Shown here: positions 1-64,000 of the stretch, one piece after another
How positions within the stretch are numbered: position 1 is the first letter of the stretch
How the letters are laid out: every line of letters begins with the position of its first letter
Assembly (NCBI GenBank): GCA_903813345.2
Contig: CAIIXF020000003.1
Span: 32,923,151-32,987,150, forward strand
DNA from: Owenia fusiformis
Lineage: Eukaryota; Annelida; Polychaeta; Sabellida; Oweniidae
Length of the DNA stretch: 64,000 nucleotides
Direction of reading: 5' to 3'
Notes under the pieces: generated by a model
The model's input: the letters and a program-made list of their open reading frames with translations, nothing else
Told to the model about the DNA's origin: nothing
Databases searched by the model: none
Translations under genes and position numbers: made by a program

Positions 1-304
1 GGTGATTGGAAAGATGTAAAATTCTCACACGTTTATTAGACTTCTGATTCAAAATGTAAAACTTACTCGACTAAATGATACACTACTAGAACAATGTGGA
101 AACTTTTCAAAAGTTTACCCAGATGTAAGTACAAAATGATGTTTAATAATCAAGAAAATTACATTTTATTTGAGGAAGAAATATTTCAACATCATAAAAA
201 TCAACTTCCGGTGTCAATGAATGGGCCGAAATGGGGATTCCAAGCTGTTCCTATCTAAATGCCAATGCAATGCAATGAGTCTTTCGGGATATCACTCCCC
301 CCCA

Positions 305-690
305 GTTTTCTGCAAGTTAAAATGCTCAATTCTGCAAGTGAAATTAGTGAATTCTGCAAGAAGAAAGGGCTAATTCTGCAGAAATTCCGCGGATATTCTG
401 ACGAGAACCGAAAGAAAAACTAATGGTTTTCGAACCAGTAAACGGGAAAATATCGTGATAGTCAGGTTGTCAGTCACTACATACATGCTGCCATCTAACG
501 GCAGAAATCAAACGATGGCGTTTAGAATTTTCACTTCGCATAATTTGGGTTATTTCTGCAAGGGATTTGACTGAAAACGTGTCAGATTGTTACAGGTAAG
601 ACTGACTTTTTAAACTTTTGGAAAATATATGGATTCTGCGGAAAATTCCGCGGAAATTGACCAAAATAGTTGATTCTGCAATTCCGCGGG
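305..690. repeat. Dispersed ATTCTGCA / TTCCGCGG motif cluster
   Basis: The word TTCTGCAAG or ATTCTGCA recurs at about 308, 330, 351, 373, 552, 631 and 672. In three cases it is followed closely by AATTCCGCGG. The spacing is irregular, so this is probably the degenerate inside of a transposon rather than a satellite. Function unknown. Confidence 0.5.
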
Positions 691-820
691 CAGAGGCAAA
701 TTCCGTCCGCGCTCTGCAAACACGGAATCCTGGGGGCAGTGGGATATAGTACATTTTATACACAATAAACCCTTCCCCAATCAAAGAACAAAATCTTACT
801 CTTAGAATTTACTCCACAGC

Positions 821-1115
821 ATTCCTGTATATATAACAATAACACGGGGAGTAAATCGCTCCCCTTCTCCCAACAACACTGGCAAAAACTCAGTAAATAT
901 TTGAGTTTTTAATTGTCATTTCTATGGAAATATACCGGGGAGTATGACATACAGTTTACTTCACATCATGATCATTCCTGTGTATCTAGGCCTATAACAA
1001 CACGGGGAGTAAGTCGCTCCCCTCACCTCAACAATACTGACACAAACTCAGTAAATATTTGAGTTTTTAATTAACATCTCTATCTAAATATCCACGGGGT
1101 CGGGGAGTATGACAT
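821..1115. repeat. Two diverged direct repeats of about 130-140 bp
   Basis: Bases 821-950 and 973-1,115 align throughout. Both carry a CATTCCTGT start, ACACGGGGAGTAA.TCGCTCCCC, CTCAGTAAATATTTGAGTTT and GGGGAGTATGACAT. The copies are separated by 22 bp. CTCAGTAAATATTTGAG is itself palindromic. Confidence 0.75.
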
Positions 1116-1821
1116 GCTGCTAAAATGGGTCACTCTTTCACTGAAAAATCCCTAGATGTGGGTCTTATTTTTAAGAAAAAATCCCTAGAACTGGGAGGGG
1201 TAAAATCGGAATCCCAGGGTTCAGATATGATTCACTGATCATTCAATGGCGGTTTCAAAATATTCTAAAAACATAACAATATTATGTTGGTGACTAACAT
1301 CAAGAAATGTGAAAGGAATATGCTAACATCAACTAAAACATCACGACAATGTGTGATATTTGAAGATTAGCCAGTGAAAATTAGAAAAAAATGAAGGTGG
1401 TAAGCAAGAAACTTTATAATGTTTGTCATCTTCTTAGCTCTAGGGTTTCCATCCTCTTGAACTTATTCTACTTATTATTTAAAAAACAAACAAATCTCCT
1501 TTCCACTGGGTTTACACCCCTTGATGTCTGTGAAGAAAAACTGTGGATGTGGGTGCATGTTCAAAAGAAAACCCCTAGATTTAAGTCCAGTTTTAGAGAG
1601 AAAAACCTAGATTGGGTAGATATTTTGAATCTCTACTGCATCCCCCGCCTATACGAAAAATTTACCGGTCCCCCCACATATTCCCCATATCAATTCCCTC
1701 TTGGGGAATATCTACTTTTTATCGCACTTTGAAAAAGTGCTATATTGTCGTCGTCTTGTTATTGTATTTTTAATCTTATCATTCAATTAGGTCTAACTCC
1801 TCCATTTTCGTTTAATTTCAG

Positions 1822-4800
1822 ACTCGCTGTTAGAATCTTTTGGTCGAACCCAGCCTAATAATGCAAACAGGTCCACTCAAGCCACTCATCATGGGGAGGA
1901 ACAAGTTATCCAGAATTCAAAGGAACAATTACAGTTCACATACAACCCTCTGAATTCTATTGAAAGGTGAGGCAGAGTCATGACCAATCATGGCAATTTC
2001 AAGCATTCTTAGAAGTCCTATATTTTTTACTGAAGACCAAGATATTTCAAAGGTTATGGTATTGTATAATATTTTAATTAAAAATTGGAAGTTATGGTTT
2101 CTGGTGTTGTTTATTTGTTCAAATGGAGCAATGTCTTATGTATTCAAAATCATTGAAGCATTCAGAGGAGAGGAAAATTAGTGATTTATTGACAAGTAGT
2201 GGGTTTGGTCTGGAGTTTAACCAAATAAGACATTCTGACATAAAAGTTCACGTGTGACCGAAAGATTCACATAGTCATTTAAAACCATGCATTAAATGAA
2301 AGCACAATTTATCAACTTTTGATTCATTTGATCTCTACAAAGTTTGATGATGGAAATAAGAGTACACCCTCTATGGTTCATTGAATAAGATCATTGCTTA
2401 GTTAGAACGTTGGCCATCCAATGGCATATGTTATCATAACAGGAAGAAGAGAAGTGAAACAATACTTAATATCGTCATCTTATCATCTGTGGTTGCCATT
2501 TTTTAAGCCCTGAGTGTTTGAAATGCTCCGGAGTGAATGTATCAACGTTTTGGTATTTCACCGAAGACATTGGTATTAAAAAGAACATGTTTGTATCTCT
2601 GCATTCAAAGGAACAAATATTTTTATCGAAAAAAATAAAAACAACGAAGGGGATGAAGTATGCATATTGCATCCATACCTTATAATTTGTCTTATATCAT
2701 TTTCAGAAATGACCAGAATAGTTTGTCAGTAAGAGTTTTACATGAGAATAAATGGCGGGGAAAGAAGAAAGACTTTTGCGACGATTTCTGGACAAGTATC
2801 AGAGAACCTTACAGTGCAGTAGAAGCTGTGACTTTAGTAAGAGCTCCTTATTGTTTTCTTTGTAGTATTCCCGGGCTAGTATTGTAAGTTTTTATCAAAA
2901 CTCACCATTTTGTTTGAGGACACCTAATATGTTTATGGCATCAAAACTTTTATAAATACAGTACTCACTGAAATATTGAAACAAGTCCATTTGAATAAGT
3001 CTTAGAGCCCTGATTTGAGCAAACACGTCACATTACAATTCCGATATTGTCTTTCATGTGCAATATCACAAAACTGCTAATTTTGAAATATTGTCAAGAA
3101 TCAAGTCACGGGTGAATGATTTGCCAATTAATTATCATTTGATGTACATTTGCAGGGTTCTGTTGTCGTGCTTGGCCTTCACCTTCATCGACTATTTCCA
3201 CAGAAGGGTCACAATGATAAGTGCTTTTACCAACAGCTATGTCACATGGTGTCATCCATGCCAGGCTCCACACAGGGGTCCAAGAAATCTGTCCTACCTT
3301 CCTTGCAGGGTTCTAAAATATCTGAACCTGAGATAGAGACACCGGTTGAAGAGGCTAATGCTCCCACAGAATTGCAGGTATTTTATGCAAAACTTGCATA
3401 TTTTGGATTTACCTTTTAAGACATATCGCATACATAGCATAAGAGTTTCTGAAATTATGTTTTAAAGATCAAAGTTTTTTATAGCTAAAGATTATACAGT
3501 TAAAGCTTGCATCAAACTATTGTGTACCCCTTTGTAACACACAGAAATGGGAATAAGGAGAGGGAGCAAAAGCTTGATACAAGGTTTCTATAATACAACA
3601 TTTTACAAAGGAGTACGTGGGTTATCGCAAACAATTTCAGAAGGTTATATCTTGGATTATGACTATTTTCTGACAATAAAGACAAGTTTATCTTTTAGAT
3701 CAATTCATTATCTCAAAGAAAATTATACACAGTAATAATAAATTCAAACAAACTGGGTGATATTTAACTAGCAATTAACCCATCAACACACTTTTTGACC
3801 CCATTTTGAAGATGTTGACCCCATTTTCACCAAAAATGCAATCATTTTTTACAATGTTTAATGCATAACTATTCTTTATTTTGATGTATCAAATAGTTCT
3901 TGAAAGAAAAACTTAATTGCATTAAGATAAGTGTTCCCCATGTTATTTCTCCATTGAAAAACCTCATGCTATCCATTGGTTTCAGTTCATTTTGGTCATC
4001 CAAATTGAATATCTTTAAAGTCACTGGAGCAATCAAATTTTCCTTTTAGGAAATCGAACATGTCTCAAAGCACATTCTAATTATGCATTCAACAATATAA
4101 TAATAGGTTGCATTTTTGGTGAAAATTAGGTCAACATTTTAGAAAAAGTATGTTGATTGGTCCATTGCCCCTTCAATATCACTTAGGTCTGATTAACTAA
4201 ATTATCATTATACATGTATATACTTTTCTTGGAGATAATGAATGGATCTAAAAGATACACCCATGTTCATGATCAGAAAATATTCATAATTCAAGTTAAA
4301 ATCGTTTGAAATTGTTTGCGATAACCTACGTGCCACTTATGTTATGCTGGCCTGTAAACGAACTTTTAGTTAGTGCACTTAATGCTACCCAAGCTGGTCT
4401 TATCAGCTAGTGAGTGACGTCACTGCTAGGATTTCCTACCATATGGCCTAATGCTTACACAGAAACTCTTTGGTATCTAAAATGTGTGATCATCTTAAAA
4501 ATAGTATTACAGCTTGTAATTAATACTGAGTTGGGTCTTGAAATTAACACTTTGTGAAAGTACTACCCCTTCCTCTAATGTTTCCAGGGTTTCTCTTAAT
4601 TTGAGTGAAAGTTTATCAGATTAAAGCACCTTGATGACAGGCTGGTTATTTAATAAATGTATTCTCTCTGAACATTCTGGCAACTTGAACATTAAATCTC
4701 TCAAAATTGCAGGAAGGGATCAACTTGATTCAAAATTGTTCATTTAGAGAATTGTCTTGCCTATGCAGGATTGAAAGAATTGTTTTGATCCCTTCCTGCA

Positions 4801-7800
4801 AACGCCCCCCAGACATATTTTACTAAGACTACCCCCAAAATTGGGAAACCCTAATCCTAGTTACTTCTCACAAGCAAGTGGCTGTCTTTTAATAGCAACC
4901 AAATGCCAGCAATGTTAAAAAGGTCAAGTTACACATTAGCGCTTTAGTGGTAAGACAGCTATGCAGGCTTTGTTTACATTCTGCAGCAGCTGATAGCAGG
5001 TCACCGGCTTTTCCTAAACTAAAAGATCACTGCGTGGTGCTCCTTTGCAATTATTTATTTTTTTAGGCTGGTGCGGAGAAACCAATTAATCTAGAAAATA
5101 ATCTTTCTCGGGCCATCGAAAACTTTATGGTATTAGCCAGTCAGTTCAAGTCCTTGGTTCATCACAATGCAGGCTTAGATTTTGCTAAGAAGGGCCAGTA
5201 TTCTAATGCAGTGAAAGAGTGGACCATAGCAAGTAGTCAAGGCTATAATAAATCACAGTTTAACCTGGCACTCTGCTATGAACTAGGAAAGGGCATTGAT
5301 AAGAATCTACAAGAGGTTGGTCTTTTTAATTGTGTAATTTGAATATCATGCATCATCATTATTATTAATATCATCATTTACTTTTTTCATCTGCTTTTCT
5401 GAACACTGTCAGTTCCAGTGGCGTTCGAATTAGACAGGTTTTACTGTAATTGTAATTCAATTAATACTTCATAATCACAAAAATCATACACCCAATTCCT
5501 CGTAGGCATTAAAATGGTACAAAGAAGCATCAGAGAGTGGTCATAAGGAGGCAATCTTCAACCTAGCAGTGATGCACTACAAGGGTCTTGGTGGATTGAA
5601 GCAAGACAAACAGTTGGCTATGCAGCTTGTAGAGAAAGCAGCTAACCTAGGATTAACTAAGGCAAGTAACCTAAAACTTATAAAGCTGACCAGTGTTAGT
5701 GGAACATCAAAGGTGTTTGAATTTGAATACTTAAATCCTGACGCAGATATTTTAACAAAATGCTTTAATGAACCTCTGTGAGTAAAACACCTTTAAATAA
5801 GTAGAACACTTTCCAAAGTCTTTTACCATTAACCTTATTAAAAATGAACTTGTAGAACGCATCCCAAGTGGAACATCTTCATAAGAAGAACACTTCAAAG
5901 TCCTTAGATTATCAAATTGACTTAATCTTGAATGAACCTCTGTGAGTAGAACACCTCCAAAGTGAACACTTTAGAAGTACCAAAGGTGTTCCACCAAACA
6001 TTCACTAAACTGACAACTGGTGTAATTTAAATTGTATTCAACTTTAATTTTTTTATTTAAAAAAATTATATCAATTCTCCAATTTTTTATTTCAGATACA
6101 AATAAATAGGTTATCTTACCAATATGAGCGCCAATGAAAAAAAGCCAAGTGTAAAATAACCTGAAATAAACAAATATCTTATTTTGATGAATAGTGTCAT
6201 CTTGTAGATCATATGGTCCCATCATATGATCAAATATAAGATGTTAAATGATTCTGTAATTGCAGGCTCAAGTTCGATTAGGTCTGTTGTACACTGAGAG
6301 TGACGAAAACAAAGAAGAGGCTGTCAAACTTTTCACTAAAGCTGCTAATAAAAAGGTAAAAGATAACCTGATTGATTGGGTGATAAAAAGTTTGAGTCAT
6401 GTTATTGAATAGAGCCCCACAATGCATCTGGGCAATCCCCTTGAATTAAATAAATTTTACATAAAAAATTTGTGAGGAGAAGTGGACTCATTGTTTAGCA
6501 ATCTTTTAACATTTTACAGCATACTTAGTACTCTAAACCCATGATTATGTTTTGACAGTAATGTAGGTGCTTCTATATTTTTCTGAACATTTTTAATTGA
6601 TAATAAGTTACATGAATGCTTACATACAAAGATTTGGAAATGGAAAAATGGAAAAAAGTGAGACACAAAAAATAAGACGGTATTCTATTTTTCAACTGAG
6701 TTGCGTCCCTGGGACTGGCTACTGCGAACACTGCATTTGACTGGAAAATAGTACTACTGCTAAATACCTCTGGTGTTGTATAAAGTATAGATACATAGAC
6801 CCATGCAATGTGACCCCAAATAAATAAACAACCTATACACAAATCAATGCTTTTCATTTCAGGACCCTGATGGACAGTATTATCTGGGTATATGTCATGA
6901 GAATGGCTGGGGGGTGAAGGTGAATGAATGCAAAGCTTGTGAACTCTACAACCTTGCAGCCAAAGAAGGTCATGCCAAAGCACAGTATAACCTTGGGGTC
7001 TTCTTTGAACATGGACGAGGAGGTAATAAAATATTGCTTTGTCACATATCTTGAACATCTCAGATACAAGTATCATGATTGCCCATTCATATGAGTGAAT
7101 GTAAAATATTTGTATTTTTATTCTTTTTTTACGATGCAACTTTCAGCATTCTCATTGGTCAAAATTTGTAAGGGTGCAACTGCAATAGTGCTTTTAAACA
7201 CTGGGTACAAGCATGCATGTATCACTTACTTGTTACATTTTGTTTTGAGACTAGCACTATCATTGATCAGTTATTCTTCGGGCAGGAATCTCTTATATTT
7301 ATATGTATTATATTTATATCTACTACTTTGCAGGTCTTCCAATTGACAAGAAAACTGCGGAAGTGTTTTATGAAAAATCTGCAGAATCTGGGAACGAGGC
7401 TGCTAAGTATGATTTGGAGAGACTTCGTGCTGAGAGAGCTGTTGAACTCTGGACAGGTAATGTTCACATAGCTCAGTCTTTAACAACCAGATTTTCCCAT
7501 TACACGCTTGGTGCCTAACAATGGAAAGAAGAGTGCAGTAAAACCTATGCCATTAGAACCATGAAAACTTCAGATTGGCAGGTGTTCACATCTCAGTTTT
7601 TTTAACATGGAAGTCTATAACTGATTTTTGAAAATTGGACCAAAAAGTTGTTCATTGTGAGAAGTGTTTTGATTAGAGAGATATCAGGATATAAGGTTTT
7701 ACATGTAATTAAACACCCTTTGATATCAAAAATCAGAAAACATACTTATCTGTTAATTGTTTTAAAGATTATTATTGCAATCTATTATTTTACCCTACTT

Positions 7801-8601
7801 TATAATATTAATTTTTATTGATAGACATTTCTCCTGTTACTTTCCATTATCAATTTTATCATTTCCTGTTTTTTGCAGATGAACAAAAATAGTAAATACA
7901 AAAGCTCAAACATGCAATTAGTGCTTAAATACAAAGACTAATGACTATACAAAAGTACTAACGAATCATAACCTTTATATGGAATACTTTGAATTTTGTT
8001 TTCAGAAACATTTGATCAGATGCCAGACAGACTAAAGCTTGGTTTCTTTGAGCACAATAACTGTGGGCAAGCAGAGACTCAAACGCACAACAGTATAACT
8101 AACAAAGCAAACAGTGTTAACGAAGCAACAGAGGTGGATAACAAAACAACACACAAAACAGCTAATACTCTTTCTACTTCTGAGACGGTAATCAAACAAA
8201 ACAATGACAGTAACTCACTGGCTATTGACCTTGGGTATGGAACATATGAGGATGTTCCCAAAATAGCGCATTCAAATTCATCGCCTACATTTTCATACAT
8301 CGACCAGAAATCCAATGAGTTTTATCTCAATTTGGACTACCAGCAATATAATACCAAGGATATTCTTGGTAATTACAAGGTCGGCTCTCTTCTCCCTCAG
8401 TTCTTAAATCAAAGAATTGCTGAGTCACCACCGAAGTTTTACATTGGGGGTGAAAATCATGAAGACACTGGTGCTGAATATGAGTTCACATATTTTCAGG
8501 ATGAGACTGTCGCTAATAAAAAAAGTCCTGCAATTGTAATGTCAGGGATTAATAAGTCAAGAAGCGCACAAAATTTTGACTTAATACAACTTGGAACATA
8601 G
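1822..8601 (+). CDS. DELE1: DELE1-like protein (Sel1 repeats), 3' nine exons; 5' end missing
   Basis: Exons: 1822-1966, 2707-2836, 3156-3377, 5067-5315, 5506-5661, 6266-6355, 6863-7022, 7334-7456 and 8006-8601 (stop TAG). Phases join cleanly and give about 622 residues. Near residues 60-110 a basic stretch (KWRGKKKDF) leads to a hydrophobic segment, VTLGSVVVLGLHLHRLF, as in vertebrate DELE1. From about residue 185 to 425 there are six to seven Sel1-like repeats, for example KSQFNLALCYELGKGI and AKAQYNLGVFFEHGRG. A polar tail of about 190 residues follows. In mammals DELE1 is imported into mitochondria, is cleaved or retained under stress, forms oligomers through its repeats, and activates the kinase HRI to trigger the integrated stress response. 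That role here is inferred from homology. The mitochondrial presequence is not in the visible part. Candidate polyadenylation signals are AATAAA at 8,615 and 8,891. The tail is poorly conserved and would be the least certain part of the model. Confidence 0.85.
3777..4163. mobile_element. Foldback/MITE-like element in DELE1-like intron
   Basis: The ends are inverted repeats of about 60 bp. The left reads CCCATCAACACACTTTTTGA..TGTTGACC..ATTTTCACCAAAAATGCAA. The right is its diverged reverse complement, ending TATGTTGATTGG. There is no coding capacity. The core at 3,925-4,025 is homologous, in opposite orientation, to 17,635-17,755 inside another foldback element. No clear target duplication. 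Confidence 0.65.
4413..4424. promoter_or_regulatory. Perfect CRE-type palindrome AGTGACGTCACT
   Basis: A 12-bp perfect palindrome with a full TGACGTCA core, the known binding site class of CREB/ATF bZIP proteins. It lies in intron 3 of the DELE1-like gene. Whether it is used is not shown by the sequence. Confidence 0.3.
4707..4801 (+). other. Long hairpin in DELE1-like intron (pre-miRNA-like or MITE remnant)
   Basis: TTGCAGGAAGGGATCAA at 4,707-4,723 is perfectly complementary to 4,785-4,801. Partial pairing (GATTC with GAAAG, with wobbles) extends the stem to about 25 bp. The length of about 95 nt and sense orientation in an intron are compatible with an intronic microRNA precursor, but a transposon remnant is equally possible. 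Confidence 0.35.
5662..6265 (+). other. GC-AG intron of the DELE1-like gene
   Basis: The 5' splice site reads AAG|GCAAGT, the classic context of the rare GC-AG intron class. The 3' site is TTGCAG|GCT. Joining AAG (5,661) to GCT (6,266) keeps phase 0 and completes a Sel1 repeat (GLTKAQVRLGLLY). No GT donor nearby does so. A local tandem duplication (CCTCTGTGAGTA.AACACC at about 5,772 and 5,937) lies inside it. Confidence 0.8.
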
Positions 8602-11600
8602 TTATTATGGTACTAATAAAGAACATTGTGTAGAAATATTTCCTGTGTTGTTTATATTTTTGTATTCAGTAAAGCCTAAGTCACATTTGCTCTACGTAGC
8701 TTCACAAAATCAATATAGAAAATCCACCTTGTACTGCTTATCCCTATATTTTATGCTGCATATTTCTCTCAGATTTTGGGAAGCTACGACCGACGTACGG
8801 TACGATTGTTGTAGATCAAGTGTGATTGAGGCACAGCGATCTTTTCATTCGAAATATATTTCCATTCTCTCATAGCATCAGCTGTTACATAATAAACATG
8901 TAAAAAATTTATTTTTTGAAGTCAAATAAACTAAACAGCAGTGCTATTACTGACTATGTGAGTTATATTCTTAATTATTTTACTGCTATGTAGTCTATTA
9001 CATAAAGTTGCAACAATCAAATGAAGTATGATGTTCAGATATTATTACAATCAACTCAACGATAATTTAATTTATTTTGTGGCACCTTGTCTACTATTTC
9101 TACTCCAGAATGGCTAAATCTCACCACTTAGTTGCTTAACTCTATATACGAACTTGACCTTGGTTTTTTTAATTAATCGAGTGGGAGGGGATCGAACTCT
9201 ATGTTAAATGTCTTTTTCCACAAAATTTTTAATCTCATTTCGAATACACCATTGTGAATCATTTTTACCAGAATTAAAGAGATGCTAATGAGACTTCTCT
9301 GTGTCATTTTTTCTTTATTCCTTTTTGTTTTGAATTTTTTACACCATAACATCAACTAACTACTCAATATGCAACTTTTCACAACGTAGAATTTTAAAAT
9401 ATTAAGTTTAAAATTTCATTTTTATAATGGAGCTCAATGGGAAAAACAACATAATTTGAATTATTTTCAAACGTAGTGGCGATTTTAAAAGCATATCTTG
9501 CAGCATGTGTATCAAGTGATCATTATTTGGAATGGTATTGTATTCCTTAGCAATGATGACAAAAAGGTAAAATCGATCATATCACATACTTATAGTTCTT
9601 ACCATCAAATCGATCTATTATAATGCATATTAAACAATATAGCAGTAGATCTTCAAATTCAAGAATTGAGCTAAATTGTAAGATAATAAATAAATTGCTA
9701 ATCCCTTATAACTGTATAATCCCCTTCTCCGAATCATACTGAATTATAATATTTCAGTATGCTTATTTTAGCTGCTGTAGTTTAGCTCACTTTATGAGAT
9801 ATTCAGTAACATGCTGTCACTAGAGACAAAATGACACTAGATAATCTCTCGAAATATTTTCTTTGGTAATACATCCATTCTTGAAAATTGGCATTTAAAG
9901 CTTTTCAATTCAATTATGAATTTAGTGATCTGAAAATTTTCAGGGGTAATAGTTCGTCCACCTGTAGCCCTTAGGTGTAGCATCTTTTTCTAGCCATATT
10001 TACCTAGGCCTGCTGGAATACCTATTTCACTGTGCAAGTTTAGCATTGTTTTCTCATTGATCATTTGAGTTCTCACGTCAATAACATATGAAAATAAAAA
10101 TGATAAGAAGTCAAAAAGAGAAGTTTATTTTATTGTAAAATATCAAAAATAAAACAAGGTTTGGTCAGGAAGGTAACAGGTGAACTCCTTGGGATATATG
10201 AATTAATTAATTATAACAAACATATTCATATGTCGATAATTTAGGGTAACCCTGTGTATTATTCTACTGAGCATGGTTATACCGGTGCAAGATATTACAA
10301 ACATATTATCAGGGTACCATATAACATTTATCTGGTTTCAAACATGCAAAATGACAGGTGTCTTTGAAAATAGTTTACGTTATGCTCCCTTTGCAATTAT
10401 CGCCCAAAAAATCAAAATTTTAAAAACTGTTCAACATTCCATTTATCGTATTTAACCATAGGAACGGTGATATTAGCAGCTACAAGTAGCTTATACAAGG
10501 TAAGAATTTAGCACATTTAGTTTTGTCGTACTACTGAGTCAATTATATGCAGTTGATATGCAGAGAGACTGAAAGTGAAACAGAAGTAAGGTACAGCTGG
10601 AAAATAACATTTTGGTAAAAAATTGCTATACACATGCTATTTTCTGGTACAAAATTAAGTATGTAGGCATGTGTGTATTTCCTTGCTTTTTTCAGGAAAG
10701 TATCATTACACTGTCTACTTTTAGTAAACCTGTGGAAACAGGTCAATGGTATCTCCTATATTTAATTTCTATTGAATGCCCATGGGAGTTATTGAGTAAA
10801 ATATTTTCATGGGACATGAACTTGAAGGGACAAGTTTGGACATTCCCATGGGACATCAGGGGACATTGTCCCAGGTTGTCCCAAATTGTCCCTGGGACAT
10901 TGTCGGGCGTTGTCCAATTTTGTTTCAAATTACCCCTTTATTACCCAAGAAAAGAATGAACATGTTGATTCTTTTCAATGGACTTTACTGGACAAATGAG
11001 GGGAATTTCTTGATGTGATGATCATATGACTATTTTCAGACAAGTTGGGACAAATTTGACAAAGGGACAAAGTCAGACAATGTCCCATTGGTGTATGGCT
11101 AGAGTGAATACGTCTAAACCCAAACAGGGGGGGGGGTGGGTTTACCCGAATGGGTTGCAAACAAGGGCAAGCAAATCATTGAATTGAATAATAGTACCTC
11201 TACTACCTCTATATAATATTTATAACCTGAAAGATACCATATAATGATATATACCAACACTCTTACAATAAAATACTCAATTATGATGATTTAGGTGTTT
11301 GGAATTACCCCCATGCTAGTGTTTGGAATCACCCCCACCCCCAAACCCTATGCCTTTAAATAAATAGATGTCACTTATGAATCAATTATATTTGGGGTTA
11401 TTGATATGCAGGGGCGCAGGATCCAGTATCATTAGTTCAGGGTACCATATAATGATATACCATCAATCTAACAAGTAATACAATGAAGTTAAGTTAAGTG
11501 TTTGGAATTACCCCCATGCTAGTGTTCGGAATTACCCCCTAAAAATCTCCTGTTTGGATTTACCCCCCTAAAATACATTGTAGTTAAAGTGGTATTACCC

Positions 11601-12970
11601 AGATTTTTTGACAATTTATCGGAATTTTTTTCTGCAAATGCATTTTACAGCATCTAATTCACATAACATAATATAAAATTATTCTACAGATGTGCAGTAC
11701 AGCCAAGCTAACTACATTTTTTGATGGGGGTGTTTGGAAATAGACCTGTGTTGTTCATGATGAAGCATTAGCGTAGCTCTTGATTGAAAGTGTAAATGCT
11801 TTTTGGACTTTTCCATTTTTCCTCGTGTTGACTTCCGGGAAGGTGTTGCTCCTATCACGAAATAACGTGTTGACCCTTGAACTTTAATTTGCTGACATGT
11901 CAACCAACCATGTCTGATGTGATAATAATTATAATATTAAAAAAATGAATGTTTTGCGGTTGTTTGCAGAAGAGTTTAGGACAGGGCAGAGGAGGATGCC
12001 TGTTCTAAGATAGAAGAAACTGCATGATCTTCAGTAGAATTGTTGGTCTGAACAAAATGCTGCACAGAAAGTATTATTGGGTCTTCTGCTATATTAGTCT
12101 ATCAATACAGTAGAACCTGATTGTGATGTTTTATAATTTAGACCAAATTATAGAGGAATAAACGCATGTGTAAATCATAAAATCGACGAACAAACATTCA
12201 ATTTTCACATTCCCAGGAATTTTTCGTATTGAGACTTCCGAAACTTAAAAGAAAATCATTCAGTTTCATGGTCTCTTGGATATTGTGCTAAATACCCAGG
12301 TAAATGCTAGATGGTTAATGCAACAAAGGTGATTGGGTTTCATTGAAAGGATTGATATCGATATGGTGAACTTTTTGAACACACATTTCTCTTAAATCAG
12401 TCATCAAAAAATTCTGAAAATTTTACACATCGTCAATTTAATGGTCATCTTTTGAATCATAACAATGTAATTTGAAATATATTTAATAATATTTTTCTCT
12501 ATATTGTTTTAGAAAACACATCAGACACTTCTTTTATTCTTGGTATCATATGTTCGGAATGAAATGAAACATCTATCCGAACCTAAATGGAACAAAACGA
12601 CATAACACAACGTGTTCAGGTCTCTCAATATTGTAATTGTACAAAGGAAAGTTTGGTTGATTTTAAAAGAGTATCTTGTTAATGAAATAAAAGTTTTATC
12701 TTAATTTTCATCTATTTTGGGGGATTTTGTTTTAAAAAATTTCCTTTGTATAACTATAATATTGAGACTATGAGAGGTCTAAGAAAATGTTGTTGCTATT
12801 TTTTCCCAACAAGGTTTGGAAAGACTGGCAGAAAGGAGCAAAAAACAATTGTACTTAAAAACAAAAAATGTTTACAAAAACAATGCAATATATATAAATA
12901 ATTTTTGCATTTAGATCGTTGTCAGTCGTGTAGATATTAAACCAGACCTCCAACAATTTAAGAAAATGTC
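8602..12970. other. Intergenic, repeat-rich, no gene recognised
   Basis: About 9.0-10.2 kb shows nothing notable beyond AT-rich sequence. 10.82-11.09 kb is full of GGGACA/TGTCCC words. Two direct copies with a period of about 210 bp start at 11,233 and 11,443 (GTACCATATAATGATATA ... TGTTTGGAATTACCCCCATG). 12,618-12,790 carries a diverged inverted repeat (CAGGTCTCTCAATATT..TACAAAGGAAA) and may be a MITE. Open frames here are short and unlike known proteins. Confidence 0.5.
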
Positions 12971-14574
12971 TCATAGTAAAAATGTCATAACTATGATTGC
13001 AATAAACAGTGGCCAGATACCCGTGGTTTCACATGAGGCTGAGTCTGTACTGTTTCTCTCATCTAGAAGTGGTTCTGGATTGTATACTTCCAAAGACAGT
13101 ATCTCATAAGTCATATTCATCTCGTATAAGTCCCCCTCCTCTGCTAGCATTACAAATGTCTCATATTTATTTGTCATATTTCTATCGATCTCAAGATTTT
13201 TTACATTAGGGAATGATACATTGAACCTCATTATTGTTATGATGGTACGCTTTTTGATTTGATAACGTTCAGAAGGTCCAATATTACGAATACAATCTAT
13301 GTAACCTATAGGAAAAAATGTGTTTCGTAGAAGATTATCCATTTTCTCGATATTTTTTGTCACTTGTAGTGCCAATGTTGTTGCACTTAAAATGGTGTGC
13401 ACTAACTTCCCTTTCATAACACATCTTTCCCCATTTTTCATATAACCATCAGGGCAAGCCACTGCAATACAGCTTGACTTCGCTGTACATTCAAGTTCAA
13501 ACCCAACACTTTGAATTCCTGAAGAAGAACGGACATTCAGCTTTCTTTTATTATCCACAGAAACATCAACTAATATTTGAAATGAGAAAATCTTAAATGC
13601 AGGTTTATCTCTGTATCCAAGATTTATGTGGCAACTTCGTCTCTTAATATCCGTGGGGTTAGCACAATACCAACAAAACTTGTTATGGTACACTATCCCA
13701 GGGACAGGATAAGGGTCATCTGTTGGAGCTTGAACAGGGTGAAGCCCCGATGTTGCGCAGAGCTGACTCAATGTTTCATTAGCACAGTTAGGGCATTTAT
13801 ACACAGTAGGCACACATCTTCGCACTCTGGCATTATTTGGTGCTAAAAACTTGAAAAAACATGAATCGGAAGTGAGAATCTTTTTAACGAAGTTCATATC
13901 TGGATTTTTCACGTCATGGTCTGTTAATATTTTCTTTTCACATACTGTCTCTATTGCCCACAGTTTTGGCTCTTTCACATTGTTACATCTTGCACAGTCA
14001 ATATTCTTGTAGACAACACCTGTTTCTGGATCTACAGCTGGGGTTTGAGGCATAATTTCATCATCATCATGTTCTGGAATTTTACACGAGACCTCCAGAT
14101 GTGATCCATGATGGGCCAAATCACAACTAGATACCAGATACACAAACATAGTTCCGTTTATCGCTACGCATTCATATTTTTCTCTCTCACTTCTATTTAT
14201 GTCGATTATCTTTGTTTCATTCGTCAAAATATTTGAACATGATTCAGTAAAATCTGAGCAGCAATCACCGTAATGAAAGCAATCTAGATCGCAAGAACAT
14301 TGCCCCGTACTGCCACAGTTATTTTTGCAAGAAAGACTATCACAAAACATTGGTGTTTCATGGTTTTTCCAATTGGGATGGTGTTCTTTGCAAGCTCTTT
14401 CTGCGTGAGAAATACTATACTAGTACTCTTTTGGGGGATCATTTCTCCACTTTGTAAATTGCTTCTTGATGATGATGGTGCAGAGCGTAAGTGAGTTGCT
14501 TCGTAAGTTGTCATGAGTATGTTGAGTATTATGTTCAGCAGAACAAAATGTCCGTTCCTTGCAGCGAGAAGCAT
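12971..14574 (-). pseudogene. Somatomedin-B ectodomain protein, copy 1 (frameshifted)
   Basis: This is a close paralogue of the gene at 23,504-25,084. The start ATG at 14,574 opens a signal-peptide-like stretch (MLLAARNGHFVLLNIILNIL). The frame is then lost, because about 5 extra bases relative to copy 2 lie around 14,400-14,430. The rest stays open for 459 residues from an internal ATG at 14,350. It holds the somatomedin-B cysteine pattern (CKNNC..CSCDLDC..YGDCCSDF), two CxxC modules (IDCARCNNV, NKFCWYCANP) and a hydrophobic C-terminus. The downstream frame has no stop, so the break is recent, or a different start or transcript is used. An assembly error at the indel is also possible. The final stop is TGA at the same place where copy 2 has TAA. 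An apparent acceptor (TTTCGTAG|GACTGG) just upstream of the ATG suggests a 5' UTR intron. Confidence 0.75.
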
Positions 14575-16740
14575 TTTGATTGTGTTTGACTTTGTCGCTC
14601 TCAAGCCAGTCCTACGAAATCACAAAGCCATACAATTTTCTAATTAACTCAAGCTAAATGTATAGAGGTCATTTTCTGTGCTGCTCCGTAAATTACAACA
14701 TGGTTTCTCATCTTGGCAATTTAATTGAATTGCTAGGATGAGATGAAACTTTGTAAGATAACAGAAGACATGGGTAAATTCAATACAGATTCATATTTTG
14801 AAGTATACACTCATAACACAATTCTGGAACTGGATAAAGACATCCCTGTCACATCTATTAGTATTTTCAGCAGTTTTCAATTAATTTCAGGATAATCCTA
14901 GGATTTTAAGGCTCTCTGGCAAAAATTGAAAAAGTGATGCGCCCCATTTTTCAATTTTAGTAAATATGGTCCATATTTCTCCTTTTCAAAAATTGAAAAA
15001 TGGATGTCTTGTTTTTCAGTTTCAATAAATTTTGACATTTCTGCATGAATCATTTTTAGAAAATAAAACTAGTATTGGAAGGAAAACATTTTCATGATTC
15101 CCGCTTTAAACTTTCTTTCCCTCTCAATTCCTTTCAAATAAGGTCACTGTTATAACAAAATCAAATATACCAAATTTGAATTATGAAGTAACATACAGTA
15201 CTGATCTTCTCATAAGGGATTTGAGCAGTTGTACTAATCCTACCCAAATGTGAAGTCAGACAATTTTGAGATCATTACCATAAATAGAAAAATCATAAAA
15301 GTAAAAAAAATACTGAAATGAAAAATGTAAAAGGTACACTTTCTAACCCGAGGATCCCTGTTTCTTAAAGATTCTCCTTTGGTGATTCAATTTAAGTTAT
15401 TCTTTTCTGTAGCTTACATCATAATATCTTCAAGACTTAAAAGATCCCCTAACTTTTCTTATAGTTTTGACAATTGAAAATTTAAAAGTCCTTAAAAATC
15501 ATCAAACCAGTCACATTTCTTAGAATTTTACAAGGATTTAGCTTATTCAGATCTTAAAATATGATGATATATTAAATTTATTAAAATTTTTATACCTACC
15601 AGTTGTTAAAAGCATCAATTATTATCTTTTTATATTGTTGCTAAGGTGCTGCAGTTGAAAATGTGAACTCTTCTGTTTCCAATGGTCCCTTTGAAGCATT
15701 TATTTCATATGTTGTCATCATTTATATGAATGAATAAGTGCAAGGAACTCGCATGTCTCGAAATCGAGACAATCTCTTAGAAGTATTTTAAATTTGAGAT
15801 AACATTAACATTTACAGGGTCATACAGAAGTAAAGTGAAGTTAACCATATGAAAATGTTTTTCTAAAATCAGTTAAATGAGAATACAGTCTCATATTGAG
15901 GAAATATATCTAAGTATTGAAATATAGATCTGAGTGGAAGAATGTTAGATACATAGCCAAATGAATATAATTAGGCATCGAAAGAATTTGGCCCTGTTCC
16001 GGCACCATTTCGGCACCATTCCGGCAACAAAACTTTTAGACACCAAAATTTGGCATCGGACCAGGCAGTGCATTCAGTGCCGATACGGCACCGAAATTTG
16101 GCATCGAAAATCAGATTGCATTTTGGGGGTATACATATGTATGAGGGGTAAACAATTTAAAAATTTGGCAGAGAATGGAATATGAGGGTGAAAATATGGA
16201 GTTAGGAAGAAAGGTGAACTATTCATAACAAGACGAGGGTTCGGAGAAAAAAGTAGGTAACGAGATGAAAGAAAGATGAATGAAAGCTAAAATAAATAAT
16301 GAGTGGAAAATTTGAGGAAGAACAAATATTGATACCTCTCTAAAATTAATAAAAGGACCATCATATGTCTTGAAAATCATTTGCATACTGTATTTATTTT
16401 TCTTTATGTAGAGCATAATTTTTTATAATTCTAATATTAAAATATAGTAGCTGCAAATTTGCAAGCAACATCATATTATGATCATCAAACCAACATATCC
16501 TTTATTATTTCAAATTTAAGATCTCAGCATCTGGTTGCATATACATGTACAGTAGCTCTCAAATGGTGACTGTGAATTGGCATATGAAATGTTTTGGTAA
16601 CTCTGTATATGTACAGAGGGGCGTGACAAACTGAACCTACAGGTGCTGTTTTGCTTTTATTAATTAAAGACTCCAGTCTGTCTTTAAATAAGTAATTAAA
16701 AGCTGTAAATGTTCACTCTGACCTGTCACAAAAAGGTTGG
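14575..16740. repeat. Duplicated 5' flank of SMB gene, unit 1
   Basis: Landmarks here recur in the same order after copy 2. Examples are TTTCAAATAAGGTCACTG (15.13 kb and 25.47 kb), GTTGAAAA.ATGAAC with a CCTTTGAAGCATT tail (15.65 and 27.2 kb), ACAGGGT.AT.AAGTAAAGT (15.82 and 27.34 kb) and TGTGAA.TGGCAT..AAATG (16.57 and 29.23 kb). Unit 1 therefore represents the shorter, less invaded version of the duplicated segment. No coding exon is recognised in it. Confidence 0.7.
15961..16135. repeat. GGCACCGAAA-rich dispersed repeat, copy 1
   Basis: Rich in CGGCACC and GGCATCGAAA words and ending AAAATCAGATTGCATTTT. A second copy of about 165 bp lies at 22,795-22,955 with the same ending. The copies lie on opposite sides of their respective SMB genes, so they are dispersed rather than part of the segmental duplication. 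Confidence 0.65.
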
Positions 16741-16746
16741 CTTATA

Positions 16747-16858
16747 CATTTTACTGTTACACGTTTTACTATTTCACGTTTTAGTGCAACACATTTTATT
16801 TTTACATGTTTTACTGATGCACATTTTACTATAACACGTTTTAATTCTTAACAGATAA
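16747..16858. repeat. Short tandem repeat ACACGTTTTACT
   Basis: About six imperfect units of 16-19 bp built on ACA(C/T).TTTTACT(A/G)T, such as TTACACGTTTTACTATTTC. Confidence 0.7.
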
Positions 16859-17159
16859 TTTAGACATTATATTTAATAGTAAGTTTTAGAATTTAATGAA
16901 GAAATGTGCTAAGTTTCTTGAACAGAATCTAATTTTATGCCATTATAATTTTTAAAAGAATTAGAAACTGTTTAAAAATATGCTTGATTTTGGGTTAAAC
17001 TATAATAAAGCTAATAAATCTTTATTAGATAAGTGGGTATTGAAAGTTAATTACATTGTTAAAGTGAAAAGTCAGCATTTTGAAACTTCTGACAAGGTAT
17101 TAGACCTGTGGGTTATTAGTATTTAGAAGATTTTCATAAAACATGATAAGTATATTTCT

Positions 17160-17349
17160 TTCACTGCAATTCAACTTTGTGAGGTTTTAGGCTTTTTGAT
17201 TGACAATATTTATGCAAAGTTTGGAAGTAAATTTTAACATCAAAATATATAGGAATACAAATGGGAACAGATCATGCTCCTCTTTTAGCAGACCTTTTTC
17301 TATTCTACAAATATAAATTTTTACAAAGGATGATGAAAGATAAAACTTA
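17160..17349 (+). pseudogene. Reverse transcriptase relic (Penelope-related), left part
   Basis: Translation gives LCEVLGFLIDNIYAKFG, then an in-frame stop and a one-base shift. It continues with GIQMGTDHAPLLADLFLF, which matches the G.PMGT..APLLADLFL motif of a widespread invertebrate reverse transcriptase family that I place tentatively near Penelope-like elements. The reading stops where a foldback element begins near 17,350. The matching downstream part resumes at 20,747. Confidence 0.7.
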
Positions 17350-18068
17350 AAGACCATATGCAGTATGGCAAGTGATTTTAGACAGTCATATCTTTCACCA
17401 TGACTACTTTCTGGGCATAAATTTAGTGGTCTTTATTAGAGCAATATGTTTTCTTTCAAGTGAAGTACCCATGATAATAAATATATCAATCGAACAATTT
17501 GTAAATCTATGAATAGGGACCCCATGTCAACATTTTTTTTCAAAATATTGAACCTATTTACTCAAAGAGGATCTCCTTTTTCTGATTTTTATTGCACGAA
17601 AAGATTATTCAACAAGGGGTCTAAAACATCTTCAAAAATAGAATGGTATTGAAAGTCTAGTTTTGAAGATATCAATTTTCAATGACCAAAATTATGCTGA
17701 AAACAATGGATAGCACAAGTTATCCCTATGGGAAAATAACATGGGATATGTTATTTTTAACTTTAACGCATTTCAATATGCATCACCTTTTCAGAAGTTG
17801 TTAATATAATGTAGAGGAGACTTTTGATATGTTTAAATTGAGAAAAACAAGATCCTCTTTTTAGAAAATAAGCCTAGCATTTTTTTTAAAGTGCCAAGGT
17901 GGGGCCCTAATTCATAATTTTTCAGAGAGTTCAATTGATATTTTACTATCATGGGGACTTCACTTGAAAGAAAACATATTGTTTTAATAAAAACCACTGT
18001 ATTTGTGACCAGAAAGTACTCATGGTGAAAGATATGACTGTCTAAAATCACTTGCCATACTGCACATG
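17350..18068. mobile_element. Foldback element with arms of about 240 bp
   Basis: The left end, CAGTATGGCAAGTGATTTTA.., is matched by ..TAAAATCACTTGCCATACTG at the right. The first 115 bp of the arms are strongly similar, and a diverged pairing continues inward (AGAGGATCTCCTTTTTCTGA against its counterpart near 17,850). The core is homologous to the element at 3,777. It interrupts the reverse transcriptase relic, and its right end is itself cut by the CAC-ended element at 18,069. Confidence 0.75.
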
Positions 18069-20725
18069 CACTGGGGATGAACTGGAAACGAGGGAGGTTT
18101 TGCCTCGTATCAAAATGGCGGGGCGTGAAAAAATTTCATTCGGTAAGATTTTTGTTTTTTACAATTTTCGTGCTTTTATCCTTCAAATTAAAACTTAATA
18201 TTTGGCAAGTAAATAGTTCATAAGTTCCGCTTTTATAATATGATTACAAATTAGAAATCAATACTGGCATTGCTGAGATATTTACATATCAATTCTCTCA
18301 CTTAGGAAACGAGGCATGTTTCTCAAGGAAACGAGGCAGCTACCATATATATGGTATATAGCATTCTTAAGAATGAAACGAGGCAACCATATTTAATTAA
18401 AAATTTTTTTTTTTATTACTAAACGGGGCCTACAAAAAGAAGCGTCCCTGTTCAAATGCTATTTCTGTAACACAGGAAACGACAACGTTGCTGATATTGT
18501 ATTCCATATGATGCAACAGACCCCTCCATTGGCAATATGTTGAAGCTTCCTAAAAAGCAAAAATGTTATGTTGAATAGGGAAGCAGATATAGACAGTTGT
18601 GAACAAAGCTTGCTTTTATTCTACCTTGAAACATCATTTATTTTAATTCACGATAGCGACATCATAATATTTATGCCATCGACCATTAACATTTTTCATA
18701 TGGCTAATAATCTAGAAAAGTTATGAATATTTCATTTACAAATGCATTACCATTTCTAGCATTTAAGAAAATACAAGGCATTAACATATGACACGTGTTA
18801 TAACTTAGTAATAACAAATAAGTCCATTTATTTGCTACCATTGTAACATATGTAGATAAGAAATACTTGAAAGTCATAATAAGTTTATAATTGTTCACAG
18901 TAAAATATGATGTCAGTCTAAGCGGTACGCATTTGTTCAGTTTTTGAAAGTTGCTAAAATTGCTAAATAATTTGCTATTGACGCAAAACCCCAGACGCCG
19001 AACTCCAGACGTCAGACGCCGAACATTTCCACATTTCGTTGGACTATATGCAGAATAACATAATTGATAGTGACATAATAAGGAACATACAGACATTAAA
19101 GAATACAAACAGTAAAATCCAATGTACACCAATGAGACAATGCCAGTCTGCTCCTTGACTCTGCTATTTTTGTAATATACGTAGGCGAGTCATTTAAACA
19201 GGCAATGCGCTTATTTTTGAAGGAAAAAGGACAAAATATTATTTGAGACATGTCACTCACACAGTCAATCAAATATGATAAAAACTTTAATTTGGGTCAA
19301 TACTGAAGTGAAAAGAAAATTACTCACATAGAAAACAGCATTTGAAGTCCAGAGATCAAAAGAAGTGAATTACCACTTTTCAAAAAGTGTATGTTTTTAA
19401 ATAACTCTTGGACTAAAAGATGGCGCATGGTTGAAAATCCTATCAAAAATGAATGGACAATTAATGCAAACAACAATGCCATCTTTCTATGGCATTGCTA
19501 AAAACTTGACATCTATAAATGGATAGATCAAAAATATTTTTTCATGATCTAGTGTCAACTCTGATGTGGTCTGTTTGAGCTGTTTTTGGTGTCAAATGAA
19601 AGATCAGGTACTTATTAATCCATTGGAAATACTATATGAAGATCAAAAGTGACTTCATTTACGCACTTTGTCCCTTTAATTATTACCATGGTCATTCGTT
19701 TTTTATCGTATCTGGAATTATACTCGTATTCTATCAAATATAGCCATCTCGAGCAACAACAATGCCCCATTTGCGTACGATTAGTAGGGAGGTTTAACGA
19801 CACATGTTTTAAAGAGAAGTGTACGTAAACGTGTAAAATTGCAATCTTCAGAGAACTAGTTCTTGTCTTCAACGTCTTTATTTGCATGAATGATTACAAA
19901 TGTATCAGTTAAACTGTTTTAATTGGGTCTTTGTATAAGTCAATCCAGAACGGAACTATAGTTCCCAGGGGTCATTTCACGTTTACGTTCGCCATTTCTA
20001 AAATACGTGTAGCTTAAGCTCCCTATTAAAATAGCACTTCTTTGAACGAGATTTTTCTTATTTGAGAGAACATTTTGACGATATATGCGCTACCATTGAT
20101 AGCTCGGATAGCTGGCTCGTTTATTGGAATTGACACTCAAAGCAATGCTATTTAACGTTTTCGAAATATTTAAAAATAAAACATTATAACTCCTTAGCAT
20201 AAATTTTAAGCTGCAGCAAAGAATGAATCGAGTGAAGTGCATTGGCATTTTCTGTACTTAAAGATGAACCTTAACAACATGTAGCTTAACTAAATTGGTA
20301 CAGTTAGACTTTTCTTTGCTCTTACATAATCATGTATATCGTGTAAAATGTAATCGGTCGTATGTGACCAGAACGGTGGAAATAAGATCATTAAATGTAG
20401 ACACTATCACAGAAAGAATAGTTGCCTCGTTGCAAGTCAAACATTGCCTCGTTTCATTGTTACAAAATGTAGACAGGTGCCTCGTTTCCTAAGTGAGAGA
20501 ATTGAAATGTAAATATCTCAGCAATGTCTGTATTGATTTCTAATTTGCAATCATATTATAAAACCGGAACTTATAGACTATTTACTTGCCAAATATTAAG
20601 TTTTAATTTGAAGGATAAAAGCACGAAAATTGTAAAAAACAAAAATCTTACCGAATGAAATTTTTTCACGCGCCGCCATTTTGATACGAGGCAAAACCTC
20701 CCTCGTTTCCAGTTCATCCCCAGTG
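18069..20725. mobile_element. 2.66-kb inverted-repeat transposon, CAC..GTG ends, 5-bp TSD ACATG
   Basis: The terminal inverted repeats are about 250 bp long and nearly identical. Both begin CACTGGGGATGAACTGGAAA. The element is flanked by ACATG at 18,064-18,068 and 20,726-20,730. Inside the termini lie several GAAACGAGGCA words in inverted orientation (18,305-18,390 and 20,425-20,480), likely transposase-binding repeats. The interior has no recognisable transposase. Its longest frame (minus strand, 18,704-19,132) resembles nothing known. It is therefore probably non-autonomous. The near-identity of the arms suggests recent activity or gene conversion. Confidence 0.85.
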
Positions 20726-20730
20726 ACATG

Positions 20731-21173
20731 GCCATTTCATATTGCAAAGTTATTTAATAAGACAGATAGATATATTGATGGCCTGTTAAGTTAAGACAAT
20801 CCTAAATTTAAAGATGTTGTAAATAATATATACCCTGTTGAGCTAGAGTTGAAAAAACCAGTGAATCTAACTTGAGTGTACCTTGTCTTTTACCTTCGAA
20901 TTAACATTGAACTAAACAATAGCATATTGTGTAAGTTATATGATAAATATCATGATCCATGATCTGACATGAAAAGAAATAATGTCTAACACCCCCTCCT
21001 CCTCCAATCGAGAACAAATAGACGATTTCAATTTTAATATTATGAATTTTCCGCATTCAAATAGCAGTTTTCCATTGGACCCAGTATCTCAGCTTATTAG
21101 ATATAGCAGGGCATGTTCAAAATATTTAGATTTTTTATGTGTACATATTCTTGGCTTTGCTGAAAAATACTAA
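20731..21173 (+). pseudogene. Reverse transcriptase relic (Penelope-related), right part
   Basis: Resumes with KLFNKTDRYIDGLLS, the catalytic RYIDDLLS motif with the second Asp changed to Gly. Then follow NNIYPVELELKKP, KLYDKYHD, DDFNFNIMNFP and SQLIRYSRACSKYLDFL, all typical blocks of this family. There are in-frame stops and a short insertion near 20,975. Dead element, older than both insertions that split it. Confidence 0.7.
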
Positions 21174-21325
21174 GGATGTCAGAATTGTTCAAGATTGGCA
21201 CTGAACTTCAAATTTCCTCACTTGGCACCTTTTTAGTTAGATCCAAGCTATGGTAGGAATGTTTGATAAATAGAAATCCAAACCAGTCTTAATTTTCGCC
21301 TGATGACCATTGTGAAATATTAAGC

Positions 21326-21477
21326 AAATATTTCATTCTATGGAGGGCAATACCTGTTCATCTTTCAATGATTTTTGCGGTATGTATTGCCCGCAGCCCG
21401 TAGGGCGAGGGAAATACATGATGCAAAAATCATTGAAAATGCAACAGGTATTGTCCGAACATATAATGAAATATTTG
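21326..21477. repeat. Inverted repeat around GGGCAATAC motifs
   Basis: Arms of about 53 bp (21,326-21,378 and 21,423-21,477) share AATATTTCATT, GGGCAATACCTGTT and TTCAATGATTTTTGC. The loop contains GTATTGCCCGCAGCCCGTAG. Confidence 0.65.
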
Positions 21478-21481
21478 TTTT

Positions 21482-21758
21482 ATTATATCATTGCTAGACA
21501 TTCCCTATGATCATTTATTTTAATCAATTAATATATCATTAATCCATAAGTGAACATAATTACGTACAAGTATCATTGAACGGTACACTTTATTTTCGTC
21601 CAGTGTAGTTGTCAGAATTCCCGGGCGGGCAATACGCCGGGCAATACGTCTTTTATTATCCTAAAATTGAGGGAGCTGTGAAATACGTTATGGTATTTTT
21701 GATCACATGGTACTGACTCGACCAATCAAATCACACAATTTCTAGCAATGATATAATA
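21482..21758. mobile_element. Small MITE with TTATATCATTGCTAGA termini
   Basis: TTATATCATTGCTAGACATT at the left is mirrored by AATTTCTAGCAATGATATAA at the right, giving a 277-bp element. It contains GGGCAATACGCCGGGCAATA, which echoes the inverted repeat just to the left, so the two may belong together. Confidence 0.65.
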
Positions 21759-22150
21759 TTGTGTTTTATGGATTACGGTGATGGTTTTGTAAATACAGTA
21801 GATGTGGACCCTTTGAAATGCCTTTGCACTTTGAGATTGGATTTTGTCTGTCCCACATCATTTGAGACTGAATTGTCTTGTATGAGTACCAGTATCTATA
21901 ACTGTATAATTCTAAATTTATTCTTTAATATGATTATATTGTAATGACCTCAGTCTGAATGAAATGTCCCTTGGTGTTATGATTTTGGAATGAGATGTTG
22001 GTACTTAAATGGTGGGGAGGGGGTATTAGACACAGTTTCTTTTTACGTTGGATTATGATTTGGGTGATTATGATATATTAACCAGAGAGATGAACTTACA
22101 TAGAACTATTTTAACACAGTATGGAGGGATTCCTTTACAGCAGCTCAGAA

Positions 22151-22262
22151 TGGTGACATATTGTTATGGTCTCCGTTTTTTGTGTTTGTGATGTTGGTTG
22201 GCGATTGGCAGTTGGCAGTTGGCATCTGTAACAAATTGTAGTGACATTTTGCATGTGATGCC
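22151..22262 (-). repeat. Dispersed repeat family 'TTTGTTACAGATGCC', copy
   Basis: TGACATATTGTTATGGTCTC ... GGCATCTGTAACAAATTG is the reverse complement of copies at 49,802-50,008, 50,366-50,501, 52,563-52,712 and 63,354-63,402. A partial copy lies at 31,785-31,872. Some copies end in a short TATGTCACCACTTC..GGTGGTGACATA-type hairpin. Confidence 0.7.
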
Positions 22263-22539
22263 TTTTTTCTTTAGCTGTGTTATGTAACCATTTTTGGTAT
22301 TTTTCCACTTTTGCATACCTGTTTTAGTGAACACCTGATTCTAATGAACACCTGTATCTTTTGGCACCCTTCCTCACTGCATTCTCAACTGACTTTTGTA
22401 AAAATTAACCTCTCATTAATGAGCATACAATAAACACAATTTTGTGGCTCCATAGGTGTTTAATGTACACACTTTACACTGCATGTCATTTACTCCATAA
22501 ATAAATAAATTCCATTTTAAAATTCATTGCTGATGATGT

Positions 22540-22695
22540 AATTTTGAAAATATATTTTTGAGTCAGCAGATGTGCATTATACTCATATAAATCAGAGAAA
22601 GTTGTAAATTCGTTCAGACACTGAAGTTCAGTTGAATATTCTTTATTTGCACATGGGACTTGATTGATTTTTTTGTTAGCCATCCCACTGTTTGT
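22540..22695. repeat. Segment duplicated at 35,130-35,300
   Basis: Shares ATATATTTTTGAGTCAGCAG, TTGAATATTCTT..TTGCACATGG and CACTGTTTGTTG in the same order and strand with 35,130-35,300. It lies just downstream of the second SMB gene, so the distant copy may mark a third, decayed duplication unit. Confidence 0.65.
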
Positions 22696-22794
22696 TGCAA
22701 CTATGGTTGGTAGATTTACTGTTTTATATTCATGCTAACTCTAACACAGGCTGCTATTTGGTATTTTCACTTTGAAAATTTTGCAGGAACGTCG

Positions 22795-22955
22795 GCATCT
22801 AAAAGATTCAGCACTGTTCCGGCAACGTTCCGGCACCGAAACCTTTCAACACCGAAATTTGGTTACGGACGAATCAGTCCATTTGGTGCTGAAACGGCAT
22901 CGAAATTTGGCACCAAAATGGAGTCGAAAATCAGATTGCATTTTAGGGGTTTATT
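22795..22955. repeat. GGCACCGAAA-rich dispersed repeat, copy 2
   Basis: Second copy of the repeat at 15,961. Contains TTCCGGCACCGAAACC and AAAATCAGATTGCATTTT. Confidence 0.65.
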
Positions 22956-23503
22956 ATCTTGCATTTGCTGTTCATGAGCAACCCATTTGGCTTATTAGAA
23001 ATGATTATGTTATTTGTTTTTTATTTGTCTGTTCCCTATTAATGGTTTATTAAATGACTGTTAGATGTTAATAAGGTACTTTCAAAAATATTCTAAACAA
23101 TACAATTAGACAAACAGAGTATCTTATGCATTTCTAGAGGTTAGGTATAGTAGAGTGTATAAGGGAAATGGTGCATGTAAAAGCCTATTTATGGGGATGG
23201 TATGTCATGCGTAACATATAACAGATGTAAGTAAGCAGTGGGTTACTATGGCAACAGAATATTTAACACAAAATTTATTTCACTCAATTTCAAAGTATTT
23301 TATTTTCACTTTTCATTACATATATATAACTATAAAGTTTATGACACCAAGAATGGTATATGATGACCCATAATTATCTCAAATAATGTTTATACATGTA
23401 CAAACATGTAGCAAGTCAACTATTCAAGAAGATATCACCCTCTATTACCACTATTGTACTTTTACCTTATCAAATCAGACATCCAACAATTTAAGAAAAT
23501 GTC

Positions 23504-25084
23504 TTACAGTACAAATGTCATTACTATGATTGCAATAAACACTGGCCAGATGAATCCACCTGAGGCTGAGGTTGTACTGTTTTTCTTATCTAGAATTGTT
23601 TCTGGATTGTTTACTTCTGAGGGCAGTATCTCATAAGTCATATTCATCTCAGACAAGTCTCCCTCCTCTGCTTGCATTACAAATGTCTCATATTTAGTTC
23701 TCATATTTCTATGGATCTCAAGATTTGTTGCATTACCAGGGAATGAAACATTGAAACTCATTATAAATGTGTTTTGATTAACGTCGGGAGATTTAATATG
23801 ACAACTACAATCTATATAACCTGTAGGAATGAATGTGTCTTGGAGAAGATTCTCCATAATCTCGATTTGCTTGGTCGCTCCTATTTCCAATACCGTTGTT
23901 CTTAAAATGGTATGCACTAATTTCCCTTTCATGACACACCTTTCCCCATTTTTCATATAACCATCAGGGCAAGCCACTGCAATACAGCTTGATTCAGTTT
24001 TGCATTCAAGTTCAAACCCAACACTTTGAATTCCCGAAGATGAACGGACATTGAGACTTCTTTTGTTATCTACAGAAATATCAACTAATATTTGAAATGA
24101 GAACAATTTAAATTCTGCTGAATTTCTGTACCCCAGACTTATTCGGCAAGCTTGTCTATTATAATCAGTGGGGTTGGCACAGAACCAACAGAACTTGTTA
24201 TGGTACACAACCCCAGGGGAAGGATTAGGGTCATCTGTTGGAGCTTGAACAGGGTGAAGCCCAGATGTTGCGCAGAGCTTACTCAATGTTTTATTGGCGC
24301 AGCTAGGGCATTCATACTCAGTAGGCAAACAGCTTCGCACACGGGCATAATTTGGTGCTATAAACCTGAAGAAACATGACTTCGAAGTGAGAATCTTTTT
24401 AATGAAGTTCATATCTAGATTTTTCACATCATGGTCTGTTAAGATTTTCTTTTCACATACTGTTTCTATTTCCCACAGTTTTGGCTCTTTCACATTGTTA
24501 CATCTTGCACAGTCAATATTCTTGTAGACAACACCTGTTTCTGGATCTACAGCTGGGGTCTGAGGCATAATTTCATCATTATCATGTTCTGGAATTTTAC
24601 ACGAGACCTCCAGGTGTGATCCATGATGGGCCGAATCACAACTAGATATCAGATACACAAACATAGTTCCGTTTATCACTACACATTCATATTTGTCTCT
24701 GTCACTGTTATCTATGTTTAGTATCTTTGTTCCATTCTTCAAAATATTTGAACATGATTCAGTAAAATCTGAGCAGCAATCACCGTAATGAAAGCAATCT
24801 AGATCGCAAGAACATTGCCCCGTACTGCCACAGTTATTTTTGCAAGAAAGACTATCACAAAACATTGGTGTTTCATGGTTTTTCCAATTGGGATGCCCTT
24901 CTTTGCAAGCTCTTTCTGCTAGGGAATTGCTGGTACTCTTTTTGGGGATCATTTCTCCACTTTGTAAATTGCTTCTTGATGATGATGGTGCAGAGCGTAA
25001 GTAAGTTGCTTCGTAAGTTGTCATGAGTATGTTGAGTAATGTGTTCAGCAGAACAAAATGTCCGTTCATTGCAGCGAGAAGCAT
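23504..25084 (-). CDS. Secreted somatomedin-B ectodomain protein, copy 2 (intact), probably GPI-anchored
   Basis: The coding sequence is one exon of 526 residues from the ATG at 25,084. The frame extends upstream only to a TTG at 25,120, which is not a plausible start. An acceptor (TTTCGTAG|GACTGG) suggests a 5' UTR intron. Residues 1-25 form a signal peptide (MLLAAMNGHFVLLNTLLNIL). Around residues 70-115 is a somatomedin-B-type cysteine set (CKNNCGSTGQCSCDLDC, then YGDCCSDF and ESC). Two CxxC modules follow (NIDCARCNNV, NKFCWFCANP), with many Cys pairs and N-glycosylation sites (NMT, NVS). The chain ends STTSASGGFIWPVFIAIIVM plus four residues. A small-residue cluster followed by a hydrophobic tail fits a GPI signal. 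The ectodomain resembles those of invertebrate adhesion-type GPCRs, but no seven-helix domain follows. Copy 1 stops at the same codon with a different stop triplet, so this end is genuine. Ligand and role are unknown. Confidence 0.8.
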   Translation of the reverse strand: MLLAAMNGHFVLLNTLLNILMTTYEATYLRSAPSSSRSNLQSGEMIPKKSTSNSLAERACKEGHPNWKNHETPMFCDSLSCKNNCGSTGQCSCDLDCFHYGDCCSDFTESCSNILKNGTKILNIDNSDRDKYECVVINGTMFVYLISSCDSAHHGSHLEVSCKIPEHDNDEIMPQTPAVDPETGVVYKNIDCARCNNVKEPKLWEIETVCEKKILTDHDVKNLDMNFIKKILTSKSCFFRFIAPNYARVRSCLPTEYECPSCANKTLSKLCATSGLHPVQAPTDDPNPSPGVVYHNKFCWFCANPTDYNRQACRISLGYRNSAEFKLFSFQILVDISVDNKRSLNVRSSSGIQSVGFELECKTESSCIAVACPDGYMKNGERCVMKGKLVHTILRTTVLEIGATKQIEIMENLLQDTFIPTGYIDCSCHIKSPDVNQNTFIMSFNVSFPGNATNLEIHRNMRTKYETFVMQAEEGDLSEMNMTYEILPSEVNNPETILDKKNSTTSASGGFIWPVFIAIIVMTFVL

Positions 25085-26055
25085 TTTGATTGTGTTTGAG
25101 TTGTTGATTGTCCCTCTCAAGCCAGTCCTACGAAATCATAAAATCATGCAATTTTACTAATTTGTGAACTTGAGGTAAACGTATACGGGCATTTTCTGTA
25201 CTGTAATTTGATCATAAGTAGAAAGTTGAAGGGATGGAAATGTGTTTAATGTAAGTTTCAAAAAAATTGTTATACATGTAATTTATTTGCTCTTATCCAG
25301 TATCAAGATTTACTAGTCAGGATGCCCCTTTTTCAATTTTAGTGAATTTATTAATATTTTTGCTCTCATCTTTTTTTCAGAAAATAGAAACAGATCACAA
25401 TGAACACATTGTGATGATTCTTGAAAATATTGCTTCTATTTTTTTCTTTCTTTCCCTTTCAATTGCTTTCAAATAAGGTCACTGCTATAACCAATCACAA
25501 AATCCAAACTTGAAATATGGAGGAAATATCTTTTTATAAGGGATTTGAGCACCTTTAAGATCATTGCCATACTGAAATAAAATTATGAAAGAATACTGAA
25601 ATGAAAAAATAAAGTGAAGATAAAATGTACACCATCTAAGCCATTTAAAGTGTCTTTGCGATGCTCATGGGGTCAAATTTCAGTTTATACATGTTTTAAA
25701 TGAAGTAAACACCACTTAAAAGTCATACCATATACCGTTCTTGTAAATCTTTCTATAAATGTGAAATTTGATGTTCAAAATCGGGAACCCAATGTCAAGT
25801 GCCAATCATGACATCACGATCAGAACAGTTTTGAACATGTTGCTGGAGTTTATGATCTCCGAACGTGCTTATAAAGTGTCAGTGTAATTGATTGCCACTG
25901 CATTCAATGCAGTGCGGAAATGATTCAGCTTTGACTACTTTTGAGTCACGATTTTTCCTCCGATGAGCGAAACATATAATACCTCAATTAGAGCTCCCGA
26001 CCCTGTGGTGCGTTTTCACAAAGCTAGTCATGCAGAATTACGTTCTGGCCAGTCA

Positions 26056-26593
26056 CACTGCTACCCACCTAATTACACAGACGTATCGTCGGTGTATCAT
26101 GGCAGAACTTCCTCCGGGACTAGGTTTCGGTTAGATTTTTTTATTTCCCGATTTACACCTACTTATAAGTCACGTTGTGGATAATAATTTGGCTCGAAGT
26201 TAAGGAAGATAGTCTAGTTTGAGAATGTGTCGATGGTTTTAGGTTTTATAAGTTAACAAAGACACAATTCACGTATTTAGTCCCTCGCTTTTCTTACACT
26301 GACGATCGGCATTAATATTGCCAATATTACACTGATATTGGTGTCGTCAGTGTAAGAAAAGCGAGGGACTAAATACATGAATTGTGTCTTTGTTAACATA
26401 TAAAACCTAAAACCATCGACACATTCTCAAACTAGACTATCTTCCTTAACTTCGAGCCAAATTATTATCCACAACGTGACTTATAAGTAGGTGTAAATCG
26501 GGAAATAAAAAAATCTTACCGAAACCTAGTCCCGGAGGAAGTTCCGCCATGATACACCGACGATACGTCAGTGTAATTAGGTGGGTAGCAGTG
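26056..26593. mobile_element. Near-perfect 538-bp palindromic transposon, CAC..GTG ends, 5-bp TSD AGTCA
   Basis: Almost the whole element is two arms of about 240 bp that differ at only a handful of positions, around a centre of about 50 bp near 26,325. The ends are CACTGCTACCCACCTAATTA and its reverse complement. AGTCA flanks it at 26,051-26,055 and 26,594-26,598. Subterminal words ACACTGACGA / TCGTCGGTGTA recur four times. Removing the element and one AGTCA gives a site that resembles the sequence at 26,716-26,750 (TCTGGCCAATCAGAACACAG), which supports precise insertion. No coding capacity. Shares GTATCA..ATGGCGG and TCGGTAAGATTTTT with the 18,069 element. Confidence 0.85.
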
Positions 26594-27469
26594 AGTCAGA
26601 ATACAGTATAGAAACTATACATGTTGAGTTGATCCTGTTACATAACTCAATGCTGTTTAAAATCTTACAACCAAAAGGCATTGAACCATGGGGGGATTTT
26701 GAGAAGCGTTACTCCTTTCTGGCCAATCAGAACACAGTATAACATGAAAACTTTTGAATTTACATTAGAGTTGCATAACGCATTGCCATTGCTGATTAAA
26801 ATCCATAACCGGGTCTGATCGTGACTTCATGTTTTTTGTGGGAAATCTTATTTTGGCACTGAAAGACAATCAGATGAAGATGTGAGTCTGTTGGTATACT
26901 GTTTGTACCAACCAATACCCATTGAATCTTTTTGTGTAAAGAAAAATAAATGGAAATTACCGAATTAGCACTTTAAGGTTTGTTTATGAACCCTACTTGA
27001 TATTAGACCCTTTGATGAATCCTCTACTTTAGATCATAAAATCTTCAAAACTTATCACTACTTAAATTTGAAAACCATTAATTTGTCAGTCTATGTCAAC
27101 ATTTTCTTAGAATGCAGTTTATTATTTATTAAAAAAATATACTTGCCAGATAAAATCATCAGTTATTATCTTATTTTATATTACTTATAAGGCTCAGGAG
27201 TTGAAAATATGAACCTGTTTGTTTCTGATGGTCCTTTGAAGCATTCATTTCATCTGTTGTCATCGGTCATGCTAAGCAGCTTCGAGAAGTATTCTAGATT
27301 TGAGTTCTGTTATATATCTGAAATATCTGTTTTACAGGGTGATGTAAAAGTAAAGTTTAGCATGAAGTAAAGTTTAAATGTACGATGTACAATGAAAAAG
27401 TTTTAATATGAAAACTCAGTTTAATGAAAATATCTTCTAGTATCGTGGTAGTTTAGTATGATATTAAAT

Positions 27470-27600
27470 ATATGATATGAGTGCGAAATGTTGGATATGA
27501 GTGGAAAAATATGGGGTTTGAATGGAAAATATGGAATATAAGTTGAAAAATGTGGAGTATGAATGGAAAATATGGGATATGATTTGAAAAATATAAAAAT
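27470..27600. repeat. Tandem repeat GGATATGAGTGGAAAAATAT, about six imperfect units
   Basis: Units of 21-24 bp with the frame (G)GA.TATGA.TGGAAAA.ATG. A related run occurs at 16,170-16,210 in unit 1 of the duplication. Minus-strand open frames across it are composition artefacts. Confidence 0.65.
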
Positions 27601-27953
27601 TTGCATAGTATGGATTTAATATGATATGGAACTTAAAAATTTGATTTGCAGTACCATTAGTTCTGGAACAATAATATAAGACAGACATCACAGTGCTTGG
27701 CCGATGAACACGTCTTGTTATTAGTCACGTGTACGGTATAGACCAATAGGAGAGTGGGGAATATGACAGTGATATAATAATGGTTATTTATTATATATTA
27801 GAGGAATCAATACTTATAAAACTAATCGAAGAATAATAGTTTGTATATATTTTTGTAAAAAAGAGGACTCTTCAAAAAGTCTTCATGTGTATAGATACCG
27901 AGGTAAATCATTTTTGAATTTAAAAAATATTTGAACATTATTAAAATAATTTA

Positions 27954-29114
27954 CAGGGTGGTCCAAAAAAAGTGAACCCCTGCAACTGGCCATATTTCCC
28001 TTATTACTTGTAGGAATTCTTTTTTATTTTCACATGTTGTAGAGGAAGATCTAAAATTTATGTTGGTACCACACATTTTTCTTAGTCTTAAAATTTGCAG
28101 AAATTATAAGCCCTTGTAAAAGGGTAGGAGGTCCTATCAAATTATGGTCCTACTCTCCATTGATTTATATGGTGACCTAAATACAACTCTTTCCCTCATT
28201 ATCTTATACACAATTAGGGCCAGTAAGGGCCGTTAAGAAAGGGGACCTTAATCCCCGGGGGACCATCATTTCTTTAAACCTAACCAAATATTACTGAAAA
28301 TGGACAAATTGTGATTTTCAATATCCGCGATTCTTCAACCCTTTAACACATTTCCCCTGAGAATTTTTAAGCTGCAGTCTTAAAGAACTAATATTTTCTG
28401 ACTTTGTTCAATTTTAAATCCTGCACATTTTGGCTTAAAACTAGCATCCTACATTTGTTAGTTGCAAAGTTATTGTGATCCAAAGAGATGTGCTAAGCTT
28501 CCACAGACGAAAACATTTTCCAGTGAAATCATGAACATACCCCTATATGATCTTGAAATGTCAATATCTTCATAAATCATGAACCAATTCTAATAATATA
28601 TGGCTCAAAACATTGAACATTGGATTTTCTTTTGATTTTTAAAGATATTTGATGAAGGGGTTATCAGATTCCTGGTCACAGGGGGCAACTTCCTTCCATA
28701 AGAGGCCCCCTCTAATTGTTGGTGTAGGTAACATACCCCTGAACTGTTGAACAGTTAAAAATGCTTCAAAATGATCAATGAAAGTGTGAAATGTGTTTTC
28801 TGCTTGAATAGTGTCCCCTTTGTCATATTGTAGGGTTTTAATCTTGTATCTCTAACTGAAAGCTGTTTAAGATCATCCAATGTGTTTCAACAATTTCCGT
28901 GAATCACATTTGTAAAATTTTGTACAATATCTAATTTCCAGGCATGTTTGTTAAAAGCTTGTAATTTCTTCAAAATTTAAGACTGGGAATAAATTATGGC
29001 ATCAACCAAAATTTTAGACCTTTCTCTACAACATGTGATAATATGAGCCAATTCATGCATGTATTAAGAAAAATGTAGCCTGTTGCAGGGGTTCACTTTT
29101 TTTGGACCACCCTG
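27954..29114. mobile_element. Mariner/Tc1-type non-autonomous element, TA target site
   Basis: Starts CAGGGTGGTCCAAAAAAAGT and ends with its reverse complement. The outer 40 bp of the inverted repeats are nearly perfect. Similarity continues about 170 bp inward (CACATGTTGTAGAG, TCTAAAATTT, AGTCTTAAA). It is flanked by TA on both sides. CAGGGTG termini with TA duplication are typical of the IS630/Tc1/mariner superfamily. No transposase frame is present. Confidence 0.8.
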
Positions 29115-29339
29115 TATATATGTGTCCTGGAGTCAAGCAATGTAGTTGAAAGAAGGACCACTACATTTGTCATGTGAAATCTGGTCGCATTTTGTGACGG
29201 TTTGAGTGCTTTCAGGCGGAATGTGAACTGGCATGTAAAATGTGTTGGTTACTCTGTATACCCAGGAGCACAGGTGGTGTTTCTGCTTTGTTAATCAAAG
29301 GCCCCAATCAGTGATCAAAGAAATAATTAGGAATCAATT

Positions 29340-29590
29340 GCGAGTAGGTATAGTTATCAGTTTCACCACCAATTGGCTCATTCGGGTCAGATAGCATGGC
29401 GGGTATAGTAGAAAGTTCCCTTTAACTTAAATATTCATCTGTTTTTGTGGTTCAATTTTCATATTACCCTGTTCTATCTAATAGTTATGCAAATTAAAAT
29501 ATGTCCAGTTAACAAAAATGTTATCTGTCCAATACGAGAAAAGATATTTCACTTTTTGTGATTTTATAACATGGGGTCTATGGGGAATCT
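29340..29590 (+). repeat. Three-copy dispersed repeat, copy A
   Basis: GTTTCACCACCA.TTGGCTC and GGGTCAGATAGCATGGC.GG, then AGAAAGTTCCCTTTAA and a segment to TTTTGTGATTTTATAACATG. It recurs inverted at 35,999-36,228 and in the same orientation at 63,822-64,000, where it runs off the window. Confidence 0.75.
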
Positions 29591-29973
29591 CCCCGAACTA
29601 GAAGTCACATTTTTAAAAAATCAAATATTAAAAATTGACAAACAAAATTCGAAATCATATTTCCAGATGTAATTTTACATGTAGATTACACATATGACAT
29701 TGCTTTGACTGAATTCTGGATATTTAATGACGTAAATCAAGATTATTTATACTCGCATCTAGTCAATTAATTAATATTCACATAATGATGATGCACCACA
29801 AAAAGGTTACGCTTATATCGTTACATACTATGTAATTCTACTCCAGGTCTGATGATGATGTTTTTGGATTCAGATAATTAACTATTACCGTGCTGCCTTA
29901 TTTTTGCCATTTTATCCTACGCATCTGAGTTATTCTTAAGAGTGCAAAACAATTTATAAAAACACAAGAAAAC

Positions 29974-31340
29974 ATGCAGACTTTAATATCCAAGATAATG
30001 TATTTTCAAATCTTATCTAACAACATCATTTGTGTATTTTCCAAACTTCTTGAAAAAGTAATGCACTCAAGAATTTCTAAATTTATCAAAAATAATAAGT
30101 TAATGAATGAAAAACAATTTGGATTCAAAGAAAACAACTCAACATACATGGCTCTTTTAACTTTTCTGGAACAAATTCGGTTTTCAATGGATAATAATAA
30201 GCATATTCTAGGATTGTATTTAGACCTATCAAAAGCGTTTGATACGATTGACCATACAATATTATTAAATAAACTTGAACTGTTAGGTTTTCGTGGAGTA
30301 GTGTTAAATTGGTTCAAAAGTTACTTAAAAGATCGACCATTAAAAACTTTCATATCAGGTTCATACTCTGATGAAGAGCATTATTTACATTGTGGCGTCC
30401 CCCAAGGATCTGTTTTGGGACCAGTCCTCTTCACATTGTATATAAATGATATATTTAATGTTACCAATATGATAAAATTAGTTATTTTTGCAGATGACAC
30501 AAATATTTCTCTAGAAGATGACAACTTAGATAATCTTTACTTGAGGGCAAACACTGAAATAAAATGTATAATCAACTGGCTAAAAAACAACAAGCTTTCA
30601 CTCAATATAGAGAAAACTAAATATATGTTATTTACTAAATCAAGACTTAATAATATAAATAGCCATCACTACAAGGTATATATTGGTGATAACCAGATTG
30701 AAAGAGTTAACTATATAAATTTTCTTGGTGTAATCATTGATGCAAATCTGAAATGGAATAGGCATACTGAATATATTGTTTCAAAAATTTCAAAAATAAT
30801 AGGCATTCTTTTCAAAGTAAGAAATAAACTATCAAGACATGCATTTACTATTCACTTGTTTATTCACATATTTTGTATTGCAACATCATATGGGGTAATG
30901 CCAACAAATCATTACTTACACCATTACTTAATCTTCAGAAAAAAGTTGTAAGACTGATTTGTAATGCAGATTATCAACAATCTAGTGTACCATTATTTAG
31001 GGAAATGAAAATCTTAACAATTTTTGACATTCACAGGTTAGAGAAATCAAAATTTATGTATAATTGTGTCAAGGAACCATCAAATTTTCCTGCTTATCTT
31101 TTCAAAAACTACTTTACATACATGCACAATCATAATGTTGGTAATCGTACTACAAGACAGTTTCATAATATACTCCCCAGCAAAATAAAAACTGAATTGA
31201 CAAAAAGATCAGTGACATATTCTGGTGCTATTTTATGGAATTCTTTGCCAATTGTATTTCGAACATGTAAAACTTTGAATTCTTTTAAACACAACATTAA
31301 AAAGGACCTTTTGGAAAAGATGAATGGAAATACTATATAA
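29974..31340 (+). pseudogene. CR1/Jockey-group LINE reverse transcriptase fragment, frameshifted
   Basis: The first frame (29,974-30,951) carries the finger and palm motifs FSKLLEKVMHSRISKFI, KQFGFKENNSTYMAL, YLDLSKAFDTIDH, CGVPQGSVLGPVLF and the catalytic FADDTN. A second frame (30,873-31,340) carries the typical LINE tail, with LQKKVVRLICNADY and SGAILWNSLP. A frameshift near 30,865-30,950 separates them. There is no endonuclease or first open frame upstream, so the copy is 5'-truncated. The 3' flank runs to an AAAT-rich tail at 31,548-31,586. Confidence 0.85.
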
Positions 31341-31547
31341 GATCACATTCCATTTAAATTAATTATTTATATCCAGACTTCAAAGTTTCTGTATTGCATC
31401 TAAACAATTTAGATAATGTATGTTATACTGTTATATATTATATGTTTTGTGATTGCTCTGCAATAATTTTTGATATATGCACTGATACGCCCAATTACTA
31501 AGGGTGTCGAGTGCACATGCTTTGTACATTCCATTGTTATATTATCA

Positions 31548-31586
31548 TGAAATAAATAAATAAAAAATAATAAATAAAAATAAATC
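31548..31586. repeat. (AAAT)n 3' tail of the LINE
   Basis: AAATAAATAAATAAA-type run about 210 bp after the LINE stop codon, as expected for the 3' end of a CR1/Jockey-group insertion. Confidence 0.6.
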
Positions 31587-31784
31587 ATATTGAATTTGAG
31601 AGCTGATCTCTCAACATCATTTTTCGAAAATAAAATCAGCGATATCACAGTAAATATGCGGTCTCTTCTCTTGTTGTAGTCTATTGTGAATTGAGGTTCA
31701 TTTGAAATACTGAGATATTATTCATAATTTGGTTGAGATTTAACACTGTTAACTAAGTGTAAATATGAAAATTTATTGTTTTTA

Positions 31785-31872
31785 TGTCACCATCAAGAAG
31801 TGGTTACATATTATTATGGTCTCCATTTTTTGTGGCAGTGGTTGGAGGTTGGCGATTGGTGGACGGCAGTTT
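31785..31872 (-). repeat. Dispersed repeat family 'TTTGTTACAGATGCC', partial copy
   Basis: TTACATATTATTATGGTCTC and TTGGCGATTGGTGGACGGCA align with the copy at 22,151, but the GGCATCTGTAACAAAT end is missing. Confidence 0.55.
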
Positions 31873-31979
31873 GGGTCCCAATTCTTAAAACTTCCAATAA
31901 TAATACTGTTTAGACTGACTTCAGTTTTTCCAAATCATCTACAAGTTTTCAGAAGTTCAATTCTGACTTTACATTTAAG

Positions 31980-32210
31980 ATTTGACCTTCAATGACCTTT
32001 GCAAGGTCAAAAAATGTTAAAAAAGGTCAAAAAGGTATTTTTTCAACTTGCTTCAAATTGAACAATTTTTTTTCTAAATCATCTTCAAGTACTCAGAAGT
32101 TCAAATCTGAATTTGGATTTAAGATTTGAACTTTAATGACCTTCTCAAGGTCAAAGAAAGGTCAAAAGGTCTTTTTTTCAACTTGCTTCAAATTGACCTT
32201 TTGCGATCAG
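31980..32210. repeat. Tandem repeat rich in TGACCT/AGGTCA
   Basis: Two units of about 125 bp share GATTTGA.CTT.AATGACCTT, AAGGTCAAA, TTTTTTCAACTTGCTTCAAA and TTGA. A third, partly rearranged block lies at 32,715-32,945. AGGTCA half-sites are frequent, including TCAAGGTCA, the sequence bound by ERR/SF-1-type nuclear receptors. This is probably a property of the repeat rather than a selected enhancer. Confidence 0.7.
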
Positions 32211-32465
32211 AATTCAGGAATTTTGTTTATGGATACTGTTGTCATGTATTTCCTCTTATTGGTGTGACGTCATATAGAAATGATATTAAACATGATGGAA
32301 TAACGAAATGGCGGACACGTGGCAGTTTTGAGCTAAAAATATTGTTGTTTCTTTTTCGAAAACCATGGGTCGGATGTTTACCAGGTATGCCGATTTGACT
32401 AGATCATGAGAATATCTATATTTGTGCGAAGTTTGGATGAAATTCATACTAAACATTGATGCCTA

Positions 32466-32503
32466 TAAGCGCCCCCGTTTTTGTCAAAATCGGGGGGCGC
32501 TTA
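32466..32503. repeat. GC-rich hairpin
   Basis: AAGCGCCCCCGTTTT and AAAATCGGGGGGCGCTT can pair to form a stem of about 15 bp with a very short loop, in otherwise AT-rich DNA. Confidence 0.5.
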
Positions 32504-32714
32504 ACCGCTGTCTAAATCATGTCAGTAAGATCTTAGACTTGGTATGTGGTTAGCATGAATGTTGATCTAGTCAACTCGAACGCTTTCGTGAAAAACTAAA
32601 TCAATAAAACACGAAATATAGAAGATAATCTCTCAAAATCAAACATCTAAAGCTTGTTGGCCTAATTGTGACATCACTACAAGATAGAATCCATCCGGTG
32701 ATCGCAAATCATCA

Positions 32715-32945
32715 ATTGACCAATTCTTTTCAAAATCACCTACAAGTTCTCAAAAGTTTAAATCTGACTATAGATTTGACCTTCAATGGCATTCCCAAGG
32801 TCAAAAAGATTTGACCTTCAATGGCATTCCCAAGGTCAAAAAGATTTGACCTTCTCAAGGTCAAAAAGGTCTTTTTTTAAGTTTCTTAAAATTGACCAAT
32901 TTGTTTTCAAAATCATATCCAGAATTCTCAGAAATTCAAATCTGA
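32715..32945. repeat. TGACCT/AGGTCA repeat block with internal 35-bp duplication
   Basis: Third block of the repeat at 31,980. GATTTGACCTTCAATGGCAT..CCAAGGTCAAAAA is present twice in direct succession. Confidence 0.7.
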
Positions 32946-33365
32946 CTTAACATGTGAATTAATGATATTGTGAGCAACAAGGTGGCGGCATTTTGTCATG
33001 TTAATGCCTTGTTCTATCTTACTCGAAAAATACTCACACCTTGATTTTACAACATCAACCGTGAATGCCTTGTGACGACTATCCCCCGTGAGGAAGGATA
33101 TTAGATGGTCTTTATTAGTGATGAGATAATTTTTAATAGCAGGAAAGAATATTAAGATTATCACAAATGTGACTTAGACCTGGGAATCCTTAGAAAATGA
33201 CCCAACAAAACTGATTGATATTTTGCCAGATTATCCCTCTGGAAGGCCTACTCCAACTATGAGCTGTGGTCGTAGTCATCAGATATATGTAAGACTCAGG
33301 CCTGTAAACTATCATGCTTTTGCTGAAGAAATTGAAGTCAAGCCAGTTTTTTTAGTGACAGAATA

Positions 33366-34464
33366 CACGATGCCCATGTCAAGCAGCGTGCCTACTAGGC
33401 ACGCAGTTTGAAACTCTGACAAACTGCGCGCATATTTCAAAATATGAGACGGGGAGGACACGACTCCCAAAAAGAGCCAAAATACGAAAAATACAAGGTT
33501 AGTCTCGTTCTAAAGATAGTACCATTCTGTGAAGATGAACTTAATTTACTCAAAGTACTCAATGTTTTTCCCGATGTAAACCTAGTTATCTCAATATAAG
33601 GGTCTTAAGTAACTTCTGTGTTCAAAATTTACAGTGTAAAGTTATATCTATGTCTTTTTATCGTCATTTGCCGTTTATTCAGCCATTGTGTCTGTGTATG
33701 CTAGAATACATAGGATCACTCCATCTGATTAAAAAAAGTTTGTGTTCAAAACATTAATACGCCATAAACGTGATTTAAACATTTTTCTTGTCAAACTGCG
33801 CGCCTATATTCACATGTATTTCCCAAACTGCGTGCCTAATATTTCTATATAACTGCTTGCCCATCCAAGCTTGTTTTGATTTTATTAGAAAACATAATCG
33901 CCATACAAGGCACATGTGTCTAATAGTAGAACCCCATAATTGAAACACTATGAGAGTCCATCCACCAAGATGGTGATCTGAAAATAAAAGTTTTCCAAAG
34001 CTACATGAAAAACACCTACACGTGCCTCTGTAGAAATTCCAATGATAATATGTAGTTTTAATAGTGTATGCGCACAGTTTGTAATTTCTGGCTAAAATAG
34101 GCGCGCAGTTTGTGATTTATTTCTTTTTAATCTCCTGATTATCTGTTTTATCTCGAAATATTTCGAATTATACATGATAAATGTGTAAGGAATTAAATAT
34201 AAAACGAGTCTAAAGTATTTGTCATTTATGTTTAAAGTGCTAGATCGATTCATTTGCACATAGTTTTTGCTAGTATTTGCAAGATTCGTATATTCGCCAC
34301 AGAATGAACGCATTGAACAAGAAAACAATGCAGGATAAATGTCTTTAAATTACGTTTCAAAATACAGACTCCAACTTAAATGATGCAATGTTCTTAGGCA
34401 CGCAGTTTGTGATCGAAACAAACTGCGCGCCTAAGTAGGCGCGCACCTTGACATGGGCACCGTG
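33366..34464. mobile_element. 1.10-kb transposon, CAC..GTG ends, 5-bp TSD GAATA, GCGCGCAGTTTG repeats
   Basis: Ends CACGATGCCCATGTCAAG and, at the right, the reverse complement of CACGGTGCCCATGTCAAG. The inverted repeats span about 67 bp. GAATA flanks it at 33,361-33,365 and 34,465-34,469. The word (G/A)CGCAGTTTG or its complement recurs about ten times, concentrated at the ends (33,400-33,435 and 34,400-34,440) with more near 33,795, 33,825 and 34,105. The ends resemble an RSS-like heptamer (CACGATG). Interior frames are short and unrecognised. Confidence 0.8.
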
Positions 34465-34573
34465 GAATATGTCATGCAAATACACATTTTTTCTGATTTT
34501 TCTCAAGCAAAAATATTTTGGGAGAATAACATTAAAAAACGAATGCCGTTGGTCAGAAGTTTCAAGTGAATTA

Positions 34574-34759
34574 CAGGGCTGTCAACTTGGGACCACCTAA
34601 TATGAGTGACTTACAAATGTTGGACACCGAAGTCCAAATCTGAACACTTTTGTCCAAATTTTGAACACCTTTGGCCAACTTTTAAACACCTTTGGCCAAA
34701 GTTTGAGCACCTTTGCTAAACTTTTATCACCTCAAATTTTTCGCTAGCGATATCGTCAA

Positions 34760-34791
<32 letters not shown>

Positions 34792-35058
34792 AAATTTCCA
34801 ATGAACATGCGTGACATTTACGGGATTCGCGTGACAAATCCGAACAAATTGCGTTCGTTTTTTTCCGACGTTCGTATTTTTACCGTATCATAAACATATT
34901 TTGAAAAATCTTTTACAGAAACATATTTGCGTGACAATTACCAGGTAAAATGCGTATTTGCGTGACATTTTGTGTCACGCAAAAAAAACTGGCGTGACTT
35001 CAAATTCTTCAGCAAATGCGTGACAAATACGCAAATTGCGGGACAGTTGACAGGCCTG
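34574..35058. mobile_element. hAT-like element with GCGTGACA repeats and G30 tract
   Basis: Termini CAGGGCTGTCAACT and, inverted, CAGGCCTGTCAACT, flanked by GAATTA on both sides. hAT elements usually make 8-bp duplications, and only 6 bp match. Inside, four to five units of about 31 bp carry (G/A)AACACCTTTGGCCAA. A run of G follows, and then at least six copies of GCGTGACA. No transposase frame. Confidence 0.6.
34761..34790 (+). repeat. Homopolymer of 30 G
   Basis: Thirty consecutive G. It could fold into G-quadruplexes, and the true length may differ because such runs are hard to sequence. Confidence 0.9.
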
Positions 35059-35129
35059 GAATTACATATATGTCACGCATTTGATTCAAATTTTTGCATG
35101 CAATTGTATAACTACTTTCTGCTCGTGAT

Positions 35130-35300
35130 GCTATTTTCTAGAATATATTTTTGAGTCAGCAGATGTGAACTGTTGTAACATAGGTTATAGAAAATTAACA
35201 CGTTTTTGTTGAGGCGTGGACAAGTTAAGTTGGATATTCTTGAATTGCACATGGCACTTAATTAATTTTTTGTAAGTCACACCACTGTTTGTTGAAAATG
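35130..35300. repeat. Copy of the 22,540-22,695 segment
   Basis: See 22,540. Same order and orientation of shared words, with an extra stretch around 35,165-35,215. Confidence 0.6.
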
Positions 35301-35998
35301 TATTAGGACTGGAAAATAGATTCACTGTTTCAATTAAAATGACTAAATAAAATAATATATTAAAAATACATAGCCTGCCATTTTTCATTATTTAAAAAAT
35401 ATTGCACTAAGTCACAAGAATCATGAATTTTTATTAATTGTTATTTATATCATATAAATTCATTTTTATTCTGAATGATGCTTACTTATCAATTACTTGC
35501 ATGCCTATACTGACCTGACATCTTTATATAAAACTACACATATGAGTGACTCCCGTCATGGGCATCGCATGATTGATACATATTACAAATACTGGTCATT
35601 AATTATTTTGATGTCTTTAATATATTTCCAGATTGATCATTGGGACAAATACAAAACAAGGGAAATTCAAGAATTGCAGTAAGGGGCCAAGAAAATTACT
35701 GAAACACAAAAATTTCTTCACTGTTGTGACTAGAAATCCATGACACTTTTTGAGATCACAAAATGCTTATAGGATTATAAATCTTGCATAAGAAGCCTAA
35801 ACAGAAATAACTGCAGGGACTACAGACAATATTTCACTGTACTATAGTAGAAGACAGGTAAGTCTAAGTCCATTTAGGATGTAACTTACCAGGTGGGAGG
35901 GTGAGGGGGGGGGGCTGGAGAATCCCTCCCCCCAGCCAAAAATTCTTTCAAAATCATGCAGTTTTTTGCCATTTTGAGCACTTTTCAAGACATTTGGG

Positions 35999-36228
35999 TC
36001 AGTTTACCCCATGTTACAAAATCATAAAAAGTGAAATATCTTTTTTTGTATTGGACAGATAACATTTTCTTTTACTGGATATATTTTGATTTGCAAAACT
36101 ATTAGATACATAAGGGTTATATGAAAACTGAACCAAAACAGATGTAATTTAAGTTCAAGGGAACTTTCTACTATAACCACCATGCTATCTGACCCGAGCG
36201 AGCCACCTGGTGGTGAAACTGGTAACTG
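35999..36228 (-). repeat. Three-copy dispersed repeat, copy B (inverted)
   Basis: Reverse complement of copy A at 29,340. Includes CCATGCTATCTGACCCGAGC and GCCACCTGGTGGTGAAACTG. It adjoins the foldback element at 36,229. Confidence 0.75.
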
Positions 36229-36832
36229 CTTATACTATTGATGGAAACGTAATTTGACTTTAATTCCAATACCTCCAAATTTTCTAATTTTTTTCCTCAA
36301 TTACAATAGGTTGAAAATTGATGATAAATTTGATGAATATATGTAAATCGACATTCCCATGTTAACCAATGGGAAATGGTAGGCAGGCAATTGAATTTGC
36401 TAACTTTATTTAACAAAAAATTGATATGTTTCTTCAGGTTCAACAAAGTTATAGGGCTTTATTGTTTTTCAAAAAACCTCTCCCATTGAAATAACACAGG
36501 AGGCGAAAAATTATTTCCAAAAATGACTTTGAAGCGCTGTAACATTAATATTCATCAAATAAACTAAACACTTAGTGTTCAAAAAAGTTAGACAATTCAA
36601 TTTTCTACATGAAAATATTTTTTGCTTAATCTTTTACTGAAAAGACATCCTGATTTCTGATTTGCCCCGAACCCTTCACTTCCCATTGGATTACATGGGA
36701 ATGACGATTTTCAAAAATTCATCAAATTTATCATCAATTTTCGACCTATTGTAATTGAGGAAAAAAATTGAGAAAATTTGGAGGTATTGGAAATAAAGGA
36801 AAGTTACGTTTCCATCAATATCGTAAGTTATT
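36229..36832. mobile_element. Foldback element with arms of about 150 bp
   Basis: Left arm 36,229-36,383 and right arm 36,683-36,832 are inverted and well conserved. Shared words are ATTGATGGAAACGTAA, CCAATACCTCCAAATTTTCT, CCTCAATTACAATAGGT and ATTGATGATAAATTTGATGA. No frame and no clear target duplication. Confidence 0.8.
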
Positions 36833-36954
36833 TCATCGCCGGTTAAGTAAATAAAAATTCAAACGTAAAGAGGCTTTAACACGTAGTTCAATGGGGGAAA
36901 AAGGTTTCCAAACTTATGGAGGGGAGTGTAAACATATTTTCACATATTTTCCAG

Positions 36955-39900
36955 GGTTACTTCAAATCACTCTCCAGAATGCATATAGAAGGCCATGCAA
37001 GCAATATAACCACTACCCGTATGGTCACGGATACCTCTAATCCCACACCTGGCCCTGCCCCTGAGGAAGCATACACAGATGGCGCTGGTCTAGGTGTGTC
37101 ACTGGCTCAAATTCTAATAAATAGTGAAAGATGGAACTTAGAATAAGTATAAAGTGTCCATGTATTTAAAGATGGCACTAGATTATATAAATAAGAAGTT
37201 CCAATATTCAAACTTAGAAACAACTTCGTACTCTAGTAAATGTAGAACAGCATTAAATTGTTAGCCATGATATTATTAACAGTCACATAATATCTGATTA
37301 TTTTGAATTTGCATAGATTAAATACTGAAAGATTTTTAGCGGTTGCATGAATTGATATAAATGTCTCATTGGTGAGATATTGTTCTATCCATGAAAAAAG
37401 ATATTCATATTACATCCCAAATAAAAAGCCCAAAATTTCACTGATTTTTTGTTTATAGGGGTTGCAATCGCTGTGATGGTGATCATAGCAGTAATAGTTG
37501 TATTCTGCGTCATGTTGACTAAATACAAACGGAGGAGACGACGTGAGGCAGGTCATCCTAGTATTCCAACTGTCAGTGGCACAATGGGGTCAAGTAAGTA
37601 CAATAGATCATGTATGCCCACATGGGGGCTGTTTCTAGCATTAAGCATCTACATTTCTAGCTATCGAGAAAATCAACAGATAAACCAACTGTCAGAATTG
37701 AGTTTGATCGTGACAATCAAGGGAAAACCCTTTCAAATGACATGAGCATCTTTTAGAATTTCCAGAACTACCATTTACCGAGTTCCTTTGGTCATGTAAC
37801 CATATTAACAAATTTCGACGACCAATTAGATATTATATGAATTCCCCCAATTTATTCAAGTTTCTGATAATTAATTTTGAAGAAAATAATTTGATTAGCC
37901 ATAATTGTAAAATTAGCACAGAAAATGGTGGATTTGAGGCTTTGTCATTAGTAAGTAGATAGGTGAATATGTGGTACGGCTCAACATGCAAGAAGTCCAG
38001 GGGGTCTTGATTATGCTTTCCTATCGCAACATCAATCTATAATAAGATCAAAAATTCCCCTGATTAGGATTCTAAAATCTGGATTTTTGAAGAATATCAT
38101 TTTCAGAACCAATAAAGGTTAAGAGAAATAAATTAATTGTTTTTATGACTATATCAGCCAGTTTGAAATTACAAAATGTTGACTGGGCCTCTTACTCAAA
38201 AAACAGCCATTGTCAAATTCCTTTTTCAATCTATTGGAAAAATTTTCAAATATAATTCACTTTCTTTACTTTTATCACATGTTTCCAGAAACTCTTATGA
38301 AAACATCCAAAATTATTTCTCATATAAACTCTCTGGATATGTTTTCAAATGTAAAGAGTCTACTCAGAATCAGAATCTAGTCTTTTATTTGAGAGCAGCA
38401 GAAATGAGAGCAGCAACAGAATAGAAAGCAGCAGAAATCAATGTCAATATTGATACTTGGTGGACCCCAGTCATTGATCCATCTGAAAACTGTCTTAGTG
38501 TTATCCTCATGAAGCCAGTTTATATCAAGCACTAAGCCATTCTTGAGATTTTCATTCCACCTGAATGTATCTACCTGTTCTACTATGTCTGTCCAGCAAG
38601 GAATGAAGTCTGAATCTTACTCTCGGCCCCAGCCATTAATTGATCCATCTGTATACTGTCTTAGTGTTATCCTCATGAAGGAACTCTACATCGATCACTG
38701 AACCTTTCTTGAGATTATTATTCCACTTGAATCTATCTACCTGTTGCACTATGTCCAGTAGGGAATAAAGCATATGACCCTCTTTGAAATCTTTTGGTTT
38801 GAAGTCTTCATGCAGCAACATGTCCCACCAGGATGTGTCAGTGGTGTGCTTCACATGCTGCATGATCCAGAGTAGGGCAGCACATTCGACAAAGTTATGA
38901 AGTTTTATCATCCTCTTGGGATAATTTATGTCTGGTACTTCCTTCAGGTGATTATAATTGTATGTATTTGTTTCAATCGTATCGATACATTGTTTTTCAT
39001 ATGTGTAGAATTGGTTCACTATATCCTCAAGGCATTGTCCAACATTCTCATTCTGACAACCCCTTTGATGTTGGTGAAGTAGCATTTTGTATGAGTATGA
39101 AGACGAATATGTTTTTGTTTTGAGATTTGTTTGAATCAGATGATTGATATATTTTAACACCAAGAATAAATGATGGTGATTTGTTGATAAAGTGTGTACT
39201 ATTGTATCGCCATGGAGTCCTGGATGTATAAGTGACTCAGTCCAGTGAGTTTTATGTTTACACGTGAAATTGGAACAGTCCACATGCCACTCACCCACCA
39301 TAACACACCTTTTCTGGGTCTCGCTCATATTCTCTACTGCATAAGCGAGATCTATGTCTGTTGTACATATGGGGGCACCAATCCGTAACCATACACAGGT
39401 ACCATGTGTAATCTCATGTAAACTGATGGTACCTTGTGGGTATGGGGACTCGGGATCTTCATCATGACTTTTCTGACCAATGTAATCATACCTATCACTG
39501 TCACTCAGGAAAGAATCAATGGCTTTATTCAATGCTATGAGAACCCATGTATTCAGACTACTTGAACAAGGTTGACTCTGAGGAAAAGTCTCAGAAGATG
39601 ATGATATCTGAGATGATCTGTTTGATCCACTCATACCAGGTTGATCTTCTACAATCTTGCCAGTAGGGACTAACAACTGATTCAGTCCAGTCAGTGGTAA
39701 ATGCTGTAATGCACTTGAAATAATCTGACTCTGAGATATACTTCTATTATCAGTTTGATTCTTTGTTAGGGTAGCTGGAGGTAACATCTGGTGTAGGTCT
39801 CCATGTTTTATATTGATGAAACCATATCCTTTGCCTGCCAACTTACACCTTTTCCCCACCTTCTCCACGCTGATTGCTGCATCAAATGACCACGCAAAGA

Positions 39901-42344
39901 TTGGAATGAAATCATATTCACTTGGTGATAAAATCTTAGTCCCTTCATATGAGCTGCCTCTTCTTATGATACTGTTAGATTCAAGAATTGGATTAGGTTT
40001 TCCTTCGTTGGACAAGTCACCTTTAGGAGTGTGCCTTGCAAAATCTATACAGAAATCTTTCACAAACTTCTCAACATATTCAGTGTGTTCTTTGAGCTGC
40101 TCTGTTGTGTATCTGTTCTTGACATTAATTTTAGATGCAATATATTTCACAAATTCTGTTAAACGTTCTATTCCATTGGTGGTTGAAGTTGGTATTTTGT
40201 AGTCTTTTAAAGTGTCATAGTCCTTAGGCTTAGGGAATGGTCCTGTTAATTCCATGTTGTGTATAGCTTCATAGCTTTACAGTTTGATAGACGTGATTTT
40301 AAAATTGTATAGCAGCCATTTTGTTTCTTTATTTGAGATTTGGTTTCACTTTCCTTTTAAATCCTCAGTACACTTGGTCATAGGAAATATTAAGTGTTTG
40401 ATATTGTTTTGGTTACAATGAGCGTATACAGTGTACATTCTTATTCCAATATAATTCCACATTATTTTGATTTTATTTCACATAATTATTTTATTCATAC
40501 TAATAAGTTAATAACTACCTATTTGTGCATTTCTTTCAGTTCACACATTCAAAACATACTTATATTCTCTTTCAGAACATTATGTTAACTGTAGGTCCTC
40601 AAAAGAGTGTTAGGATTTTCAATGTTTACTTTGTTTAAAGTCAGAGTGACATGTTACTTTAGAATCAAAATCTAAAAAAATACATGAGTGGAATTGAGGG
40701 AAATAAAGAGTGATTGAGTAAAATAGAGGAAAATTGAGCAGAATAGAGTTGAACATAGTGGAATATATTGGCATGGATTTGATTAGAGTCGAGTGCAAAG
40801 ATGAGTGAAAAAGATCAATGGTGATAAAAGACTACCTAAAGCTGTAAACTTAAATATCCTCAAATGTAGTGCCATCTTTTTTGAACGATGTAATAATGTC
40901 TAGGTCACCCCCACCACTGTAACCCTCCACAAATACAACCCCTATTTTAATGTCTGATTGAATACTGTTAATTGTGTTTTATCATATAACGTGGCTGATA
41001 ATGCTGATGCCCAGCCACAAGCACATGTGCTCTTGTTTAATGTATTCTTTGTAGAAATATATAAATAAATAAAAAAAAGTGAAAAAGAGATGAAATTGAT
41101 ATTGAGTAAAAAAGTGAAATTGAGTGAAATAGTGTGTAATTGGGTGAAATAGTGTGTAATTGAGTGAAATATTGTGTAATTGAGTGAAAAAGTGAAATTG
41201 AGTGAAAATTGAGTTAAGTAGACCAGAGTGGAATAGAGGATTGGAGTAAAACAAAGTAAAGAGTGGAATTTATTGAAAATGAATGAAATTAAAGTGACAG
41301 AGTGAAATAGTGAGAAATTGAATGAAATAGAGTGGGATGAAGATAAAGTGACAAAGAGCAAAATTAAGTGACAGAGAATGACATAGGAAGAAATAGTGGA
41401 GTAAACTATATCTCTGGATATATCTATAATTCCAGATGTAGAAGGCTACAGGAACTATGGTGAACACATAGAGTCAGGAGATATAGACATGGGACATGGC
41501 AACTACAGAAGACAAATGCTTTACAGTGACAGAAGCAGTGACTCTACACTGTACTACAGGGATCTACCCCCCATGGCCATAGATTCACCGCCACCCAACT
41601 ATTTTGATGTCATAAAGGATGAAAATGAAGCCCAATCTCAGTCTAATAACCCTGTAAGTACATTGTACTTTTTCTACGATACCTATGAGAAGTTCCTGGA
41701 TTAGATATGCCTTATAAAAGACACTCTACTTCTATTCAGCTTTACTCTTGTTTTTTTTTTCATTTCAGTCGAGAAACTCTAGCATTCCAAGTACACCTCC
41801 TCCGTCCTACAATATCATATCAGAGGCTGATGCTTTAGAAGCAGATGTGTCTGCTGATGTTAGTCCAAACATTCCTCAGGGTGAAATGTCAGCTGATGTC
41901 AGTTCAAACATGCCTCAGGGTGAAATGTCAGCTGATGTCAGTTCAAACATGCCTCAGGGTGAAATGTCAGCTGACGTCAGTTCAAATATGCCTCAGGGTG
42001 AGGTGTCAGCTGATGTCAGTTCAAATATGCCTCAGGGTGAGGTGTCAGCTGATGTCACTTCAAATATTCCACAAGTTGAGATGTCAGCTGATGTCACTTC
42101 AAATATACCACAAGCAGATTCAACCACACAGCATAATGATTCAACTCAGCTGAATGATTCAATTCAACAAAATGTTTCAATTGAACAAAATGATCAAAGT
42201 CAGGATGATTCTATTGTTGAACGAAACAATGCAATAAATGTAGACCTTCATAGGGATGATGTAACAATTGAGCTACAAAACCAAAGTGAGGCTACTTATA
42301 GTCCGTCTGCTAATATTCAAAGTGAGGCTGGTATCCAAAATTAA
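36955..42344 (+). CDS. Single-pass membrane protein with PPxY motifs and a 13-residue repeat, last four exons
   Basis: Exons: 36955-37093, 37459-37593, 41436-41653 and 41769-42344. All junctions are GT-AG and phases agree. The first visible exon gives a Thr/Pro-rich extracellular stalk with an N-glycosylation site (ASNITTTR). The next encodes a transmembrane helix (VAIAVMVIIAVIVVFCVML) closed by a strongly basic stop-transfer (KYKRRRRRE). The cytoplasmic tail has two PPxY motifs (SPPPNYFDVI, TPPPSYNII), the docking motif for NEDD4-type WW domains, which also reads as Tyr sorting signals. Then come seven copies of a 13-residue repeat and an Asn/Gln/Ser-rich end. The ectodomain exons lie upstream and were not found, so the family cannot be named. 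The intron 37,594-41,435 contains an antisense gene. Confidence 0.7.
38461..38605 (-). pseudogene. Tandem copy of the 3' end of the cGAS-like gene
   Basis: Minus-strand translation gives DIVEQVDTFRWNENLKNG and LHEDNTKTVFRWIN, a diverged copy of the last 48 or so residues of the gene just upstream (DIVQQVDRFKWNNNLKKG, LHEDNTKTVYRWIN). The offset is about 166 bp. It continues DWGPP past the place where the main gene stops. It could be a remnant of an unequal crossover or of a former tandem paralogue. Confidence 0.8.
38636..40255 (-). CDS. cGAS-like receptor / Mab-21 nucleotidyltransferase, intronless
   Basis: A single 539-residue frame. Motifs in order: a helical N-terminus, the nucleotidyltransferase Gly-Ser loop GSSYEGTKI (residues 100-108), the first two catalytic acids in SEYDFIPIF (E113, D115), a Ser-rich insertion (about 165-235), and the third acid in TTDIDLAYAVE (D302). 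A Cys/His cluster follows (C317, H324, C327, C332, H334, H337) where cGAS has its zinc thumb, though not in the vertebrate HxCC spacing. The C-terminal Mab-21 helical half includes HLFLVLKYINHLI and SSSYSYKMLLHQH. cGAS-like receptors sense nucleic acid and make cyclic dinucleotides that act on STING. All three acids are present, so catalysis is plausible. The ligand and product cannot be read from the sequence. Developmental Mab-21 proteins usually lack this triad. The gene lies antisense within an intron of the PPxY protein gene. Lack of introns suggests retroposition or a family trait. Confidence 0.8.
   Translation of the reverse strand: MELTGPFPKPKDYDTLKDYKIPTSTTNGIERLTEFVKYIASKINVKNRYTTEQLKEHTEYVEKFVKDFCIDFARHTPKGDLSNEGKPNPILESNSIIRRGSSYEGTKILSPSEYDFIPIFAWSFDAAISVEKVGKRCKLAGKGYGFINIKHGDLHQMLPPATLTKNQTDNRSISQSQIISSALQHLPLTGLNQLLVPTGKIVEDQPGMSGSNRSSQISSSSETFPQSQPCSSSLNTWVLIALNKAIDSFLSDSDRYDYIGQKSHDEDPESPYPQGTISLHEITHGTCVWLRIGAPICTTDIDLAYAVENMSETQKRCVMVGEWHVDCSNFTCKHKTHWTESLIHPGLHGDTIVHTLSTNHHHLFLVLKYINHLIQTNLKTKTYSSSYSYKMLLHQHQRGCQNENVGQCLEDIVNQFYTYEKQCIDTIETNTYNYNHLKEVPDINYPKRMIKLHNFVECAALLWIMQHVKHTTDTSWWDMLLHEDFKPKDFKEGHMLYSLLDIVQQVDRFKWNNNLKKGSVIDVEFLHEDNTKTVYRWIN
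40680..41400 (+). repeat. C-poor GAGTGAAAT-type simple repeat, two blocks
   Basis: 40,680-40,830 and 41,075-41,400 consist of GAGTGAAATTGAGTGAAATA-like sequence with hardly any C. The minus strand gives long Phe/Ser/His-rich frames that are artefacts. The second block ends 35 bp before the acceptor of the exon at 41,436. Confidence 0.75.
41850..42122 (+). repeat. Coding minisatellite, seven 39-bp units
   Basis: In-frame units encode SADVSSNMPQGEM and variants (SPNIPQGEM, TSNIPQVEM, ending SNIPQADS). The middle units are nearly identical at DNA level, which points to recent expansion. Copy number is likely variable between individuals. Confidence 0.9.
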
Positions 42345-45300
42345 GCTGGGGTCACTCATCCAGAGGTAAATGAATGACATTAAGTTGTAATTGTATGAAA
42401 TGGTTCATAACTTGTGATATTTTTATGGCACCTTCCTGGTTCAAAATATATGTCATATATGATTCATATCACCATTTCACCAACGACTTGTTTTATATTG
42501 TTGAACAAGGTTGAATCTTTGGAATCTCCCATAGACAACCAAGATTTCACAAGTTTTAGAATTTTTAGGTTGAGACAGTAGTAAAAAACATTATTTTTTC
42601 ATAACATTTGAACCATGAAGACCGTGAGTGCCGTGTGAACAATTCGCTGAAATACGGTTTAATCAGACTCCCAGTTCTAGTCTTAAGTGATCATGTATAG
42701 AGTACAAAGTAAATGTAATATTCACTGAACTTAAACTTTGAATGAAAAGACATTTGCTCAAGGATAGAATCAAATATTTTTACAATACAGTACTAGGAGT
42801 TTTATGCGATATTGTATTCATCATATATTTTATAAATCTTTCTTGAAAATAAGCAAAGGTTAAAATAGACACCTGTTCATAATGATATTTGCATACGTCT
42901 GGTACATAGGGTTGCCTGCTCATAAATGTCATTGTATCCATGGTGAATGCAGTATTTTGTATTTTACACTGGATTATTAAAGGGGCAGTGCCTGTACTTT
43001 TCATCCTATATAACCCTATAATATTTTAGATTCATAACAAGATTCGATATTACAGAAAGAAGGTGAAAGGTACATATTAGTATGCATTTAAATATTTTAT
43101 GGTTGTTTGTGAATTTATGATTCTAACATATCAGCTTTATAGAATAAAATGTGCCTTATCTGTTATTAACAAATGTGAAATCATGGTAGGCCTGTGCCTT
43201 TAATGTGTAATGTGATCAAGATTAGGTCTGTACCTTTAATGTTATGTTATCAAAATGAAGTCTGTACCTTTAATGAGTCTGGATTTTTAATGAGTCAAAC
43301 AATCATGATAATCACATGACTGATATCTAAATGATTTCTGTATTTTAAAATTGTGTCATATGATCAAAGTGAACTGATATGACGTGTCATTTGCGCCTTT
43401 ATTAATGTGGTCAGATATTTCAACTGACAAATGACTATAATTTTAATACGGTTCTGTAATAAACATAAGGTTGTTTTAAAGATTTTATATTTTTATGACG
43501 GGACAGGTTTTTTAAAATACATATCTGATATTTACTAATCTGTTGACGTAAATTCAGTACTGCTCTTCGAGACAGATGTTTCATGAAAACATATTTTGGT
43601 TCTTGATTCCATAAATTCAGTTGTTTGTTAATATATGATATCAAATGATGATTTTTGAGAAATGGCTAAACTCTTAGGGCATGCTGGGAATGAAAAATGT
43701 GATATGTGATTGTGATTTTAATGCATACCTCTGCATAATTTTAGTAATAACATTCCATCCTAAAATATTTAAATTAGAGAATTCAACTTTAGAGTTGCTG
43801 TAGTAATATATTGTATTCTGTATTGTATTGTGTAGTGTAGTGCTCAATTTTGTACATTAAAACATAATGAGATTATACTCTATAGCTAAGAGGGAAGATT
43901 GGGTAAATGTTGTCATGAATGGTTTTAGAAAGTGTCACCTTTAAGAAATACAAACTGTAATCTTCTGTTTGTCGCAAATGATTCGATAGACTGATAAACA
44001 GCATTTTTGTTGGAAGTGACCAATTCAGACTGAGTAACAAATGTCTGGGGCTCAACTGGATATTATGATGCAACATGACATTGTATTTAACTAATGAACA
44101 GACCAGGATTACAGTAAAACCTGTTTAACCTGAATACATCCAGAATCTGGTATTTGACCATATAAACAGTCAGTAAGCAATATCTCTAAGCATCTCTTTT
44201 GTTAATGCTTGAGCATCTCATTTTGTGTCTCTTTAACACTTTACATAAATTGATATACATTTCTCAACAGGGAAAAGAGAAATATCTTAGAAGCATTCCA
44301 TGCATTGGGTATCTCATATGTTTATCTAATTAAATTCTAAAGAATGTGGAGTGGAGCAATTCATGTTAACACAATAAGGAAATGTTCATGTAAGAGCTAA
44401 AAGCGACGCTGATGCATCTTTAAAGGGATGCATAAGTATTCCAGTGACTTTATAAGAGATGTTCACACTATTTGAAAACATTGGAATTAACATTGACACC
44501 CAAAAAGAAACTGACTTCATATTTTCAAGGTGTTCACGAATACAGGTTTTTTACTGTACATGTATGCGCATTTATAAATGAGAGATTAGGGATCAATGTG
44601 GTTATTATAAAATATAGGCTTGTTGAGTTAATGCTTTTTATAGATAACACTGTATTTATCTCTTTATAGTTATGCTTTACACTGTGTTTAATATATAACA
44701 AATCATGTACACTATAATAAATTATTTTTATATAATTTATTGTTTCACTGTTCTTTGCTGTATCCTCTACATACTAATTTTGTATTTTCAAGCCATTTCA
44801 TTACATAGGATCACACATTTCTACCACTAGCTAAATTAATGAGCCTAGTCTAAATTGTTTGAAACAATAATCTTCAACATTATTTTTTGGTAAAAAGACA
44901 AATCATGCAAGCACAGAGAGCCCCCTTTACGAATTATCAACACAGGGGTGACAAATATTTATGCAAATGTGGAATGTCCCAATCCAACCAACCGTATGTC
45001 TGCCATGTTAATTTCACATCAATCACTCTATGATCAGCTGGCAGTTAATTCCAAAAGCTTTTGATGCCAGCGCTATCTATTGGCAATGTGGAGTTTTAAA
45101 AGAATGAAGCACCTTCGCTGTAATAAACTCCGAGATATTGTTTTTTATGCACAAAATGTTGCTTAACTGTGGCTTAGGCTTGGTAAAAAATTATGAGATA
45201 GATTCTACTGAAAAGTCCTCCTTGCCTGCATTTGATTTAGTTAATAAGATAGCCATATTATTCATCTTAGAATTTGGGAAGTATGCTTTGGTATACATGA

Positions 45301-46179
45301 CAATTACACTTGGATAATTCATCTCTACTATTACAAAAAAATATAGAAATGGCTACCAAACACCAGTAGGAAAACCCGTGGTAGTGAAATACCCTTAAAA
45401 CCACAAAAAGTGTTCCATTTACAAAGGTTCATTAACATAACGGAGTGTTCCATTTGTGAAGTGTTTCATTTAACACTGTTTTTATTTGACAAAGTGTTAA
45501 TGTTCCCGTGTCTTATTCCACTATAAAAATAAACAGGTTCACTTTTTGTGATGTTTTTTTTTTATTTCTTTTATATTACAGCAGACTGAAGTCTGAGTGA
45601 AACGTACACTTCAAATATAGGACTAAACTGGGGCCTAGAAATACGATGAATGTAACACAATAAACTTTACTCTATTATTGTATACCTGGGCCTCGGGGAC
45701 GCAGATACTACACTATCTTTGCAGAGAAATCAGATCTAGTTTGAAAATATACAAAAATGTTTTCAGCAAAATCCTTTCCTTTACAAAATTTCTTAACAGG
45801 TGTTCATGTGAACACAATGATACATACAGATTATAGTACATTGGTAATAACATAAATTGTAATATCAATTCCAACTATAAACATTTATAAAGGAAAATAA
45901 ACCATTACAATCCAACACAAACTGTAGTTGTGATTTGTAACCATTCAAAATGTTGTCAAATGAGAATACCTCCACATATTCATACAACTGCATATATAAA
46001 CAATCGACGTGAAGTCCATTTATATGACTACACCTATATCCATTTATACTGAATTCCACAGTATATTTGTTCAAACAAAAACAAGTCCACCCCCAAATAA
46101 TATAATATACACACATGCCCTTAACTAAAACTTTTTCATATAAATGGAATATATTCCAAATATGACACATGACCCATTC
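42345..46179. other. Intergenic region, nothing coding recognised
   Basis: AT-rich DNA with short frames only. 43,188-43,285 has three imperfect units of about 38 bp around GTCTGTACCTTTAATG. 45,400-45,480 has repeated GTGTTCCATTT words, shared with 59,630. Part of the left end is presumably the 3' UTR of the PPxY protein gene. Confidence 0.5.
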
Positions 46180-46345
46180 ACACAAACAAACATTCAAGAA
46201 AAAGACACCCCACATATGTGAACCACCCCATGAAAGCATCACCCCATATGTGAGCCACCAAATATGTAAACCATCCCCTGATTGCATCACCCCATACATA
46301 AGCCATCCTATAAAAATGAATGCATCATACCATATGTAAGCCACA
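46180..46345. repeat. Imperfect tandem repeat ACCCCATATGTGAGCCACC
   Basis: Four to five units of about 40 bp around CATCACCCCATA..TAAGCCA(C/T)C. The minus-strand frame 45,865-46,344 is largely produced by this repeat. Confidence 0.65.
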
Positions 46346-46629
46346 TCAGAAGTGCATTAACCCCTAAACATGTAAATGCTCTTTCAACAGGAAATTTTGA
46401 ATTGGAGTCCAACCTTTAACAACTTGGTGTCTTTCTCCCCGTTCACTCACCCATGCATACACACACACACTACACTACTGCCATCTAGTAGAATGAACAA
46501 CAACTAGAAGTGGCGAGTAGTTAAAATTAGCTGCCTTTGAAGGACATTACGAATGACCCAAAACACGGATACAGTCAAGACACCAGTTTGAGCCATAAGC
46601 TGTTTTGAAATGAGATTACATAAAAGTAC

Positions 46630-46940
46630 ATCACCATACAATACTCATTTAATACAGAAAAATCTGTACAGTAGGGATCCCAAAATCCACAAATACATAC
46701 ATGTACATGTACATGATCCATCAGTTTAATTGCAAAAATTGATCACGGAGACAAGTAAAAAATTGGTATCGTGGGATCTCTACCTTCTCTCATTACCGTA
46801 CAATACTCATTTGATACAGAAGAACCTGTACAGTAGGGATCCCCAAATCCACAAATACATGTACATGATGCATCAGTATAATTGCAAAACTTGATCTCGG
46901 AGACAAGTAAAAAATGGTATCGTGGGATCTCTACTGTTTA
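46630..46940. repeat. Tandem duplication of about 160 bp
   Basis: 46,634-46,784 and 46,795-46,935 share ACAATACTCATTT.ATACAG, GTACAGTAGGGATCCC.AAAT, GGAGACAAGTAAAAAATTGG and TATCGTGGGATCTCTAC. Confidence 0.85.
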
Positions 46941-47689
46941 CATATACATAATGGAAATCCAAAGAGAATGCCAAGATGCCACTGAACAATGGTTTCCAAC
47001 AACAATTTCTAGTAACAAGTCATTTTTCAAAGATACACTGTCCACAATATCAGGCTTCATCACTGAGGTTTTGAATCCTGATTCACCGAGTTCAGGCATT
47101 ACATCATATTAAAACATACTCAAATGTAAATACAGATGAAACATAATAACTTTATACAATTCAATTTATACTCAACTATAGTACCTTAACTAAATAATTA
47201 TACATTTACACAATGTGTTCACACGACAAATTTTAGTTCTTAAGATACTCTGTGCACATAACTAGAATCAAAAGACTACAAACTCACTTGAACAATATTA
47301 CTCTGTATCCATTACCCTTTTATATATTATGCTTTGGCAAATAACAGACAAAAATTGAACAAAATGTCAGTTGAACAAACTGAATATTGAGACTCTAAAG
47401 ATTATGGCAATGTTTAGTATCACAGGTTATTTTTGAATTTGGTTATGCCTCAGTCACATTTGGTGTGGCGACGGGTCTTATTTTTTTCTCCTATGGTTAA
47501 CACAAAATGTCCATGGTCCATATGTTCAACATAGACCAAATGTAATTGAAGCATAACAGATCCATCCATTTCAATATTATACGTGTCTACCATTAATTTT
47601 TTGGCCAATATCAAACACAGCAGTGTCTTTTTAATAACAAACAAAAATCACACTGCCATCTTTATATTGGCCTAAAGCATGTCTCGCAA

Positions 47690-47943
47690 GCAGGGTGTGT
47701 TAAAGATTTCTGACCTAGAACTGATTTCTGACCAGTTGTAATGTTATTTTACTATATTTGCTGAAATCAGCGTGACATGACATGACAAAATTCAACCACT
47801 AGTCACAAAAATGAAATTTTCTGCTGATGTCAAGCACCAAATGTAAGTTGCAAAATAACGGCTGGTAAAAATCTGTCAATTTGGCTCAGATCAAATCTAC
47901 ATGCCCCCAGTCTCTAGGTCAGTTCTAATGTCACACCCTGTAA
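47690..47943. mobile_element. Small inverted-repeat element, CAGGGTGTG termini
   Basis: CAGGGTGTGTTAAAG..CTGACCTAGAACTGA at the left is mirrored by TCAGTTCTAATGTCACACCCTG at the right, length about 250 bp. MITE-like. No coding. Confidence 0.6.
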
Positions 47944-48519
47944 GCAATACACTTAAAACAATATTTTACTCAAAACTGTCAGTATTCTTATTTTTAATAT
48001 TTTTTGCTCAGTCTTAATCTAACAAAACTATGTACTAGTATTGCCAGTGCTTAAGAGGATAGAGTCAAAATATAAATAATTTTTATAAAATGTAATGCAA
48101 GTTCATTAATGACAAACATCTTTAACAATTAGGTACTGAACACTAGCAATGTACAATGCAAAAATAGTTTCTTGTAATTTATAGATGGCACAAATACAAA
48201 TATATGACATTCAGTTGGTCAATACACTACAATGATAGACTATGAGTTGACTATCAAAAATATAAGCATACTCGACTCTGATATTACAAGCTATACAGTT
48301 TTCTTTCATCTACATCACATTTCTGAGTTCATTTTCTCTAAGATTTTTTAACAAACAGGTGATTGATAACAATAGTTTACCCATATGAGCTAGAGACCTT
48401 CGGTTGGATTTTGAATACTTTCACTGTTTTAAAATACTTTCATTATTTTTTGAATGGATACATATAAAATATGGGAGTAATATCAGTTAAGTTCCCCACC
48501 ACACTGCAAAGGGTAAATG

Positions 48520-48855
48520 TTCCATGTAATGTAATATCAAGAAGGATTGACTCCCAGAGTGCAACATCGATACTCTTGTCTCATATATGGAAATCCTGTG
48601 ACACAAAATTTGAATTCAAACAGCCGCCATTTTGTTCACTTCAACATTTGAATCGTGAATTTTCTACTCAAAAATTCCAAAACTCACAAATAATGATCGA
48701 TATATTGGTTCGAATCTTTTGAGCTGTTTATTTTGAATTTATAGTCAGTTATAATTTCAGAGAGTAACAACATTTCGATGTTTTCATTGTTGGAAAATAT
48801 CGAGTTTTGATCCTTGGAGCCAATCCTCCTTGATGTAATATCAAAGCATATTTTA
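48520..48855. repeat. Inverted repeat, possible foldback element
   Basis: GTAATATCAAGAAGGATTGACTC at 48,532 (near-complete match) pairs with GAGCCAATCCTCCTTGATG..ATATCAAAG at about 48,818-48,850. It lies in the 3' flank of tyrosine aminotransferase. Confidence 0.55.
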
Positions 48856-49169
48856 CAAGCTCTCGGTTGGCTTTTCTCAACTGGCTCAAGCATATTAAAC
48901 ATAATTTAACCGGAGACGAGAATACACCAGAGTGGAGAATACACCGAGCTTTAACATTTAGAATGTGACACTGCTGAGATGGAAGTGCTTCCCCTAAATC
49001 CACATTAAAAGCACAAAGCTTCTCATAATCCAAACGTCTCATAGATTCATTGTTGGTCAAGTTTAATCCTATTGATGTAGCATCTATGGTCAATATCATC
49101 GCTTATAGCTCCAATTCATGTTTAGTCTATTCCATAGACATTAGAAATTATTCAGCTGTTTTGCCCATA

Positions 49170-52100
49170 TTAGGCTGTCTGGGCCACTGGAATGGTCTCC
49201 ATTTCATGAATGTCCATTTTAATTTCACATACCCCATTGCCATTACTCGTGCAATAATGAGTGGCGCAGAATTCACGAATGCGCTCACACGCTGTGATCA
49301 TTTTGTCATCGGGTACTGTCAGGACCACTCGGAAGAAATTGCTGATTCCAAACGCCTGAAAAATTGATAATAACTTGAAATACTGCAAAACTGAATTAAT
49401 TTGTAAACTAAAAAAGTTTGAAAAAATTGTGCTTGAGTTTAGCATGTAGTACAAATCCAAGTGAATATGGCCGTGTTGATTGGATTGCTAAAGTATCTCC
49501 TAAAAGTCTGTTATTTTTCTATGACTTTCGTCACATACCCTACATAATCATGAAATCATGAATCTCGATGAGAACATAAAGGCAATGCCTCTTTAGTGCT
49601 CCTTTAAGGATGAAACAAATAATGAATAATTCAACTCACTGTTGCTGGGAGACAGAAAACTGATTGCTCCGTTACCATGGCTTCTGTGAATTCCACATCA
49701 TTCTTGAATTTTGGGAACTTGTCCATCTCAATGCCAATCTAGAGAATAACAAAGAATAATGCTTTAACTTGAATTATTACACTTTAGAAGCAAAATAAAA
49801 CAAGGCATCAACATGCACAATATCAACAGCTGCCATTTGTTTTAGATGAGAACCACCAACAGCCTTTGTTACAGATGCCAACCACAATACGCCATTTGTT
49901 ACAGATGCCAACCACTGAATGCACTTTGTTACAGAAGCGAACTGTCACCAACCACTGAACACCATCCACAAAAAAGTTGGAAACTACAGCAATATGTCAA
50001 CACTTCTGTCCATACGGCATTGCTGTATTTGGCTGTATTCAAATAGAAAACAGATATATTAATCGATCATTTTTGATAAATATTGAATATTTTCCATAAA
50101 TAACATGAGCATCATATCAGTGCAGGTGAATGGCATTGGAAATGGCAGGACATTGTAGACACATGGAAAGAGGACGAAGAGTAAAGTGGGGTACTCCATA
50201 TGGGTTCACCATGTGAGACAACAAGGGCTTCTTAACATGTTCAATGTATCATAGCTCATCAATAGTGTGGGCCAAAACTATTCCATGTTGTCAAGTCAAG
50301 ATGTTTTTTTATAATAAAGCTCTAAATCAGAATCTGTGAGAATAATACAAGAAGATCAGATCTAAAACAAGGCATTAACATGAAAAATGTCAACACTTGC
50401 CATTTGTTACAGATGCTATGTTACAGATGTCGAACACGAACCGCTGTCCACAAAAATGTTGGACACTATAACAATATGTCACCACTTCTGGTGGTGACAT
50501 AAAAATGATTCTTGCGGTCCTTCTTTTGATATTTGGGAGTTTAATCTAGCATATAATATTGAAAAAGCACCTATACGTATGACCAATCGCCTGTACAAAC
50601 GCATCGCTAAAAATATTTTCCGTTCACATTTAGGTTGTAAAAAACATTGCAAGCTTAAACTCCCTATTGTCAAAAACTTGACTTACCATCATGTACATAG
50701 CACCTGAAGGTCTAACAGGTTTCAATCCAGGAATCGTTGTCATGGCAGCGTAAGTGATGTCACAAACTTTCTGAAATACAAGAACATCAATAAATTACGA
50801 ATTCCAAAACAAGAAATGAATCCATGGCATTTTTTATTTAACCGTTAACTTTATTTCATCCCGGAATACTTTAGTCGTGAAATCAAAAGGTTTGCTAGAC
50901 GTAACGATTTACTTTAACCAATAGCATTCCAGAATGAATCCCAAGAATGAATTTTTATCTAAAATAGATTTTAATTAAAACATACATTTTTAGATCAACT
51001 TTATTCAGAAGATGAATTTGGATTAGTAAAAGCAATTTGAAATATACCATCAAATTACAATGGATATATAAAGCAGCATACAATGTATATAATATTATAA
51101 AGAAGTGAAATATAATATGGGAAATATCAATATGGAATTCTAAAATGTTAGTGAACCTAATGTTTAGGTGTATAACAGCCGACATCAGATATATTCATAT
51201 TAAAAGATAAGGTCAGATTAGATATGACATCTGAGTTTTACAGTATTTATATATTTATAAACCTGTCATTATTCCAAAGCTACTCTGCTTCACGCAGAGC
51301 AAGCGGCCATGTTGGTTCAAAGGTCAAAGGTCGTAGCCTCATTTTGGTCTGCAAATGACACATGGGGTAATAATGTTGCGAAAAGGTCATGTAAGTTTAA
51401 TTAAAAACCACATGAAACTTTAAATGGTAATATCAAGGTATTAGGCCATTAGATATTAATATTATGGTCAGAACATCACCTTTAAGATGATACTTACTTA
51501 CAGTCAAACCAAATATCCTAATTCCTATGGCCTAATTTAGAAACTAAAAATATCAAAATTCCAAATACTTTTAAAATACATAACTTTTATGAAAATACAA
51601 TTAAAATTGATGAATACTTGCATAATTTATCAGGAGCAACATTACAGAAAGCTAAATCTAGAATCTACCATTTGTGGTTATAAAATACAAAGAAGCTAAG
51701 AAATTCAAGAAAATATATCAAAACGGATTGTTTACCTTTACAGAGGCGATGGTTTCATCAAAGAACGATTTTGGTGTAAGTTTCAAAATATCTGGAAGGG
51801 CCCCTTGTATAATTGTATTTGGTCCCAAAATTCTCTGTGATAAGTTAGTTAGTCCTTGTCGCACCTAAAATTATTCAATTTATTTTTCAGTACATATAAT
51901 AACTAATTAGCACTAAAAGAATGTTGAAGGAAAGGCATATATCACAAGCATTAGACAATATAGTTTTTCCAACAATTTCAACCCATTTATCTTGATCGTT
52001 AAAATTTTACAGAAATATGTTTAATAACAATTTTGTTTTTGAATTTTTAAAATGAAAATGTAGGTGTGAAGTTATTTAATCTCCCCTTACTTCAACTCGC

Positions 52101-55100
52101 TTCATTGATTTCAAAATCATGGCTACGACACTGAACATAATTCATAAATAATTTTTAGGTATTCATACCTCTTGAGCAAAAATATCATGTCTGTCGTGAA
52201 TTGTAATCCAACCCATTCTCCAGCCAGGTACCAGGTAGCGCTTAGTGAGACCCCCACAAGACAGAATCGGCACATCGCATGTCTGAGATGCCATGGAAAA
52301 GTACTTCTCCCCGGGAAACACCTAAACACATTGTATGTGTTACTGTACGTTATTGCATATGTTATTGTACATAGATCCCAGGATCAATATTATTATACAT
52401 CAATATTTATGTTCAACAAACATAATTAATTACATTTTAATTCGAAGAAAATCAATGAAATCAATATTACATTTTCATACATGTTTAAACAAGAAATATA
52501 ACTAGCAATATGCATTCATGTAGAACCCTTATACACAGCGATCTTTGCAAATGTAAAAAATCACAAGGCATGAACACGCAAAATATTATCACCTCCTATT
52601 TGTTACAGATGCCCAATTCCAAATCCAAACACCTAAGAGAAACTGCTGAATGCCATCAGAAAAAGTTGGAGGCCATAACAATATGTCACTATGGGCCCAT
52701 AGTGACATAAAATACAATGTTTTCTGGAAAAGCACTTACAAAGTCTGCATATATTTCATCAGCTATGATGGGCACTTTGTTCCTCTCAGCAATCCTTAGT
52801 ATATCGTGAATATGTTCTTGTGAATAGACGGACCCGCAGGGATTGGATGGATTAGTGACGACAATGCATGCTGTACTGCCATCTATCAGTGACTCCATGT
52901 GATCCAGATCGGCTTCCCAGCTTCTTTCCGGCTGTAAACAGAAAATTAGTTGACTAAGTTATCTGGTATTACAATGAAATCTGTCTAATTTGAACACCAC
53001 TGGGACTGGAACAAAAGTGTTCAGAGTTCAGATTAGCAGGTGTTCACATTTCAAGTGAGTCAATGTGAAATAATAAAATTGGGGGCGAGAATTTTGAGAA
53101 AAAGTGTTCGTATTGAGAGGTGTTCAGATCAGAGAGGTGTTCAAATAAACTGGTTTAACTGTATATGTATGATTGGTATTTGATGAATTGTAAACCTGAA
53201 AACCTATAAAAGAGATCATGAACATGATTTTGAAACAGAATTACAGAAAGATTACTTGAAAGTTTAAAGTATTGAATGCAGATTGCTTGAAAATTGAATG
53301 CAGATTGCTTCCACGTGAAGCCCTGCTTATCTCTGAAATATTTTAAGCGCTCTAAATTTAGCCAACTCAAGGCCAGCTTGCGGAGGTTTCCTTGACATTC
53401 ACTGACATTAAAAGTATTTGTCTTGCATATTTTTATTCATAGAGGTGTGCGCTGTAGCTAACCAATCAGCTGGCTGGAAAGTATTCAAACCCTTACAAGT
53501 TACTTGCTAACAATATTCACTTCCCTTAGAGTTTACATTGCCAGTGAAATATGTTTGATTTCACCATTTAGTAGACTGACCACTTAATATTAAACTAAAC
53601 CAGAAGGCAGAGGAGTGTAATCAAGATTCTATTATAACTACATGTATGTACAATATAGAGAAATTATAACATAAATTTTTTGAAATGCTTGATTAAAGGT
53701 CTACCATCTGTAGGAGAATGATGAAAATTCTGGAAATAGCGTTGTCTTGTAAAATAAATTCTCCATGAACTAACTATTTCCAGATAACCTTGAAAGGCTT
53801 TGAAATAATATTAGACAGGACTGTGTGTCTGAGGTTAACCTAACTCAAACATTGACTCTTAGGATAAATAATTCACAAGAATTGGATAGTATATTACGAG
53901 AACTTGGTTAGTTGCCAAAGCAGAATCTTTAACGCTTTGCAATGCTTTCAAGGGGTCTGTCGGTTCATCAATCATATTTTTTCAAGTGCAGCACAGCACC
54001 AGGCATACTTGGAAGTAGAGACAATCTCCTCAAGATCTGAAGAATAGCAAATAGAACTCAGATGCATGAATAGTCAGACAATAATCAATGTCTAGAATAG
54101 CATTTTCTTCAGATGGGAGGAAAGCAGGGTCTGTTAAACCAGAATGATACATTGCTCATGAATTATATTCTTTGATAGTTTTGAAAAACATGCACCTGAA
54201 TGAAGGGACAATATCACATTCAGGCACCTTTCTCAAAACTGAATTCAGGTACCATGGGCATTCAATAGCCATTGCAAGCCCATGGGTATACTGATCAGCA
54301 CAATCATGAATCAAATAGCAAAATAGAGAATATCCCATTTGCGGAGTTATTGACATAATCTTTGTTCATTCAGTTCTTTTCGGTCGCAGTAGAGACTGGG
54401 CAAAGATTGGGATTTATTCTGTTTTATAAAACAATTTTTCTATCTAGCAAAGTGACACATTAGGGCATTTTGCCCTGAGGTAATATATCATTTTAGTCCA
54501 TGCAGAAAGCTCAATAGCTTATATACATAAACTAAGCTATCTTAAATGTACAATTATACTGATATCGAACTATACAGGGTGTCCCGAAAGTTTTGGGCCC
54601 CCCTCAGGCAGACATTTATCAGTGTTAAGTGCAACTTGTAAAGTAAGTTAGTCACCACATAATGGAACTGTCTGATAAACAATCTAACCTTGTATTTCCA
54701 GTACTTTTCATCCTTTTGGGATTCGTGTCCTCCCCGTCTGCCATTTTTAAATATGCGCGCAGTTTGTCAATGTTTCAAACTGCGTGCACTATGCACGCAG
54801 TTTGGAGACCAGTTTGGATGACACATTGACTAGTAATATGGTATAAAATTGAACTTTATTTTGGCCAAACATTAAATTTTAAAATGACTATAAAAATTAA
54901 AATTTTATAACTTTCTCCTGTTGAGAGTTGAACCACGATACTTGGCAAATCAATGTAACTTTGGATGAGCTTTAAAATGATGTATGACACATACTATGAC
55001 GACACTGGTATATGTCTGCCAAAGGGGCCCCCATACTTTCGGGACATCCTGTATTTTACCTGTAGCTGTTAAAATAGAAATATAAAAAACAGCGAATACT

Positions 55101-58100
55101 GTGTTTTTGTTAGCAAAGGGCAATAAACCATCAATCATACTTGGCATATTCTACACTAGCTCATATTACATTTAAGTCTTTATTTAAGCATATTTGTGCA
55201 ACAGCATCTGCTAATGCATTATGCTGCTGGGCTTTCAATAGCAGGGGGCGAGTGTCCGAAATCGCCGTTTGTTTTCGATAATTCGCCGTTTGTTAGAAGT
55301 CAAATATAGTTTTGGGGGAAAATAAAAGTCTTCTATAGACTATCCTTTATTTTATTCAGCGATCTTGTTTTGCACTACCTTGTCTATGATTTGTACCTCA
55401 GTTTCGAACTGCAAGGGAACTCATTATAATCGTAAAGATCACTTGATCTCATTATAGTAGTAAACACCGTCCAATTTTTTACCCCTTTGGGCTATGCATT
55501 TTAGATCACTATCTAACCACTATCATGTGCATGATAATTCAAATTCCAACCTTTGGTATAATCAGAGTTGGTTATTTTCCACTGGACATGCAGTTACATG
55601 TATGATTGATATAACTCTGTACAACCAGTCACAGTCTTTCCAATGGGTGTAAAATTGTATTATTACCACCTTGCCGGGCCAGTTCTAGGGGTTTTAGTGC
55701 TAGTTTAGAAGGCATTCAATTTACTATATCGACCTGAGAAATGTGTGACGTCATAGTGGTGGTCCATATGGACCTGAGACTATATGGACCGGTCTAGAAT
55801 ATATTCTGGACCGGCAGTTTTTCCCCGGGAAATTAGATATCGTTCAGTGCATAAGCTTTTCTTGCTATTTCAGCCCTGGTCGTTAACGGTGGTAATAATA
55901 CTAATAACGTCATTTCTGCGAGCAATATAGTGAAATATCGTTCCAATATTTCACTATATTGCCCTTAGAAATGACGTTATTGTGCTATTAATCAGTTAAA
56001 GGTCCCATATAAAGTTTAAACCACTTTGGCTTATATTTTTGTCTTATCCAATGTTATCAAAGCGTGAAATGTGAAACTTTTTATTAATTTCAAAAATGTT
56101 TTTGAAGGACTTTTTGTTTAAAATATCGTGAATTTATTTAAAACTAACTTTAAGAGGTCACACTTATCTTTTAAAGCAATAATTCACACCGATGCATAGC
56201 AATCATCCTCACTTGTTTTTTGCCGACAAAATCAAGAAAATTTTATATACTCTACTTTATATACTCAACCGGCCAAGTATTAACAGTACAAAAGGGAGAA
56301 AAAATCCACCAGGTCCATAATTCTACATGTTCACGTACAAGTTTAAAAAACGTGTATCTTAAATTAATGTAGAACTACGCCTTTGTACCAGAGACACACT
56401 TTCATAGGTGCGTCTCTACAATGAAACACAATAACGAGAATTGCAACTTTAGGATCTTGAAAAAAGTTGCAATATCCTTCCTGGTTAGAATCGGTTTCCA
56501 TGTACAACTAAAACACTATATAAAACTAGACAATGGCAACTCCGGGGAGTAGCAAATCCCAACGAACAAAATATCAATTACCGAATTCCAATCAATTATA
56601 CTCATTACTTTGGTTAAAATTGAAAAATTTAGATTTTAAAATTACGAATTCCTGCAAAGCAGCCATTTTGAATTTTCTGAGGTACAAATCTTAAGAATAA
56701 TACCATGATTGTGATGTTCTCCAAAATTCCTTCAATTTGAGTATAATATAGCCATACTTTGAAGGGATCGAAAAATTATTGCGAAATCGTACATTAGACG
56801 GCCATTTTGAATTTTACAAGGCTCGAATCAGAAAAAAGATACAATATTTGCAATCTACTCTTAATTGCCTTTCATTTGAGTATAATAAAGCTATACTTCA
56901 CTATACGTCTTCCTGACCCCCCATACACGGCCCCTGGGGGTCAGGATGAAAAACACGGAATATATGTGAAATAGATAAGTGTTGTGAATATACTACCAAA
57001 ATTTCAAACAATAATATTAATTACTTTGGTTTAGAATGAAAAATTTATGATTTTTGCGAAAAAGTGCCATCATTTTTAAAGCGGCGGCCATCTTGAAAAA
57101 AATTTTTTTTGTGTAAAACTATTCACCAATATACATCTTTCCACTAAATATGAAGAAAATCTGTCTACTTGTATTTGAGTTATCTTCCGGACGGACAGAC
57201 GGACGGACGGACGGACTGACAGACTGACGGACTGACGGACGGACGGAGGGCTTCACTATATCCCTACCGAACTTCGTTCGTTGGGATAATAACTATCTAT
57301 ACACCATCAATGCAAATATATGCTCTCTTCCATTCTGATACTCATGGCATCTTTCTGTTTCACCTGAAACAAAATACCAGCACCAGTCCTGTTACTTTTG
57401 GAACAGCCTGTTTGTCACCACTTCTGGCAATGTCTGGAGGTGGTAAAAACTAAAATGAATCTGATATTCACATAATCACAAGTGAATCATTTATTAATAC
57501 ATCACTCTCATTTTAATAATGACAATTCTAGATTTTGATTTATATCAAAAGTGTTCAATTCAACAGGTGCATTTGGATTTGTGAAATGCAACCTGTGTAA
57601 GGGTAAGTTATCTTATAAAAGGTAAATGTCATTCTATATAAGTTGCCCTAGTCATTCCACAGTTCCAGGTGTTATTTTGTGGAGCCCATGTCTTGCCACA
57701 TCACACGTGGAAATGACTTTGACAAACCTTGGACATCTATCTTTCAGTCCATGGACTCTAAAATAACAAGAATTTGCATTGTCGGGAGCGTAAAATTGGT
57801 TATTTTGAATGCCGCCTCTTGTATTTTTCATCTGCCCCTTGTACACAAAGTTACTGAAACCACTGTGCTGGTTTGAAAAGCATGTATTTTAAAATTGAAT
57901 CATTCTAACACTGATCAAATCTTTCTGTCTCACTAGAAACATGATTATCGTGGCTAAGAAGAAAATAAAATGTCTTTGTTTATCATAATGAGTATTTTCA
58001 TTTCAAATACAAACCAAAAGGTGTTTTAAGGTCTACTTACTTCCTTCATAAAACACCTATGTCACTTGTCTCTCTTTTATTAATTTAACTTTGGCTAATT

Positions 58101-61100
58101 TAATATTGTAGGTCAAATTCCAAGCATTGAGGCCTTCAGATCTCTATGCACCAAATGGCCTGGAGGCCAAAGGCTGACATTTATAGTTCATGTAAAAAAC
58201 TATTTCTAAACTTTATTCAAACACCCATATATTATGCATTCTGATTTGTTATAAAGAGACCCTCTCAATCTAATGCTCATGAGACGTCTGCTCTTTTCCA
58301 AAGGTAGTCCACATAGGGGTAAATTCTGTATATTATTGAGAAACACAACATCCCATTTCATTCCAAATAGGAAAATTCTAGTCACACTCAAAACCTTTGT
58401 GTCCCATAAACCCATAATATATTGCATAGAGACCCATAAACCCATAATATATTGCATAGAGACCCATAATATATTGCATAGAGACCCATAAACCCATAAT
58501 ATATTGCATAGAGACCCATAATATATTGCACAGAGACCCATAAACCCATAATATATTGCATAGAGACCCATAATATATTGCACAGAGACCCATAAACCCA
58601 TAATATATTGCATAGAAACCCATAAACCCATAATATATTGCATAGAGACCTATAAACCCATAATATATTGCATAGAGACCCATAATATATTGCATAGAGA
58701 CCCATAAACCCATAATATATTGCATAGAGACCAATAAACCCATAATATATTGCATAGAGACCCATAAACCCATAATATATTGCATAGAGAACCATAAACC
58801 CATAATATATTGCATAGAGACCCATAAACCCATAATATATTGCATAGAGACCCATAAACCCATAACATATTGCATAGAGACCAATAAACCCATAATATAT
58901 TGCACAGAGACCCATAAACCCATAATATATTGCATAGAGACCTATAAACCCATAATATATTGCATAGAGACCCATAAACCCATAATATATTGCATAGAGA
59001 CCCATACCCATTTTATCATTTATTTCTATATTTAACTCTACATTAAAGAAAGGTCTCCAGAAATATAGCATCTGTTTTTTTGTTACCCAAGGTAGTATAT
59101 TATATTGCTTGGTTATAAAGGTACTTACTAGGAGGTTAACTTGCTTGATTATAATGGTACCTACTAGTAGATTATATTGCTTGCTTATAATGGTTCTTTT
59201 GGTACTTACTAGTAGATTATATTGTTTGGTAATAATGGTACTTTGGTACTTACTAGTAGATTATATTGCTTGGTTATAATGGTACTTTGGTACTTACTAG
59301 TAGATTATATTGTTTGGTAATAATGGTACTTTGGTACTTACTAGTAGATTATATTGCTTGGTAATAATATCCTGCGACTCAGCTATTGTCTTATAGAGTG
59401 AGAACCCAGGTCGCGGAATGAGTATATTTTGCCCTGGTTCCGCCAGAACCGATATACACATCTCTATGGCTCCTGAGCAACCGCTCGCAAATATCACATC
59501 CTGGAATGAAAAATAATTATAATTCAGTTAAATGTGATTCAAAACAAGGCTGGGGCAAATAGCCATTGCCTTAAAAAACATTTATTTCAAATTCAGTAGA
59601 ACCTGTGTAAATGGAATACCTTTGGTACAAAGGGATGTTCCATTTCACAGGTTTTATTGTACATGGGCTTATACGAGTATAATGTCCTCTGATTTGTAGT
59701 ATATACTAGAATATATCATTTTACAGTTCATGTGTTTCACTGATTAGAGAGCACAAAAAATTTAAAATAATTTATTCACAAATTGTTCAAAAATAAATAA
59801 ATTGTTACTAGAATGGCAGGAGATTCACACTTAAAAAACTTTTTAAATGTCAAATATTTTTGAAAAATGTCTAAAACAACATATTATTTGAATAATATAA
59901 ATCATTTCAGACTTCCCCTAGGGCCATCAATTAAGTTTGTAACATATGTTAGTTAACTTATTTTGAGAGGATTCTTATTTTTAGATTGGAGGTGTGGTTG
60001 TGGAGAGTTTTGTTATTATATGACCGAGGATATTGGATGACCTTTAAATCACACGTAAGAGAAAAACAAAATATAATTGAAATATTACAAGTACAGCTGT
60101 ACTGTAACAATGCAGTTCATAAAGTACTTACTCTAATATTTTAATGAAAAGTGAAACTCAAGTCGCAATGTAACATCATTATAACAGCAATCTCATTCAA
60201 TGATTTATACATGTTCAACACAATTAAGAAGTTGACATGTGAAAAATTGAGTAAATACAAAAATCAATGAAATAAGCCAACAGAATTTTCATTGGGAAAA
60301 AGGCTAATAATCACGCTGAGAACGTAGCCTACGTGCATTACTTAAACAAAAATCAAAGCAAACAAAATGTTTTTAGTATGCCTTTCATTGTGATATTTAA
60401 CTGCATATAATGGAACTTCAAGGTTAAGACCAACAAACATTATATTAAATCAATATTCCGAATGTCATACTTTCATATGTTGATCAATAAATATGATCAA
60501 TGCATTATGTTATAACAATCTATACATAACTGAGTTCAATCTGCGGTCACAGACCCCATGAATAAAATAGCAAGGCCCATCTTCAAAAATAATTATCAAC
60601 TTAAAAAGGATACCAAAAAGGAAAATTTTACAGGAAATTTAACTTTTTTATCAATCTCTTGAATCTCTGGCTCTGAAATCAGTTTGAACCCAGAAACCAC
60701 ACCAAGACATGATGCTCTACCCAGTGAAATTATTCGGCAGAGATAATTTCTACATATTTAAAAAAAAATTTTTTGTATAAATTGGATGTAAATTGTCCAA
60801 ATTGAAGCAAATTTAGTGCAAAGTTTGTGACAGACTACCACATTAATTTTTTAACATATGATATTTCTCTAAATTCTCTAAAGTTGTTCAAATGAAGAAC
60901 AACACTGATTTCAAGTTAATTCCATGCGTTTCCAAATGTTGCTCTATATGCATATATAATAAGTCACTGACGGCTATATCTGTACTACATCTTCAAGCAT
61001 GCAAATATATTAAATATATTGTACTTGCACCAAGGAAAATATCAAATCTAAAGTAGATAATCCAATTTAATCTTTTCAATAATCAGTCCAAACAGATTAG

Positions 61101-63248
61101 CAGTTAAACATACATGTAAACTGCAGCTGTTAAAAGTGAGCTAAAAGGCTGGTAATTCTGCACATGTTTAGAAATGTGTTCTGATATTTTGGAAACAATT
61201 ATGTAATATCATTTACATAACCAGGACTTTCAGGGCCGTCAGATGGGGGGGTGCGATGGGTGCGACCGCACCCCCCTTTGTCACCCCACAAAAAAAATTT
61301 GAAAAAAAATTTTTTTTTTGAAAAATATTTTTTTTGTAATTTTTTTTTCATTGACTCATACACTTTGAAAGTACCCAGAAAGCACCAAATAACATCTTAA
61401 AATTGAAAAATTTTCTAGGGGTATTGGCCACCCCTCACACCCCCACAAAACAATGGAAAGTTCTTTTATTTTAGTGTTTTGTCTCAGACACTTTTAAAGT
61501 GCCCAGACATCATCAAATAGCTCCTTGATATAGTTAGTGTTTCTGGGGGACTTGCTCCCCCTCTTGCATCTTGCACTTGCCCCCCCCCCCACTCTGGCGC
61601 CCCCCCCCCCTCTGGCGCCCCCCCCTTGACCCCCCCCCAAAAAAAAATTGTGATTTTCTCAAATTCTTTAATTGACTCATACACTTTGAAAGTGCCCAGA
61701 AAGCACCAAAAAGCGTCGTAAAATTGTAAAATTTTCTAGGGGAAGTGGGCCACCCCTCACACCCCAAACAAAACAATGGAAAGTTCTAAATTTATTTTAG
61801 TGTTTTGTCTCAGACACTTTTAAATTGCCCAGACATCATCAAATAGCTCGATCCTTGATAAAGTTAATGATTCTGGAAGACTAACACTTACTCGTCCTCT
61901 GGCATCCCCACTCCACCTCCCCCTCTGGCAGCCCCCCCCCCCTTAACACCCCAAAAAGTGCCCAGAAAGCACCAAATAGCATCTTAAAATTGTAAAATTT
62001 TCTTGGGAAATAGGCACTTTTAGGCACAGACACTTTTAAACTGCCCAAACTTCATCGATTAGCACCTTGATATTGTAAATTTTGATATGGGGGACAAACA
62101 CTTGCTCCCCCTCTGGCACCCCAGCCCCACCTCCCCCTCTGGCACCCCTCCCCCCTTTGACACCCCCAAAATTTGAAAAAAATTGTGATTGTTTTTCAAT
62201 GTTTTTATTGACTAATACACTTTAAAAGTGCCCAGAAGCACCAAATACCATCTTTAAATTGTAAAATTTTCTAGGAGAGTTAGCCATCCCTCACATCCCC
62301 CACAAAACAAAAGAAAATATTCTGAATTTCATGTATTGTCTCAGACATTTTTTAAGTGCCCAGACATCATCAAATAGCACCTTGATATGGTCAATGTTTC
62401 TGGGGGACAACCCCTTGCGCCCCTACTGGCACCCCACCCCACTTCACCCTCTCATCCTCTTTGACACCCCTAAAAGAATTTGAAAAAAAAATTCACATTT
62501 TTCTTATTGACTCATATCGCACAGGCGTACCAGATGGTTGCAAATTCGCTCCAAATACAACCAAATTTCAAAATTTTCCTGGGGGGAGAACCCCCAGACC
62601 CCCTAGGCCCTGAATGCTCAGTTTTTTATTCACTCAACTCTTATTCCCGTGGTGGTTGCGTACTACTTAGAAACTTACACTTTGAAAGTGCCCAGAAAGC
62701 ACCAAATAGCATCTCAAAACTGTAAAATTTTCTAGGGGGAGTGGACCACTCCTCATACCCCCCACAAAACAATTGGAACGTTTGGAAGTTGCATTTGTTA
62801 ATTCCAAACCAATATAGGGAGTAACTGACCCCCCCCCTCTGTCTTACGCGATTTGATTACGCGGCAAAAAAATGACAATTTTATATTCTCTTTAGTAAGC
62901 TAAAAACCGCACCCCCCTTGGAGAAAAGTGTCTTACGGGCCTGACTTTAGTGGTTTAAATGGGGGTAGATGGTATCTTTTAGACCAGTAAATATTCACAA
63001 AAGTAATTTTTTCACCAGAGAGTTTTTTTAAAAGGGAGATGATATTAGGAGTATAGGATACTCTCTAGGCATTTCCAGATATAGGCAGGATATAACAAAT
63101 GTGACACAAATAGCCATAAAAACAGTTGGTTCAAGTTGGATCATCTTAGGCTACATTCTGTATGTACATGTATCTCCTACCTTAGATGTGAGGGGAGCCT
63201 CTTCACATGTGTAATATGCTGCAACTGCTGCTCTAGATTTCTCATACC
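49170..63248 (-). CDS. TAT: Tyrosine aminotransferase, eight 3' exons; 5' end beyond window
   Basis: Exons, in transcript order: 63248-63181, 59500-59342, 52931-52740, 52321-52169, 51864-51736, 50770-50687, 49738-49640 and 49355-49170 (stop TAA). All are GT-AG, and all junctions from the second exon on are phase 0. They encode about 356 residues of a fold-type I PLP aminotransferase that converts L-tyrosine and 2-oxoglutarate to 4-hydroxyphenylpyruvate and glutamate, the first step of tyrosine breakdown in the cytosol. Key motifs are [57 protein letters not shown] and [18 protein letters not shown], which carries the PLP-binding Lys and the Arg. RPSGAMYMM and FCLPAT follow. All match TAT rather than alanine or aspartate aminotransferases. 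Missing are roughly the first 100 residues. The intron after the second visible exon is 6.4 kb and repeat-filled. The C-terminal tail after HYC is divergent. Confidence 0.92.
49802..50501 (+). repeat. Dispersed repeat family 'TTTGTTACAGATGCC', two copies
   Basis: Copies at 49,802-50,008 and 50,366-50,501. Shared order: AAGGCAT.AACATG.A.AATRTC, GCCATTTGTTACAGATGC, CCACAAAAA.GTTGGA, AACAATATGTCA.CACTTCTG. The first copy has three internal TTTGTTACAGATGCCAACCA repeats. Both lie in tyrosine aminotransferase introns. Confidence 0.75.
52563..52712 (+). repeat. Dispersed repeat family 'TTTGTTACAGATGCC', copy
   Basis: Contains CAAGGCATGAACACG, TATTTGTTACAGATGCCCAA and AGAAAAAGTTGGAGGCCATA. Ends in the perfect hairpin TGTCACTATGGGCCCATAGTGACA. 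Confidence 0.75.
52969..53164. mobile_element. MITE-like inverted repeat with TTTGAACACC motifs
   Basis: ACAATGAAATCTGTCTAATT then TGAACACC at the left matches the reverse complement of the right end (ACAGTTAAACCAGTTTATTT then GAACACC). AGGTGTTCA words recur inside. Related degenerate pieces occur near 5,415, 7,540-7,710, 12,110 and 59,600. Confidence 0.6.
53165..54574. other. Intron DNA of TAT without recognisable content
   Basis: Part of the 6.4-kb TAT intron. Only short frames and no clear repeat structure were seen. Confidence 0.5.
54575..55050. mobile_element. Mariner/Tc1-type MITE, TA target site
   Basis: Starts CAGGGTGTCCCGAAAGTTTT and ends with the reverse complement of CAGGATGTCCCGAAAGTATG. 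TA flanks both sides. Its interior at about 54,720-54,815 carries, inverted, a segment of roughly 85 bp homologous to 33,385-33,475 of the CAC-ended element (ACAAACTGCGCGCATATTT, GACGGGGAGGACACGA). Confidence 0.8.
55658..55901. mobile_element. MITE with exact GTATTATTACCACC termini
   Basis: A 244-bp element with perfect 14-bp inverted ends. It contains the palindromic GTCCATATGGAC and ACCGGTC..GGACCGG words. No coding capacity. Confidence 0.65.
55902..55982. repeat. 81-bp imperfect palindrome
   Basis: TAATAACGTCATTTCT and GCAATATAGTGAAATAT are mirrored as ATATTTCACTATATTGC and AGAAATGACGTTATTG with tiny loops. It abuts the MITE at 55,658 directly, so it may be part of a compound element. Confidence 0.8.
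56640..57250 (+). repeat. Imperfect tandem units ending in a GGAC microsatellite
   Basis: Two to three units of about 110-140 bp share GCCATTTTGAATTTT, AATTTGAGTATAAT and ATAGCCATACTT words. They are followed by GTATTTGAGTTATCTTCC and the tract (GGAC)n with GGACT variants at 57,188-57,248. A similar arrangement is common in invertebrate genomes, but its class is not known to me. Confidence 0.7.
58408..59010. repeat. Minisatellite of 30-bp and 22-bp units
   Basis: About 23 units of CCCATAAACCCATAATATAT plus TGCATAGAGA (30 bp), interspersed with a 22-bp form lacking ACCCATAA. The 30-bp unit is divisible by three and free of stops on the minus strand in several frames. It therefore creates frames of up to 227 codons with an [10 protein letters not shown] repeat, which are not genes. 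It lies in a TAT intron. Confidence 0.9.
59120..59345 (-). repeat. 44-bp tandem array carrying a TAT exon end and 5' splice site
   Basis: The real exon ends CAATATAATCTACTA|GTAAGTACC, donor at 59,341. The same block recurs downstream in the intron, with GTA(A/G)GTACC at about 59,297, 59,253, 59,209, 59,164 and 59,128, spaced 44, 44, 44, 45 and 36 bp. The repeat unit includes roughly the last 29 bp of the exon. Confidence 0.85.
59501..61230. other. TAT intron DNA without recognisable content
   Basis: AT-rich sequence. 59,590-59,660 has a degenerate AGTAGAACCTGTGTAAATGG / TTCCATTTCACAGGTTTTAT inverted pair. Nothing else stands out. Confidence 0.5.
61231..62943. mobile_element. 1.7-kb element built of about five tandem units, CAGGGCCGT termini
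   Basis: Ends CAGGGCCGTCAGA and, inverted, CAGGCCCGTAAGA (11 of 13 match), with ACTTT on both sides. The inside consists of units of roughly 270-320 bp, each with AAGTGCCCAGAAAGCACCAA (about 61,370, 61,690, 61,957, 62,225 and 62,685), TGTAAAATTTTCTAGG, CACCCCTCACACCCC, CAGACATCATCAAATAGC and C-rich tracts. The last unit is interrupted. CAGGG ends resemble hAT elements, but the class is uncertain. Confidence 0.65.
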
Positions 63249-63353
63249 CTACAATGACAGAAAATAATTACATGTACAATACTGTATATAAATAAGGCTA
63301 TATAGCATCTTTGGCTAAAAGTGATTATTTTCAGTTCTAGACTATTATATGGA

Positions 63354-63402
63354 TTAACATGCAAAATGTCATCACCTGCCATTTGTTGCAGATGCCAACA
63401 GG
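63354..63402 (+). repeat. Dispersed repeat family 'TTTGTTACAGATGCC', truncated copy
   Basis: ATTAACATGCAAAATGTCAT, CACCTGCCATTTGTTGCAGA and TGCCAACA match the left half of the family. Confidence 0.65.
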
Positions 63403-63821
63403 CTTTAATAAGTGATCCAAAAGGAGATTTCAAATTCCAGCCAATCAGAACACAATATTTAACATGCATTCTAATTCTATAGTTTACCCTCATCAATTTC
63501 ATAATTAATGAAATTAATTGCCCTCATCAAATTCGTATTTTAAGTTTGGCAGATAAGTGAAAAACTGGTGGAACCATAATGATTAGCCAGCATGAATAGG
63601 TGCTTATGCAGGTCAAAACAATGATAGGTAAAACTTTGAAAAGCCCTTGCAAAAAAGGTTTCTGGTTGAATTTCAATATTTTTCTTTATTGATGCCGTAC
63701 AAATCTTTTGCAAAATGTAAAATAATCCAATCACATGACTCAAAGAACTGAATTCTGGGTACCAACTTCATTCAACGTCTTAATACAAGAGATTTTTGCA
63801 GAAAATCATCTTCAATAACGT

Positions 63822-64000
63822 AGATGCGAGTAGGTATTTACCAGTTTCACCACCAGGTGGCTCGTTCGGGTCAGATAGCATGGCAGGTATAGCAGAAAGT
63901 TCCCTTTAAATTCAATTACATTTGTTTTAGTGGTTCAATTTTCATATAACCCTTATATATCTAATAGTTATGCAAATTGAACTATGTCCAGTAAAAGAAA
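63822..64000 (+). repeat. Three-copy dispersed repeat, copy C, cut by window end
   Basis: Same orientation as copy A at 29,340. Contains GATGCGAGTAGGTAT, CACCAGGTGGCTCGTTCGGG and AGAAAGTTCCCTTTAAATTC, and runs past the last base. Confidence 0.75.

What the first reader, a model, noticed from the sequence alone, without database searches (positions are those of the whole stretch)
18069..34464. Three CAC..GTG elements with 5-bp target duplications: a Transib/ProtoRAG-like signature
Seen: elements at 18,069-20,725, 26,056-26,593 and 33,366-34,464 each begin CAC, end GTG, and have a perfect 5-bp direct repeat at both edges (ACATG, AGTCA, GAATA). Known: Transib and ProtoRAG transposons have CAC-starting ends and 5-bp duplications, and the RAG recombinase derives from this group. 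The third element's first seven bases, CACGATG / CACGGTG, look like an RSS heptamer. Inference: these are non-autonomous members of one or more RAG-related families mobilised by a transposase elsewhere in the genome. Alternatives: CACTA/Chapaev-type elements also start CACTG but make shorter duplications.
Basis: partly seen in the sequence, partly recalled or inferred. Interest (0 to 1): 0.85.

Follow-up and report, generated by a model that had tools for sequence, protein, structure and literature searches.

The report
Three orphan CAC-ended transposon families
The window holds three kinds of small, recently active DNA transposon that share one insertion signature and rely on an enzyme encoded elsewhere; the proposed tie to the antibody-gene recombinase RAG is possible but not shown.

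Summary
E1 (18069-20725), E2 (26056-26593) and E3 (33366-34464) each run CAC...GTG inside a perfect 5-bp duplication. In 71 copies with both ends (window copies included), 63 have a 5-bp duplication, 5 have 6 bp and 3 neither. The joined flanks of E3 match a relative in the window that lacks E3. They are multicopy, non-autonomous cut-and-paste families, E2 and E3 very young; no transposase gene was seen in the copies read. E1 and E2 share a splice-donor-like block at the same distance from their ends.

The RAG interpretation is only partly supported. CAC and the predominant 5-bp length fit RAG-like and Transib elements. Against it: the rest of the ends does not fit the published protostome RAG-like consensus, there is no RSS nonamer, targets are AT-rich, and no RAG1-like/RAG2-like pair was found (searches that cannot prove absence). 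The genome carries RAG1-related transposases of a Chapaev-like and another kind, with different ends; two Chapaev-like copies show 4-bp duplications. No autonomous partner was found. The mobiliser is most likely a DDE transposase of the CACTA-Mirage-Chapaev-Transib supergroup; hAT5-like or an undescribed lineage remains open.

The parts
18064..18068 (.). left target-site duplication of E1, ACATG
18069..20725 (+). E1, non-autonomous CAC...GTG element, 2657 bp with about 250-bp terminal inverted repeats; element positions about 1130-1606 look like extra sequence: in the matches listed they are hit only by the window copy and by two places that match that stretch alone
18069..18323 (+). E1 left TIR arm (partner 20471-20725), with AAACGAGGCA-type repeats
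   Evidence: motif count on the family consensus
18115..18142 (+). E1 exon-like block: ATG to phase-1 splice-donor-like site (ATGGCG...TTCG|GTAAG), repeated in the right arm at 20652-20679 (-)
   Evidence: sequence; donor block shared with E2; coding role inferred
20471..20725 (-). E1 right TIR arm
20726..20730 (.). right target-site duplication of E1, ACATG
26051..26055 (.). left target-site duplication of E2, AGTCA
26056..26593 (+). E2, fold-back MITE: arms 26056-26305 and 26344-26593 (98% complementary) around a 38-nt loop
26099..26129 (+). E2 exon-like block (ATGGC...TTCG), also on the right arm at 26520-26550 (-); this window copy has GTTAG at the left donor-like site, the right arm and the consensus have GTAAG
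   Evidence: coding role inferred
26594..26598 (.). right target-site duplication of E2, AGTCA
33361..33365 (.). left target-site duplication of E3, GAATA
   Evidence: relative without E3
33366..34464 (+). E3, CAC...GTG element (1099 bp; family consensus 1258 bp) with 18-bp ends that match at 17 bases, and CAAACTGCGCGCC-type repeats near the ends and inside
34465..34469 (.). right target-site duplication of E3, GAATA
34919..35071 (-). inverted relative of the E3 flanks that runs through the insertion point without E3

Best explanation
E1, E2 and E3 are three multicopy, non-autonomous families of cut-and-paste DNA transposon, E2 and E3 very young. A DDE transposase encoded elsewhere recognises CAC...GTG ends, probably together with family-specific repeats near them, excises the element, and inserts it at AT-rich, roughly palindromic sites with a 5-bp (occasionally 6-bp) stagger, which becomes the duplication. 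E1 and E2 keep what looks like the first coding exon and splice donor of their parent gene in both inverted-repeat arms, so they are probably inverted-end derivatives of related autonomous elements. The parent enzyme was not found; the supergroup that joins CACTA/EnSpm, Mirage, Chapaev and Transib (CMCT, to which RAG1 also belongs) is the most likely source. Shown: repeated insertion with fixed ends and duplications, copies, low divergence, no transposase in the copies read. Inferred: exon, repeat recognition, DDE chemistry, supergroup.
For: 63 of 71 copies with 5-bp and 5 of 71 with 6-bp duplications; a site without E3 in the window. The first look named 753 E2, 633 E3 and 1228 E1 candidates, of which 40 each were scored; 164 E1 ends found with a 29-base pattern at up to 2 mismatches, 0 for the reversed control. 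Mean divergence from consensus 0.8% (E2, 21 copies) and 1.0% (E3, 21 copies); E1 mean 6.3%, median 3% over 25 rows, inflated by variable interiors (L041, L048, L061, L062 left out). A five-sequence CMCT profile of the catalytic frame found nothing better than E 1 in frames of 25 aa or more in the E1-E3 copies and the window, nor in frames of 20 aa or more in L085-L101. Family-specific motifs, both strands: E1 11 and E2 4 sites (up to 1 mismatch), E3 8 sites (up to 2), against shuffle means of 0.115, 0.035 and 0.005. E1 and E2 share TTCGGTAAGATTTTT at exactly the same offset, score 33 against a maximum of 26 in 500 shuffles. CMCT is described as having mostly CA..TG ends and 2-5-bp duplications (PMC12730594, passages). 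Of 63 sites, C precedes the duplication in 35 and G follows it in 35.
Against: No autonomous partner with these ends. 6-bp duplications lie outside the 2-5 bp quoted for CMCT. Repeated motifs near the ends are, from recall, at least as typical of hAT as of CMCT. E3 shares no block with E1 or E2 above chance, so a single enzyme lineage for all three is an assumption; the E3 consensus puts a stop right after its ATG. Part of the E1-E2 shared block is a T run. The profile covers the catalytic frame, not N-terminal exons (it missed those of L098), so it could miss remnants.
Confidence: 0.5

Rival explanations
1. RAG-like (ProtoRAG/RAGL) or Transib proper: the elements are cut by a RAG1-like transposase at heptamer-like CAC ends.
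For: CAC...GTG in the copies printed with one exception (L025, CAT), and 5-bp duplications in 63 of 71; E3 ends CACGGTG/CACGATG resemble the heptamer; autonomous Transibs are said to be present typically in one or a few copies (PMC4411706, passage), so missing one is not surprising; non-autonomous RAGL elements are known in an oyster (PMC7204232, passage).
Against: RAGL consensus beyond CAC not met; no nonamer (ProtoRAG lacks a true one too); AT-rich duplications where Transib targets are GC-rich (recalled, not found in a paper here); 6-bp duplications; no RAG1 or RAG2 match of weight, with the caveat that the control genomes did not ring either.
Confidence: 0.2
2. hAT elements of the 5-bp/6-bp kind (hAT5, hAT6).
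For: hAT families with 5-bp and with 6-bp duplications are described (PMC12730594, passage), which would explain the 5/6 mixture; hAT transposases are plentiful here, 138 matches to PF05699; repeated motifs near the ends are hAT-like (recalled).
Against: hAT ends usually read CAG or TAG (recalled), not CAC; none of the 100 listed E1 ends lies within 15 kb of a listed hAT match.
Confidence: 0.15
3. The local Chapaev-like transposases move them.
For: 72 matches, 14 of them in stop-free frames of at least 656 aa; one such element begins CACTGGGCC, close to E1 CACTGGGG; a half E2 lies beside Chapaev-like N-terminal exons.
Against: Two single copies with clear ends have 4-bp duplications, ACTT and AGCC; a third, GGGG(G), could be 4 or 5. 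blastn at E 1e-3 of E1-E3 against ten transposase loci gave one weak match, outside the element. The half E2 breaks at the palindrome centre, and no second E2 end was seen in 4.7 kb. Repeat content does not separate them: the commonest 9-mer in the 350-bp ends occurs 2, 4 and 3 times in three Chapaev-like elements against 7 (E1), 4 (E2) and 4 (E3).
Confidence: 0.1

Closest known systems
RAG-like (RAGL/ProtoRAG) and Transib transposons
   Same: CAC ends, predominant 5-bp duplication, non-autonomous copies known
   Different: rest of the end sequence, no nonamer at RSS spacing, AT-rich targets, some 6-bp duplications, no RAG1L/RAG2L found
Chapaev and other CACTA-Mirage-Chapaev (CMC) elements
   Same: CAC...GTG ends (also stated for CMC MITEs in PMC6004678, passage); the genome has many Chapaev-like transposases
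   Different: shorter duplications (2 bp in the CMC MITEs, 4 bp in two local elements) instead of 5-6
hAT5/hAT6 elements
   Same: 5-bp and 6-bp duplications; repeated motifs near the ends (recalled for hAT)
   Different: CAC instead of the usual hAT terminal bases (recalled)
Fold-back MITEs in general
   Same: E2 is a nearly perfect palindrome; 40 of 40 scored places match it at 96-100%
   Different: carries an exon-like block in both arms

Membership tests
RAGL/ProtoRAG/Transib | first three bases CAC on both ends | tested here: met
   three elements and the copies printed; one E3 copy (L025) has CAT
RAGL/ProtoRAG/Transib | 5-bp target-site duplication | tested here: met
   63 of 71; but 5 of 71 are 6 bp
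RAGL/ProtoRAG/Transib | TIR beyond CAC fits protostome RAGL consensus CACTWMCAAACKTYKBB (PMC7204232) | tested here: not met
   6/14 (E1), 6/14 (E2), 2-3/14 (E3)
RAGL/ProtoRAG/Transib | RSS nonamer at 12 or 23 spacing (a feature of RSS; PMC8289069 says ProtoRAG TR5 is unlike it) | tested here: not met
   6 of 9 and 5 of 9 on the two E2 ends at spacing 12, otherwise 0-3
RAGL/ProtoRAG/Transib | partner encodes RAG1-like (and RAG2-like) protein | tested here: inconclusive
   PF12940: three marginal matches at E 1.1-1.2; PF03089: none; controls silent
Chapaev | 4-bp duplication (recalled; 4 bp in two local Chapaev-like copies) | tested here: not met
Chapaev | transposase of that family between such ends | tested here: inconclusive
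   none found in the copies read
hAT5/hAT6 | 5-bp or 6-bp duplication | tested here: met
hAT5/hAT6 | hAT transposase between such ends | tested here: inconclusive
   no listed hAT match within 15 kb of 100 listed E1 ends; 64 E1 ends and the E2/E3 ends not compared
non-autonomous TIR DNA transposon (MITE-like) | TIRs, duplications, many near-identical copies, no coding gene | tested here: met

The most novel reading that the evidence does not exclude
E1-E3 belong to an undescribed branch of the RAG1-related (CMCT) transposases that keeps the CAC...GTG ends and 5-bp stagger of RAG but works without RAG2, binds family-specific repeats near the ends instead of a nonamer, prefers AT-rich palindromic targets, and starts its gene with a tiny exon inside the inverted repeat.
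Probability: 0.2. Interest if true: 0.6.

Novelty: new member of a known kind. Interest (0 to 1): 0.33.

Why it matters
Non-autonomous transposons are ordinary. If their enzyme proved RAG1-related, they would be a recent, multicopy record of a RAG-like reaction, and would show how end recognition and target choice vary in the group from which V(D)J recombination came. They also warn that CAC ends with 5-bp duplications are not enough to call an element RAG-like.

Tried and rejected
Autonomous partner of E1: the end-to-end pairs longer than 3.0 kb among the 100 listed ends were read (L041, L061-L070; L068 and L069 leave out about 700 bases that match E1), with L048. Their extra length is, by eye, LINE, LTR-retroelement and unassigned sequence; an RVT_1 match in L061 is weak (E 0.0057). 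No CMCT transposase was seen. Nine single-ended E1 copies were sampled over 1.5 kb inside, plus one E1 and three E3 copies whose matches broke off: no transposase of the CMCT kind; retroelement frames in L095, L096 (by eye) and L097 (gag, E 3.1e-6). 64 of the 164 E1 ends were not listed by the tool and not examined.

Autonomous partner of E2: patterns that run past the palindrome loop and exclude the known second arm gave 4 hits and 1 hit. L098 and L099 are half E2 copies. L100 and L101 were fetched only on the side past the loop and show no transposase frame. The last hit, L102, is an E2 with a shortened arm. L098 has Chapaev-like N-terminal exons beside its half E2; I read it as a nested insertion in a transposon-rich stretch, because no second E2 end was found in the 4.7 kb fetched.

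P0001 (L075, 726 aa) was considered as the mobiliser and rejected: two copies end CATATCGAGATTTT and show no duplication outside those ends.

E1 uninterrupted site: inconclusive. IS481EU was considered because of mixed duplication lengths and dropped: its lengths are about 4, 15 or 25 bp and the related Banshee starts TGT (PMC10045372, passages).

Full report
What was checked. The three elements were read base by base. All begin CAC, end GTG, and sit between perfect 5-bp repeats ACATG, AGTCA and GAATA. A scan for CAC...GTG pairs 300-4000 bp apart with at least 11 of 15 matching terminal bases and a 5-bp repeat returns exactly these three pairs; 20 shuffled windows gave 8 chance pairs in total, so the pattern on its own is suggestive rather than proof. 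The window lies in a 498-Mb assembly of 525 contigs of an unnamed organism, by its introns and size a eukaryote.

Other copies. Each element was used as a query on that genome. The first look named 633 (E3), 753 (E2) and 1228 (E1) candidates, of which 40 each were scored. A 29-base E1 end pattern, up to 2 mismatches, found 88 forward and 76 reverse ends, against none for the reversed control. I fetched 20 copies of each and ten stretches holding longer E1 copies, two of which (L068, L069) are parts of one copy and were left out of the count. In 71 copies, the window's included, 63 have a perfect 5-bp duplication, 5 a perfect 6-bp one and 3 neither, each of these one mismatch short by eye. Ends drawn at random from different copies match over 5 bp in 0.77% of 20,000 draws. 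The joined E3 flanks align, for about 49 bases past the junction, with an inverted relative at 34919-35071 that lacks E3. E1 sits at the outer edge of a repeat arm whose partner (17349-17485) matches through the duplication but for only 6 more bases, 4 of them identical, so for E1 this test is inconclusive. It was not tried for E2.

What kind of thing. Mean divergence from consensus is 0.8% for E2 and 1.0% for E3 (21 copies each), so these amplified recently. E1 has a mean of 6.3% and a median of 3% over 25 rows, with rows up to 34% where variable interiors were forced together. E2 is a fold-back, 250-nt arms around a 38-nt loop; E1 has 255-nt arms at 96% and a variable interior. E3 has 18-bp ends that match at 17 bases and weaker inverted similarity inside; its consensus is 1258 bp. 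Each family carries its own repeated motif: AAACGAGGCA at 11 sites in E1 (up to 1 mismatch; 10 of them in the outer 310 bases of either end), ACACTGACGA at 4 sites in E2 (a palindrome, so two independent sites), CAAACTGCGCGCC at 8 sites in E3 (up to 2 mismatches; 5 near the ends, 3 inside), against shuffle means of 0.115, 0.035 and 0.005. By exact 9-mers in the ends, only E1 stands clearly above three Chapaev-like elements (7 against 2-4; E2 and E3 have 4; same call). No copy read contains a CMCT transposase by a five-sequence profile of the catalytic frame; the longer E1 copies hold, by eye, LINE, LTR-element or unassigned insertions. The profile does not cover N-terminal exons and missed those of L098, so small remnants could be overlooked.

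A shared gene start. E1 and E2 share TTCGGTAAGATTTTT at the same offset, base 71 from the end; the alignment, partly a T run, scores 33 where 500 shuffles reach at most 26. Upstream each consensus has an ATG, at bases 47 and 44, giving stop-free first exons of 28 and 31 nt, both ending in phase 1. I infer a short first coding exon and splice donor left over from the parent transposase gene, now present in both arms. E3 shares no such block above chance and its consensus has a stop straight after the ATG.

Target choice. Over the 63 copies with 5-bp duplications, C precedes the duplication in 35 and G follows it in 35; duplication positions 1 to 5 are A/T in 48, 55, 45, 49 and 48 of 63. G+C is 22% in the duplications, 35% in the flanks, 34% in the window. 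Transib and RAG are recalled to prefer G+C-rich targets; I did not find this in a paper.

Is it RAG-related? For: CAC, the 5-bp length, and the heptamer likeness of E3 (6 and 5 of 7; E1 has 5 of 7, E2 4 of 7). In PMC7204232 (passages) protostome RAGL ends begin CAC, have the consensus CACTWMCAAACKTYKBB and invariably 5-bp duplications. Against: beyond CAC the ends fit that consensus at 6 of 14 positions (E1, E2) or 2-3 of 14 (E3); the RSS nonamer is not at 12/23 spacing (best 6 of 9, one E2 end), although PMC8289069 (passages) says the ProtoRAG TR5 block shows little similarity to the nonamer as well; 5 of 71 duplications are 6 bp. PF12940 (RAG1) gave no match at E 0.001 and three at 1.1-1.2 when the limit was raised; PF03089 (RAG2) gave none at E 1. 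The tool states that silent controls mean absence is not shown.

RAG1-related enzymes in the genome. The three marginal RAG1 matches led to P0001 (L075, 726 aa): Pfam RAG1 at E 0.0022, 16.6 bits against a cut-off of 25. All 15 PDB matches better than E 0.1 are RAG1, best E 8.3e-4 for the whole sequence; of the two aligned stretches the one around the last acidic residue has an independent E of 0.5, and the one with the C..C pair only 20. The assignment thus rests on weak scores and on motifs. Its element ends CATATCGAGATTTT and shows no duplication outside those ends in two copies. P0001 in turn found, at E 1.6e-5 and weaker, a second kind, with an N-terminal CxxC zinc finger (zf-AD; PF12560 RAG1 importin-binding region at E 2.4e-4 in one case, below cut-off) and DUF1280 (E 7.9e-17 in L079). 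A query with one of these gave 72 matches from 68 scored of 188 candidates, 14 in stop-free frames of at least 656 aa. Two copies with clear ends have 4-bp duplications (ACTT, AGCC), a third is ambiguous, and the ends begin CACTGGGCC, CACATGCC and CACAGTACTG; ends of L080, L081 and L083 were not settled. This fits Chapaev. PMC4411706 (passages) places Chapaev, Chapaev3, Transib and TransibSU in one superfamily and describes an N-terminal 'Chapa' zinc finger shared with RAG1, so calling these Chapaev-like is a judgement from motifs, ends and duplication length, not from a tree. Length and ends make them unlikely, but not excluded, mobilisers of E1-E3.

Search for the autonomous partner. Long E1 pairs, single E1 ends, broken-off E3 copies and two exclusion patterns for E2 all failed. 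None of 100 listed E1 ends lies within 15 kb of a listed hAT or RAG1-related match (positions typed); 64 E1 ends and the E2 and E3 ends were not tested this way. Stretches withheld from the assembly and the fetch limits leave room for an unseen partner.

Conclusion. Three families of orphan non-autonomous transposons are well established. Their enzyme is a DDE transposase by inference, and CMCT by the CAC...GTG ends and short duplications (2-5 bp quoted in PMC12730594, passages; CAC...GTG for CMC MITEs in PMC6004678, passage). The specific RAG/ProtoRAG claim is not excluded but fails the end-sequence tests I could run, and hAT5/hAT6 (PMC12730594) explains the 5/6-bp mixture about as well. Literature searches for 5-bp-duplication elements and for RAG-like elements (listings only, often the top 12-20 of many) showed no title or abstract describing these families; that is a limited search.

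Noticed in passing
L075:2149-4326 (+); L074, L076: P0001, a 726-aa RAG1-related transposase with stop-free copies at C1 and C8, 96.6% identical over 5.4 kb; element ends CATATCGAGATTTT without an evident duplication outside the ends (an ATAT duplication is possible if the ends lie a few bases further in).
   Followed up: partly
L079, L080, L081, L082, L083, L084: Chapaev-like transposons with an N-terminal zinc finger weakly like the RAG1 N-terminal region (zf-AD, PF12560) and DUF1280; 72 matches, 14 in stop-free frames of at least 656 aa.
   Followed up: partly
L098:1-278 and 475-2053; L099:4422-4701: Half E2 copies broken at the palindrome centre, one beside Chapaev-like N-terminal exons and a nested mariner-like frame (by eye); fits instability of long palindromes.
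   Followed up: partly
17355-18068: Inverted repeat (127-nt arms, 91%) directly left of E1; its right arm ends exactly at the E1 duplication.
   Followed up: partly
3620-4326: Another inverted-repeat element, ends GGTTATCGCAAACAA (15 of 15), with a possible 6-bp direct repeat TACGTG.
   Followed up: no
12974-14419 (-) and 23507-25135 (-): Two similar long open frames with a weak Somatomedin B match (just below the Pfam cut-off), apparently a local gene duplication.
   Followed up: no
29929-30948 (+): Reverse-transcriptase frame (PF00078, E 2.7e-34) between E2 and E3, LINE-like by eye.
   Followed up: no
38639-40276 (-): 546-aa open frame without a Pfam match at E 0.01; from memory it looks like a Mab-21/cGAS-like nucleotidyltransferase, untested.
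   Followed up: no
58209-59260: Tandem array whose frames repeat phrases such as [10 protein letters not shown].
   Followed up: no
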